Assembly: GCA_033032865.1 (NCBI GenBank)
Contig: JAWHQI010000239.1
Coordinates: 3,382,001 to 3,446,000, forward strand
DNA length: 64,000 nucleotides
Reading direction: 5' to 3'
Origin: Dactylorhiza incarnata
Lineage: Eukaryota; Streptophyta; Magnoliopsida; Asparagales; Orchidaceae
The notes beneath the pieces are model-generated. The model saw nothing but the letters and a program-made list of their open reading frames with translations, searched no databases and was not told where the DNA came from. This document shows positions 1 to 64,000 of this stretch, one piece after another (positions within the stretch are counted from its first letter, which is position 1; the number at the start of each line of letters is the position of its first letter). The position numbers and the translations under genes were made by a program.

Positions 1-1266
1 GTGCATGGATTCTTCAATCTTAAGAGTTCTTCTATTGTAGCACCTATAGGCTTTGCTAGATGATGAATATCCCAGAAATATTCCATCATCAGACTTCTTG
101 TCAAATTTGGCAAGATGATCTTTCCCATTTTTTAGAATAAAGCAAGTACATCCAAAAATTTTAAAATATTTAACAGTGGGTGTTTTATTTTTCAGGAGCT
201 CATATGGAGTCTTTGATTTAGTTTTGTGTATGAGGCTTCTATTTAGAACATAGTTTGCAGTGTTGACTGCTTCAGCCCAAAAGGTTTTTGGTAATCCTGA
301 CTCTGCAAGCAGGGTTCTACCTGATTCTATTAAGGTTCTATTCTTCCTCTCAGCAACTCCATTTTGTTGGGGAGTTCTAGGTGCTGAGAAGCTTTGTTTA
401 ATACCTTCTTCCTCACAGAAACTACAAATCATCTGATTCTCAAATTCAGTCCCATGGTCACTTCTTATAATTGAAACATTTGTGTTGAACTCAGATTGAA
501 TCTGTCTTATGAATTTTGAGAGAATTTTATGGGTTTCAGATTTAACTCCTAGAAAGAATACTCAGCTAAACCTAGAATAATCATCAACAATGACCAAGGT
601 ATAGGATTTTCCACCTAAGCTTTGAGTGGATATGGGACCAAAGAGATCCATGTGTAGTAAGTATAAAGACCTGGGAGAGTCATCCTTACCAATGGGTTTG
701 AATGATGATTTGGTTTGCTTTCCTAGTTGGCAAGGTCTGCATGGAGAATCCTTAGAGTACCTACTCTTTGGTAAGCCTCTGACTAGGTTATTTTTAGCTA
801 GTTTACTGATTGTTTTGTAGTTTAGATGACCTAGTCTCCTATGCCATAATTCATTTTTATCAATAATATTGTTGAATAAGCAAACTTCTGTGGGTGAAGA
901 GCTAAAGTCCACTACATATACTTTCCCTTTTCTAATTCCATTTAGTACTGTAGCACCAGTCTTGATATCTATAATATGGCAGAATAGTGTAATAAATTTT
1001 ACCTCATACTTACCATTCTCACATATCTGACTTATACTAATCAGATTGTGTTTTAGTCCTTTGACTACTGCCACATTCTTGAAGGTGACTTTCCCTTCTT
1101 TGAAATTTCCAAATCCCTTGGTTTGGCCACAGGTAGAGTCTCCAAAGGTTACTGATGGTCCAAGTCTATCCTCAAAGTTGATTAATAGGTTTTTGCAACC
1201 TGTCATGTGCATGGAGCATCCACTGTCCAAGTACCACACCATCCTGGAGATGTGATACATCTGCAC
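1..1266 (-). pseudogene. pol: copia protease and integrase, nonsense-interrupted and cut by the window edge
   Basis: This is the protease-integrase part of a copia polyprotein. Protease would cleave Gag-Pol and integrase would insert the cDNA. The protease motif is WYLDSGCSMHMTG, with the Asp-Ser-Gly catalytic triplet intact. The GAG-pre-integrase zinc-binding region follows (WHRRLGHLN, then CRPCQLGKQ), then the integrase core: MDLFGP with the first catalytic Asp, VDDYSRF, RSDHGTEF with the second Asp, and TPQQNGVAERKNRT with the Glu. An in-frame TGA near 559-561 replaces the conserved Trp after DDYSRF (a single TGG to TGA change). After it the frame stays open to the left edge. The copy is therefore inactive. 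Confidence 0.88.
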
Positions 1267-1286
1267 ATAAAAGTTTAAACATTGGT

Positions 1287-2222
1287 TTAGACCCTGCTGA
1301 GCTGGGGTCCCTCTCTTTTATTAGTAAAAGATTTAATAAAGGAATAAGTGGGTTTTTCAGGATATCCTTCCTTCTTATGGGGTACTGGCTTATCATACCA
1401 ATCTTCTTGGATGATATCACAAAAATAATGTTCATAATAGAAGGACATGGATTGAGAGATCTGTTTGGAAACAGAAGATTTTCTGTCTGATTCATTGCGT
1501 CGATAGGGATTCGACGTATACTTATGGTTGCGTCGATATAAATTCGACGTAGGTTTCTGGTTGCGTCGATATGAAGTCGACGCTTTCTTCATTCTGAGTC
1601 TATTCTCAGTCGAAGTATGAGAGAGGTTGTGTTGAGTATAAGTCGACGCATTTTGGTGTAAGCGTCGATTAGAACTCGACGCACGTCGAATAGTATTCGA
1701 CGCATGTTCAAATTCTTTGTGAGGATATTTTACTAAGATTCCTTTATTTGTAATGGGATTTGGTTTATTAAAAACAGTGGTTATTTCTGGACTTACTTGT
1801 GATCTTACTCCTGTTAGATGATTCTCCCTAGTAGAGTGAATGAGATGTTTCCAGACAGGTTTGCTGGATGATTGAGATTTAGATGCGTCATTAGTATTCA
1901 GTTTTAGTTGTCTAAATCTATCAGTGAGATTTTCAGAAATATTCTTGAGCTTCTGGCCTCTTCCATTTAGAGAGTCCTCAAAGGCTTTAGCCTTTGCTAG
2001 CTCTTTTCTTAGTGTTAGATTGTCCGAATAGATTTTGTTTAATTTCTCTTCTGAGAGTTCTAGATTGAGCTTATAATTTTTATGGTTTGTATTTACCTGT
2101 TTTAGATTTCCTAATTCAATTCTTAATCCTTTTAATTCTTTTTCAGATTTGATTATATCTAAACATAGTTCTTTGAAATTTTGTTTGAAATCAGTAGAGG
2201 AAAAATCATAAGTATATTTACC
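1287..2222 (-). pseudogene. gag C-terminal coiled coil and Arg/Ser-rich linker, out of frame with gag
   Basis: In a different frame from upstream gag the minus strand stays open and encodes a Lys/Leu/Glu-rich coiled coil (ELKGLRIELGNLKQ). An unusual Ser/Arg/Asn-rich stretch with recurrent YRRN motifs (KPTSNLYRRN, KYTSNPYRRN) follows, up to just before protease. The gag frame must have shifted near 2222. Each YRRN repeat is encoded by an inverted repeat of the form GCGTCGA...TCGACGC, so the repeated peptide is a by-product of, or a tolerated home for, a palindromic DNA motif also present in this element's LTR. Antisense or alternate-frame readings of this stretch were not used. Confidence 0.65.
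1495..1702 (-). repeat. Dispersed GCGTCGA...TCGACGC palindromes inside coding sequence
   Basis: About six inverted repeats of roughly 20 bp lie within about 200 bp. Each has GCGTCGA or ACGTCGA, a 5-7 bp spacer, then TCGACG(C). The copy at 1684-1702 is a 19-bp odd palindrome with 9-bp arms (CGTCGAATA / TATTCGACG). The same 19-mer, read on the other strand, occurs in this element's LTR at 4607-4625. Confidence 0.85.
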
Positions 2223-3307
2223 ATAGATGTAACATCAAGCTTCTCAGTGGCCATCAGACACGTTTCCTTTTGCTTGACCTCTTCCTGATCATTATCTGAT
2301 GAGGTGCTTCCTTCAGATTCTGAATCACTCCAGGTTTGAGCAATGAATCCTTTTTCTTTCTTTTTCTTCTTTAGATCTGTTCTTTTCAGATCTTTCTTGC
2401 TGTTGTTCTCCTTAGGACATTCAGGGGCAATGTGTCCTGGTTTCCTGCAAGTGTAACAGATAATCTCTTTAGTAGGAGTTTTATTATACCTGGTTTTTGA
2501 GTCTCTTCCTCTGGATCCTTCTGTTTTGATCCACCTCTTGAACTTCCTAGCCAGCAAGCTGATTAGCTCCTCTTCATCAGTAGATGATTCACCTTCAACA
2601 GCCTTCAATGCAATACTCTTTTCTTTTGAAAGTGGAGATGCCTTTTCTTTCTCAGCTCTGGTTTTCAACAGTTGTTCATAGGATTTTAATTTACCCAAGA
2701 GAAGATCTGTTGATATTTCTTTTTGACTTCTGGAGTCTTTGATTGGCCAGATTCTTGAATCGCAAGAGCTGGGAAAGCAAGTCAGCAATTTATCATTTAT
2801 CTCAGTGAGAGATATGTCCTTCTCAAGTGTTCTCAATTCATTGACTATGAGGCTGAATCTTGAATACATGTCAGCAACACTTTCACTTTCTTTCTTTTGG
2901 AAGTTTTCATATTGGGAGATCAGTAGTGCCTTTCTATCCTTTTTCTCATCAGCACTTCCCTCTACCATTTTGGTGAGAGCTTCCCATACTTCCTTAGCTG
3001 ACTCACAATCAGCAATCTTTTGGAAAATTTCATCTGAGAGGGTTGAGACTAGGATATTCATAGCCTTGGCATCATGTCCTTTGGCTTTCTTCTCATCTTC
3101 AGTCCATTCAGCTCTTGGAACAAGTGTTTCAGTCACTTTTCCACTTGAATCCTTCCTGAATGGCTTGGGGGGACCTGTCAAGATCACATTAAACAATTCA
3201 TTATCAATAGAGTTTAAATAAATTCTAATTCTTGTTTTCCAAAGTGCAAACTTTTCCAGGTTGCAAATTGGTGGTCTGGTGGAAGCATAATCTTTGATTT
3301 GTGCCAT
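2159..3307 (-). CDS. gag: copia Gag (UBN2-type) with one CCHC zinc knuckle
   Basis: This is the structural nucleocapsid/capsid protein that would form the cytoplasmic virus-like particle and package element RNA. The start is the ATG at 3307, about 85 bp downstream of the primer-binding site, giving MAQIKDYASTRPPICN. The Gag fold signature (FALWKTRIRIYL, AKEVWEALTKMVEG, SQYENFQ) is of the UBN2/DUF4219 type usual in plant copia elements. A zinc knuckle CYTCRKPGHIAPEC (CX2CX4HX4C) lies near residue 285 and is followed by a Lys-rich and acidic tail. The open frame ends at 2159, but homology continues in another frame, so the terminal 15-20 residues are frameshift-derived. No other stop interrupts it. 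Confidence 0.9.
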   Translation of the reverse strand: MAQIKDYASTRPPICNLEKFALWKTRIRIYLNSIDNELFNVILTGPPKPFRKDSSGKVTETLVPRAEWTEDEKKAKGHDAKAMNILVSTLSDEIFQKIADCESAKEVWEALTKMVEGSADEKKDRKALLISQYENFQKKESESVADMYSRFSLIVNELRTLEKDISLTEINDKLLTCFPSSCDSRIWPIKDSRSQKEISTDLLLGKLKSYEQLLKTRAEKEKASPLSKEKSIALKAVEGESSTDEEELISLLARKFKRWIKTEGSRGRDSKTRYNKTPTKEIICYTCRKPGHIAPECPKENNSKKDLKRTDLKKKKKEKGFIAQTWSDSESEGSTSSDNDQEEVKQKETCLMATEKLDVTSMVNILMIFPLLISNKISKNYV

Positions 3308-3390
3308 ATGATAAAATAGTTTTGAAAAATATATATATATATATGAGAGGTAAGATCTTTTTGATCAAAGAGTTATCCTTTTTAGATCAA

Positions 3391-3406
3391 CCTACCTCTG
3401 ATACCA
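3391..3406 (-). other. Primer-binding site, initiator tRNA-Met type
   Basis: The minus strand reads TGGTATCAGAGGTAGG two bases after the LTR end. TGGTATCAGAG matches the complement of the 3' end of plant initiator tRNA-Met, the usual copia primer. It fixes the strand and the LTR boundary. Confidence 0.9.
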
Positions 3407-3670
3407 ATTGAAAGTGCACAGTTAACCTCACTAGAATTCTCTAGAGGGGGGGGGGGGTGAATAGAGATTAAAAATATTTTGTGCAAAGTTAATATATATA
3501 TGTGTATAATCACAGATTAGAGCTTCCCACACACCAACAAGAATTAAGCAAGAAAATAAAGTAAATGCAAGAAAATAAATCACAGCACAACACAAGAAAA
3601 TATAGTGGTTCCCCAAACTTTGGGTAGTCCACTCTTCTACCCCCTTGGTAGGAATTCACTATCTTATACT

Positions 3671-3770
3671 GAGTCTTTTGATAAGGAGACTCTTAGAACC
3701 ACCCTGAGTCTTTTGACAAGGAGACTCTTAGAACCAACTGAGTCTTTTGACAAGGAGACTCTTAGAACCA
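3671..3770 (-). repeat. Tandem array of GAGTCT/AGACTC hairpins in R-U5
   Basis: Three units of about 33-37 bp each contain GAGTCT, a loop of about 10 nt (TTTGACAAGG) and AGACTC, followed by the linker TTAGAACC. They lie between the TATA box and the primer-binding site, so they would be in the 5' leader of the element RNA. Confidence 0.8.
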
Positions 3771-4125
3771 GTACACTGAATTTTTTGAAGAGAGATTCTA
3801 AAAACTCTTTTACAATGTTAGATGTAAGAAAGAAAGCAGGAAAGATATAAGGACAAGAATGAATCTTCTTCCTAGCAAGAAGATTGGAAGCACAAGAAGT
3901 GAATTGAATCTTTCTTCTATAGAGAGAAGAAGATTTGCAGACTTTCTCTCTTTGTGAGAGCTATCAGATTTTGCAGCAGTGTGATTTCAGAAGCAGAAGA
4001 AGAAGAAGTGGTTGAATGTTGCTGCAGAGCTTTTTCTCAATTTCTCTCTTTTCTCTTGGGAGCTTTTCCTCTATTTCAAAATGTATGTGGTGGATCACTC
4101 AACTGTCATTTTCTGCCGACCTCCT

Positions 4126-4136
4126 CTTTATTTATA
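4126..4136 (-). promoter_or_regulatory. TATA box of the left copia LTR
   Basis: TATAAATAAAG on the minus strand, about 720 bp upstream of the primer-binding site. It is the best core-promoter match in this LTR and would put the hairpin array into the transcribed leader. Confidence 0.6.
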
Positions 4137-4422
4137 GCTCTGTGTATTCAAAATAATGCTATAAGAGGATAATTAATTAGCAGTCAGAAAAATAGAAAGA
4201 GGAAAATGTTTCCATAATATTTATTTCTGCAGAAGGAAAGAACCAATTCAGATTTCAAATAATATCCAAATAAGTTAAATCAAATTAGCCAAGAATCAGA
4301 TATAAGGAAAGAATGATTCAGAACGGCTATAAAATATTGACACTTATTCCATATAAATCAGATCTATTGAAAGAAGGAAAGAGATCTGGCGCATATTTAA
4401 ATTCTGTCATGGAAATCGATGT

Positions 4423-4625
4423 GCGTCGATTACTATTCGACGCAAGCATCGAGAGCATCCTTTTTGGACGTCGAGAGAAAAATAAGGAAGGTGCGTCGAC
4501 TGAGGTGCGTCGACTTCATTAGATGCGTCGACTAGAAATCAGAGTGGCGTCGACTAGACTTACGTCGAAATCTTCCTAGAGTTACTTCGACTCAACCTGA
4601 AGGAAACGTCGAATACTATTCGACG
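4423..4625. repeat. GCGTCGA/TCGACGC palindrome cluster in U3
   Basis: The cluster holds GCGTCGATTACTATTCGACGC at 4423-4443, several GTGCGTCGAC copies near 4491-4560, and the 19-bp odd palindrome at 4607-4625. All lie upstream of the TATA box on the element strand, that is in U3. Confidence 0.85.
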
Positions 4626-4699
4626 CATATTTACTTAGCCTTGTTTTTTTCATTCTTAGAATTCATTTCTAGGGGTTAAGAGAAATCATTTTCCCAACA

Positions 4700-4815
4700 A
4701 GATACAAACACAATATTATTTTCAAAATATGAAATATCATTTCAATTGGATGTTCAGTACATATATTTCAAATAGTTCAACTTATAATTTTACATTAAAT
4801 AATTTAAAGAGCATC
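4700..4815 (-). other. 3' noncoding tail of element A after the envelope-like ORF
   Basis: AT-rich sequence between the stop codon of the envelope-like ORF of element A and the LTR of the younger copia insertion. No gene seen. Confidence 0.55.
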
Positions 4816-4893
4816 TCAAGGCAGGGTCTTCTTAGATGTTCCCTGGGAAGAGCTTTCTCCATCTTCAGACTTTCTCTTCCTAGCTTCAGCAAC
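4816..4893 (-). pseudogene. Envelope-like ORF of element A, C-terminal fragment
   Basis: This short minus-strand frame encodes a basic, Ser-rich tail (EARKRKSEDGESSS) and ends with TGA at 4816-4818. It continues exactly the frame that stops at 13778 on the far side of Tekay element H once one copy of the 5-bp target duplication is removed. It is therefore the last 20-25 codons of the interrupted envelope-like ORF. A basic, nuclear-localisation-like tail is visible. Its function is not known. Confidence 0.75.
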
Positions 4894-6870
4894 TGTAACA
4901 CCCCAAAGATCGTGGGTCAGCGAGGTAGGCGAAATGGTAGGGTTGCGCTCGGGATAGGCTCAAGATTCCAGATCAGGTCAATGCGCACAACCATTGTCCT
5001 CTTCGCGCACGACCAGTGATCGTGCGCCAACGATTGTGCGCAACCCGCAAAGAATCGGAGTTCTGTCTCGGACAGTGCGCACGACCATTTCCTTCTTCGC
5101 GCACGACCAGTGATCGTGCGCCAGCGATCGTGCGCCCTGTTTATTCTGTTCCGCGATTTTGAGCGGAGAAGAAGATCGGACCGTCCAAATCTTTTGGGAT
5201 TTGATCCAACGGCTAGGGTTAGTTGCGGGAGACCTTTAGGGCTGATGAGAGGGGGTTAAACCTCATATTCTCTAAGTCATTCTCTCTCCAAACCCTAGAG
5301 AAAGAAGGAGGAGCCAAGGAAGAAGAAGGGAGATTCCGCCATTGACGGAGCTCCGGAGCTCCGTTTCGCGAACCGTTTCCAGATCTGGAGAGTGCAGCCC
5401 GGTGCGGTCATTTCCCTCCGTCTAGAATCTCGGATCCATGGCGAAAAAGAACGCTCCTAGGGTAACGATTTCTTCTCCCGTTGTTTGGACTTGTCTTTTG
5501 TCCTCCCCTTCGTTTCTCTATGCTTGCATGAGGGATCCCTTTCACCAAATGGGTGAAGTGTAGGATTCCCTCAAGTTCTCCGGAACTCCGGGTCGATTGT
5601 GTCCGTCCCCGGCATATTGCATGTAGAAAATCCGGTAGTCGTGCGGATTTAGGCATTTTGTGTGAAGCCTATTCGTGGCCGTGAGCCCGAATCGGTGATG
5701 CTTGGATTGCGACGTTGCATTTAGGTTAAGCCTAGAATGCGTGCCAGAGAATGACTCCGTGAAATCATCTATAGTAGTGCGGGATTTAAGTGTAGGCGTC
5801 TTGGGAAGATCCTAACGAAAGCCCCATGCTTTGAGATTGGATGAAGGCAAACCTTCACCGCGAAATTGATGCGGAGCGTATTATACCTCCCCTGTTTGAG
5901 TATTTGTGAAGCCTAGATCCTTGTGAAGGGATTAGGTGCGTAGCTTATATTTGTGTAGCACTTGAAGGTGCTAAACCCTTACGGGCTGAGGCGAAGCCGT
6001 ACCCGCGTCGTGCGACAGATCGCGACGATTAGAGCACGGGCAAAGCTAAACCGAACCCGTTTCCATGCAGATCGGTAAGAGGTCCCTACCTCATGTAGCC
6101 GTGTGATCATGGGAGAGGTCGTGGAAGGTGGTTTACCTAGACCGACCAAAAGCTCTTTTTCCCACATAAGGCGATGGCCCTTACGGTGGAGTGTTTGTGG
6201 AATTGATGTTGTTAGCCTCATGCGGTTGTTTAGGCGGTTGCGGGGAACCTTCGGGTGAACCCAACCAACATCATGTGCATACCTAGGTTCCCTCCTTTTT
6301 TATGCTCAACCTAGAAGATTGAATGTGCTTGAAACCTCACCTTGTGTAGTTGCACTTTCTTTATGTTAGTACTTGTGCTGGTATGGCTTGCTTGCAGGGT
6401 AGAATCTCCGCCACCCCGGGAAAGGTGTGGGGTCGTTATAATTTGGTCAGCTGTGATGACCGTTACCTTGTTTGCCACCGCTTGGTGGAATGTTCTTATG
6501 CAGGTGCAGGTGAGCCTAGCGGGAAATAGCGGGCGGTGGCCCCTTTTGCTGAGTTGGCCCTTGAAGGCCAGCCTCCTTTTTAGCTTTCTCATGTATTGCC
6601 GACCTGCGTGCCGATGTATGTTTTGGAGTTTTTGGTACATTTGCTAAATGTAACGCCTTAAGGCCATAACTCTCTTTCTTGGTTTCATTCCTATGATAGT
6701 GGACAATTCTAATGGAAATGTTAAATCTTTGTGCTTCCGCTAGTGTTTAGTATACTCTGTTGTAGTTTCTTTCTGTTTATCACCTTTTAACTCCTAGCTA
6801 GTGTGGTTAGTATGGCGTGGGGTCCCGACCGGACCTACTGTTATATTATTCGTACTGGCAGGGTGGTACA
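4894..6870 (+). repeat. 5' LTR of Tekay element H
   Basis: TGTAACACCCC... to ...GGGTGGTACA, immediately before the primer-binding site. Its first 260 bp carry nested GCGCACGA/TCGTGCGC inverted repeats. The rest has no convincing reading frame; open frames inside it recur identically in the 3' LTR and do not look like proteins. Confidence 0.95.
4980..5136. repeat. Nested GCGCACGA/TCGTGCGC inverted repeats (5' LTR)
   Basis: Two tandem copies of a double hairpin. The outer arms are GCGCACAA or GCGCACGA paired with TTGTGCGC or TCGTGCGC. The inner arms are GCGCACGA and TCGTGCGC around a 7-nt loop CCAGTGA. The counterpart in the 3' LTR is at 11882-12038. Confidence 0.85.
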
Positions 6871-6873
6871 ATT

Positions 6874-6884
6874 TGGTATCGGAC
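6874..6884 (+). other. Primer-binding site of element H
   Basis: TGGTATCGGAC begins three bases after the 5' LTR. It resembles the initiator tRNA-Met complement (TGGTATCAGAG) with mismatches, the usual Tekay/Del primer. Confidence 0.7.
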
Positions 6885-6910
6885 TTAAGGCGTCGATCCG
6901 TAGTTTAGCG

Positions 6911-6942
6911 AATTCGGGACGAATTCCTTTTAAGGGGTGGTG
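6911..6942 (+). repeat. Extra copy of the polypurine-tract region in the leader
   Basis: TTCGGGACGAATTCCTTTTAAGGGGTGG in the leader closely matches the sequence just before the 3' LTR (11761-11792), including the purine tract. A second PPT-like block next to the PBS is not needed for the standard replication cycle. Confidence 0.75.
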
Positions 6943-7054
6943 TGCACGGGATGTGCATTCACCTAAAACGACAAAAACTAATAAGAATGTCCACTTAGGA
7001 ATGGGAAAACATACTTGTTTGCGGAACCTGAGCGTTCCATGATTGTTGGTTGCT

Positions 7055-8254
7055 ATGTTTTCAGTCACTAAATTGTGTCTTACACAATTATATGCGACTA
7101 GAAGTGGTGCGGGGCCGTCTCAACCCCGTAACACCGCTGAAAGCAGTGGGTCGGCTGAAGTGCCAGCGACCACTCCTCCTGCTGAGATGATCAGGTTAAT
7201 CGCAGAAGCTGTCTTCGCGATGATCAATGCTCAACCGCAAAGGCTTGCACAGCCTGCTACGCCTAATACAGATGCGGCCCCGGTGATCGAACCTACAGTG
7301 GAACCTGCGGCGGTACAAAGGGTGGAGCGTCCGGTAGAGCGTGTAGTTGTTGCGCGAGCACGTGATCAACAGCTGCAACACTTTCTAAGCTTCCATCCTC
7401 CAACTTTCTCGGGGACCGGATCCCCAACGGAGGCGGAGGACTGGCTGTCAACGGTTAGGAAGATTCTAAGGGCGACAGCAACAGAAGAAGTTATGATGGT
7501 CACTTTAGCCACCTTCCTCCTGAACGGAGAGGCAGAGCGTTGGTGGGCCGAACAGGAAGTGCACAAGTTCGGAGGCAGGGAGATTACCGAGATCACGATA
7601 GCGGAGTTCTCAAAGTCTTTTCTTCAAAGGTATATTCCTTCTGCCCAACGCATTGCGTTGCAGAACCAGTTTCTGAAGTTAACTCAAGGCGACAGCTCAG
7701 TGGATGAGTACTTGCACGAGTTCACTAAACTGGGTCGTTATGCGGGGCCTATGATGGAAGACGAAGAGACAAAGACGAACAAGTTCTATGAAGGTCTTCG
7801 GGACGAGTTGAGGCTGCTCCTTGCAGGCCCAATGACGTTAGGTTTCCAGGTGATGGTCCAAACTGCCAGATCCCTAGAATTGGACATGAAGAGGGTACAA
7901 GAAAAAGCCGTGGCAAAGAAACCTGAGTTTCATATGCCGGTCTCTCAGTCTAAGTCAGAATTCAGAAAGAACAAAAGGAAGTTCAAACCGGCGGAGCAAA
8001 CCTGCTCAAATGTTTCGGGAGCAACGACAGTGCGGAGCCCTATCACGTGTTTCACCTGCGGGAAGGTGGGACACAAGGCCGCAGTATGTCGAAGTGGTCC
8101 CCCGAAGACAGAGAATTGAGCTTTGGACTATGCTCGAGCTGCGGAAAAGGGTAAAGCTGCGGAGTCTTCGGCTTCCCAGCACATTACTCCGACTCAGCCG
8201 AGAGTCTACTCGCTTGGCCAGCAAGAAGCCATACGACAAGCTGATGTTGTCACA
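7055..8254 (+). pseudogene. gag: Tekay Gag with CCHC zinc knuckle, one internal stop
   Basis: This is the Ty3/gypsy structural protein. The first plausible ATG of the frame is at 7055. A Pro/Ala-rich N-terminus precedes the retrotransposon_gag domain (FHPPTFSGTGSPTEAEDWL, AERWWAEQE, SFLQRYIPSAQR, LTQGDSSVDEYLHEFTKL), and a zinc knuckle CFTCGKVGHKAAVC follows near 8048-8091. An in-frame TGA at 8117-8119 interrupts it. The same frame then stays open (ALDYARAAEKGK, PRVYSLGQQEAIRQADVV) up to an AT-rich gap before protease. That tail is the usual gag-protease linker of Tekay elements, so the TGA is a mutation and not the natural end. Confidence 0.88.
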
Positions 8255-8338
8255 GTTATGAATTAAAATTAGCTTTTACATAGCTATTTGTGATTATACC
8301 GTTGTGCAACTGTATGTTTCTTTTTTGTGTGCAATTAG
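8255..8338 (+). other. AT-rich intron-like gap between gag and protease
   Basis: A block of about 84 bp breaks an otherwise continuous gag-protease protein between QADVVT and the protease start. It is far more AT-rich than the flanks, has stops in the coding frame, starts with GT, and ends in a T-rich tract and TTAG. A strict GT-AG splice leaves the frame off by one. An ancestral CAG|GT donor that lost one G would fix this. It may instead be a small insertion. Confidence 0.35.
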
Positions 8339-11300
8339 GCTTTGTCCTAATTCTCAACTATCCGACGAGAGCTCTATTTGATACGGGTGCATCACACTCT
8401 TTTCTGTCTGAGGACTTCGTGGTGCGAATCGGAGTGCCATCTACCTTCGTAGAGGATAGATTAGAAGTAGTGCTACCCAATGGATCTCGCATGTCTGCGG
8501 ATAGGAAGAGCCGTGTGAAGGTGCGGATCGGAAATCAAGATTTCGATTTGGAAGCATCGTTGTTGCCGTTAGCTGAATTCGATGTGATCTTCGGCATGGA
8601 CTAGCTCTCGGAGCAGCGTGCATGCATAGATTGCAATTCTAAGGAGATCACTCTAGGAAGGAACGCCGATGGAGAAACCACGTTTGCTGGTATGCGAGGA
8701 GCGAGCAAGACGCTGATGTCTGCTCTCCAAGTGGTTAAGGCGGTGAGAAAAGGCGCCGAGTTGTTCTTCACCTTGTTGGAGGCTTCAGAGCCAAAACCCA
8801 GGTTATGTGATGTCCCAGTGGTAGCGGAGTACGCCGACGTGTTTCCTAACGAACTCCCTGGGGCTCCGCCTCAGCGAGAGATCGATTTCTGTATCGAGTT
8901 GGTGCCAGTGCCAAACCTGTGGCCCGCTCACCGTACCGGATAGCGCCAAAGGAATTGGCAGAGCTGAAGGTTCAATTGCAAGAGCTGCTAGAGCAAGGCT
9001 ACGTACATCCAAGTTCTTCGCCTTGGAGTGCACCGGTCCTCTTTGTGAAAAAGAAGGACGGGAGCTTGCGTCTATGTATCGATTATCGAGAGCTAAACAA
9101 GTTGACCGAGAAGAACCGATATCCGATTCCAAGAATCGATGATCTCTTCGACCAGCTGGTTGGGTCGACGGTATTCTCCAAACTGGACCTAAGGTCCGGC
9201 TATTACCAACTGCGAATTAGGGAATGTGACATTCCAAAGACAGCGTTCAGTACCCGCTTTGGGCACTATGAGTTCACGGTGATGCCGTTCGGTCTGTCTA
9301 ACGCACCGTCGGTATTCATGGACTTAATGAATAGGACATTCCGTGAGTATTTGGATCAATTTGTGATCGTCTTCATCGACGACATTTTGGTATACTCTCA
9401 ATCGGAAGAGGAGCATGTAGGGCATCTACACGCAGTTCTGGGCACCTTGAGGAAGAGTCAGCTATATGCCAAGTTCTCCAAGTGCGAGTTTTGGCTACAG
9501 TCAGTAGCATTCCTTGGTCACGTCGTTAGTGGAGATGGAATTGCGGTTGATCCGTCGAAGATAGAAGCAATCCGAGCCTGGCCTTTGTTGAAAAACGTAG
9601 CGGAAGTCCGAAGTTTCTTAGGACTTGCCGGCTATTATAGGCGCTTTGTGGAAAACTTCTCGAGGATTGCACTTCCTCTCACTAAATTGACTAGGAAAGA
9701 TCATAAGTTCGTTTGGTCGCCCGAGTGCGCACGAGCTTTTGAAGAACTGAAGAGCCGTCTGACCACGGCGCCCATTCTATGCTCGCCATGTGGTACGGAA
9801 GGCTACGAAATCTATAGCGACGCCTCGGGGAGTGGTTTGGGTTGTGTCCTAGTGCAGTTCGGTAAGGTAATTGCCTACGGCTCCCGGCAGTTGAAGGTTC
9901 ATGAGAGGAATTACCCGGTCCATGATTTGGAGCTAGCGGCCGTGGTATTTGCTCTTAAGCTTTGGAGGCATTATTTGTATGGCGTGAAGATCGACATCTT
10001 TACCGACCACAAGAGCCTCAAGTACTTGCTAGATCAAAGGGAGTTGAATATGCGACAGAGGAGGTGGTTGGAGTTCCTTGGGGACTACACCTTCGACATC
10101 AAATATACTCCTGGAAAGGGAAATGTAGTTGCGGACGCGTTGAGTCGTCGGGCTCCCGCTCAAGCAAATTGGATTTTGATGCACGATGAGCGTCTAATCC
10201 GTGAGCTGGAAGAAATGGAGATCATTTGCGTTGATCGAAGAGCGTCTACTTCAGCATGCTTGAACTGGACGGAGGTTCAATACCACCTTGCCGACCGAGT
10301 TCGACAGGCATTGGAGCTGGATGAGAGCATGAAACGCTACAAAGCGGAAACCGTTGACGGGTTGAACGCTGATTTCTCTTTCGAAGATGGCCTTATGTGG
10401 AAGAATGGCAGATTGTGTGTCCCAGACGTTGGTACTCTACGGGAGGAATTGATGTACGAGGCTCATCATACCAAGTACTCTATCCACCCGGGGAGCACGA
10501 AAATGTACATGGACATGAAGAAACTTTTCTGGTGGCCGGGTATGAAGAAGGACATTGCCCTCTACGTGGCCAAGTGCAACACTTGCGCGTTGGTGAAGGT
10601 GGAATGTCAACGTCCCGGTGGATTTTTGAAGTCCTTGCCGATTCCGGAATGGAAGTTTGACGATATTTCGATGGATTTCGTGCACGGATTGCCGAGATCG
10701 CAGCATGGAAACGACGCCATCTGGGTGATCGTGGACAGACTGACAAAAGTATCGCATTTTATTCCGAACCGGAAGGATGATTCTGTAGAAAAGCTAGCGA
10801 AGCTCTATGTCGATAGTATTGTGCGGCTGCACGGTGTCCCTCGTAGCATCGTCAGCGATCGTGACGGGCGTTTCACATCGAAAGGTTGGAGGCTTATCCA
10901 TGAACTGTTGGGCACTAAATTGAAATTCAGCACGGCCTTCCACCCGCAAACGGACGGACAGACCGAGAGAACCAACAGGACTATGGAGGATATGCTCCGA
11001 ATGTGTGCTCTAGATTTTGGAAAGAAGTGGGAAGATCATCTCTATATGATCGAATTCGCCTACAATAATAGCTACCAAGCCAGTATAAAGATGGCTCCTT
11101 TCGAGGCCCTCTATGGTAAGAAGTGTCGTACGCCGTTGTCTTGGGCAGAAACGGGCGATACTAAGCTATTAAAGCGAAAGGATGTTGAGGAAGCAACTTC
11201 GACGATCCGAACTATTCGGGAAAGGCTATTGATTGCCCAGGATAGGCAAGCAAAGTATTACAACGCCAAGCATAGGAACCTAGAGTTCGCCGTCGGTGAC

Positions 11301-11783
11301 CGGGTTTACTTGAAGATCAAACCGTTCAAAGGGGTATCAAGGATCCGACGCTTGAAAAAGCTCAGTCCAAGGTACTTAGGACCGTTTGAGATTGTGGAAC
11401 GTGTTGGTGATGCGGCTTATCGGCTTGCACTATCTGCAGAGCTGAGCGGTCTGCACGACGTGTTTCACATTTCAGTTCTGAGGAAGGCAGTGCAAGAGCC
11501 TACTCATATCGTTGCGGTCGACAGAGTGTCGGTGGATAGTGGGTTGTCGACGAAAGTCAGACCCTTACGCATCGAGGATACCGAGGTAAAGCAGTTGCGG
11601 AACAAGTCCATTCGGATGGTAAAGGTCCGGTGGGATAATTGCGGCCGAGAGGAGCTAACTTGGGAGAGAGAGCAAGCGATGCTTGCGGAGTACCCCGAGC
11701 TATTTCCCTCAGGTAAATTTTCTTTAAAAACTGTAATTTCCTGCTATTACTGTTTTCGAAATTTCGGGACGAAATTCTTTTAA
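8339..11783 (+). pseudogene. pol: Tekay Pol: protease, RT, RNase H, integrase, chromodomain-like tail
   Basis: Domains in order: aspartic protease (LFDTGASHSFLS, DTG intact; FDVIFGMD); RT from about 8919 ([41 protein letters not shown] as the YxDD-type active site near 9375, [11 protein letters not shown]); RNase H ([34 protein letters not shown]); and integrase with its zinc region ([18 protein letters not shown]), catalytic core ([29 protein letters not shown]) and the [18 protein letters not shown] barrel. The C-terminal [18 protein letters not shown] is a degenerate chromodomain-like end. TAG at 8602-8604 replaces the conserved Trp after GMD, and a 1-nt deletion near 8911 shifts the frame before RT. 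From 8919 on the frame is uninterrupted for more than 950 codons. Confidence 0.93.
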
Positions 11784-11795
11784 GGGGGGTGGAGT
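11779..11795 (+). other. Polypurine tract of element H
   Basis: TTTTAAGGGGGGTGGAGT lies directly before the 3' LTR start TGTAACACCCC. It is the plus-strand primer site. Confidence 0.85.
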
Positions 11796-13772
11796 TGTAA
11801 CACCCCAAAGATCGTGGTTCAGCGAGGTAGGCGGAATGGTGGTGTTGCGCTCGGGATAGGCTCAAGATTCCAGATCAGGTCAATGCGCACGACCATTGTC
11901 CTCTTAGCGCACGACCAGTGAGCGTGCGCCAATGATCGTGCGTAACCCGCAAAGAATCGGAGTTCTGTCTCGGCTTATGCGCACGACCATTGTCCTCTTC
12001 GCGCACGACCAGTGATCGTGCGCCAGCGATCGTGCGCCCTGTTTATTCTGTTCCGCGATTTTGAGCGGAGAAGAAGATCGGACCGTCCAAATCTTTTGGG
12101 ATTTGATCCAACGGCTAGGGTTAGTTGCGGGAGACCTTTAGGGCTGATGAGAGGGGGTTAAACCTCATATTCTCTAAGTCATTCTCTCTCCAAACCCTAG
12201 AGAAAGAAGGAGGAGCCAAGGAAGAAGAAGGGAGATTCCGCCATTGACGGAGCTCCGGAGCTCCGTTTCGCGAACCGTTTCCAGATCTGGAGAGTGCATC
12301 CCGGTGTGGTTATTTCCCTCCGTCTAGAATCTCGGATCCATGGCGAAAAAGAACGCTCCTAGGGTAACGATTTCTTCTCCCGTTGTTTGGACTTGTCTTT
12401 TGTCCTCCCCTTCGTTTCTCTATGCTTGCATGAGGGATCCCTTTCACCAAATGGGTGAAGTGTAGGATTCCCTCAAGTTCTCCGGAACTCCGGGTCGATT
12501 GTGTCCGTCCCCGGCATATTGCATGTAGAAAATCCGGTAGTCGTGAGGATTTAGGCATTTTGTGTGAAGCCTATTCGTGGCCGTGAGCCCGAATCGGTGA
12601 TGCTTGGATTGCGACGTTGCATTTAGGTTAAGCCTAGAATGCGTGCCGGAGAATGACTCCGTGAAATCATCTATAGTAGTGCGGGATTTAAGTGTAGGCG
12701 TCTTGGGAAGATCCTAACGAAAGCCCCATGCTTTGAGATTGGATGAAGGCAAACCTTCACCGCGAAATTGATGCGGAGCGTATTATACCTCCCCTTTTTG
12801 AGTATTTGTGAAGCCTAGATCCTTGTGAAGGGATTAGGTGCGTAGCTTATATTTGTGTAGCACTTGAAGGTGCTAAACCCTTACGGGCCGAGGCGAAGCC
12901 GAACCCGCGTCGTGCGACAGATCGCGACGATTAGAGCACGGGCAAAGCTAAACCGAACCCGTTTCCATGCAGATCGGTAAGAGGTCCCTACCTCATGTAG
13001 CCGTGTGATCATGGGAGAGGTCGTGGAAGGTGGTTTACCTAGACCGACCAAAAGCTCTTTTTCCCACATAAGGCGATGGCCCTTACGGTGGAGTGTTTGT
13101 GGAATTGATGTTGTTAGCCTCATGCGGTTGTTTAGGCGGTTGCGGGGAACCTTCGGGTGAACCCAACCAACATCATGTGCATACCTAGGTTCCCTCCTTT
13201 TTTATGCTCAACCTAGAAGATTGAATGTGCTTGAAACCTCACCTGGTGTAGTTGCACTTTCTTTATGTTAGTACTTGTGCTGGTATGGCTTGCTTGCAGG
13301 GTAGAATCTCCGCCACCCCGGGAAAGGGGTGGGGTCATTATAATTTGGTCAGCTGTGCTGACCGTTACCTTGTTTGCCACCGCTTGGTGGAATGTTCTTA
13401 TGCAGGTGCAGGTGAGCCTAGCGGGAAATAGCGGGCGGTGGCCCCTTTTGCTGAGTTGGCCCTTGAAGGCCAGCCTCCTTTTTAGCTTTCTCATGTATTG
13501 CCGGCCTGCGTGCCGATGTATGTTTTGGAGTTTTTGGTACATTTGCTAAATGTAAGGCCTTAAGGCCATAACTCTCTTTCTTGGTTTCATTCCTATGATA
13601 GTGGACAATTCTAATGGAAATGTTAAATCTTTGTGCTTCCGCTAGTGTTTAGTATACTCTGTTGTAGTTTCTTTCTGTTTATCACCTTTTAACTCCTAGC
13701 TAGTGTGGTTAGTATGGCATGGGGTCCCGGCCGGACCTACTGTTATATTATTCGTACTGGCAGGGTGGTACA
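11796..13772 (+). repeat. 3' LTR of Tekay element H
   Basis: Same length as the 5' LTR, with about 33 substitutions and no net indel. About half the substitutions fall in the first 220 bp, in and around the GCGCACGA inverted-repeat block. The GCAAC duplication follows immediately. Confidence 0.95.
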
Positions 13773-13777
13773 GCAAC

Positions 13778-15808
13778 AACCTTGATCTTCTCCTTTACTT
13801 TGAAGTACAGAAATGGCTTGGGAAGATATCTTGTGGGGATCCTTATTGGAGTTTCCCTTCTTACCATGTTTTCTTTGAGAATCCTTTCCCTTAGAGATTC
13901 CCTCTCAAAGTGCTTGATCCATTCAGCAGATGAATAGACATGGTCAATGTCGTTGAGTTGATTGCCATGGCTGACCCAGATGTTGACAATAATTGTGTCC
14001 AACTCCAGATTATCATCCTCATGGAGTGGATCCTCTAATCTTTCCATCCTCTTCTGGGCCATATACTCTTCAGCAGTTTGAATGCCCTTTGCCCTTCTCC
14101 TCTTTGCTTCCCTCTAATCTTGAATCAGATCTGATTGTCCTTGGAAGTCAAAGTCTTCAGGTCTGCTTGGATTCAACATTGGAAGATTCAAGGCAATCCT
14201 TGTTCCTTGTAATACCTTTAAGCTTGAGGTCCAATGATTATCATTAACCTTTATGACCACAGTTAGGATATTTTCTTGAATTTCATTGGAAGCATTATTG
14301 ACCACTTCCACCACTTGCTTGCTGGCTGCTGCCTGATTGGAGAGTATCAGCTGGTGGGCAGTCTCCATGTTGTTATATAGCTTTATATGAGCTCCTTTCA
14401 GCTTAGCTTTTAGCTTAGCAACCTTCTCCTCCCCCTCTTTGCCTTTTTCCATTATATTTTTCTCTATTTCAGAGTGTTTATCTGTTATGGATTGGGAGAG
14501 AGTTTGAAAAGAGTTGTCCACATCATCCAAAATGCTTTCCTTGGCCTTGTCAATGTGGGACATGACATGGCTGCTGGATGTGTTAGCAACTTGTGTCATT
14601 CTGTTAACAACATTCTCCCAGACATTTTGATTCCTGTAAAGATGGAGACCCCTTGATGATCAGCAATTTGCTTCAATACAGTGTGCTGAGAAGCAACTGT
14701 GCCTTTGGCCATCTCAAACCATCTTATCATTTGCTAGAGGATATGATCTGATGCAGTTTTGACATCATTAATCTTGGTGTTCAGCTCAGTTCTCACTGCA
14801 GCCACCCTTGATTCCATTCTTTGCTCACTAGCTTGGATCTCTTGAGTCAATGCTATTCTTGTAGCATATAACTCATCCCTTATCTGAGCATTGACATCTT
14901 GAGCTTTTTCGGCAACTAGCTCTTTCACAGATAACATTTGACCCTCAATGATGGATCTTATTGAGTTCAGCAGGTCAGATGTGTCTATCACAATTGCTGG
15001 CCTTTCCTGGGCAACTTCTTTCTCCACTACCTCCTCAGCTTCATAGTTGGACTTCTCCATTGCAGATTCAGATCTTGGCAGCTCTTCAGCATTTAGGCTG
15101 TGCTCCCCCTCACTAGCACCCCCACAATTATCTCCAAGGGGAGGGCTATGCTCCCCCTCACTCAGAGCATCTATATTTAGGGAATTCTTTCTAGGAGAAC
15201 CTGAAAAATGATTGATGGGTTTGTTAGACACCTAGACTAGACTATTGTTAGAGGGGTGAAGCCTAACTATGATCCTAATTTACCATGGATAGGGGAATTC
15301 AGTAGTTCATATTCAGCTGGAGGAACAGCTGGATCAGTATCAATCTGAGTTGGCTCAGAAGTAGAATCAATTGTTCCCTGGGGTTCATCATCCCCACATG
15401 TCCTGGGGACATCTTCTCCTCCCACACCTTCCATGTGATCTTGAGTATCATCATTCTTCTTGGAGGACTCAGCACCTCCAACCACACTCTTCTTTACTTT
15501 CTTCTTCTTCTCCTTCAGCTTAGCCACCATAGAGGGTTGGCTCATGGGGAGGACCCTTGTTGACCTGTCCAATGTCTTTATATCCAGGCTCTTCAAGTAG
15601 TAGATATTGATACCCTTGAAGGAGGAGAATTGGTCTGGATATGCATTGAGCAGGAAGAGTGATAAGATTCTTCCTAAGTTTGGAGCCTACATACATTGCT
15701 TAATCCTTTGGTGCATGACAGTTCACTAACATGTCCTTTTCTTCATGATGATCCTTGCAACCAGCTCAAACATTGGTTGTGAGATTGTGTCATGTGAGCC
15801 TGGCTTGC
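13778..15808 (-). pseudogene. Envelope-like ORF of element A, middle part (coiled coil)
   Basis: This is the middle of the accessory ORF of element A, on the minus strand between insertions G and H. From the G side it reads KPGSHDTISQPMFELVARII, a conserved-looking helical region around FLLNAYPDQFSSFKG, Lys-rich and acidic low-complexity segments (KLKEKKKKVKKS, EGEHSPPLGD), then two long heptad-rich stretches (GQMLSVKELVAEKAQDV; KGKEGEEKVAKLKAKLKG) and RILKENMVRRETPIRIP. Several stops and frame changes break it (near 15720, 15240, 14660 and 14090). Long coiled coils after pol are typical of the third, envelope-like ORF of SIRE-type elements. The assignment rests on position and architecture, not on a fusion-protein signature. 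Confidence 0.65.
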
Positions 15809-17287
15809 TGATGCGTATTCGGCAAGTGCACCGGTCGCTGTCAAGTAATAAAATTGGGAATAGCTTCCCTGAATATCGTCTCTCAAGGAATGCAGGTTCT
15901 GGTGAACGAAACGTGTGGTGAATCGATTGTTATACGAGCGAACAAAGGAAAAACAAGGGCATTGATTTTGGGTTTCCTAAGCTAGTGCAGAAAAGAGAGA
16001 TGCGGGTCAAAACTCCGCTTCGCAAGGCGAGGTGGATGCAACGGCCGCGATGTCGTGCTTCGGTAAGCGGGTGGAGTGGCCACAGTGCGGGGTTCGTGAG
16101 GGTCGTACTCACTTCTTCGCAAACATCACCACTAGCAATCGCTAAGTGGCTTCACACACAAGCAACCTAGGCTATCACAACAACAAACAAGGGCTATTCT
16201 TGCCACCGCATCAACATTGGACATGAACACAAGCAATAATCCTTAAGATTAACTTAACAAGCATTCATACAACGCATAAACAAGTACAAGCATCAAGGGT
16301 TAGAGAGGACCACAAAGAAGATATCACCGCGTCTTGGGTTCACGGCCGGAATAAGAGGTTGTCAGGCTCTCTCCGGGCTCGGCCCTCAGTTGGCGTGCTA
16401 ACTCGAAGGAGGCTGTCACCGCTCCAACGATCTTCAGCGCTTCTATGGTCTCCTCGGCGAGGAATGCTTGAGCTAGCTGCGGCGGAAGCTTGCAAACGCT
16501 CTCGGATGGAAGGATGATGAAGGAGATCGTCGGAGATGGTCTCCTCTTGCCTCCTATAGTGGAAAGGGTGAAAATGGCGGGATTCCCATCCTTTCCCGCG
16601 AGGGGGATCGAGCTCTCTCCCGTCACACCAATGGCAACAACAATTCCTGCTTAAATACTAAACAGGCAGAAAAATGGTCACGCACGGTTGAACGCACGAC
16701 CGTGCGTGGACCGTGCATTATTAAATGATAAAAATAGACTTGAGGGAGACGTTGCGCCGCCCGTGCGATTTACTCACGCACGGGCAAATCCGTCCGTGCA
16801 TCAAAACGCACGGATAAATTCAGAAATGACAAAAACTCAGAGAACACAGGTCAACCGTGTGCTTTACACACGCACGGGAAAATCTGCCCGTGCGTCAAAA
16901 CGCACGAGCAAATTCAGATCGCTCGTTCTCTGCCCAGAAGGTATCGCACGAGTGCAATCGTCCGTGCGCCAAGAAAAACGCACGACCGTGTGTTTCACAC
17001 AGTCATGAATTCTGGGAGAAAACTGGATCCAAGATAATCCGGCCACCTGCACACAAGAACAACAAGCTGGGAATACACCTTCAGCACCAGATAAACATAA
17101 TCAAATGGAAGGGGGGCACCATGTGCTTACCCCCAATAACAAGGAGCGCAATTGCACACCGAAACGGGCCTAATAGTGCACCTAGCAGGGAATAGTGAAT
17201 ATGAATGAAAACGTGCCTAAAGTGTGGTGCAAAGACTAGATAATCGGCCCAGATGAGTCCATATATATATATAAATGGGACTCATCA
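15809..17287 (-). repeat. 3' LTR of element G
   Basis: 1479 bp, collinear with 22186-23666 and with a few percent of substitutions. It holds a cluster of CGCACG/CGTGCG inverted repeats (about 16680-17000). Confidence 0.93.
16680..17000. repeat. CGCACG/CGTGCG hairpin cluster in the LTR of G
   Basis: Successive inverted repeats include CGCACG-AC-CGTGCG, CCGTGCG...CGCACGG with a 9-nt loop, TCCGTGC-ATCAAAAC-GCACGGA and CGTGCG-TCAAAA-CGCACG. The homologous cluster in the other LTR is at about 23052-23395. Confidence 0.8.
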
Positions 17288-17300
17288 CACCCCCAGACTT
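17288..17300 (-). other. Polypurine tract of element G
   Basis: The minus strand reads AAGTCTGGGGGTG directly before the 3' LTR. Near-identical copies sit deeper in the element at 17810-17822 and 18706-18718. Confidence 0.85.
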
Positions 17301-19112
17301 AACCATTTGCACATCTCGGGCAAACTACTCAGCCCTCTTGTAGGAACAATTGGATGTTAGCGTGAGTGTGAGCGGTAGAGACCAATGCGAAGTCGCATGT
17401 GCACGTGCATAGAAATACATTAGAACAGAATTAAACTCAAGATTATATCTAACTATTTCTAGAACAGTGGTTTGAAATTCATTTTACTTGGATGGTGAAT
17501 CCTGGTGAATCTTTCGGTCGCGCAAAAGGGGAAATAGCGTAACTAATGAGTAGAGTATTACTCGAATCGAAGCTCGGGACAAACTCCTAAGAAATCCATC
17601 AAAGTCGGTGTCCATAGGCTTGCACGTTCGCACTCTCTCTACTGCATGAAACGACTCGTATCTAAAATTAATAGGACTTATGGGTTAGACTTGGGCTTAG
17701 GTTGAGTATAGGCTAGGTAAGTAGAAGGATGATGGGAATCGCATTCAACACAACCAGAGCACTCAAGAGAATTACAATCACCAATACAAAATTTTCCAGA
17801 ATAACACAACACCCCCAGACTTCAACTGAACATTAGGTGCGTGCTAAGCCAATCATACTTTTTTTTGCCTTTGTCGAGAGAATGTAATTGAAAGTTCTTT
17901 TTGAATTTTTTTTTTCTTTTTCTATTTTTCTTTTTCTATTTTTCTTTCTCGACAGAATTTCTTTTCTAGGCACAATAAAAACTTCTCCTTCAGCTTTTTC
18001 AATGCTATCTTACAACACGGAGATGACACCAAACATGAAAGATATATAAATTTCTTTCAGCTCACTGGTTGGCGTGAAAATAGGTTCGGCCGTATGGCTT
18101 TGGTTAAATTTTAGTGGAGCTAAACAAGGAGGAAGGGTAGGCTCAAGTGGGCTTGCAACGGTGATTATGTAGGTAAGGATTTCAAAAGCACAACCGGATC
18201 AAGAAATGACCTATATCACATTTTATGACGAGTACTTCAACGCAATCGTTTCGAGAGTCGCCTAATGCAAGTTCTAGCCACCGAGAAAGGTTGTCCTTCC
18301 TTCCGACCCTAGTAATAAGCTACTACTAGTCTTGCTACACTCGACCTTATGCAACCGTTAGATTCACCGGATTCACCACTAAAGTAAAATAAATTGCAGC
18401 TACTACAATAGAAATAATTAAATTATAACTCTGAATTTAATTCTACTCTAATTGAATTTCTAGGCGTGACGGGAGCACTTGATTAGAGCACTAGTCGAGT
18501 CAACATTTTTCTCTACTCCTCACTCATACGCTAACAATCCAATTCTTACGAGCGGGGAACCTCGCAGCGATACTCAATAAGTACGCGTGATCAAGTGTGC
18601 GTGAACTAGGTGCAAGTGTATGCAATATGTACAACAAAATACAAATCCTAACTCATCACATTCTAACATGCCATGCAAAGTGTGTGCACGTGCACCGATC
18701 ACTCTCTCCCCCAGACTTGATCAAAACTAACTAAAATAACCGATTCAGAAATAAGTCAGAGAGGGGTAGAGTGGACCTATGCTCATAAATGGGCATGCTA
18801 GAAGTGCGGGAGTTCCAACTTTTCTTTTAATAAAATATTCTTTCCATTATCCACCACGCGAGAGCTGCAAATATTGCCGTACCTGCAAACTGACATCTCC
18901 AATCCCGCAAAAAAAAAAACCATACAGCCAGCATTGACATTCATCATGAAAAAGGGATATGCGGCAGAGATAATCAAAACAACAAAGATAAACATAAATA
19001 ACAGAGAAATGAAGCTGTCCAAAACCACACCCTAGGGACGATGCCCTAGCAGAATAGTATCCGGGATAGGATCCACCAAGAGTGCATCTAAGATAGGATA
19101 AAGGTAATAACA
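17301..19112 (-). other. Noncoding 3' interior of element G
   Basis: About 1.8 kb between ORF1 and the 3' LTR with no convincing reading frame. It holds two extra copies of the PPT motif and a pyrimidine-rich stretch near 17900-17960. Long 3' noncoding regions are normal in Athila relatives. Confidence 0.7.
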
Positions 19113-20507
19113 CTACAAAATAACTAAGCACCTAGGAAGCTGCATCAGAACAATCACGGGGAAGATGGCGGAGAAGACTGCGCCGGAGGAGGAGGAGTGC
19201 ATCCGCCTAGATCGCGATGTAGACGCTCGGGCAGGGTCAACAGGAGGCTCGACTCCCAAACGGGGGCCAATCCGCAAAGAAAGCTCATATTGCATGGCCA
19301 TAGCATCCTCCATGTGCACGAACCTGTCATAAAAATCTAGATACTGCTGCTCGATGCTCTGCCGCGGCGCGTTCCATTGGGAGGCCGGAGATGCGGAATG
19401 GGGGATATCAGAAGGCTGCCTGCACGTCCCGGCTGAGGTGCTAGGCTCAGCAGCATTGGCATGAGCAGCACGCTCCACACATCCTGGTCCGATCTCACGG
19501 ACTTGGTAGCGCCAGTTGTCACCGACCCGTACCTTCTGAACGAGCTTAAGCGCTACCATCATGGTCACAGAGATTTGAAATCCCCGGGAGACATTAGTCA
19601 TGGGCGGAAGCGAATCCCAGATGCCCAGTACTTTGGCAATCCGTGTGATGTATTGCGAGCCTCCAATAGACTTCAGGGGGAGATAAGTGGCCTGGCGAAG
19701 AAAATACTGGGCAAGCACTCAACCGAGATGAAGAGGCACACCCTGTTGCATGCTGTAGAGATAAAGGAGATCCTGCCACCCCGCAACATTCTGGCTCATA
19801 GTGCGGGCGTTGATTCTGTGCCCAATCAGGTGCTGGACATAACGGAGCGCGGGGGAGATGATGTGGGTGGACTTCGCCGCGCGAGCCTCATACTGCTGAT
19901 CCCGTCCGGTGATGGACTGCCAGAAATCGCTGGGAGATGCTCCCACCGGGAACTCATCCGGACGGTGGATAATGTCCGTCTGTAAGAGTTTGTCGTGGGT
20001 GTAAATCCCTGCGCAAACCGCCAGTTGGCCAACGCTCATGGAATAGTTGCGGCCCTTCATACGAAATGAGACCGCCGTAGGCTCTCCAGTTACATCATCG
20101 ACTTGGTCAAAGATCCGGAAGGTGGAAAGGAACTCAAGCGTGAGTTCACGGTAGCCTTCCCCCGTGATGGAGAAGAGGTTTCCCCATGATCCCACATTAA
20201 GTAACCTTTGCACCTCTACATCCAATTGGACCATTCGAAGGTCCGCAACTGAAACAAAATGATGATCGAGGAAGGTTTTGTGGCGCAACAAGTGGTACAT
20301 TTCCAGCATTTCTGGCGTCCCAAACTGCAGCATTGCTTCTACACTAGGATCATCGGAAGTTGAGGACGGAACTCCTCCTCTGCGGCGAAATAGGCTCACA
20401 ACCCTCTTGACACCCATAGATGCGCCCAAAGAGCTCGGAAGTGGAGGAAGACGAAGAGAGGAAGAGAGAACGAGAGGCGATGGACGGGGACAAGGGGAGT
20501 CATGCAC
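19113..20507 (-). pseudogene. Athila ORF1-type protein, one in-frame TGA
   Basis: The minus-strand frame opens at 20507. It has an N-terminal Pro/Ser-rich leader, an Arg-rich patch, and the region that marks Athila ORF1 proteins: TPEMLEMYHLLRHKTFLDHH, FSITGEGYRELTLEFLSTF, SVGQLAVCAGIYT, a SDFWQSITG block and RYVQHLIGHRINARTMSQN. TGA at 19719-19721 interrupts it (CTCGGT-TGA, consistent with CGA to TGA deamination). The same frame then continues without a shift (VLAQYFLRQATYL, IGGSQYITRIAKVLGIW) into a Ser/Arg-rich tail to 19113. In Athila elements this ORF accompanies gag-pol and its function is unsettled. Here it is the longest conserved protein of the element. Confidence 0.75.
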
Positions 20508-20961
20508 GGGAGTGAATGGTTTCGCGAAACGCTCGGGGGAGAGCGAACTCAGGAATTAGGGCCGAAGTGCAATTTTTGATAGGGCAGAGCCGAATTATAA
20601 TCTGCGAAAATTGCACGGTCGTGCAATTCCAATACGCACGGACACCCTGGTTGTGCGTTTGTATTTCTAGGCAAAATTTCTCAAATTTTTGCGAGTCGGC
20701 GGAATCAGAAAAATTTTGCACACTTCAACATGGACGGAAAAAAAAACAGAGAAGAGCACGATGACAGCGATTGCCTAACTAAAAACTCCACAGGGCACGC
20801 GGTGCATGAAAAACTCACACAAACAAGAGAGAACAACTGCTGAAAGCAAAAAGAAGTTAAAACTAAAGATGATAAAATCTAAATTAACTACTCCTATACC
20901 TAGATAACTGTTGGGCTACATGTCCCCCCAACGGGACTTGTTCAAGCAATTAAAATGCAGG
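20508..20961 (-). other. Spacer between the gag remnant and ORF1 of element G
   Basis: About 450 bp with no coding signal. In a full Athila element the protease-RT-RNase H-integrase block would lie around here, so this marks the internal deletion. A CGCACG-like pair (GCACGGTCGTGC) occurs near 20613. Confidence 0.5.
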
Positions 20962-22035
20962 TTAACTAATAGGTAAATGAAAGCAAAAATGGTCAGGTAA
21001 TTGTTTACGCTCATGATTCGGCAGTATGTACCAGGATGAAGATAAAACAGTTGCCCAAATACCAGTGAGAAAATAATGCCTGATATGGATGTCAGGCAAG
21101 GGCACAATATATGATGTGAAGCTCACCGTATCTAGCTCCACCTGCACTTGATTCCTTTCAATGCTAGGCCTTGTTATAGGCTCATACACCAACGGAACAG
21201 GCTCCACAATGTGGTCCTGCAGAGGAGAAAATACAAGAGCAGGGTCAGGAAATAAAATAGACGAAGAACTAAGAGAAGTCTCATCTGAGGGGATAATCCC
21301 GATGTCATCCCCCATAGGGTGCGGCAATGACAAACTGATGACATCGTCGAAGATCTCACTAGACTAGGCAGAGCACACAATGGCCTCCTCTATAACTTGG
21401 ACGTCCTCGCACTGGACCGAAACGGTTGCTTCAGCACAATCGAGACTGTCCTCCTCCATGAGAGTGGGCACGACACTGCGCAGGTCTGTACCATCCTGCA
21501 AATTGATCTCAATGATAACATCAGAAATAGATGTAGTTTCATGTGTAGTGGGAGAAGACGTGCTTCTTAAGAGCTCGTGCTCACTCTTCACACAAGGGCA
21601 CAAATCCATGCAAAGTGGTGCGTGAACCGAAGAGGTATGGGGAGTAGCATCAGAAACAGAGTCATGAGGGGCACTGATGCACATGTCGATTCTAGAAACT
21701 TCAAGCAGTGAAGGTGGAAGGGACACCTAACCAGAGGAAGGAGCTGTGTTCGCCGAATTCGAGGATGGGATGATCCGGATATCCGGCTCATCGTCATCCG
21801 CCAATTGGCGAAGATAATCCCCACAGTCCTTCAAGGCGTGCTCTCTACTTTTGCAAAATAAACACTGCTTTACCGGCTTTGCCGGCACCCAAGGTGTGGT
21901 AGCCGCGTAATAGTGCGACATCGGAGGCGCAGTATAGGAGCCAAAAGATTTATGGGACCCGTATGGTTTCTGAACAACACCATATTCTTTGGGACACCTA
22001 TCACTAGCGTGGGATATGTCCCCACACCAATGACA
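20962..22035 (-). pseudogene. Athila-type Gag C-terminal remnant with two zinc knuckles
   Basis: One continuous minus-strand frame starts just after a TGA at 22036-22038. It contains two CX2CX4HX4C knuckles: CHWCGDISHASDRC (about 22035-21994) and CLFCKSREHALKDC (about 21863-21822), joined by a Tyr/Pro-rich linker. Past an in-frame TAG (21727-21729) and another stop (21364-21366) it continues as an acidic, Ser/Thr-rich tail to about 20962. The capsid part of Gag is missing; leader sequence runs straight into the first knuckle. The product, if translated, could bind nucleic acid but not form particles. Confidence 0.65.
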
Positions 22036-22161
22036 TCAGATATTCAAATGTGCCCACATGATATAGAAGAAGAAAATAGCATGAAAAAGTGTAAATTAAA
22101 AAATAATAAAGACTCAAACGAAAACAATCGATTCACAACCAAAATCTCATCACGCCTGCAC

Positions 22162-22179
22162 TCCCCGGCAAAGGCGCCA
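22162..22179 (-). other. Primer-binding site of element G, tRNA-Asp type
   Basis: The minus strand reads TGGCGCCTTTGCCGGGGA six bases from the 5' LTR. It differs at one position from the TGGCGCCGTTGCCGGGGA primer site (tRNA-Asp) typical of Athila elements. Confidence 0.85.
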
Positions 22180-22185
22180 AAAACC

Positions 22186-23666
22186 TGATGCGTATTCGGC
22201 AAGTGCACCGGTCGCTGTCAAGTAATAAAATTGGGAATAGCTTCCCCGAATATCGTCTCTCAAGGAATGCAGGTTCTGGTGAACGAAACGTGTGGTGAAT
22301 CGATTGTTATACGAGCGGACAAAGGAAAAACAAGGGCATTGATTTTGGGTTTCCTAAGCTAGTGCAGAAAAAAGAGAGATGCGGGTCAAAATTCTGCTTC
22401 GCAAGGCGAGGTGGATGCAACGGCCGCAATGCCGTGCTTCGGTAAGCGGGTGTAGTGGCCACAGTGCGGGGTTCATGAGGGTCGTACTCACCTCTTCGCA
22501 AACATCACCACTAGCAATCGCTAAGTGGCTTCACACGCAAGCAACCTAGGCTATCACAACAACAAACAAGGGCTATTCTTGCCACCGCATCAACATTGGA
22601 CATGAACACATGCAATAATCCTTAAGATTAACTTAACAAGCATTCATACAACGCATAAACAAGTACAAGCATCAAGGGTTAGAGAGGACCACAAAGAAGA
22701 TATCATCGCGTCTTGGGTTCACGGCCGGAATAAGAGGTTGTCGGGCTCTCTCCGGGCTCGGCCCTCAGATGGCGTGCTAACTCGAAGGAGGCTGTCACCG
22801 CTCCAACGATCTTCAGCGCTTCTATGGTCTCCTCGGCGAGGAATGCTTGAGCTAGCGGCGGCGGAAGCTTGCAAACGCCTCAGATGGAAGGATGATGAAG
22901 GAGATCGCCGGAGATGGTCTCCTCTTGCCTCCTACAGTGGAAAGGGTGAAAATGGCGGGATTCCCAGCCTTTCCCGTGAGGGGGATCGAGCTCTCTCCCG
23001 TCACACCAATGGCAGCAACAATTCCTGCTTAAATACTAAACAGGCAGAAAAATGGTCACGCACGGTCGAACGCACGACCGTGCGTAGACCTTGCGTTATT
23101 AAATGATAAAACTAGACTTGAGGGAGATGCTGCGCTGCCCGTGCGATTTACTCACGCACGGGAAAATCCGTCCGTTCGTCAAAACGCACGGATAAATTCA
23201 GAAATGACAAAAACTCAGAGAACACAGGTCAGCCGTGCGTTTTACACACGCACGGGCAAATCTGCCCGTGCGTCAAAATGCACGAGCAAATTCAGATCGC
23301 TCGTTCTCTGCCCAGATGGTATCGCACGACTGCAATCGTCCGTGCGCCAAGGAAAATGCACGACCGTGCGTTTCACACAGTCATGAATTCTGGGAGAAAA
23401 CTGGATCCAAGATAATCCGGCCACCTGCACACAAGAACAACAAGCTGGGAATACACCTCCAGCACCAGATAAACATAAAGAAATGGAAGGGGGCACCATG
23501 TGCTTACCCCCAATAACAAGGAGCGCAATTGCACACCGAAACGGGCCTAATAGTGCACCTAGCAGGGAATAGTGAATATGAATGAAAACGTGCCTAAAGT
23601 GTGGTGCAAAGACTAGATAATCGGCCCAGATGAGTCCATAAATATATATATAAATGGGACTCATCA
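22186..23666 (-). repeat. 5' LTR of element G
   Basis: 1481 bp, TGATGCG...CTCATCA on the + strand, followed by the CTTGC target duplication. It carries the CGCACG/CGTGCG cluster at about 23052-23395. Confidence 0.93.
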
Positions 23667-23671
23667 CTTGC

Positions 23672-24101
23672 ACAGAAGGGCGTTTCCCACAATATCACAC
23701 AACAGCTTCCCATTTTGGTTAAAGAATTTCATATTCAAAGATGAAGTCTGGGAATCACTGTATTCACACCACCTTAAGGATTTCTCCTTGTCTGATGCAG
23801 AAATCTCCTCTTCCTCCACTCTAGGAAGGTGCAGTACTTTTTCCAATCTCTTAGGGGATAGTTTCACCCTAAACTCTCCAATCTTAGAAGATATGCCATC
23901 CTTAGAAGACGACGGTTTGACGTTTGCATAAAATTCTAGCACTTCATGCCTGAATATCTGAGAGGGTTCAGATAGCACGAAATATAGACCGGCAGAAGAG
24001 ATGAGGGAGATAACACTTGAAATCTCTGGTGATGCATGAAGAAAGCCATCCCTCACTAGTTCGCATCCTTGTAGCAACTCCTTCATGATCTTGGGCGCCA
24101 T
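23672..24101 (-). pseudogene. Envelope-like ORF of element A, N-terminal part
   Basis: The ATG at 24101 opens a clean minus-strand frame: MAPKIMKELLQGCELVRDGF, a hydrophobic stretch ISSVISLISSAGLYFVL, then FRHEVLEFYANVKPS and FRVKLSPKRLEKVLHLPRVE. The 'EFYAN... SP..L...LHLP' pattern resembles the N-terminal domain of plant transposon accessory proteins (the 'putative plant transposon protein' type found with envelope-like ORFs). The frame is intact up to insertion G and resumes exactly after it at 15808. The ORF has its own upstream TATA box and a good splice acceptor 20 bp before the ATG. Confidence 0.65.
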
Positions 24102-24121
24102 TTGGTCGAAGTGAATAAACG

Positions 24122-24473
24122 CTGGGACGGAAGGGTAGAAGTTTCATCTCGGCGGCTGGAGTAGTGCAAGAGAATGTGAAGATTCATCTAACACGGTCTA
24201 CTATTTATATACTAGGTCTTAGTGTTAACCTAATCGGCTCAGCAGAACAGCTGAGAAGATTTACCTAAAATTTCATTCTAGGGCAGAGTTCGTCGAACTC
24301 AAGCTCTACGTTCGACGGACAGAGTTCGTCGATCCCAGAATTTTCTTTGCAGTTAAAATGCAATCTGAAGCATAGCTTAGGCAGATTGTACTGGTTAAAC
24401 TTATCATCCCACTTTAACATTACTGGAGACAGCATTTGATGATAATTTCACAGTAGGTAGGAGACATACTTAC
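24122..24473 (-). promoter_or_regulatory. Candidate intron and internal promoter region before the envelope-like ORF
   Basis: On the minus strand a consensus donor CTCAAG|GTAAGTATG lies just after the protease stub. A pyrimidine-rich acceptor ending CCGTCCCAG|C lies 352 nt downstream, about 20 nt before the ATG of the envelope-like ORF. The same segment contains three TTCGTCGA/TTCGACG palindromic motifs (24288-24335) and a TATA box. The ORF could be made from a spliced genomic RNA, from its own promoter, or both. Confidence 0.5.
24202..24211 (-). promoter_or_regulatory. TATA box upstream of the envelope-like ORF
   Basis: TATATAAATAG on the minus strand, about 100 nt before the ATG, with CG-rich palindromes 80-130 bp further upstream, as in the U3 regions of neighbouring LTRs. 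Confidence 0.5.
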
Positions 24474-24506
24474 CTTGAGGATTTATTCCTCTACTTGATG
24501 TTGACT

Positions 24507-24563
24507 TCATAATGTCAACCTCCTGTCTGTCATGTGCCATTGGCACCCACTGTTCAAGTACCA
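24507..24563 (-). pseudogene. copia protease stub with the catalytic Asp replaced
   Basis: Nineteen codons read WYLNSGCQWHMTDRR and end in TGA. This is the conserved WYLDSGCSRHMTG protease motif with Asp to Asn at the catalytic position. No integrase, RT or RNase H follows; 30 bp later the candidate splice donor begins. The pol region of element A is deleted from here on. Confidence 0.75.
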
Positions 24564-24606
24564 CATGATGATGGGGCTGGTACTGAACTATCCTGCAAAA
24601 CAGAGT

Positions 24607-27147
24607 TTAATGTCCCTTAGGAGCCCAAGATGACTTGGGTCCTAGGTTCTTGTTAGCACAATCAAATGACCATACTCTAGCTGCACCCTTTGCAGGAAGG
24701 TTCATCTTTGCACATGGCACATTAGTGTTGTGCCAACAGTCTATGGCAAAGTGTCCCACTTTACCACAACACCAACATTCATGAATGTTGTATCTCCTCT
24801 TCTGATCATTTCTTGATGGATGTGTAGCATAGTCCACATGTTCAGGAGGAGAAACAACAACATTCTTCCTGTTCCTCTCAGCAATGATTTGACTGAATGT
24901 CAATCTGTGTGTTGTCTTGATGTTCTTTGTCCTGATGGCATCAGCTTGTAATGACTTGGCAGTCATACAAGATTTGATGGCATCTGGCACTGAGCAATCA
25001 TACATGTTTACAGATTTGACATCAATCATTTTCTTGACTGATTCAACCTTAGTAGGGCTTGCCTTCTTGTTCTTGAATGAGGGGGCTGAGGTACCAAATA
25101 CAAAAGGTCCATGTTGGGCCATTTGAATTTCCTCATGGGGAGCCTTTATGGCACTCAATCCCATTCCCTTTCTTCCACTATGGGAAGGAGCATTTTCCTT
25201 CCTATAACAACTCCCATTTTTTCAGTGACCATAAATGCTTTCATGGTCATACTTGTTGGAAGGAAGTAACACCTTTTGAAAGGTGGGATGTGGCTTATCC
25301 TTCCCCTTGCTCTTCTCTCCACTCCCTTCGCCTACTTCCACTTTATTGAATCCTAGTCCTCTCCTATTGGTTTGAAAGGAGAAGGTGTCAATAATAGGAA
25401 GCACAGATTTGGGCTTGGAGAATTGAGCCACCAGGCTCTTCTCCTTCTCAAGCTTTTTCTCAAGGTCCTTGATGACCTTGTTCTTCAGGGAAATAGTGCT
25501 TAATTGCACAACAGTTAACCCCTGTAAATGGATAATTTGTCTACTCATCTGAGCCACCAGGGTGGTAGGTTCAGTGTTGACATCCTTAGTCATTTTGAGG
25601 GAAACAATTTCCTGGGCTTGCCTCTTGGCAAGCTTCTTGCTCTTCTTCAGAGCCTCCAAAAGAACACCATATTTGTCAATCAATTGATTGAGTTCTTCCT
25701 CAGCTTTCTTGCTCCTTCCATCAATTGATGAAGGTGCATAAGATTCTGGACTATTCTCATAATTAGTAATAGAAGTGGAATGAGATAGTTCATGAACATT
25801 GTCAGAAGTATTCTGACTCCCTTCCTCATCAGTGAAGGCCATAAGGCCTAGCTGAACAATGTCCTCTTCATCCTCCTCTTCATCACTATCTGAGTGTGAG
25901 AGAGGGGCCCTTATTCCAATTATAACAGCTGGATAATCTTCATCTTGTTCTGGTGCAAATAGCCCAATGTAGGCTTATTCTTCATTCTCTGAATCTGATG
26001 TTGAAGGATCGGATTCACTCCAGCTCATTTCTTGCTTTGCTAGGAGGGATTTTTCTCCCTTCCTATCCTTGTGGCGATGATGCTTCTTTTCACCACTATC
26101 ATTTCTTTTAACTTGACAGTCAGCTATGACATGTCCAGGCTTGCTGCAGCTATAACAGATTATATTGTTAGAAGAATGTTTACTAAATTTAAAGTCATAC
26201 CTGTCACCCTTTGGGTGATGTCTTTCTGATTTGCTGCTATCCTTTTTGTTGTGTGATGATGAGGAGGGCATGTTCTTCCACTGCTTCCTCTTCATCATCT
26301 TCTTGAACTACCTTGTGAAGGCAGCAAACTCCTCATCAGAGGAAGAGCATCCTGAGGTGCTGACTTCAGGTTCAGCACTTCTCCTAGGAGGAGACACCAT
26401 CCTGCTTTTGCTTTTCTTGGAGCTGTCAGCTTTGAGAGCAACAGATTTCTCCCTTGCTTGAGCCCTTGAAGAGGTGTCCTCTTCCTTCCTTGCAGACAGA
26501 TGCATCTCATAGGAGAGAAGCTTCCCAAACAGTGTGTGAGTTGTGGTCTCACCTAGCTTGGACACTTCCCTGATGGCACATATCTTTGTGTCCCAGTCTC
26601 TTGTGAGAGATCTAAGGAACTTATCATTCAGCTCATAATTGGTGAATGCCCTCTCATAGGTTCTCAACTCATTAACTGTTCTGAAGAACCTCTCATAGCA
26701 CATGGATATGCTTTCTTGGCTCTGCTGTCTGAAGGCTTCATACTCTTGATTAAGGAGAGACTTCCCGTCATCCCTAAATTCAGCTGTCCCTTCCATATAT
26801 ACTATCAAAGTATCCCACATTTCCTTGGCAGAAGTGCAGTATACCATGTTTTGAAAGGTGGAATCATCAATAGCATTGACAATGATGTTCTGGGCCCTTT
26901 TGTCCATGGTGAACAACTCAAGTTCATCCTTGGTCAAATCTTTGAATAATTTGGCCACTTTTCTTGTTGGATCTATAGTGGATGCAGTGTGAAAAGTAAA
27001 AGGTCCTTCTTCAACTGTAATGAAGATCCTTGGATCAGATGCTTCCATAAACAACATGATCCTTTGCTTCCATATGCCAAAATTCTCTTTGTTGCATATG
27101 GGAAACTTCATGGACCTCATTTCCTTCTACAATCCAGAGGAGGCCAT
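24607..27147 (-). pseudogene. gag: SIRE-like Gag of element A, two zinc knuckles and a coiled coil, four stops
   Basis: An 846-codon frame from the ATG at 27147 to TAA at 24607 with no frameshift. Four in-frame stops interrupt it: codon 7 (27127), 26308, 25975 and 25222. Each is explainable as one base change from the codon in related copies. Order: UBN2-type capsid region (FPICNKENFGIWKQR, AKEMWDTLIVYMEG, LNQEYEAFRQQ, LTRDWDTKICAIRE), first knuckle CYSCSKPGHVIADC, an acidic Ser-rich region, a long coiled coil (LLEALKKSKKLAKRQAQEI, VIKDLEKKLEKEKSLVAQF), a FSFQTNRRGLGF motif, and second knuckle CWCCGKVGHFAIDC. The end, SSWAPKGH, matches the WVPKG Gag terminus next to protease. Two knuckles around a coiled coil is a SIRE-lineage layout. 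Confidence 0.9.
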
Positions 27148-27213
27148 TGGGATGTGATTTGACTAAACCTTTTAGGAACTGGTCAGACTGTTAAGTTCTT
27201 TTTGACCAACCTA

Positions 27214-27225
27214 GCTCTGATACCA
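27214..27225 (-). other. Primer-binding site of element A
   Basis: TGGTATCAGAGC on the minus strand, two bases from the LTR. A perfect match to the initiator tRNA-Met complement. Confidence 0.9.
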
Positions 27226-27272
27226 CTTGTGAGTTTATAATGTTTGTAGTCAAAATCACCTAGAGGGTGGGA

Positions 27273-27294
27273 GGGGGGGGGGGGGGGGGGGGGG
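27273..27294. repeat. 22-G homopolymer in the U5 signature
   Basis: The conserved CCTAGAGGG...TGAATAGG signature of these LTRs, here expanded to 22 consecutive G plus two shorter runs. Other copies in the window have 6-12. Confidence 0.9.
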
Positions 27295-27482
27295 TGAATA
27301 GGTTTCTTTAAATTTTCCTCTAAGTACCCTAGTTATTTTTTGTTTAGTTTAAGCAATTCAACAAACACAGAAAGCACATAAGTATTTATAGTGGTTCCCC
27401 AAAGACAATGTGTCTATGGGTAGTCCACTTACCCCCTTCACCCTTCTAACAGTGTGTTAGATAGGGCCAACTCCTCCAACTC

Positions 27483-27826
27483 AGCTCCAAGAGCTTACAA
27501 CTCAGATCCCTCAAGATCTCTCAGGTTTTCCCAACCCTACCTCAGGCTAAGCAGCCCTACAACTCAGACCTCACCAGGTCCTACAACTTAGGCTAAACAG
27601 CCCTACCTCAGGCTAAATAACCTTACCTCAGATCAGCACTTGATCCTACAGCTCAGACCCCTTCCAGGTCCTACAACTCAGAGAATTTCTCCTCCTACAA
27701 CTCAGGATATGAAGCCCTACAACTCAGATCAACAGATCCTACACTCAGGCCTTCAGCCCTACAACTCAGAACCCTCAGGTTCCTACAATCTCAGACCAAA
27801 AGGTCTTACAACTCAGGCAAAATGCC
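27483..27826 (-). repeat. Array of 16 small hairpins with covarying stems
   Basis: Each 20-25 bp unit is a short inverted repeat plus the linker CCTACAACTCAG (+ strand). Stems include AGCTC/GAGCT, AGATC/GATCT, GGTT/AACC, GGCT/AGCC, GACCT/AGGTC, GATCA/TGATC, GAGAA/TTCTC, GAACC/GGTTC, AGACC/GGTCT and GGCA/TGCC. The stem sequence changes from unit to unit but pairing is kept. The array lies between the TATA box and the primer-binding site, so it would be in the RNA leader. Confidence 0.85.
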
Positions 27827-28124
27827 CTACAGAAAAGTGAGTATAAAACTTACTATAGTTGACAGCAAGTCCCCTGTAGTTCCTGCACAGCTTGTGCTTC
27901 CTGTAGCTGGTGATGTTGATTTCAGCCACTAACTGATCTTCTTCTTCAGATGAAGGTTGGAAGATCTCCCTGCTCTTTCTTGCAAAGGAGTAACTTTTTA
28001 TCTCTTCTTCTTCTTACTTGTTCAGTGAGCAGTAGGAGAGAAGACAAGAGCTTCAGCTATCAATGAAACAGTTGATTTCTTTTTGCACGCGACGGAGAGG
28101 GTTCAAATGTGCCCTAACTCTTCC

Positions 28125-28132
28125 TTTTATAC
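28125..28132 (-). promoter_or_regulatory. TATA box of the LTR of element A
   Basis: GTATAAAAGG on the minus strand, with CG-rich palindromes upstream and the hairpin array downstream. Confidence 0.6.
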
Positions 28133-28214
28133 ATCTCTGATCTTCAACGGCTCTTAGCTGTCCTTCTGAAAAGTATGAGAGAAACTGGTGGACCCCACAC
28201 AGCTTTTCTGCAAC

Positions 28215-28625
28215 TTGCGCCACGGGCAGAACACGCAATCTGCGTTCAACGAACATGCTGTACTGTGTTCCATGAACTTGCCAAACTCTGCGGTCGACAA
28301 ACTTGCCAAACTTTGCGTTCGACGATCTGCCCAAGTCTCTGCTGATTCTTCTATCTCGTCTCAGCGGTCGACGAACTGAGTTCTGCGTTCGACGATCGGC
28401 ACTCTGCGTTCAACGAGCACGCCCTTTGTGTCTTCTTAGCGACTCCTTCTTTGGTCTCGTCTCAACGGTCGACAAACTGAGTTCTGCGTTCGACGAACGA
28501 CACTCTGCGTTCGACGAACACGCCTTTTGTGTCTTCTCAGCGGCTCCTTGTTTGGTCTCATCTCAGCGGTCGACGAACTGAGTTCTGCGTTCGACGAACG
28601 ACACTCTGCATTCGATGAACACACC
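28215..28625. repeat. TTCGACGAA-type palindrome array in the U3 of element A
   Basis: About ten copies of (CTGCG)TTCGACGA(A) and CGGTCGAC(G)AA at spacings of 25-40 bp, interleaved with GTCTCAGCGG. It includes two near-identical repeats of about 120 bp (from about 28440 and 28565). Confidence 0.85.
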
Positions 28626-28657
28626 TTTCTTTCCAATCTGCACGCTGCTCCTTTCCC

Positions 28658-28679
28658 GTCTCAGCGGATCCGCTGAGAC
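28658..28679. repeat. Perfect 22-bp palindrome GTCTCAGCGG/CCGCTGAGAC
   Basis: GTCTCAGCGGA/TCCGCTGAGAC is identical to its own reverse complement and is followed by further CGTCTCAGCGGTT copies. It lies in U3 of element A. Confidence 0.9.
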
Positions 28680-29074
28680 AGTGACCTCGTCTCAGCGGTT
28701 TTGACCCTTCGTCTCAGCGGTTCTGCTGAGACAAATCTTCATCTCCTTGTAGATGATTTCTCCACATCTAAGGGCATGTTTGGCCCTTCCTTTTGAGTCA
28801 CATGTACCTGTATATACTTTACAAGTATAGCTTTATCAAATACAATATGTACTTAGCATTGAGAGTGATGCCTCTTCAAATCAAGGTAATATTGAGGGCA
28901 ATATTCCCAACAGGAGGAATTATTTGTTGGTGTTTCCATGGTATTCTAGAAGTGGTCAAATATTTAGTCTCACTGCAAACGCGATATGAGCCTATGGGGT
29001 CGCACAAAAGAGTGCTTGGAGAAATTGGAGGAAGAATCCTGTTGACAAGGGATCAGATTAAAGGGATCAAATTA

Positions 29075-29560
29075 AAGAAGGCGTTCGTCGAACGACTAAT
29101 GTAGCACTCTCGTCGAACGGCGCTCATCGAACAAGTTCGTCGAACGGCTAGCGTAGCGCGTTCGTCGAACGGCTCGTCGATCGGCTAAGTGTTGAATAAT
29201 ATCATCTTGACTATCAAGACGATGTTCTCGACGATATATGTATATCCTCTCGATGATATATATGTCTTCTTGACGATATATATTTATATGTCTTCTCGAT
29301 GATATATGGCATCTTCTCGACGATATACATGTCTTCTCAACGGCTAGTAAAGCACGTTCGTAGAACGGCTATTGTAGCGCATTCGTCGAACGACGCTCGT
29401 CGAACAGTTCATCGAACGGCTAATGTAATGCGTTCGTCGAACGGTGTTCGTCGAACGGTTCGTCGAACGGTTCTTCGAACGGTTCTTCGAACGGCTAGCA
29501 TAGCACGTTCGTCGAACGGCCAGCGCGTTTGACGAATGCTTGCCAGTTCGTCGAACGCAG
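29075..29560. repeat. CGTTCGTCGAACG and CTTCTCGACGATATAT arrays in the solo LTR
   Basis: More than ten copies of the odd palindrome (C)GTTCGTCGAACG(GC) flank a central tandem set of about 28-bp units containing TCTCGACGATATAT or TCTCGATGATATAT (29210-29340). All lie upstream of the TATA box. Confidence 0.85.
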
Positions 29561-29608
29561 TGTTCGACCCTTTTATCTTCGCCCGACGCTTCTCTTGATT
29601 GTGGGAGG

Positions 29609-29616
29609 TATAAAAG
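29609..29616 (+). promoter_or_regulatory. TATA box of the solo LTR
   Basis: GGAGGTATAAAAGAATACG on the + strand, followed by a GC-rich transcribed region and directly downstream of the palindrome array. Confidence 0.65.
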
Positions 29617-30122
29617 AATACGATTATTTTAACCTAATACCCGATCTATTTTTAGCGATCAGTTTTGCGAGAGAGATCGACGGAAGAGTTCCGCAAGGGT
29701 TCTGACGGAAGTGTTCCGACCGGTCGATCCCGCCACCGCCGCCGCCTCTCCCTGTCGTCGGACCTAGCAGTCTGTGGGAGACGTAGAGAGCAGTTCTTCT
29801 CCGACCTAGATCTTGTGCGACAAGAGGCTAGGGTTCTTCAGCACTCGTGTGAATTTCTCGTAGAGGCGCAGATCTATTTCAGCGCTTGAACTCAAGTTTT
29901 GTTCTCTGGATACGCCATAGGAGCATCTCGGTTGAGGAGAGACTCAACCCCCTTCAGGTATAATTTCTGCAATGTGTTGCCGAATGTTTTTATTTCTTGA
30001 ATCAGTGAAATCCCAAGTTCCATATAACTCTTTTGGGTTGTTCTAGTTATTTATTCCACTGCGCATAAGTGATATGTTGTATTATCATTTCTGAAATGGT
30101 ATTAAGAAAACACAACATTATT

Positions 30123-32085
30123 TTCCTTCCTATAGGAACTCCCATTCTTCCAGTGACCATATATACTTTCATGGTCATACCTGTTGGAAGGGAGTAACAC
30201 CTTTTGAAAGGTGGTTTGAGGCTTAGCCTTACCCCTGCTTTTATCTCCACTCCGTTATCCTACTTCCATATTATTGAATCCTAGTCCTCTCCTATTGGTT
30301 TGATAGGAGAAGGTGTCTATAATGGGAAGTACAGATTTGGGCTTGGAGAATTGAGCCACCATGCTCTTTTCTTTCACAAGCTTCTCCTCAAGGTCCTTGA
30401 TGACCTTGTTCTTCAGGGATATGGTGCTCAGATGGGTGATTGTTATCCCTTTCAGATGGCTAATTTCCATATACATCTGACTCATCTTGGTAGATGATTC
30501 GTTGTATTCTTGTTTTTCCATCTTAAGGGAACCAGTCTCTTGGGCTGGCCTTTTGACTAGCTTTTTGCTCTTTTTCAGAGCTTCCAAGAGAGCACCATAT
30601 CTGTCAATCAATTGATTGACGTCTTCTTCAAATTCTGAATCACTTCTATCAATTGATGACAGGATTTCAGTATCTGGACCAGTCTCATAATCAGAAGAGG
30701 AATTTAAGAGAATTAATACCTGTTCATTTTCAGAGATTTTCTGATTGTCCTCCTCATCAATGAAGGCCAAGAGGCCTTGCTGAACCCTGTCCTATTCATC
30801 CTCCTCTAAATAATTGTCTGAGTGTGAAAGATGGGCCTTTATTCCAGTTCTGGAAAAAATATAATCATCTTCCTTTTCTGTTGCAAATAGCCCAATATAG
30901 GCTTCCACTTTAGCATCTGAATCTGAGGATGAGGAGTCAGACTCACTCCAGCTTTTTCCTTTCTTTGCAAGGAAGGATTTTTCACCCTTCCTATCCCTTT
31001 GGTGGTGATGCTTCTTATCACCCTTCTCCTTTCTTTTGCCTGGACAGTCAGCTATGACATGTCCAGGCTTACTGCAGCAATATCAAATAATGTTATTAGA
31101 AACATGTTTACTAGATTTAGAATCATACTTGTCACCCTTTGGGTGCTGCTTTTTCAGATTTGTTGTAATCCTTTTTGAAGTGTGAGGAGGAGGTGGGTTT
31201 GTTCTTCCACTGCTTTCTCCTCATCATCTTCTTGAACTTCCTTGAGAAGGCAGCAAACTCTTCATCAGAGGAAGAGCTATCTGAGGTGCTGATTTCAGAT
31301 TTCTCAGATTCAACAATTCTCCTTGGAGGAGATACCATCCTTCCCTTGTTCTTCTTGGAGCTTTCTACCTTGAGAGCCACAGATCTTTCCTTTGAGTGAG
31401 CCCTTGAGGAAGTGTCCTCTTCCTTTCTAGCAGATAACTGCATCTCATAAGAGAGCAGCTTACCAAATAATGTGAGAGTGGGAGTTTCATCTAGTTTGGC
31501 CACCTCCCTTATGGCACAAATATTTGTGTCCCAATCTCTAGTTAGAGATCTAAGGAACTTGTCATTCAGCTCATAATCACTGAAAACTCTCTCATAGGTT
31601 CTCAGCTCATTGACTATTCTGAAGAACCTCTCATAGCACATTGAGATGCTCTCCTGGCTGAGATGTCTGAAGGCTTCATATTCTTAATTGAGGAGTGACT
31701 TCCTATCATCCCTCACTTCTGATGTTCCTTCCATATATACTACTAATGTGTCCCACATTTCCTTGGCAGTAGTGCAGTGTACTAAGTTTTGAAATGTGGA
31801 ATCATCAATAGCATTGACTATGATGTTCTGGCCTCTTTTGTCCATAGTGAACAGAATGAGTTCATCCTTGGTTAAATCATTGAAAGGCTTGGTCACTCTT
31901 CTGGTTGGATCTATTTTAGAGGCTGTTTGGAAGGTAAAGGGGCCTTCCTTGACAGTAACATAAATCCTAGGGTCAGATGCTTCCATAAACAGTCTAACCC
32001 TCTGCTTCTATATGCCTTAATTAGCTTTGTTGTATATGGGCAGCTTCATGGAGCCCATCTCCTTCTGCATTCCATTGGAGGCCAT
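30123..32085 (-). pseudogene. gag: SIRE-like Gag of element C, decayed
   Basis: Close relative of the gag of element A, starting at the ATG at 32085 (ATGGCCTCC). The capsid part (MEASDPRIYVTVKEGPFTFQ, AKEMWDTLVVYMEG) is followed by an in-frame stop at 31684. Reading resumes (MCYERFFRIVNELRTYER) to the first zinc knuckle, whose first Cys codon is TGA and whose second residue pattern is altered (YCCSKPGHVIADC). A frameshift precedes the coiled-coil region (LLEALKKSKKLVKRPAQE, VIKDLEEKLVKEKSM, FSYQTNRRGLGF). The copy is cut at its lower end by solo LTR F and, 12 bp further, by element A. Confidence 0.88.
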
Positions 32086-32154
32086 TGGTTACAGATTTTA
32101 ATACTTAACCTTGTAGGATCTGGTCAGACAGTTATGTCTTTCTTGACCAACCTA

Positions 32155-32166
32155 GCTCTGATACCA
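32155..32166 (-). other. Primer-binding site of element C
   Basis: TGGTATCAGAGC on the minus strand, two bases from the LTR end. Confidence 0.9.
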
Positions 32167-32354
32167 CTTGATAGTTTATATAGGGTATAGTCTTAGATGC
32201 CTAGAGGGGGGGGGTGAATAGGTTTCTTTTATTTTAGGCTAGTTGTTTTCTTAGTATAGGTTAGTTAGTTATCAAGCACAGAAAACACTCAAGGATTTAA
32301 AGAGGTTCCTCAAGACAGGGTGCCTTGAGTAGTCCTCTTTCCCCCTTCACCTTT

Positions 32355-32600
32355 CTAACACTAAGTTAGACAAGGCCCAACTTCTCCAAACTCAGCTCCA
32401 AGAGCCTACAACACCGATCCCTCAGGATCTCTCAGGTTTTCCCAAACCCTACCTCAGGCAGAACTGCCCTACAATCTCAGAACTATTAAGTTCCTACACA
32501 GTCAGGAAAAGATGCCCTACAAGCTCAGAACTATTAAGTTCCTACACACTCAGGCAAAGATGCCCTACAAGCTCAAAACTATTATGTTCCTACATGAGTA
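32355..32600 (-). repeat. Hairpin array in the R-U5 of element C
   Basis: Units include CTAAC/GTTAG, AGCTC/GAGC, GATCC/GGATC, GGCA/TGCC (twice) and GAACT/AGTTC, separated by a CCTACA-CTCAG linker. Same layout as in element A with different stems and fewer units. Confidence 0.75.
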
Positions 32601-33044
32601 TTAGGGTGGAATTATAATCAGAAGATAAGAGATAATGATCTTCAGCTTCTGAACAGCTGTTGTTGCAGTCTTGAATCAGGGAGGAATAGAAATGCCTCAA
32701 CCTGATTCTTCTTGACCCTTTTCTTCAGATGAAGGACTGGATAAGCTTGCTCTTTCTTGAGTTGAACACCAAGAGCAAACACTTCTCTCCTTGCATCCAC
32801 TGGTAATCAGAAAGTGAAGCTTCTTGGCTGCCGACAATGGAATAGTAATCTTCTTTTCTTTTTTGTGTGATGGAGAGTAAATGTGTGAAGAATAAGTTAT
32901 ACAAAGCCCTAACTTATCCTTGTATACCCAGATCGTCTTCAACGGCTCTTAGCTGCCCTTCTCACAGGTATGGGAATGATTGGTGGACCCTAAGAACCCT
33001 TTTTGCAACTTGCCCCAACAGCAAAACACGCCAGATCACTTTTG

Positions 33045-33215
33045 AAGTTGTCTCAGCGGTTGGACTGAGATGACCTGCTGTCTCAGCGGCTACTTCTATC
33101 TGCAGCTCAGCAGGTTAAACACCTTATCAGCGGCTCTTGACCTTGTCTCAGCGGTTCAGGTGAGATAGAGAGCTCGTCTCAGCAGTTCAGTTGAGACTGA
33201 GAGCTGGTCTCAGCT
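33045..33215. repeat. GTCTCAGCGG / CTGAGA inverted repeats in the U3 of element C
   Basis: Five or six copies of GTCTCAGCGGTT with adjacent reverse partners, for example TCTCAG...CTGAGA around 33050-33070. They replace the TCGA palindromes found in the same place in element A. Confidence 0.7.
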
Positions 33216-33375
33216 GTTTAGACAGCAGGCCTACTGAACATACATCACACCATGATATGAACTATTCCTGCATGATCATTAAGCACAAGGGGGTTTATAA
33301 AATACAACTTGCACTTAGCATTGAGTGTGTGGCTTCATCAAATTAAGGAAAACATTGAGGGTTATTTTCCCAACA

Positions 33376-34001
33376 GACCCTATTGCTAATGCGGGTGAGA
33401 CCGCTGCAGCTTTGCTTGCGCGCATGAATCCAGCCGTGCGAGTAGAGCGAGATGCCGCACGGCTTCACATCATTATTAACCATCTTCATCATAGTATTAA
33501 TCAAATGCATGGTACTGTCCTTCAAGTCGGTGATCATGTCACGTGACTTCACCGAGAAGATGCTCCTCCAAATGATTCCCGCCAGTAATGAGCGGTTTAA
33601 ACAACATTTGTAATATTTTTTTATTCGGTCCTTTGGACAACTTAAACATTGAATTCATGTTTGTGATATACGACTCGTTCTGTAGACCGCACGGTCTGTC
33701 TATTTGGGTGCTTATGTAAGACGCCATTTTTTTCTTTCAAATACCCGGGTTTTATGCCCAAAATCGCCGCATTGCGGTGACAACCTCACTCGGGAAGGTC
33801 GCCACTACAAAATGTCGATCCTGCCGGCCATATCGATCACCACAGAAGAAAAGAACAAATAGAAGTTCAAGTCCACAATCACATGCTATATATAATAAAT
33901 GTCCACATGCTATAACTGAAATAACAAAGGTTACAATAATAAAGGGCTCATGCCCTGTACATCATGTCCTCACAACAAGATCACTTGCGGAAGCTAACTA
34001 C
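33376..34001. other. Host sequence of element D, left side; possible CACTA end at 33803
   Basis: No recognisable gene. A minus-strand frame of 62 codons (33727-33539, MASYISTQIDRPCGLQ) has no known relatives that I can name. CACTACAAAATGTCG at 33803 has the form of a CACTA terminus. It could be one end of a disrupted element that resumes at 51781, but no matching opposite end was found. Confidence 0.35.
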
Positions 34002-34189
34002 TGTTAGTAATGGAACGTTCACCTAGAGGGGGGTGTTAGGTGATCTGGGTTCTTTTAAAACTATTTGCGCGAGTTTCGAATATTCAAGCACAGCACAAAA
34101 ATATCGCACAAATAAACACAGATGAAACACGCCAGACGACACAAGATCTATAGAGGTTCCTCAAGATGAGGAGTCTTGAGTAGTCCTCT

Positions 34190-34590
34190 GTCCCTCTGCG
34201 CCTACCCAGCAGTGTGCTAGGATCGGCAAACGACGCCAAAAACTTCAGGCCCTCAAGCCTTACAACACGGACCCGCAAGTCCAACAGCCTAGGCCCACAA
34301 GCCCCTACTGCCTCCGAGCCCGCAAGCTCGACACTCAGGCCTTTAAGCCCTACACAACACAGACCCGCAAGTCCTATTCCTATAGCCTAGGACCGCAAGC
34401 CCCTACTGCGCCCGAGCGCTCAAGCTCGACAAGATCGGACCCGCAAGTCCACTACCCTGGCCCTAAAGCCACACAGCTCTCCAGCCCTCAAGCTAGACGG
34501 TGTCGGACCCGCAAGTCCACTGCCCTGTCCCTCAAGCCTCACAGCTCTCCAGCCCTCAAGCTAGACAAATAGGCTCGCAAGCCTTACAAG
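34190..34590 (-). repeat. Hairpin array with covarying stems, element D
   Basis: Fifteen or more units of the form stem - CCGCAA, CCTCAA or CTTTAA loop - stem. Stems include GGAC/GTCC, GAGC/GCTC, AGGC/GCCT, TGGC/GCCA, AGC/GCT and AGGCT/AGCCT. The loop core is nearly constant (C-C-N-C-A-A) while stems vary in a complementary way. The 5' LTR copy is at about 50285-50610. Confidence 0.8.
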
Positions 34591-34891
34591 AATTTACAGT
34601 ACAAAAACAACTGCTTCTCCTGCCGGATGAAGATTGGCAACTTTAGCCTGTTAATGATCTGCTTCTTAAGGTTGAAGAAGATGCTTTTGAATCAGATCTT
34701 GAGCGCACAGTTCTTCTTCAATATTCAATATTTACTTAGCCTGATGAGGATTGGCTTCTTATCAATCGATGGGGATGACTGCTTCTTCTTTTTCACTTTC
34801 TTTCTTGCGCCGCTTTTTCTCTTCTATTTTCTGTATGCGCAAGTTCTTTCTAATTGATCGATTGATACCGCATTAGGGCAACCTCTTATCT

Positions 34892-34899
34892 CTTTTATA
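34892..34899 (-). promoter_or_regulatory. TATA box of the 3' LTR of element D
   Basis: TATAAAAG on the minus strand. The equivalent in the 5' LTR (50899-50906) reads TATAAAAT. Confidence 0.6.
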
Positions 34900-35039
34900 A
34901 GACTGTGAGGTCCCCAACGGTCTTCTGAAAAAGTTCCTTAAGTATCAGACTCTCCTTTCCTTAAGAGCACGCGCTGATTACACAATCAGGCGGCGACATT
35001 AAATGCTGACAGCGCGTCCGCAACTTTTGAATCTGTCTC

Positions 35040-35710
35040 GATGATATTTCCATTGTTACGACGACATGGATGATATCTCGACGACAGGACTTTGTCGATG
35101 CCTTACGCCTTGTTAGATCTTCAATTCTTCTTGCTTCTACCTATGATACTGGTATCTCGACGATACGAGACATTCTGGCGCTTCTGCATATACGACGATA
35201 TGCTATCTCTGACTGTGTCATCGTAATCACCTTGTTCTCTCGACGACATGAGTGATAACATGTCGACAGATCATATTTTAGCAGCTGCTTGTCTTCAGCT
35301 GTCCTTCTTTAGTCTTCTTGATGACATGCCTTCTTTACGACGATGATCAACGCCATCAGTCATACTTAGCCTTTTCAGTGACAAGGCTTCTTCACGACGA
35401 TGTATGTTCTTCTCGACGACAAGGCCACTTTGGTGAAGTCGACGATACCGCATCTTCTCTGCGTTCGATGATCTTGCCGAGTCTCAGCGGTCGACTGACT
35501 CGCCAAGTCTCAGCGGTCTACGATCTTCCTTCTGAGTTCGACGAACACGCCAAGTCTCAGCGGTCATCGATCTTCCTTCTGAGGTCGACGATCTTCCTTC
35601 TGCGTTCGACGAACACGCCAACTCTCAGCGATCGACAAACTCGCCAATTCTCAGCGTTCGACGAACTTCATTCTTCGTTTGACGAACTTTCTTCTGCGTT
35701 CGACGAATCT
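35040..35710. repeat. TCTCGACGA and TTCGACGAA arrays in the U3 of element D
   Basis: Two zones: about ten copies of (TCT)CGACGA(T/C) in 35040-35430, then (CTGCG)TTCGACGAAC and CAGCGGTCGAC copies in 35460-35710. The second zone closely resembles the array in the LTR of A. The 5' LTR copy lost part of it (51470-51670). Confidence 0.85.
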
Positions 35711-35825
35711 TGTTCTACTAATTTCCTGAGATTTATAAGCTAGAGAAGCGATCAAATACAAAGTGAAGTTTTCTTGACTTGGTGACTTCTTCCAATCAGG
35801 AATCATGTGGGCAAGATTCCCAACA

Positions 35826-35838
35826 ATCTCCCCCTATT
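35826..35838 (-). other. Polypurine tract of element D
   Basis: The minus strand reads AATAGGGGGAGAT directly before the 3' LTR. Confidence 0.85.
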
Positions 35839-36154
35839 TGAAGAAGTCAGAATCTCAATTCAAGACTACTTTCATTTGACAACAAATATTATAATCTTAA
35901 CTTTTGAGCATGTAAGATTGTACTTATCTTTGCTGAACTCTTTGAGTACATCAAGCTTGTAGCTCCCCCTTGATTTGATGTCTCTTCTTTTATGGCTCCC
36001 CCTACTTCTTTGCTCCCCATATCTTTGAGGTCTTCTTGAGCATCTTGTCTTGAACATTTGATGTGATGCCCTTTCTCCCCCTTTCTGACTTCTTTTCTGG
36101 AGCTCTTCTTTGAGTAGACAATAGTCCAAGCTCCCCCTTGCTCGGTCACAGTTC

Positions 36155-36606
36155 ATTCAAATCCTGTGAGATTTTCTAACCAAGTATCTGATCTCAATAT
36201 GCTTAGTTCTGCTGTGAAAGACAAGGTTCTTAGCAATTGAGATTGCACTTGAAGAGTCACAAAACAGGGGTGTTTTGGTCATCTTTAGGTTGTAGTCTTC
36301 AAGTTGATGTTTGATCCATAGCAGTTGGGCACAGTAGCTCCCAGCAGAGATATACTATGATTCTGCTGTTGAGATTATTACACTAGTTTGCTTCTTACTG
36401 CTCCAAGAGATCAGTCTTCCACCAAGGAATTGACATGTCCCAGATGTACTCTTCCTGTCTTCCTTGCACCCTGCATAATCTGCATCTGAATAGCCAGTTA
36501 GTTCACATCCATTGTTCCTAGGGTACCATAGGCCAATATGTGATGTACCCTTTAGATATCTTAAGATTCTCTTGACAGAGACATGATGAGATTCCTTAAG
36601 ATTCAC
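36155..36606 (-). pseudogene. copia RNase H of element D
   Basis: Minus-strand order: HHVSVKRILRYLKGTSHIG, GYSDADYAGCKEDRKSTSG with the first catalytic Asp, WSSKKQTSVIISTAES, then an in-frame TAG (one or two base changes from Glu in AESEY). The same frame continues (YISAGSYCAQLLWI, LFCDSSSAISIAKN, RTKHIEIRYLVR). It would degrade RNA in the RNA-DNA hybrid during reverse transcription. Confidence 0.88.
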
Positions 36607-37850
36607 CTGATATCTAGCACAGACACATGTGCAAACATTATGTCAGGCCTACTTGCAGTTAGATAGAGCAAGGATCCAATCTTGCATCTGTACTTGGTTT
36701 CATCAAAGGGTATGCCCTTCTCATCCTTGTCCAGAGACACATTGGTTCCCATTGGAGTCTTCATTGAAAAGGCACTCTCCAATCCAAATTTCTTGACTAG
36801 CTCCCTAGTGAACTTTGTCTGGGAGATGAATATACCATCTTCAGATTGTTTCACTTGGAGACCTAGAAAGTATTTGAGCTCACCCATACTGGTCATCTCA
36901 AACTTTCCCTGCATCAAGTTGGCAAACTTTTTGCAGAGATTGTTATCTATAGAGCCAAAGATGATGTCATCCACATAGATCTGCACTAGCAAGATCTTGA
37001 CCTTCACTTCCCTTAGGAACAATGTCTTATCAATCTTTCCCCTTGAGAACTTGTTCTCAATTAGAAAGCTTGATAGAGTTTTATACCAGGCCCTAGGTGC
37101 CTGTTTTAAGCCATAAAGGGCTTTTCTAAGAAAATAAACATAATCAGGGTGAGTAGGATCTACAAAACCTGAGGGTTGCTCTACATATACCTCCTCTTTA
37201 AGGTCACCATTTAGGAAGGCTGACTTCACATCCATCTAGTAGACCTTGAAACCTTGGTATGCTGCATAGGCTAGAAACAGTCTTATTGCTTCCAGTCTGG
37301 CTACTGGAGCAAATGTCTGATCAAAATCAATCCCTTCCTCTTGTCTGTAGCCTTTTGCCACTAGCCTTGCTTTATTCTTGATGATGATTCCATTTTCTAT
37401 AGACCCATTTAGTTCCTATGATATTCTGTCCTTGGGGTCTTGGAACCAGTTTCCAAACCTTGCATCTCTCAAACTAGTTCAGTTTCTCCTGCATTGCAGC
37501 AATCCAAAATGGATCCTGATTTGCATCCTCAAATTTCTTGGGTTCAATTTAAGAGAGAAAACTTAGGTACAATGCTTCATTTGCAGCTCTGCTCCTTGTC
37601 ACACACCTTGATTGTCATTTCCTATTATCTGCTTTTGGTGATGATCTCTTACTTGTCTCAAGGCAACTGGTACTATTCTGGGCACTTCTGCATTAGCAAC
37701 TTCTTCAGGTTGCATTTCTTCAGTCGTTTCTGAACTTTCTGCAGGTTCTTCCTCGATTTCAACTATCACTGACTGATTCTTATCTCTGAGTGAAGTGTCA
37801 GTATTGTTTTCAATTGATAACTTCTCTATTCTCTCCACTGTACCTGCATT
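36603..37850 (-). pseudogene. copia reverse transcriptase of element D
   Basis: Below a Glu-rich integrase-RT linker (37853-37599) the frame shows [20 protein letters not shown], a TAG at the conserved Gln, then [43 protein letters not shown] with the intact YVDD active site (about 36980), [19 protein letters not shown] and [16 protein letters not shown]. These motifs match the SIRE/Maximus lineage. The stop before MDVKSAF and frame breaks in 37240-37600 make it inactive. Confidence 0.9.
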
Positions 37851-37852
37851 CA

Positions 37853-38863
37853 CTAGAGAACTAGACCAGCCCTTATGTATAAGGCTAGTCTCACAAATAC
37901 CACATGAACAGATTCTTCCACTGCTTGGTTATTGATGTTGTACACTTTATAGGCCTTGCTATGAGAGTTGTAGCCAACAAAAATACCCTCACTGCTTTTC
38001 TCAGCAAACTTAGTTAGCTTGGATTTCCCATTATTATGGACATAACATTTGCTACCAAAGATCCTAAAGTAGGATAAGGTTAGTTTTCTGCCCTTCATTA
38101 ACTCATAGGGAGTTTTTTTGTGATCTTTGATGATGGAAGCCCTGTTTATCATATGACAAGCTGTATTGACAGCCTTTGCCCAGAAGTATTCTGGTAGAGA
38201 GGAGTCACTTAGCCTTATCCTACTAGCCTCTATCAAGGTTCTGTTCTTCCTTTCAGCAACCCCATTCTGTTGAGGTGTTCTGGGTGAGGAGAATTCTTGG
38301 GAAATACCTAGTTCTTGGTAGAATTCTGTCATGGCCCCTGACTAAAATTCTGTCCCATGGTCACTTCTGAGTTTGACCACAGTACAGTCCATCTCATTCT
38401 GGATCTGCCTGACAAATTTTTTCAAGATATTTAGGGTATCTGACTTCTTTTTAAGGAAGAATACCCAAGTGAACCTTGAATAATCATCAACAACTACAAG
38501 GGTGTAGGCCTTCCCTCCTAAGCTATGAACTGACATAGGACCACACAACTCCAGGTGCAGTAGAAATAAGCACCTAGTGGACTCTTTGTTAGATATGCTT
38601 TTAAAGCTGGTCCTAGTCTGCTTTCCAAGTTAGCAAGCTTGACATGGACCATCTTTGATGCACTTAATATCAGGTCCATTTCTAACTAGGTTTTGTGAGA
38701 AAAGCTTGCCTATTGTCTTATAGTTGATGTGTGCAAGTCTCTTGTGCCATTGAACACAGAGATCCTCTTTACCATCAGACACAAGACATATGGGCATGGA
38801 AGAATTTGTATAGAGAAAATTTAAACAATAAATATTCCCACTCCTAGTGCCAGTTAAGGTAGC
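37853..38863 (-). pseudogene. copia integrase of element D
   Basis: A decayed GAG-pre-integrase zinc region (CPA... near 38640, with a stop after CQAC) is followed by GPMSVHSLGGKAYTLVVVDD, FTWVFFLKKKSDTLNILKKF and LRSDHGTEF with the second catalytic Asp. A stop comes at 38342, then TPQQNGVAERKNRTLIEASR with the catalytic Glu, EYFWAKAVNTACHMINR and FGSKCYVHNNGKSKL. The cDNA-inserting enzyme is therefore recognisable throughout but interrupted at least twice. Confidence 0.88.
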
Positions 38864-38864
38864 C

Positions 38865-39185
38865 TCAGAATCTTAAGGACTTCTTAATTAGACACTTGTC
38901 CTTGTGGAATGTAATAACAAAGCCTAAGTCACAGAGTTGACTTATGCTTATGAGATTGTGTTTCAATCCCTCCACATAAGCCACCCTTTTGATGGTAACT
39001 AACCCATTTGAGATGCTGTCATAGCCCCTATTCACTCCCTTTTCTAAGCAACCAAAGATCACAGTTGGTCCATTCTCCACAGGGGTGAACTCTTTCAAGT
39101 ACCTTCTGACTCCAGTCATGTGCCTGGAGCAGCCATTGTCCAAATACCAAATTGGAGATTGGTTGGCATTTGGACCTACCTGCAA
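38865..39185 (-). pseudogene. copia protease of element D with altered active site
   Basis: IWYLDNGCSRHMTGVRRYL: the Asp-Ser-Gly triplet has become Asp-Asn-Gly. The rest of the domain is open (VIFGCLEKGVNRGY, VEGLKHNLISISQLCD), and a nonsense codon follows LRF. The Ser to Asn change alone would be expected to damage the enzyme. Confidence 0.85.
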
Positions 39186-41198
39186 GACAAATTACTTCCC
39201 CTTAGGTACCCAATATGGATTGGGTCCTCGGTTTCTTTTAGGTTGGTATAAAGGAACACTAAACCTTGGAGGGTTCTGCACTCTCTTTGCATTGAGCTCT
39301 GTTGGGTTGAACCAACAGTCCAAGGCAAAGTGGCCTACTTTCCTACAGCACCAGAATTCATGTCTGTTGTATCTTCTCTTCTGCTTCACCATCTGAGTAG
39401 GGTGGCAGTGTTGATGAGCAGAAGAGCATGCTTCTTGCCTAACAGATCTTGGGTGAACCTCATATGTGTGAGTTTGGGGTGGAATTGGTCTCACCACATT
39501 TTGATTCACCTTCTTGGGAACAGGCTTTGTAGGAACAACATTTCCCTTACTCTTAATTGTTGTTGCTGCAGGTTTGTGGGCTGAAGGACTTGACACCAGC
39601 ACCTTCTTGTAGGAAGGTTTAGCTTCAGAATCTTTCCCCTTAACTGTCTCCTAAATTAAAACTAACACCAGCTCTGAACTGTCCAGAGAAGGTATCAATG
39701 ATAGGCAGGATAGTTTTGGGCATTGAGAAGCTTGATGCAAGTTTCTTCTCAGCCAACAACATTTCCTCAAGGTCTTTGATGACCTTGTTCTTCTGTCCCA
39801 ATTCAGCATTCTTAAGCCTTATGGCTTCCTTGAATTTGTCCACTTCTTTGCTCATAGCAGACAGCTTCTCAGTTGTCTTCTGGAGCTCAGATTGAACAGG
39901 CTTCAAGGAATCTAACTCCTTGGTCTGGACTTTGAGGAGTTTCTTATAGCCCTTGAAGGCTTTCCACCAGGCTTTGTATTGCCTTATCAGTTCAGATTCA
40001 ACTTCATACTGGTATCTTGAGGCTGTGCTGTTGGCGGCAGACACATCCTCATCATCATGCAAAGAATCTGCTACTGATTTAGAATCAAAGTCAGATAGAG
40101 GAGTTCTGTTGGTTACCTTCCCAGGAGAGATGTCATCCTGGTTCCCTTCATTGATGGCCATCAATCCAATAAGTGCCTCATCCTCAGTCCAGAGGAGCTT
40201 GAGTCAGAGTCACTCAATGTTCTTGTCTTCTTGGCCACGAACCCTTTTTCAGAGTTCCTCTTGCTCCTTGAGCTTCTTCTTTCTTCATGGTTCCTTGACT
40301 CCTTCTTCTTAGAAGGGCAGTCAGCAGCCATGTAACATGTTTTGCTGTAGGAATAGCAAATAATATTATCAGAGTTGGATCTGTACCTTTCCTCCCTGGG
40401 AGTTTTGGATCTGTGACGATAGTCAGATCTTCTGGAGCTTGAGGAGGAGTTTCTGTGACTGTCCCTCCTCCTTCTGTGTATCAGCTTCCTGAATTGTTTT
40501 GAGAGGAGGGCCACCTCTCTATCAGTATCATCAGAATATGAAGAGCTATCTTCTGATTCCTCACTGCTCTCAGATCTGCTCTGAGTTGCAGAAATCTTTC
40601 CCTTGGATCTTCTGGTGCTCTCAGCCTTTAGAGCCATAGATCTGTTTCTTGATCTCACCTTTGAGCTTTCTTCTTCAGCCTTCCTGGTGTTGAGCTGAAG
40701 TTCATGTGACAGTAGCTTCCCATACAGATTTTTGGGCTCCATGATGCCCAGTTGAACCATCTCTCTGATGGCACAGATCTTGATGTCTCATTCTTTTGTG
40801 AGGGATCTGAGAAACTTGTCATTTAGATCAGAGTTGGTGAACTCTCTTTCGTAGTTTCTCAGACCATTCACTATCTTGAAAAATCTCTCATAGCAGTTGG
40901 AGATTGTTTCATTCTTGCCTTGCTTGAAGACCTCATACTCTTGGTTGAGAAGGGATTTTTTTATCATCCCTTACCTCTTCAGTACCCTCCATGTATACGA
41001 TCAGGGAGTCCCACATCTCCTTGGCCGTTTTCCAGTGAAACAGATTTTGGAGGGTTAAGTCATCTACGTCACATACAATGACATTTTGTGCCCTCTTATC
41101 TAGGCCTGCCAAGGCTAGCTCGTCCTTGGTCATTTCCTCATATTTCTTTACCACCTTCTTTGTTGGATCAATGGTGGAAGCAGTTTTAGGGATAAAGG
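39186..41198 (-). pseudogene. gag: Gag of element D, main part
   Basis: Continues the gag start at 50008 after CACTA element J. Order: KKYEEMTKDELALAGLDKR, AKEMWDSLIVYMEGTEEV, a Ser/Arg-rich linker, a first knuckle that has lost two ligands (CYSYSKTCYMAADC instead of CX2CX4HX4C), a coiled coil (ELIRQYKAWWKAFKGYKKLL, VIKDLEEMLLAEKKLAS), and a second knuckle with its first Cys changed to Phe (FWCCRKVGHFALDC), ending NPYWVPKGK before protease. Several frame changes occur (about 40930, 40760, 40164). Both RNA-binding knuckles are therefore defective. Confidence 0.88.
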
Positions 41199-41201
41199 GA
41201 C

Positions 41202-41640
41202 CACTACAACAAACTGCACTTATAGTAAGGACCTAATTCGTTACAATAAGTGCCAAAATTCGTTACAAAAACTCTTTGGTAACGAAAAAAACTTTAAGTA
41301 ACGGTCCTCCTCTAAAGCTCGACGCTAAAGGTTATTGTAACGAATGTATGCATTTCGTTACAAATAAATTAATTGTAACAAATGATACTTTCTCACCAAA
41401 AAGAGATTCTTCCTCACAATAAATTGGTCACAATAAATATTATTTCGTTACGAATGTTATTTTTTCCTCACAAAAAAATAGTTACGATTAAAACTATTTC
41501 GTTACAAATGTTTTATTTTTTCCTCACTAAAAATAAACTAAATTCGTTACAATAAAGTATAATAAATAATATTTCGTTACAATAGATTAAACAATAGTAA
41601 CGAAAAAATCGTTACATTTGTTTTCCATTCTTCTTACTAT
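41202..41640 (+). repeat. Left terminal and subterminal repeats of J
   Basis: TIR followed by about fifteen copies of TTCGTTACA, GTAACGAA or TGTAACAAAT in both orientations, the expected transposase-binding region of a CACTA element. Confidence 0.85.
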
Positions 41641-44600
41641 AGCCAATTCATTTATATATCAATAATATTCCATTTCTATTTTTTGTGTACCTGAGATTTT
41701 ATGACAAATAATAATCTTGAAAACACACATATATTTAATATTTTGTAACAAGATCAACATGTATTTATTCACACCAAAATGTATTACATAGAGTACAAGT
41801 TATTATCATCTCTTCTAAAATAATACAATATTACATTACAAGATCAACATGTTTCTAATAAATCTTCCGTCATTTTTCGAAAAATGAATCGTCCATCACT
41901 TTCTGACTAATGAATCTTTCGTCACTTGTCGGTCAATGCTCGAGCACCCTACAAATAAAAGAGAGCAATTAAGATCACAAAATTCAATTCAGAAAAATGG
42001 TCATTAATTCAATACAGAACTAATCATTTGAATTTCAGGGGAAAAATAGTACTTAATCAACATCTATTCCCACCAGAGCAAGCTACGGGGAAAGTCCTAC
42101 AGGTTTCAAAGGCATACTTTCAAACTGCTATAGAACTTTCAAAGGCCTTTTTACTCCTGCTATAGAATTTACTTTAAGCCTGAGCTATTTTTACCAAAAG
42201 GGCCATTCAAAGAAGATAAAACAAGAGACAACATACATGATCTATCTAAGCATATGAACTCCTGATTTTTTTCTCTTCTATTAACTTCCTTCTTGGAAGG
42301 CTGAAACAGGTTCAGAATGGAGATGAATCAGGCACAACTACTAATGTTATGCTTCTTGTACTTTTAAAAAGAGTACTTGATCATTTCTCATGTTGGAGAC
42401 TCACATGCGGAACCAAAGAATGTTAGAAGTTACTAAAGGAGGTATTAGCTGTAGTTTTTATGTCAATTTTTTTTGAAACTAAAAGAAAAGAGTCGGTGAA
42501 GTAAATACCGCCTAGATGCAGAAGCAAAGACAAAAATTGGTTCAACTGGGCTACACTTCGAGTCCACAACACTTCATTGCAACGCTAAAGTGATAAGAAG
42601 AAATTTCACATATTATGTTCAGAAACTATCTAGTAAAGAACCTTGGGAATTCTTGAGTGGTATTTAGATCACAGACAACTCTCTTAGCATCAACATTTCA
42701 TGCTTTGATACCTCCATCAGCTATACCTATGAGCAGCTATAATAAAGAGAATGTAGAAAAACCAAAAATACAAATTTCATGCATCCTCTTTATTAGGTAA
42801 ACCATTCAAAAATGCATAAGACAGAGAGGGGGGGACTCATAGCATGAGTTAAATTACCAAGCGGACAGATCTGCATTCCCATTCAAGTAACAATATCTCA
42901 GCCCCACAGTATATAATTGCATTTCTATATGTTGGCGCAGATGATCCATATGTCCGAATCCTAGAATGATTTGATCGCAAGAATGAAACCTGTAAATAAA
43001 AGACTACAAACTTTAATACACCAACAAAAACATTTAAGCAAGTTGAGTTTTCAGAAAATAAATAAAGGAATAAAGGTGAAGCACGCCACTGACATATTTA
43101 TCTTCATTCATAAAAACGAGTTGAGTTTTCAGAAAAAAATATTAGAACAAGAAATTGACACATTAATAATGTGTTTGCTTCTGATTTTTACCCAAGCAAA
43201 GCTATGATCATATGCTCTTTATGTAAATAGATACCCCCAAAAAATAAAAAACGTTCTTGATGGTCATACTGCTGAATAGGTTTGACTATCAGTGATTTAT
43301 GGATAGGGAATAGCCAAATGGGTGGAGATCTAGAATTCTTGATGGTCATCTTACATTTAAAAAGCTTATTTATATCATTCATGGTATATTTAAAACCACT
43401 GCTATGATTTTTCTCATTACTGTTGACTGTTATCTTCCTAAACGATACTTTTAGTGTTTTAAATTTTATATATGTGTGTGTGTGTGTGCCCGGAATAAAA
43501 ATATGTTCCCGGAATAAAAATATGTGCCCCGAATTTTATATATTTGAACCAAAATCGTACAAACATATGTGCCCGGAAAAAAAATTGAATGAAAAAGAAG
43601 CAAACAACTGAATAGATGGATCCAACATGCCGCAACAAATACTATATAATACAATCAGTGAGATAGTCTGCACCAAATGATATTGGGAAGGTAATTTTAT
43701 GGAATAAATGCTGCAAAACTTGAGAATAAATATGAACTGAATAAACATGTCAGCCATAGTGATCAAACATTAGAAGTCCTGTACTAATTACAAATATTAA
43801 AACCTTCACTCAAAATGATTTAGGCAAAAGAAACCCCCCAACGAAGATGACTTCCGGCTTAAAAACCCACATCAGGTGCAAGATGAAGAGAAAATTGGCT
43901 CAAATGTTCTTAAAACTTAGCATCCACGGCTTTCAAAAGGGGGTAGAAGATCAAAAATGTTATGTGCAGCAATGTTGTCCCTTCATATCTGCTCACATCA
44001 AAATGAGTTGGATCGGCTTCCAGTTTTTTGTTCCCATATTTTCGTAAAAAGAAATTATATACGAACCCCTGAGGTGGAGCAGGTTGATGGTGTGATTTAT
44101 TCATTTACCCCACCACATGCCTATATTATAAAATAGCAGAGAATGTTCATCCATTCATCGCATCTCGCGTGATGGTCGTGCTAATGAGGCTAATGATAAA
44201 CAGCAGCAGAGCGTAGCTCATCCATTCATCGTTTTCTTGGCTATTAATTAATGGGAGGAAATAAATCAAGTGATAATGCAAATGGCATGGATCAAGCCAT
44301 GATGAATTAAAACATCCATCATTCTATAGCTGCTAAATCTCCACCAAACACTCACATATCACGGGCTTTGCCCGTTCGCACCCAAGGAGGATTTACCTTG
44401 GGTGTTCACGGGCTTCGCCCGTTCGCGCCGCATTCAAGCGGGCTCCGCTCGCAGACCAACGGGCTGGGCCCGCAAGCATATTTGGCAGAGCGGCGACATG
44501 CGGCGGGGCGGCGCATGCGGCGGGGCGGCGACATGCGGCGGGGCGGCGACATGCGGCGGGGCGGCGACATGCGGCGGGGCGGCGACATGCGGCGGGGATG

Positions 44601-45364
44601 CAACATGAGTTCAGTGCAAGAACTGAATAAAAAACAGAGCTCATCGTGTCTCTCATTTTGATGTTAACTTGTATCTCGAAGCAATTCAAGCTAATTTAGT
44701 GAATTCGTCAAAGTGTAAGTGATGGAATCATCAGAATTAATTTTTTTTCAATGAAGATGCTAGTGACGCGGAACGAAATCGGACATTAATTTGTTGTTTT
44801 GAACATGGTTTCCAGATAACATTATGATGTTTGTTCACAATAAAAATGAAATTCTAAACAATAGGAATTAAATTATATTATGTGTGGTAATCTATGTTAG
44901 ACATTTGTGATTAACATATGAAATAAATCATATTCTGTGTGGTAATTTATGTTAGACATGTTCAAAGCAAGAAATGAATTAAATTATGTCATTATGACAA
45001 TAGATCAAACACTTTCAGTGCAAGAATTGAATTAAAAAAAAACATAGAGTAGAATGAAAAACTTAACTCACCTGGTAGCTCCAAATTAAATTTCTACCAC
45101 AACCTCCCTATAAAGTTTGTTTGTACATCTATCTGCTCAGATAAAAATGACTTGGATTTAAATCTATCCATTGTTAAAAATGTAAGAGTTTAAAGAGTAA
45201 AGTAGTAGAGAACCGTTTGGAGTAAAGCCATTAATTTTTCTCCCTCCTCTTTCTTTTTGAGAAGAAACTGATTCTGATGAAATAAGTAGAGAATTAAGAA
45301 AAACATCCAGCACTTCCGGCACCATTGGGTTGTTGAGGGCGTGCGAGAAGGAATAAAAACACAC
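41641..45364 (-). other. AT-rich interior of J with scattered exon-like pieces
   Basis: No continuous gene. On the minus strand a possible coding piece at 44104-43910 (QGFVYNFFLRKYGNKKLEAD) and a possible last exon at about 41954-41925 after a TTTGTAG acceptor are seen; neither is recognised. A (GT)n tract and 19-bp repeats (CCGGAATAAAAATATGT) lie at 43470-43530. The rest looks like introns or filler. Confidence 0.35.
44361..44600. repeat. GGGCTTCGCCC hairpins and an 18-bp GC-rich tandem repeat
   Basis: ACGGGCTTTGCCCGT, ACGGGCTTCGCCCGT, GCGGGCTCCGCTCGC and a related copy (44360-44475) precede about five tandem 18-bp units GCGGGGCGGCGACATGCG (44488-44597). The MRRGGD-type peptides these could encode are repeat artefacts. 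Confidence 0.85.
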
Positions 45365-45756
45365 CTTGGTGTAGGCTGTTCGAAGTCACCAAGGGAAGAA
45401 GTGCTTTGCCGAGTTTTCTCTCTGGTGTCTGCTCGGCCGTTCGAAGCCGCCAATGTTGCGGTGCGGGAAGAGTAACCTCCTCTCGACCTCTTCTCTCGCC
45501 TGAAAGCCGCCGATGAACCTTCACTGACGTCGCACTCTTCCGCAAGTCCTGATGCCGACGGTGAGAGAGTCAACGCTGGTAGGAGTTCATGCGAGGGGTT
45601 TGTTAATACTTCGGGTGAGGAGCAGAGCGACGTCGAGGATTCGGGAGAAGATTTTGTCGAGGCTTCGGGTTTGGGGGAAGCGAGGGCAGGAGGCTGACGG
45701 GAGGAGCCAGGCGGGAAGAAGGCGCCGGGAGCAGCACGACGCGATGGGAGCAGCAC
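45365..45756 (-). other. GC-rich possible first exon inside J
   Basis: A 390-bp GC-rich island reads openly on the minus strand from ATG-like 45756 (RRAAPGAFFPPGSSR, then Ser/Pro-rich) to a consensus donor CACCAAG|GTGTGT at 45365. Composition is quite unlike its AT-rich surroundings, as for the 5' end of a captured gene. The protein is low-complexity and not recognised. Confidence 0.35.
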
Positions 45757-45804
45757 GACGACGCCAAGAACGCGATCGAGCAGCTGCTAGCTAGGTTATG
45801 TGAG

Positions 45805-46825
45805 CAGTGAAACGAAGAGTCGGCCTGAATAAATGAAATAAATTTGGGGCGGGGAGGGGGAAATTTGGGGAAAATTTTTAATTTCCCTCCATTATTTTTA
45901 GATTTCTTAATAATAATTTTTTTTTGGCATAATCATGAATGATGAGTTAATATATAAAAAAATTGGTCGGAGACGCTGCCCCTTGACCGAGCAGCGAAAC
46001 CCCCGAAAACTTTGCGTATAGGCCGCATTTGATGCGAGGTTGGGTAATGGAAACCTCGAAAACTCAATGTATGGGCCACATCTGTTACGATGCTGGGATC
46101 TCTCATCTTAGACTATTCACCTGCTAATCGGCTCATCGACGTAGACAACTTCGTCGCTATCGCGAGTCATGCTCTTATCTTAGAACATTTGCTTAGTGTG
46201 TCTTATCAACGTAGTTTTTTCTCCCTACAAAAAGAAATGTTCGATATGATCGTAGGGTATTCATGCAATAGTAACAATTTGATGAGATCATTGGGGTGGG
46301 GGTATCAGAGTGAAGAGTCGGCTGCCTTGAGGAAATAAATGAAATAAATTTGGGTTAGGGGGGAATTTTTAATTTCCCTCCATAATTTTCAGATTTTTTA
46401 TTAGTAATTTTTTTGGCATGATCATAAATGATGAGTTAGTATACAAAAGGAAATTGGTCGGGGACGCTGCCCCCTTGACCCCCATCAGCTGATCATCACC
46501 GGGCAGTGGAACCCCCAAAAACTTTGTGTATGGGCATTTGATACGAGATTAGGTAGTGGAAACCTCGAAAACGCTATGTATATATGGGGCATCTGATACG
46601 ATGTTGGTATCTCTCATCTTAGACCATATATTCACCTAATCGTCTCATCGGCGTACGTATGTAGACAACTTCGTCGTTATCGCGAGTAGTCATGCTCTTA
46701 TCTTAGAACATTTGCCTAGTGTGTGTTACCTACGTAGCTTCTTCTCCCTACGAAAAGAAGTGTTTGATATGATCATAAGGCCGGTATTCCATAGTAACAA
46801 TTTGATGAGATCATTAAGCTGCAAC
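45805..46825. repeat. Tandem duplication, unit about 505-515 bp
   Basis: Two units (45805-46309, 46310-46825) share AATAAATGAAATAAATTTGGG, TAATTTCCCTCCAT, GGTCGG(A/G)GACGCTGCC, AACCTCGAAAAC, CTTCGTCGNTATCGCGAGT and CAATTTGATGAGATCATT in the same order, with roughly 10-15% divergence. No coding signal. Confidence 0.85.
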
Positions 46826-46889
46826 CCGAAGAATGATTACATGATGTATGTGTACCAACACTAACATTTAAGTTTGTGGAGATTCAATG

Positions 46890-47345
46890 ATGTCGCGCTC
46901 ACCGTCTGCCGCAGCCGTCTCCCGATCATGGGAGTGCGGATAGTCAGGTGTATGGTGATGGGTGTGCGCATTGCAAAATACCCTATCATGGCGATGCGCA
47001 GAGCCAAGCGTATGATTATATTTATGCGCATAGCAAAACACCCCCATCTTGAGGGTACGGTGCGCATATATAGCCAAGCGTAGTTATGGGTGGTGCTCAT
47101 AGTAATTAAATGCCCCATCATGGGGGTGTGCATAGCCAAGCATATGGTTATAGCGCATAGCGAAATACCCCATCGTACATGCATGGGTGTGTACATATAG
47201 TTATGTGTGCATAGCAAAATATCCGGCCATCATGGGTACCGGTGCGCATAGCCCCAAGTAGTGCATGATTATGAGTGCATGTGTGCATAGCAAACTACCC
47301 ATATCATTGGAGTACGCACATAAGTGTATGGTTATGGGTGTGTAC
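46890..47345. repeat. Degenerate minisatellite, period about 60-65 bp
   Basis: Six or seven imperfect units around GTGTGCGCATAGC(A)AAATACCCCATCATGG and GCGCATAGCCAAGCGTATGGTTATG. Units differ by many substitutions and small indels. Confidence 0.75.
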
Positions 47346-47559
47346 GTGCATATAGATAAGGCTGATATATATCATCAACTTAAACATGCATAATGTGTGT
47401 CGTATACGTACTTCAAGTATTTCATGCATCATGCTCACTAAGTACATGACGTGATTCATGTTCAATCATTTGATAAATGATAACTATATCACTCATATCC
47501 CTTTTAACAAAAGATCTTATGAAATGTTAGATAACAAATTTTGACAAAAGATCATGTGT

Positions 47560-47927
47560 TTTGATGATGTTTTTGAAAAAATCGTCACGAAAGATAAACA
47601 TGTATGCTGACGTGTTTTCATGCAAAGCGTGGCTAATGCTAAATTTTTATATTGGCGACGTTTTAAAAAAAAATTGTCGCTAAATGTAAACTAACGACGA
47701 CGTTTTCAAAAACGTCACAATAAAAACATTACTTTAGTGACGTTTTAAAAACAATCGTCACAAGAGCTAAACACGTATGGTGACGTTTTCCTTAAAAACG
47801 TAGCAAATGCTATTTTTTTGCATTAGCGACGTTTATGGAAAAAATCGTCGCTAAATATAAAACTAACAGCGACGCTTTCAAAAGCGTCGCAAAAAAAACG
47901 TCGTCGTTGAGACTATATCTTGTAGTG
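47560..47927. repeat. Right end of a second CACTA family inside J
   Basis: The sequence ends GACTATATCTTGTAGTG at 47927 (reverse complement CACTACAAGATATAG). It is preceded by more than ten alternating GCGACGTTTT / GTGACGTTTT and AAAACGTCGC motifs in subterminal-repeat fashion. No matching left end was found in J, so it is a truncated copy or a captured end. Confidence 0.7.
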
Positions 47928-47946
47928 CATCTCGCGCGCGCCTGTA

Positions 47947-48250
47947 AGAAAAATGCGCGCTCTGGCAAAAACTTGTATCTGTGTGAAAAATGCACGTCCG
48001 CAAAAAGATGTGTGATTGGGATAAAATACACCTTGGAGAAAATGAGTGCCGATGATTCGAAAATGCGTGTCAGGGTAAAAACGCGCTACCAAGCGAAAAT
48101 GCGCGCTTGGGAGACAATGCGTCCGGTCAAAAATGCATGCAAGTGCAAAACGTGCGACTGGGCATAAAACGTGAGCTCGAGCAAAAAACGTGCGCCGAGT
48201 GAAAAAAACACGTGCCCGCCCGAAAAAATACTCTCACGGGCCAAAAATGT
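47947..48250 (+). repeat. Short-period array: A-tracts alternating with GC-rich motifs
   Basis: About 17 A-runs of 4-7 occur every 16-21 bp (mean about 18), separated by GCGC-, CACGTG- or TGCGT-containing segments. Sequence is degenerate but the rhythm is regular. Confidence 0.7.
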
Positions 48251-48684
48251 TCTCCCGAGCCCGCGCCGTGCGTGCCCTTGTGTTCGGAGGTGGTCGCACG
48301 TGCGCACGGGAGTGTCTTTGCGTGCGTGCGGGGCCCGTGCACGGTAGTTATTTTTATGCTAAAATTATGTTAATAAATTAATGTCAAATTGACATTCATT
48401 TTAAATTTAATGTTTTTAATTATTGGATTTTTTTTTTGCAAAATTTTATGAAGAAAAATTTTCCTCCATATATTTCATTCTTGTAAGAGAGAGGAGGAGA
48501 GGAAGAAAAACTTATATAAAGAGGTTTTTAAAGTTTTATAAAAACTTTATATAAAAATGTTTTTAAACTTTTGAAAATGACTTACTTTAAAATGATTTTT
48601 TGTTAAAACATAAATGTTTTTGAAATAAATAATTATAAAATATTGATGTATATTTTTTTACGGTCATTTTGAGTACTCATATGT

Positions 48685-48845
48685 ATATGTTGCGGGCGAA
48701 GCCCGCCGTCGCCGGCCGGGTACTGTAGAATGCGGGCACAGCCCGCTCAAATGCGGGCACAGCCCGCTCGAATGCGGGCACAACCCGCTCGAATGCGACG
48801 CAATCCGCTAAGAGTCAGCGAGCACGGGCGAAGCCCGTGCGGAGC
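48685..48845. repeat. GCGGGC-NAA/ACA-GCCCGC hairpin array
   Basis: TTGCGGGCGAAGCCCGCC, then three AATGCGGGCACAGCCCGCTC-type units (the third is GCGGGCACAACCCGC), a decayed unit and GCACGGGCGAAGCCCGTGC. Each is a 6-8 bp stem with a 3-nt loop. Related hairpins occur at 44360-44475. Confidence 0.85.
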
Positions 48846-49032
48846 TGCTCGTAAAGTTTTATATAAAAACTTTATATAAAATTTTATACACGTCTGAAAG
48901 ACATTGCTACAGCTCTCAAATGAATGTTTGTGTGTTTGGTTATCCGTGTTTGTGTGTGTGCATGTGTCTGTGTTTGAGCCCCGACACATGCAATACGCGC
49001 TAGCTCTCAAGCGAAAAAAGGAAATCGACACG

Positions 49033-49105
49033 CACGAGAGTGCATTTGCGTGTGCGCGAGAGTGCATTTGCGTGCGCGCGAGAGTGCATTTACAGGCACG
49101 CGGGT
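49033..49105 (+). repeat. Three tandem copies of a 24-bp unit
   Basis: GAGAGTGCATTTGCGTGTGCGC and two variants follow one another directly. Confidence 0.85.
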
Positions 49106-49559
49106 TCGTGCGTGATTTTATTTTAATTCCAAAATTATATTAAAAAATTAATGTCATATTAATTTGCATTCATTTTTACATTTAATATATTTTAATTTTA
49201 ATTTTTGTTTTGTTCAAAATTTTATGGAGGAAAATTTTCATCCGTATATTTCATTCATTCATGTGAGAGAGAGATAGAGCTGCATGGGAGAGAGGCAGAA
49301 AAACTTTTATAAGAAGTTAAAGATTTATAAAAAACCCCGTACGCGCAAAAATACATACATGTCGCAATAGTACCACATATTTGCGACAGCCGCGCATGGA
49401 TGTTTGCGAGCTGTAGGAGTACTGTCGCCGCGTTAGAGCACTATCGAGGCGGGGTACTGTCGCGCATACAAATTTTTTTTAATAATAATTCAAAACTTTG
49501 ATAATAAAATAGTACAAAAATTGAAAATAAAATATGATATATTTTTTGTAACAAAACTT

Positions 49560-49863
49560 TAATAATAAAATATTACTATTAGTAAGGACAATGTCTTTGT
49601 CACAAAAAACTTTCATGATGTGGTTACAATTGATACTTATTGTGAGAAAAGTTTTCTATTTGTAACGTAACATTAATGTTGTTACAAATACTTACAGTTA
49701 TAGTAACGAATTAATTATTATTGTAACAAACTTTAAAATATTCGTTACAAAAAATTACTTTTTTGTAACAAAAAAAAATATTTGTTACTAAATATAACTA
49801 TTAGTAACAAACTGTGTTTTAGTTATATTTCAGTCCTTACAACAGGTGCAGTTTGTTGTAGTG
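49560..49863 (-). repeat. Right subterminal and terminal repeats of J
   Basis: About a dozen TTCGTTACA, GTAACGAA or TTGTAACAAA motifs followed by the TIR CAGTTTGTTGTAGTG. Confidence 0.85.
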
Positions 49864-49866
49864 GAC

Positions 49867-50008
49867 CCTGTTGGATTGTTAGATAGATTCTAGGATCAGC
49901 CACTTCCATGAACAACCTAACCCTTTCCTTCCAGATAGGAATGTTTTCCTTTGAGCAGATTGGAAGTTTTACGGATCTCATCTCCCGATTCTGATCTCCA
50001 CCAGCCAT
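49867..50008 (-). pseudogene. gag: Gag of element D, N-terminal part
   Basis: ATG at 50008 opens MAGGDQNREMRSVKLPICSK, then WKERVRLFMEVADPRIYLTI, and is cut by CACTA element J. The frame resumes at 41198 with TASTIDPTKKV-type sequence, as in the gag of A and C. The separation is entirely due to J. Confidence 0.85.
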
Positions 50009-50063
50009 AGTGAGTCGTTCCACGATCTAGATCAGACGGTTAAGTCTTCTTTTGATCAACCTA

Positions 50064-50075
50064 GCTTTGATACCA
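50064..50075 (-). other. Primer-binding site of element D
   Basis: TGGTATCAAAGC on the minus strand: the initiator tRNA-Met complement with G to A at position 9. Confidence 0.85.
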
Positions 50076-50077
50076 CT

Positions 50078-51775
50078 TGTTAGTAATAGAATGTTCACCT
50101 AGAGGGGGGGGGGGATGTTAGGTGATCTGGGTTCTTTTAAAACTATTTGCGCGAGTTTCGAATATTCAAGCACAGCACAAAAATATCGCACAAATAAACA
50201 CAGATGAAACACGCCAGCTGACACAAGATCTATAGAGGTTCCTCAAGACGGGGTGTCTTTAGTAATACTCTGTCCCTCTGCGCCTACCCAGCAGTGTGCT
50301 AGGATCGGCAAACGCCACCAAAAACTTTAGGCCCTCAAGCCTTACAACACGGACCCGCAAGTCCAACAACCTAGGCCCGCAAGCCCCTACTTCCCCCGAG
50401 CCTGCAAGCTCGACACTCAGGCCCTCAAGCCCTACACAACACAGACCCGCAAGTCATGTGCCTACAGCCTAGGCCCGCAAGCCCCTACTGCGCCCGAGCC
50501 CTGAAGCTCAACAAAATCGGACCCGCAAGTCCACTGCCCTGGCCCTCAAGCCTCACAGCTCTCCACCCCTCAAGCTAGACAAATACGCCCGCAAGCCTTA
50601 CAAGAATTTACAGTAGAAAAACAACAGCTTCTCCTGCCGGATGAAGATTGACAAGTTTAGCCTGCTGAAGATCGGCTTCTTAAGATTGAAGAAGATGCTT
50701 CTGAATCAGATCTTGAGCGCACAATTCTTCTTCAATCTTTTCTTAGCCTGATGAGGATTGGCTTCTTATCAGTCAATGGAGATGACTGCTTCTTCTTTTT
50801 CACTTTCTTTCTTGCGCCGCTTTTTCTCTTCTATTTTCTGTATGCGCAAGTTCTTTCTAATTGATCGATTGATACCGCATTAGGGCAACCTCTTATCTAT
50901 TTTATAAGACTGCGAGGTCCCCGATGGTCTTCTGAAAAAGTTCCTTAAGTGCCAGACGCTCCTTTCCTTAAGAGCACGCGTTGATTAGACAATCAGGCGG
51001 CGGCATTAAATGCTGACAGCGCGTCCGCAACTTTTGAATCTGTCTCGACGATATTTCCATTGTATGACGACATGGATGATATCACGACGACAGGACTTTG
51101 TCAATGCCTTACGCCTTGTTAGATTTTCAATTCTTCTTGCTTTTACCTCTGATACTGGTATCTCGATGATACGAGACATTCTGGCGCTTCTGCATATACG
51201 ACGATATGCTATCTCTGACTGTGTCATCGTAATCACCTTGTTCTCTCGACGACATGAGTGATAACATGTCGACATATCATATTTTAGCAGCTGCTTGTCT
51301 TCAGCTGTCCTTCTTCAGTCTTCTCGATGACATGCCTTCTTTACGATGATGATAAACGCCATCAGTCATACTTAGCCTTTTCAGCAAAAAGGCTTCTTCA
51401 CAACGATGTCTGTTCTTCTCGACGACAAGGCCACTCTGGTGAAGTTGACGATACCGCGTCTTCTCTGCGTTCGACAATCTTGCAGAGTCTCAGCGGTCGA
51501 CTGACTCGCCAAGTCTCAGTAGTCTACGATCTTCCTTCTGAGTTCGACGAACACACCAAGTCTCAGCGGTTGTCGATCTTCCTTCTGAGGTCGATGATCT
51601 TCCTTCTGCGTTCGACGAACACGCCAAGTCTCAACGGTCGACAAACTCACCAATTATCAGCGTTCTACTAACTTCCTGAGATTTATAAGCTAGAGAAGCG
51701 ATTAAATACAAAGTGACGTTTTCTTGACTTGGTGACTTCTTCAAATCAGGAATCATGTGGGCAAGATTCCCAACA
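50078..51775 (-). repeat. 5' LTR of element D
   Basis: 1698 bp, + strand TGTTAGTAATAG... to ...GATTCCCAACA, followed by ACTAC. It has an 11-G run (50104-50114), a hairpin array (50285-50610), a TATA box (50899-50906) and a palindrome zone (51040-51665). Confidence 0.92.
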
Positions 51776-51779
51776 ACTA

Positions 51780-51875
51780 CTAATCACTCACTGATCCTGA
51801 AACTTGTGCTCCTGTACTAGACTGGCCCGCCTCCGTCTGCACCGGCCTCTGGGACTGCTGCGACTCCTCGATCCC
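51780..51875 (-). pseudogene. Exon-like tail of an unidentified gene or transposase
   Basis: On the minus strand a CATTTTAG acceptor is followed by 31 open codons (GIEESQQSQRPVQTEAGQSS...) and TAG, whose last base falls in the target duplication of element D. Gln/Ser-rich tails of this kind end many plant transposase-derived ORFs, but no catalytic domain is present to prove it. No upstream exon was identified. Confidence 0.3.
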
Positions 51876-52958
51876 CTAAAATGAAATGTTCCACCGACCG
51901 TTAGTCAAAAAAAAACTAAGCCTTATGTTCCCCACCCCACCCCCAATGGCTCCTAGGCACTGTGTGGGAGGATGAAGCGGAGGACAGCAAGGGGTATAAA
52001 ACAAAGCAGATGACGGCGGATCTTGTCTACAGGAAATGTCTACAACTACACATGTGTATATAAATAATTAAAACGGCAATATAAAGCATGGTAAAGAGAA
52101 AGTAAAGAATAGTAAGTAAAGCAGGTTCATATTAGAAAAGTAACCATTGGTTTATAGGAATGCCCATACAAACCTATAGACCAAGGGGTCGTTTAGCAAG
52201 GCCTATCGTATAAAAAGTCCCATAACCAATTTATACGATAGGGGTAGTGGTTGAAATGCAATGCTTATGCCATGACATGCAGAGTTATGCAGTTTATTAT
52301 ATGTTCACACAAGTGCAACTCACACACTTCGACTCTATGCGCACAGATCTTTAGTTCCCCCTTTTTGGAGCTAGCAAGACTCCCAGGATACTCCCGTAGT
52401 GGCAAATGGAAGCGGTGGGTTGGGCCTCTCCCACATCTAGGTTGGTATTCACACTACCTAACCTAGACCTATCGTACGCCTCAACGTAAAACCGCGGAGA
52501 ATCTGCGTACTCTTACTGGCTGGACCACCAGACTTTCATGGTTAAGTGCAAATTCCACACTTGTCGAGTCAACGTATTGACGTCAGTGTGAACGACCATC
52601 AAATACTGAAGTCCCACCACCTTTATGCACATGCAAACATGTTTACCATCTTTTTCCGAGCCATAAGCTCCCCGGGCTAACCCGCCGGTCACCATAACCT
52701 TCCGAGCCACCGGCTCGCCGGACCAACCCGTCCGCACCAACAAGCATCACTGAGTCACAAGCTCACCAGACTAATTAGTCTGCCACTATAACCACCGAGC
52801 CTACCGCTCGTAAAACCAAACCAACTAACCTACCGTAACCACGGGGTGTGGGTGTGCGCGTTATTAAGTTAATCTTGCACATCAACTTAATCCTACAATT
52901 TATGGTTAATCTTAGACTTCCCGAGGATTACCCTGTAAGGGGCTCGCTACGGTACTAG
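51876..52958. other. Unassigned sequence between elements D and K
   Basis: No gene recognised. It contains a 13-bp inverted repeat (CCTATCGTATAAA / TTTATACGATAGG, 52202-52242) and several GAGCC...GGCTC pairs (52650-52800), and ends in the TAG that precedes CACTA element K. It is probably old transposon or LTR sequence. Confidence 0.4.
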
Positions 52959-53510
52959 CACTACCAGAAAATGGACTTTTAGCCAGGGCAAATTGCCGTG
53001 GCTAAAAGTCCAATTCCGTGGCAAAAGGGTTTTAGCTACAGTTTGGCCGTGGCAAATAGGCGTGACTAATGCGAGCGTGGCAAAAAGTATTTGCCATGCT
53101 CAGACCGTGGCAAATACTCTTTTGCCACGACTTCTAGCCACGGATTTAAATCGTGGCTAAAGATCGTAATTTTAGCACTTATTTGCCACGGTTAAAAGTC
53201 CCACATTTGCCACGATTCCTTCGCCGTGGCTAAAAGTCCCACATTTGCCACGGTCTTTTTGTCGTGGCTAAACGTACTTCATTTGCCACGGTCTTTTTGC
53301 CGTGGCTAAAAGTCCTTCATTTGCCACGGTAATAAACCGTGGCAAATACTTATCATATTTATTTAAAATAAAGTAATTGCCACGATTTGGAACCGTGGCA
53401 AATACTTTCTTGACTTATTTTTAAAAATATATTAGCCACGATTTGAAACCGTGGCCAATACTTGGCTAATTTATTTTATAAAAAGTATTGCCACAATTTG
53501 AACAATCATT
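52959..53510 (+). mobile_element. Left end of a third CACTA element (K) with subterminal repeats
   Basis: CACTACCAGAAAATGGACTT begins at 52959. It is followed for about 500 bp by over twenty copies of TTTGCCACGG, CCGTGGC(A/T)AA and CCGTGGCTAAAAGTCC in both orientations. The candidate target duplication is TAG (52956-52958). The other end was not found, so the element either extends beyond the window or is truncated. Element E lies inside it. Confidence 0.8.
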
Positions 53511-53716
53511 CATTCATTCAAACACAACACAGTATGATATGTAAATTTCTTCAAATCAAGAAACATGCATTCATCCAAAAGTTTAATTACATGTTAGAAT
53601 AAAATAAGTAGTATTCATACGATGAAATCAAAACAATGGACGGCAAACTTTTATAATGCAGGAAAAAATCACAAATTTCTTTCAAGACTCCACATTTATT
53701 GCATTCCAATGCCTAC
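53511..53716. other. Interior of K left of element E
   Basis: About 200 bp of AT-rich sequence with no coding signal. The last five bases, CCTAC, are the target duplication of element E. Confidence 0.6.
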
Positions 53717-55038
53717 TGTTGGATCGGTAGGCGCCCTTAGAGGGGAGGGGGGGGGGGTAAATAAGGGTTTTAAAAACTTATATTATATTTTGAAATACTT
53801 GCTTATGATACGAGATCAAAATAGTGATTTTGAATAAAGATCTAAATTGTTTTATGATAAAGGAGAGGATAATAAACAATTTAGATAAATGAAGAACAAA
53901 TCAATTTTATTACACAAAGAGAGACATGAATATTATTAATAAAATTGATTACAAAATTTTGATTTCAATGACGCTAGAAATCAAAGCGAAATATGAAAGA
54001 CTCTTTTTGTTTTCTATACCGACTCGTATCCCCACGAACCGGTTGGCTTTAGCCGATCCTTCCCCGGATACGGCATCAAGCCGCTCTAGCCAACCCTTCC
54101 CCGGATATGGCCTCGAGCACCCCCTAGACCTATACCCAAGACCTAGTCGCCAACACGAGGTGAATTTCTACCCTAAGTCCTACCCAGACCTAGTCGCCAA
54201 CACGAGGCGAATTTACTACACGATTTAAAAGAGATGGATAAATGAAATAACAACAATATAAAAACTCCCTATATGGATCTCTTGGAGAAGTGGACGAAGG
54301 CCCGCAGAGTATGATCGTAGTCGATGCGGTCTTTCATCACGATGATGATGCGTGTTGAAATCTTCTCCACGGAACTCCTTAAGCCTTTATGGATTTGTGG
54401 GAGTATCTCTCTGAACCTTCCTCTCTATGTTGTGGCACGAAACTCTTGAATTTTAGATCTCAAGAGGATTAAGACGACGGAGCCAAGGGATCCTTTTTAT
54501 AGTCGCAGCGCTAGCGCCTGTGCTAGAGCTACCGCCGACGCTATCCCATTTTAGGACATATTCTGCGCGACAGAGTCTTCAATCTGAGGAAATAATTCTC
54601 TCCTGCCTTCTGTGCTCCGCGCTACCGCCTGCACTATTGGATACCGCCATGCGCTATCTCCTTCTATATGTGCTCCCAGAATTGCGCTTAAGCATTCATT
54701 TCGTCGATCGAATTTTTGTCGAATGGAGTTCGTCGAGCGGGCTTCATCTTTCGTCGATCAGAAATTCGTCGAACGCAAGTTCATCGAACGCAAGATCTAT
54801 TTGGTCGAACCCAGCTTCCGTTCTTAGCGGTTCCTTAGCGCTAGCGCCAGGCGTTAGGTGATACCGCCGGCGCTAGAAGGAGTGTTGAATTTGAAGGCTC
54901 AAATTTTGGGGCAACCTTCTTATGTAATCCTTGAGTCATGTGGACTATGTTATCCTGCACACTTAAACACACAAGATCAAATACACATAGGTTTTGTTAT
55001 TCTCAAACCTAGGATATGCAAAAGACCATGTTCCAACA
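53717..55038 (-). repeat. 3' LTR of element E
   Basis: + strand TGTTGGATCGGTAGG... to ...CATGTTCCAACA. It contains an interrupted G run (4 then 11), CGGC/GCCG- and CGCC/GGCG-type inverted repeats (54060-54215), TATAAAAA (54494-54501), TCGTCGA motifs (54700-54815) and GCGCTAGCGC palindromes. Confidence 0.92.
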
Positions 55039-55051
55039 AACTCCCCCTTTT
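55039..55051 (-). other. Polypurine tract of element E
   Basis: The minus strand reads AAAAGGGGGAGTT directly before the 3' LTR. Similar AAAGGGGGAGAA blocks recur at about 55290 and 55470 and as AGGGGGAGC at 55180-55200. Confidence 0.85.
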
Positions 55052-58000
55052 GATAATAACAAAACCATTAATGATAAATCAGAGCATTAATATATATATA
55101 AGCATGATGAACTACTTGTGTGTGTGTGAGAGTGATGACTTAGGATAATTATCGATTTTAGCATTTAGAATTGCTCCCCCTAAATACATGCTCCCCCTAA
55201 CTGAATGCACCCCTAATATGTAAGCTATCATCTTAATAAATCATGTTTGTTTTCTATTTTGATAGTGGATTATATTTATCATGTTAGTTCTCCCCCTTTT
55301 GATATTAGCAAAAGTGGGTAAGGAGGCAAAACATAGAAAAGTTTAGATTAGAAGATAAAGGCATGATCGGGCTTTTAGAGAGAATGAAATGATAAGGAGT
55401 TATAGAATAATTTTTATAGAGATAGATCAGAGTTTTTAGCAATATAACATTTTCAAGTATTATTATGTTGGTTCATCCCCCTTTTATATAAGAGTTTTTT
55501 TTTAAAAATGTAATGATTTCCAAGTAACTAAACTACCCAGACAATATGTCTACACCCTAGCCCCATACTAAGTGACGGATGGGCATGAGGAGCTGCATAC
55601 ATGTCATAGGTTGGGGTGTTAGTCTCATATGCAAACACTAGAAAAAAACTCAACCCAACACTCTTTCCCCCTAGTGCCTCGCAAGGCCCCACTGGAACTC
55701 TCCCCGGTTAAGGATAAGACATGACTTAGAGGTTAGGTTATCTGATGTCTACAACCCTACGCCCCCGCTATGGTGAGATATGTAATCATGGATAATTATT
55801 ATTGGAAAAATTTAAGCATTTTAAATCAAATTATAATTTCATAGCCAATAGGTTTTAATATTTGAATTATTAAAGAAAAGTTCACATAGCTAATCCATTA
55901 ATAAATCAGAGTTTTAGTATTACAATATTTTCCTAGAAATAAATCAGAGTGCTTAGCATAAAAAAATATTCTTGTTTAAAGCAACCAATATAAAGTTTAC
56001 CAAGCAAGTCTACCACTTGTTGAAAGAAAGGAATATTAAGATTCAAGTAAGGATGCACACAAAATAAAAGACTTTAAATAAGCATGAAAGTGCAAGGTAA
56101 AACAATTATATGGTTATGATGCAGAAGACTTATAGAAATACAAGAAACATCATATTGTAATCAATGACGATCCATAAAAAGATATATGAGTTAAATTTCA
56201 AAAAGAAGATGTTTTTGTAAATCATTTTTCAATTAAAATCTTTAAGTTTGACAATAAAGTAACCAAGCATGAAATAATGTTATCAAAAAGGGATTACTAC
56301 AATGTTACTTTAATTCACAATTTCAAAACATACCAAACATTGTAGAAAGCATGCTAGGTTATCTAGTGCATTTCATAAATAAAGAGTAGTATAGAATTTG
56401 CATTATGATCCAATACTCATGAGAAGAAGTGTTATGGAAGATAATGATGTGCACATAAGTGTATTTTTGAGTAGAGTAAACAAATGTTTTAATAAAAAAT
56501 ATAAGAAATATGTAAAGTAAGAGCGCAATAAAACACAAATAATTTTACTTCCACGCACTTCAATGCACAAAAAAATGTACAACTACCAAGGTGCTTTGCA
56601 CACACAATGCTCATTAAGACTTATCAGGGTGCAAAGTAGTGCTTGGGGGATCACATATTTTATTTTATTCTAATATTGAAATTAGTGATCCGGTGTACTT
56701 AAGAGTAAGTGGTTTTTATTTTGAAAGAAAGATATGGTCTGCATAAGATACTTTACTATTCTTTTCAAGGTGCTCAACCTCACAACGCTTATTAAGACTT
56801 ATTAGGAGGTTCAAGTAGTGCTTGGTGGAGTTATCTTTGTCACTTTATTTTATGATTTTTGTTTTGTACAAAGGTCTTCGAATACCCTTGTTTTGCAAAC
56901 CAATAGAATTTATGAAAACATAACCACTTTTCTTAACTTTTAAAAGTGCAAATAAAAAAGTGTAGGTAAGATACTTGTGCAGTTTTAATTCATTGTACTA
57001 ATACACAACATACACAAAGCATTCTTAGATTAAACACATTTGTAGACAATGCCAAAATAAGTGAGTGAATAAAGATCATTATCAAACATAAAACATTTAC
57101 TCACACTTAGAGGCATGCTAAGCTTAGTTCTACACAACTTTTTCAATATAATTAATACACATATTAATAGACATATCAAAGCATGATGAAAACAATGTTC
57201 AAAGTAGTTTGAAAAGATAAATTGCAACATTATAGAAGTTCTAAATAATAGATTAACTCATGCTTGATTATCACACTAAATTTCATATAGTTTTTTTGTT
57301 GGTTTTTGCATTCTATATTTTTGTATTTGTTTTTTTGTATTTAGAGATAGAATTTAAACACATGACAAAAAAAGGCAAAAAACATTTTTTTTTTGTAATT
57401 TTAGCTTATGTATTTTTGTATTTGATTTTTCAAAAATTAAATAAAAGCAGAAGTGCAGAAATAAATAGTACACATAGATTAATATATTTTTAGGGATTTT
57501 TCAAAATTTTAAAAATACAGAAAAACACATAGGTGCGCTAGCGCCGGCATTAGTGCTAGCGCGGGAAATAGTACACGATTTTTGATGATTTTGAAATGTT
57601 TAATTATTGATCTTGATTAAGTGTCCTAATAGTAGTTTTATGCTGAAATTTCAGATTTTTAGGAGATGTCTAGATAGTTCAAATTGCATGAAACATTAGC
57701 GATTTTGTATATGACTTTTCCAAATAAAATTTGCAAGTGATATATTTTATTATATCTCCATTTTAATATTTTTAAGGCTTATATTTACCAATGTAGTTTG
57801 AAAAATGATAGGAAATGTAAGCATGAGAGGACATGAATGAACAAATCAAATATGCATGATTTCAGTGATTAACACTAATGTTCATGCATAATAATACCAT
57901 GGATAAGCCCTAAATGAGAATACCCAGCCTGTATATCTTGGTAAACATATAAATCCTAACATAGACACAAATATTCTTTAGGCAACAATGTTAGTATGAT

Positions 58001-58924
58001 AAGTTTGAGATTGATGTTATAACAAGGTTTGATAGTGTTTCAACTTATAGACCTGGAATGGAGTGAAGATTCAATTTGATTTGATATCAAGATGATTCAA
58101 AGGTCTAAACTAGAAATAAATTACAATACACACATAATACACCAACCATGGTATGTAATTATAATATCTATTGTCATCAATTAATATATCAATTATAATT
58201 CACATAATTGTGATAGAAATAATTGTTTTTAGAAGACTTTTGATATGAATTATGATAAATGATGTTAAAGAATTTTAGCAAAGGACTTCAATAGATCATG
58301 GTGGTGCTTGTGAATTCAATATTCATTATAAAGGTAAATTCTTTCAATACATTTTAGTGATTTTCTTTTAATTAAGAATTTTGAGTATATATATATATGT
58401 GATTTTTGATAGGTGAACAATAGTGATGTTTTAGATCATTTTTGACATCAAAGAGTGAACACAATATAATTTTTTGTTTTGAACAAAGACAGCCATATTG
58501 AAAGTTGAGCTTTTATTTAGATCTTGAACTTTCTTTTAGATTATGTTATTTCACTAAACCACTTGTTGGTGAAGGCTAAAAATCTTAATAGCCTAATAAC
58601 TGGATTTAATTTGAAATATCTTATACCAAATTTAGAGTTTGATTCATATGGATAATATAAGATATTTAGAAGCAATGAATATAAGAATAAAAGATAGGTC
58701 ATCAAAATAAAATATGATTTTGAATTTTGATCAATTTGATTTTATAAACATATTAAGCTTTTAAGAGATAAGATCATATTTTCAATAATGTATAGGATGA
58801 CCATGACAAGATAGTTCAAAAAGAAAATAAAAAGAAAAAATAGAAAAGACATTAAAGCACATCATGAAGTAGAAATTTGTGTATTTCAATTTGATAATAT
58901 TCTACTTCATGCATTTAGATGATA
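55052..58924 (-). other. AT-rich noncoding interior of element E
   Basis: About 3.9 kb with no ORF of note on either strand. It holds extra purine tracts near its 3' end, two diverged copies of a 'GCTCATTAAGACTTATCAGG..GCAAAGTAGTGCTTGG' segment (56610-56650 and 56780-56825), and at 57536-57564 a GCGCTAGCGCCGGC...GCTAGCGC palindrome like those of its LTR. Confidence 0.7.
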
Positions 58925-59509
58925 CTAGTAGATGAGAGATTTGGGTATCCAAAGGGAACCAAGTGTAACAGTTCCTATAGGTGCCCAAATATAGCGTGAT
59001 AATTTTTTGGGAGACGACAATGAATGAATTCTTTCAAGTGGAGTTAATGTTTCATTTTTTATTTTGGGTCTCCATTCATATTTTGATTTAATATTATGCA
59101 TCAAATTTCCATATTCATTAAACTTAGGTTTAAAATAATAATCTCTTTTGAAATTATATTTCATAGGAAATTTGTGCACATTAGAATTTAATTTGGGAGA
59201 TACATAATGTGGGTTAGAATTTATTATGTTTGTGTGATTAAACATTCTACTAGGTGCATGGTTAATATGTTTTAACATACTAGTAGAAGTATTACACATG
59301 TTAGATGATAAACTAGAAATAAGATATTTAAAATTATTTAATCCTTTTTGAAAGAGAGATTTTAAAGATTCTAGTTTATGAGAGAGAATATTATTTTCGT
59401 TTATCAATTTTTCGTTAGGTTCTTTTGAAATTAAAAGTTCTTTTTCTAAATCCTTGAACTTTTCTTTAATATTATCAAAAAAGGTGTATAGTTTTCTAAT
59501 GAAGAGCAT
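58925..59509 (-). pseudogene. Gag-like C-terminal half of element E, frameshifted
   Basis: Overlaps the end of the upstream gag frame in another frame. It shows a coiled coil (KEKFKDLEKELLISKE, ENNILSHKLESLKSLFQK), Asn/His-rich linkers, KYEWRPKIKNETLTPLERIH and the terminal SLWIPKSLIY. The 'W(V/I)PK' ending is what precedes protease in plant copia Gag. No CCHC knuckle is present and no protease follows. Confidence 0.65.
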
Positions 59510-60219
59510 GATTGAGATTCAAACACATCCTTTTTGGATTCTTCATTCACATTTGCTTTCAAAGTTTTATTTTCTAAACGTAATCTCTTATTAGCAATTT
59601 TTAATTTCTTCATTCTACGTTTAGCAATTTTCTGTATATGGAAATAAGAAAAAGAATTAGACTTTCTTACAGCGCAATCAGAAGAGGCAAGATGTGAACA
59701 TGACGTTCCTTTATCGTCTTCTAGGCCATCCTCCTTCATAGATGAAATTTCATCTTCTTTTTCTCTTGATATATTGCTCTCTTTTTCTAAGTTGATATCC
59801 ATGATCTCCATAGTTTTGCTATGAGAGAGATCTTCTTGAATGATGGTGGATGCTTGTATGTCCTTCTCCTCCTGTGTTTGTTCCATACCTAAGAGAGGAA
59901 GATCATACATTTCTTCAAGAAATTTCCATACTTTGTATGCACAAGAAAAACTATATATTAATTTGAAAACTTCATTTGATAGACCACAAAATAAATAGTG
60001 TTTGGATTTTGCATTTAGATGACGTTCCTTTTTATTTGACTCATCCGCTGGTCTTATTATTGCTAGATTCCATGCTTCGATATCTAAAGTTTTAATAAAC
60101 CTTTCCATTAAAATTTTCCACCCTTTATAATTTGTCCCTTTAAATAAAGGTGGTGCTAGTGATTTTTCTTCTTTATAAAAATTTGCCCCACTAATAGAAG
60201 CGAGATCATGAGACGCCAT
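59446..60219 (-). CDS. gag: copia Gag of element E, N-terminal half
   Basis: The ATG at 60219 lies 35 bp inside the PBS. MASHDLASISGANFYKEEKS leads into the copia Gag capsid signature PPLFKGTNYKGWKILMERFI, HYLFCGLSNEVFKLIYSFSC, AYKVWKFLEEMYD. An acidic, Ser/Glu-rich segment follows (NISREKEDEISSMKEDG) and then a coiled coil (KKLKIANKRLRLENKTLKAN). The frame ends at 59446, where the second half continues in another frame, so one small indel separates them. With no protease or polymerase in the element, this protein could at most form particles around element RNA. Confidence 0.8.
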   Translation of the reverse strand: MASHDLASISGANFYKEEKSLAPPLFKGTNYKGWKILMERFIKTLDIEAWNLAIIRPADESNKKERHLNAKSKHYLFCGLSNEVFKLIYSFSCAYKVWKFLEEMYDLPLLGMEQTQEEKDIQASTIIQEDLSHSKTMEIMDINLEKESNISREKEDEISSMKEDGLEDDKGTSCSHLASSDCAVRKSNSFSYFHIQKIAKRRMKKLKIANKRLRLENKTLKANVNEESKKDVFESQSCSSLENYTPFLIILKKSSRI

Positions 60220-60253
60220 TATTCCTGGTTGTTAAGCCGATTGGAATAACCTG

Positions 60254-60265
60254 TCTCTGATACCA
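60254..60265 (-). other. Primer-binding site of element E
   Basis: TGGTATCAGAGA on the minus strand, two bases from the LTR; initiator tRNA-Met type. Confidence 0.9.
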
Positions 60266-60267
60266 CT

Positions 60268-61585
60268 TGTAGGATCGGTAGGCGCCCTTAGAGGGGGGGG
60301 GGGGTGAATAAGGGTTTTAAAAACTTATATTATATTTTGAAATACTTGCTTATGATACGAGATCAAAATAGTGATTTTGAATAAAGATCTAAATTGTTTT
60401 ATAATAAAGGAGAGGATAATAAACAATTTAGATAAATGAAGAACAAATCAATTTTTTTACACAAAGAGAGACATGATTATTATTAATAAAATTGATTACA
60501 AAATTTTGATTTCAATGACGCTAGAAATCAAAGCGAAATATGAAAGACTCTTTTTATTTTCTATACCGACTCGTATCCCCACGAACCGGTTGGCTTTAGC
60601 CGATCCTTCCCTGGATACGACCTCAAGCCGCTCTAGCCAACCCTTCCTCGGATATGGCCTCGAGCACCCCCTAGACCTACACCCGAGACCTAGTCGCCAA
60701 CATGAGGCGAATTTCTGCCCTAAGTCCTACCCAGACCTAGTCGCCAACACGAGGCGAATATACTACACGATTTAAAAGAGAAGGATAAATGAAATAACAA
60801 CAATATAAAAACTCCCTATATGGATCTCTTGGAGAAGTGGACGAAGGCCCGCAGAGTATGATCGTAGTCGATGCGGTCTTTCATCACGGTGATGACGCGT
60901 GTTGAAATCTTCTCCACAGATCTCCTTAAGCCTTTATGGATTTGTGGGAGTATCTCTCTGAACCTTCCTCTCTATGTTGTGGCACAAAGCTCTGGAATTT
61001 TGGATCTTAAGAGGATTAAGACGACGGAGACAAGGGGTCCTTTTTATAGTCTCAGCGCTCGCGCCTGCGCTAGAGCTACCGCCGGCGCTATCCCATTTTA
61101 AGACATATTCTGCGCGGCAGAATCTTCAATATGAGGAAACAATTCTCTCTTGCCTTTTGTGCTCTGCTCTACCTCCTGCGCTATCAGATACTGCCAGGCG
61201 CTATCTCCTTTTATATGTTCTCCCAGAATTGCGCTTAAGCATTCATTTCGTCGATCGAATTTTCGTCGAACGGAGTTCATCGAGCGGGCTTCATCTTTCG
61301 TCGATCGAAAATTCATCAAACGCAAGTTCATCGAACGCAAGATCTATTTCGTCGAACCCAGCTTCCGTTCTCAGCGATTCCTTAGCGCTAGCGCCAGGCG
61401 TTAGGTGATACCGCCGGCACTAGAAGGAGTGTTGAATTTGAAGGCTCAAATTTTGCGGCAACCTTCTTATGTAATCCTTGAGTCATGTGGACTATGTTAT
61501 CCTGCACACTTAAACACACAAGATCAAATACACATAAGTTTTGTTATTCTCAAACCTAGGAGATGCGGAAGACCATGTTCCAACA
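60268..61585 (-). repeat. 5' LTR of element E
   Basis: + strand TGTAGGATCGGTAGG... to ...CATGTTCCAACA, then CCTAC. It has a 12-G run, a TATA box at 61041-61048 and a TCGTCGA cluster at 61245-61360. The first bases TGTAGG differ from TGTTGG of the partner. Confidence 0.92.
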
Positions 61586-61689
61586 CCTACCACTTGCACA
61601 AAGTTATAAATGTACTTAGAAACACTAAAAAACCCATATTTCATCACAATTAATTAGAACAACTTCGAATTATGTGAATGCAAATAGAT

Positions 61690-61799
61690 TCAGTTTTTCA
61701 TTGATGTTCTATTTCTCTTGCCGGAGCTCCTTTTTTCAATTGCACATGGCATGCCAATGGTTTGGATGGAACATTCTCCACTTGATATTTCAACTAAAG
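61690..61799 (-). pseudogene. Last exon of an unidentified gene inside K
   Basis: After a TTTTGATGCAG acceptor, 36 codons read LVEISSGECSIQTIGMPCAI..., with a basic tail KRSSGKRNRTSMKN and TGA at 61690-61692. The exon enters in phase 1, matching the donor phase of the exon at 62099-62207. The protein is not recognised. Confidence 0.4.
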
Positions 61800-62098
61800 C
61801 TGCATCAAAACATTAAAAAGTATACCTTTATTACAAAAACATATTCATATAAAAAGCGTGCTTGAAGTTGGGCACTCGTTGACATCTATTATTGGCGGGC
61901 TTGCATTTGTAGTAAACGTATTTAAAAATCTTTTAAAATTTTTTTTTGACTAAAAGCACCTTGTTGAAATTCTCAAGGTTTTGGATGCTTCAGATTTAAA
62001 GACTGCATGGTAGATGAAAGATAAAGTTTCTAAATATATTAACTGCACGGTAATTGTAAGTGTAGATAACTGAAAAAAACTGAAGATCAGGAACAAAC

Positions 62099-62207
62099 CT
62101 AATCGGTCAATAAATGCAGTGTCAACCAAAGAAGCATGTGAATCAGCTGCTAGAGCCAGTTCTGCAAGAATTGCAATCCTTGCGATCTCTCTCCCTAGAT
62201 CATCCAA
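62099..62207 (-). pseudogene. Internal exon of an unidentified gene inside K
   Basis: Bounded by a CTCCAAG acceptor and a TTAG|GTTTGTT donor. It encodes LDDLGREIARIAILAELALA, then ADSHASLVDTAFIDRL: an Ala/Leu-rich amphipathic helix pattern. It joins in phase with 61690-61799. I do not recognise the family. It may belong to the same captured gene as the methyltransferase exon upstream or to another. Confidence 0.4.
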
Positions 62208-62702
62208 CTTGGAGACACAGATGATCATTCAAATTGAAAAGGATAATTAATTAAATTCATCGTGACATTCACAGTATTTGAAAAGTAATCTAAACATCCA
62301 AACTTAATTAGAACAATCAGTGGTACAACTCGTCAAAAGTTAATTGTGGCTGGAGAAACAAAGTGTATCTTGAATCAAAATGGGAAAGTCATACACACAT
62401 AAATAATGTACTTCAATCCATCAGTAAATTGCAGTCAGATTGATCATTGACGAATAAATATTATAAATTTAAAGTAAAAAAAATGGCAGAGTAAAATGAT
62501 TTAATAGTAGCAATTGTACCGAGGTGAAATGCATTTCTTCTAATTCCAAACAAGCAAATTAACAAGACGCTTGTTTGACAACCACTTTTGGGGCGGTGCT
62601 TCCAAGCGGAGGTGAGGCTGCTGCAGCTTCCAGACAAAATCAGCTAGGAAACCAGATATTATGAGCTATGATAGTTACTCTGACTCTGATGCCATAAATC
62701 AC

Positions 62703-62830
62703 ATTATTTTTACAACAACAACAACACTCAAGTCTTTATCCCACCATAGTGGGGTCGGCTATATGGATCCTTTGTCGCCATTGCGCCCTAGCTTTAATCA
62801 TAGTCTCACACATTGTTTTTAAGATCCCAA
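62703..62830 (-). mobile_element. RTE-type LINE or Au-like SINE 3' end with (TTG)n tail
   Basis: On the minus strand GGCGCAATGGCGACAAAGGA, TCCATATAGCCGACCCCACT and GGTGGGATAAAGACTTGAG run into GTTGTTGTTGTTG. This 3' end with a (TTG)n tail is very common in plant genomes on RTE LINEs and the SINEs they move. The copy is 5'-truncated and about 125 bp long. Confidence 0.6.
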
Positions 62831-62995
62831 AAAAATTCAGTGCTTAAGAAGTTATTCCTAAAAAAAATCAAGTACTACTTAACTCTCAAACTTTTTAACT
62901 TGCTAAATAGTAAATTCTATTTCTACATTACCAGGTGAGGATTAAAATCCAGATCCATGCAGTGAAGAACAAAGGTTCGTAATATTAAGAAGTAC

Positions 62996-63067
62996 CTTTG
63001 AAAGGACACCCAACCCAGAATAAGGAGCATCAAGTAATACTTTATCAGTCTTCATAAGGTTGTTAAC
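62996..63067 (-). pseudogene. Exon of a NOL1/NOP2/sun (RsmB-like) RNA cytosine methyltransferase, catalytic Cys lost
   Basis: A 72-bp phase-0 exon with a TTTCATGCAG acceptor and a CAAAG|GTACTT donor encodes VNNLMKTDKVLLDAPYSGLG, then VLSK. This is motif IV of m5C RNA methyltransferases (DAPCSG-GVL), in the version of the plant RsmB/NSUN-type proteins that carry 'VLLDAPCSGLGVLSK'. The conserved Cys of the PCSG motif is Tyr here. In the family this Cys takes part in catalysis and release. No neighbouring exons (the SAM-binding region or the TCS motif) were identified, so this is a fragment carried by or near element K. Confidence 0.55.
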
Positions 63068-64000
63068 CTGCATGAAAAATCAACATTAGGTGAAATAGTC
63101 CAATCTAGATAAATCTGCCATTGAAGAATTGTTGGACGTGGATAAAACTCCATCTAGGCCATATAACAGAAATTTGAGATAGCATTCTTACATCCCATTA
63201 TGAAGAACATTTGGCAAACCATCAGAAAAGGCCTCCCATATGACAATTATAATTCGATTAGTTGGAAAATTATTTATAAAATGGTTAATAAGGGGAAAAT
63301 GTGCTTTCAAAGGGAGGCGACGATAAATACTATTAATACTTATAACCTTCACAAGAAAGCTAGGAGTTTCGCAAAGATGGTAAGCCAAAAAACAAAAAGT
63401 ACTAATAAATAGAGAAATAAAATAGTTAATGCACGAGATCAAGAGACTCAGAAAGAAATTAACTGCATAATAAGGAAAGTAGATATAAGTTACAGATGAA
63501 GATATTAAAAAATGCATAGAAAAAGCAATATGATGATTTGAGCTCAAATGCATGATAAAATCTACAGAAAACAACAAGATAAAATCATACTTTGGCTAGA
63601 AATATATGTAAATATGAATCCTGAAGTTAATAAGCTGCAAGTGAAGTGATGGCTCTTTAAAACCATAGGTTGTAAGTGAAACCCACCCAGGTTCTATGAA
63701 TACCCTGAAGGTGACAAAAGAGTAGTTAATATATTTATGCTAAAAAAGAGCAACAAAAAATAAATTTAATAAGAAATTAAGGTAGTATCAAAGTATTCAG
63801 ATTAAATAATATGTGAGAAGAAAAAACAATTATAAGAAGGACAACCTAAATACGACTCGCGGGAATTAATAAACAAGAAACGAGGTAGTAAAGTTATATT
63901 TGTAGCATTTCCAACATCTGATTCTTAATATTTTGAGTCAGGAGTTGTACCTGTACAATATGTTTTGAGTAAGCAACACCTACAAGAAAATGAGTTGTCA

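Follow-up and report, generated by a model that had tools for sequence, protein, structure and literature searches.

Sireviruses, which may occupy much of a plant genome (21% in maize B73; PMC10760457), carry a set of LTR motifs described by Bousios et al. 2010 (PMC2829016), of which the PBS junction, the polyC signal and the TATA box are shared with element A, the retrotransposon studied here, which also has palindromic repeats upstream of TATA. The repeats described in that paper lie upstream of TATA and keep to a single sequence within each element; the term "hairpin" is absent from it, and its consulted sections show no R-U5 array. Secondary structure is likewise concentrated in the LTR at the small-RNA hotspots of maize Sireviruses (PMC10760457, PMC5311732), where, in the available text of these papers, a shared palindrome, CACCGGACNNNGTCCGGTG, lies in the cis-regulatory region of the LTR, whereas the stems of element A are specific to each unit and are located downstream of TATA.

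The window, the whole 64,000-nucleotide stretch of Dactylorhiza incarnata DNA that was analysed, contains many nested retrotransposons, among them element A on the minus strand, to which an initial annotation had attributed an array of mini-hairpins in the RNA leader. Element A is a Sirevirus-type copia retrotransposon. Its PBS junction reads CA-AGTGG-TATCAGAGC on the minus strand, matching the Sirevirus form CA/A(T or G)TGG followed by TATCAGAGC, its TATA box lies near the middle of the LTR, a plus-strand G run at ~27265-27294, close to where the LTR ends on its 3' side, represents the polyC-rich integrase signal, and its gag is of the copia type (PF14223, E 1.2e-19). The core of its upstream palindromic repeats is of the TTCG/CGAA type in place of the Sirevirus CGG-CCG, a core also missing from one of the 13 Sirevirus elements considered in the accessible part of PMC2829016. 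The partner LTR was found in locus L015, about 35 kb away, and the 3' part of the element is largely beyond the window. The gag open frame extends over 26308-27120, and a CCHC-like stretch was spotted by eye in the frame at 24607-25164. An ATG at 27147, 27 nt ahead of the gag frame, meets an in-frame stop after six codons (27121-27147), a position at which the corresponding frame of element B stays open; because of this early stop, the element A copy is presumably degenerate and dead. Elsewhere in the window we observed a young retrotransposon with 98.3% identical LTRs (4894-6870 and 11796-13772), whose long pol frame spans 8919-11783, and, at 53182-53502, tandem repeats in which the TTTGCCGTGGC-like units measure 38 and 56 nt.

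Table 1 Positions of the leader, array and LTR features in the window.
Element	Feature	Position	Strand	Remarks
A	5' LTR	27229-28914	(-)	Flanked by TSD GGAGG, as is the partner LTR
A	Palindromic CGTTCGACGAACG-type repeats upstream of TATA	28263-28628	(-)	
A	TATA box	28125-28131	(-)	
A	Leader, start placed from TATA	27148-28100	(-)	1 AUG in 953 nt
A	Array of 16 mini-hairpin units, R-U5	27480-27830	(-), RNA sense = minus	79/80 stem cells standard (RNA sense, five pairs, G.U allowed)
A	Conserved two-part hairpin	27391-27428	(-)	In the RNA, ~50 nt 3' of the array
A	Primer-binding site TGGTATCAGAGC	27214-27225	(-)	
B	Leader	32086-32895		2 AUG in 810 nt
B	Array of 9 units, related to that of A	32391-32593	(-)	43/45 cells standard in RNA sense, five pairs
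C (3' LTR copy, C3)	Array with constant loop and varying stems	34247-34580	(-)	13/17 loop anchors perfect over three pairs
C (5' LTR copy, C5)	Array	50329-50598	(-)	10/13 loop anchors perfect over three pairs
C (C5)	Leader	50009-50875		1 AUG in 867 nt
D	Four longer hairpin repeats at the same place	3668-3800	(-)	One diverged
D	Leader	3308-4105		0 AUG in 798 nt
	Two-part hairpin, further copies	32302-32337, 34153-34188, 3605-3632		

The 16-unit array had been annotated at 27483-27826, between the TATA box and the PBS, and the mapped positions of both motifs and of the units confirmed this placement. The units are joined by a shared linker, CCTACAACTCAG on the plus strand and CUGAGUUGUAGG in the RNA, and CCTACAACTCAG recurs within the array or on its margin five times exactly and five more times with a single mismatch. 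With the register fixed by the linkers, and with unit 14 counted as one (an automatic parser split it at a linker-like loop, giving 17 pieces), 44/48 inner cells were Watson-Crick and 12/16 units were perfect across the three inner pairs, against means of 19.7 cells and 2.2 perfect units when the 3' arms were permuted among units. None of 100,000 such permutations reached the observed pairing, and with a single unit per distinct 5' arm 27/30 cells still paired (null 10.8). Arms that differ between neighbours thus keep their pairing within the unit, as the initial annotation had claimed, and lose it upon swapping. For unit 10, to which that annotation gave the stem GAGAA/TTCTC, the linker register yields the corrected forms GAGG/UCUC or GAGG/CCUC in the majority of 30 copies. 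Of the 80 cells over five pairs in the RNA sense, with G.U allowed, 79 were standard; the sole broken one, pair 2 of unit 11, is mostly private to this copy, with C-G at that position in 26/30 subfamily copies. In the RNA sense, though not on the other strand, the linker G adds a further pair, G.U or A-U, to the stem in 24/25 units, and sliding one arm lowered the three-pair total of elements A and B from 73/75 to at most 33. When 4-bp hairpins were simply counted per 350 nt the array was no outlier, regions at 48.5 kb and 29.3 kb being equally high.

Comparable arrays were detected in other elements of the window. In element B, 26/27 inner cells were paired (P 7e-5 by arm permutation), and units 4 and 5, when compared directly with those of element A, proved to have changed in a compensatory way. 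Element C is a family of its own in which a constant loop, mostly UUGNGG in the RNA, takes the place of the constant linker; its arrays were anchored on the loop and not on pairing, and the anchors include a few non-unit sites, none of which was dropped. The null means for perfect anchors over three pairs were 3.9 in C3 and 3.5 in C5 (P at most 1e-5), and with a fourth pair added 8/17 anchors remained perfect in C3 (P 1e-5) and 5/13 in C5 (P 0.005). Adjacent stems never match in element C (P 0.03 in C3, 0.005 in C5), an avoidance between neighbours that did not reach significance in either element A (P 0.68) or element B (P 0.34). Among 30 copies of C, the anchor parse with flanks gave 300/548 perfect anchors, of which three stem types account for 298; because many of its anchors fall outside the array, this parse was discounted as a test. 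UGUA was missing from many linkers of C and D. Element C has the TSD ACTAC on both sides, and the flanks of element B read GACCC and TACCC; the gag of C is seemingly split by ~8.6 kb of inserted DNA (41203-49850) into parts at 40757-41184 and 49885-50095. Element E has hairpins and lacks a regular array. An LTR pair at 53717-55038 and 60268-61585, 94.8% identical, was seen to carry hairpins such as UCGCC/GGCGA at the same leader position, without a regular array.

To sample units blind to pairing, the pattern CTACAACTCAG-N6-16-CCTACAACTCAG was searched in the own genome (3.27 Gb, 3,184 contigs), where it occurred 2,386 times and its reversal not once, and the first 100 two-linker units listed were taken. 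Perfect 4-bp stems were present in 63/100, against an arm-swap mean of 12.0 and a maximum of 26 in 20,000 swaps, and in 37/70 distinct units (mean 6.1, maximum 17), with 11 distinct perfect stems in the sample. Allowing wobble raised the count from 63 to 75 with G.U in the RNA sense and from 63 to 65 on the plus strand. The non-Watson-Crick inner cells of the 100 units comprised 21 G.U in the RNA sense versus 3 G.T on the other strand (P 0.0013), an excess that does not settle the strand because in the strict subset (distinct units, two outer inner pairs) it falls to 8 versus 3 (P 0.25). A quarter of the sample was imperfect even with RNA-sense G.U, and we infer that post-insertion decay explains at most part of these units.

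Copies of the A array were then compared within the same genome, 40 of 4,079 candidates being scored and 30 becoming loci, the window included. In these 30 copies 2,185/2,274 cells were standard over five pairs (7-59% with arms slid), and only one of the 2,274 had changed on both sides, such events being few because these closest copies are young. One pair further in, unit 5 has U-A in 21 copies and A-U in 9 and is paired in 30/30. A search with the B array brought more divergent copies, of which 29 were extracted (L044 was omitted, lying at the same place as L047) and the 21 with like unit layout were aligned. Among these, 93.4% of 1,050 cells pair versus 92.6% when shuffled (1/500 as high) and 10.6-56.2% with arms slid, the covariation score was 0.066 versus 0.053 (1/500), and cells changed on both sides numbered 8 versus 3.7 (4/500), seven of the eight representing one inherited flip in unit 5 of 7/21 copies. 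Two of the five covariation measures showed no excess in these relatives (both-side pairs 2 vs 2.0, pair types 16 vs 16.0). Across the 470 units parsed by linkers from 59 loci (60 less L044), full pairing was seen in 25 of the 27 unit bodies present in at least three copies, where arm swaps gave 6.9 (highest value 14 in 2,000 swaps), and 88/148 of all distinct unit bodies pair, against 30.7. The covariation across family copies on which the initial annotation had staked its claim was thus borne out only in part: it is visible from unit to unit and from one subfamily to another, but not within the set of recent copies.

The arm-swap results for elements A, B and C, the pairing-blind sample and the compensatory differences at matching units bear out the proposal that structure is kept rather than sequence, and we regard it as very probable that pairing is maintained in this leader. 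Folding calculations weaken this claim somewhat. The energetic support for a folded array was modest on the RNA strand (z -2.0) and stronger on the other (z -2.8); in the RNA-strand ensemble of element A, 7 or 8 of the 16 stems had a probability >0.5, whereas the complementary strand folded more cleanly (10/16). Local folding of the RNA strand was weak in element B (13/200 shuffles as good) and not above shuffles in element D (53/200 as good). Whole-array folding energy, unconvincing by itself, was set aside as stand-alone proof.

The placement of the array in the transcript was examined through AUG content, with each leader taken to begin ~30 nt past the TATA box and to end at the gag start, and start sites thus set by TATA, which is weak in element B (TATACAA). 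Shuffled leaders of A, B, C5 and D contained 11.0-12.5 AUG, and 0/1,000 shuffles were as low as the real ones, whereas antisense counts (9-12) and U3 counts (8-14) were near the shuffles. The same stretch of the C 3' LTR has 0 AUG in 868 nt, the AUG of C5 being missing there, and around the array, over 90 copies with 30 from each group, the means were 2.3-3.1 AUG in sense versus 7.1-10.0 in antisense. Element E is a weaker case, with 3 AUG in 796 nt against 14 CAT (raw counts). Because the depletion is restricted to the sense strand and begins at the TATA box, the array probably lies inside the scanned 5' leader RNA, as initially annotated, and it is improbable that all transcripts start downstream of it. 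Transcription from TATA-like sites beyond the array (27390 and similar), which would skip it, was weighed and rejected as unlikely, since the depletion starts at the upstream TATA.

Between the array and the PBS, the two-part hairpin (Table 1) occurs with two outer stems, GUGG/CCAC in elements A and D and GAGG/CCUC in element B and C3; in C5 the hairpin has decayed. Genome-wide, the matched outer-stem forms numbered 17,532 and 9,928 (>27,000 copies), and one of the two mismatched forms was found 123 times under a looser pattern. These stem types are inherited classes and not independent events.

How the array might act is suggested by what varies in it. Since the stem letters are free, the exposed G/U-rich letters constant and the pairing kept, the array, as a structured part of the Sirevirus 5' leader RNA, may be a scaffold of weak hairpins of about 4-6 bp that would hold G/U-rich segments single-stranded, namely the constant linkers joining the hairpins in A and B and the constant loop in C. 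Zinc knuckles of retroviruses bind exposed guanosines, and in MoMuLV a UCUG linker adjacent to a stem-loop is the target of a single knuckle, according to the available text of PMC7599994. With this analogy and the CCHC zinc knuckle carried by the Gag of element D, we tentatively favour, at somewhat less than an even chance, a display of repeated putative sites for multivalent binding of the Gag zinc-knuckle domain, which would select full-length RNA for packaging or dimer formation, while the short, weak stems would let scanning ribosomes through when the same RNA is translated. Counted against this reading are the few RNA-strand stems above 0.5, the cleaner complementary strand, the weak folding in B and D, the two flat covariation measures and the lack of a regular array in E. 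A broader version, which we consider rather doubtful, would be a modular Sirevirus RNA device in which each family has its own exposed segment, stems drift compensatorily, unit number changes by block duplication and copy number sets a multivalent packaging or assembly code; if true, such a code would sit at thousands of places in one plant genome.

Close behind the Gag-binding reading, though in itself unlikely, is a locally folding, scannable spacer that no protein reads, in which small self-contained hairpins with different stems would use up pairing potential locally, so that the leader is kept without AUG and long-range structure, ribosomes can scan its 0.8-0.95 kb and no long duplex feeds small-RNA silencing. 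The AUG depletion in four leaders, the short and weak stems and the mismatching of adjacent stems in C (P 0.03 in C3, 0.005 in C5) agree with it, but it predicts neither the constant linkers of A and B nor the constant loop of C, G/U-rich linkers are ill suited to an unstructured spacer, and neighbour avoidance lacked significance in both A and B. Pairing could also arise without function if template switching during reverse transcription or replication perfected mismatched arms by palindrome correction; U-A to A-U flips, which have no standard-pair intermediate, and repeats turning over by block duplication fit such a mutation bias. We consider it improbable, however, given that loops and linkers stay constant in different families while stems vary, that stems of 4-5 bp are short for such correction, and that the sense-only AUG depletion marks the leader, though not the stems as such, as being under selection.

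Were the folded molecule instead the first-strand cDNA (minus-strand strong-stop DNA), with hairpins acting in strand transfer or cDNA handling, the cleaner folding of the window plus strand, which has the cDNA sequence, would be explained; yet the linker pair forms in the RNA sense only, and the wobble counts (21 G.U vs 3 G.T, P 0.0013; 8 vs 3, P 0.25 in the strict subset) lean the same way, making this quite improbable. UGUA and UG-rich far-upstream polyadenylation signals occur in plants, and the A linker contains UUGUAGG in the RNA sense, so that hairpins might keep such motifs exposed to the cleavage machinery, a proposal to which we give slightly less credence still, many C and D linkers being without UGUA. 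Least credible of all are DNA-level dyads bound by a transcription factor: palindromic repeated motifs do occur upstream of TATA in Sirevirus LTRs, but in the accessible part of PMC2829016 these repeat one sequence per element, commonly with >85% identity, whereas here the stems differ by unit and the array is downstream of TATA.

Searches beyond this genome added little. In viral contigs the array pattern had 0 matches and the gag and RT queries 0 confirmed ones, and a protein search with the gag piece returned 2 relatives among 236 candidates. An RT-query relative is encoded in six bacterial-genome contigs, two of which were inspected: L006 is otherwise bacterial, and L003, filed under a Eubacterium MAG, carries at 500-3046 a plant-like copia RT in a Sirevirus-like piece without LTR and is probably plant contamination. 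No Rfam 15 covariance model matched 26900-28950 at E up to 1. In agreement with the initial annotation, no description of such a hairpin array was found in the literature searched, whose coverage omits most subscription journals, nor anything there on how Sireviruses choose RNA for packaging. Our results suggest an undescribed RNA device preserved by shape rather than sequence. One molecule with sixteen variants of one hairpin is in effect an experiment of nature that can tell the letters that matter from the rest, thousands of copies permit covariation statistics that few RNA elements allow, and a nearly AUG-free leader offers a simple genomic sign of transcript starts in silent retrotransposons.

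To our knowledge, no repeat array is known in the Ty1 leader. Ty1 belongs to the same copia superfamily and its leader serves translation, packaging, dimerisation and reverse transcription; it differs in dimerising, according to the title of the source, through kissing loops (PMC5454406). The MoMuLV packaging signal belongs to an animal retrovirus, with which no kinship is claimed, and as described in the accessible text has few stem-loops and no tandem array, but its stem-loops likewise expose a short linker for one zinc knuckle (PMC7599994). The barley copia element BARE, in the available portion of its description, has two TATA boxes, two transcript classes and no hairpin array, and resembles element A in that its leader must serve both translation and replication, separate RNA pools being used for translation and for packaging (PMC3735527).
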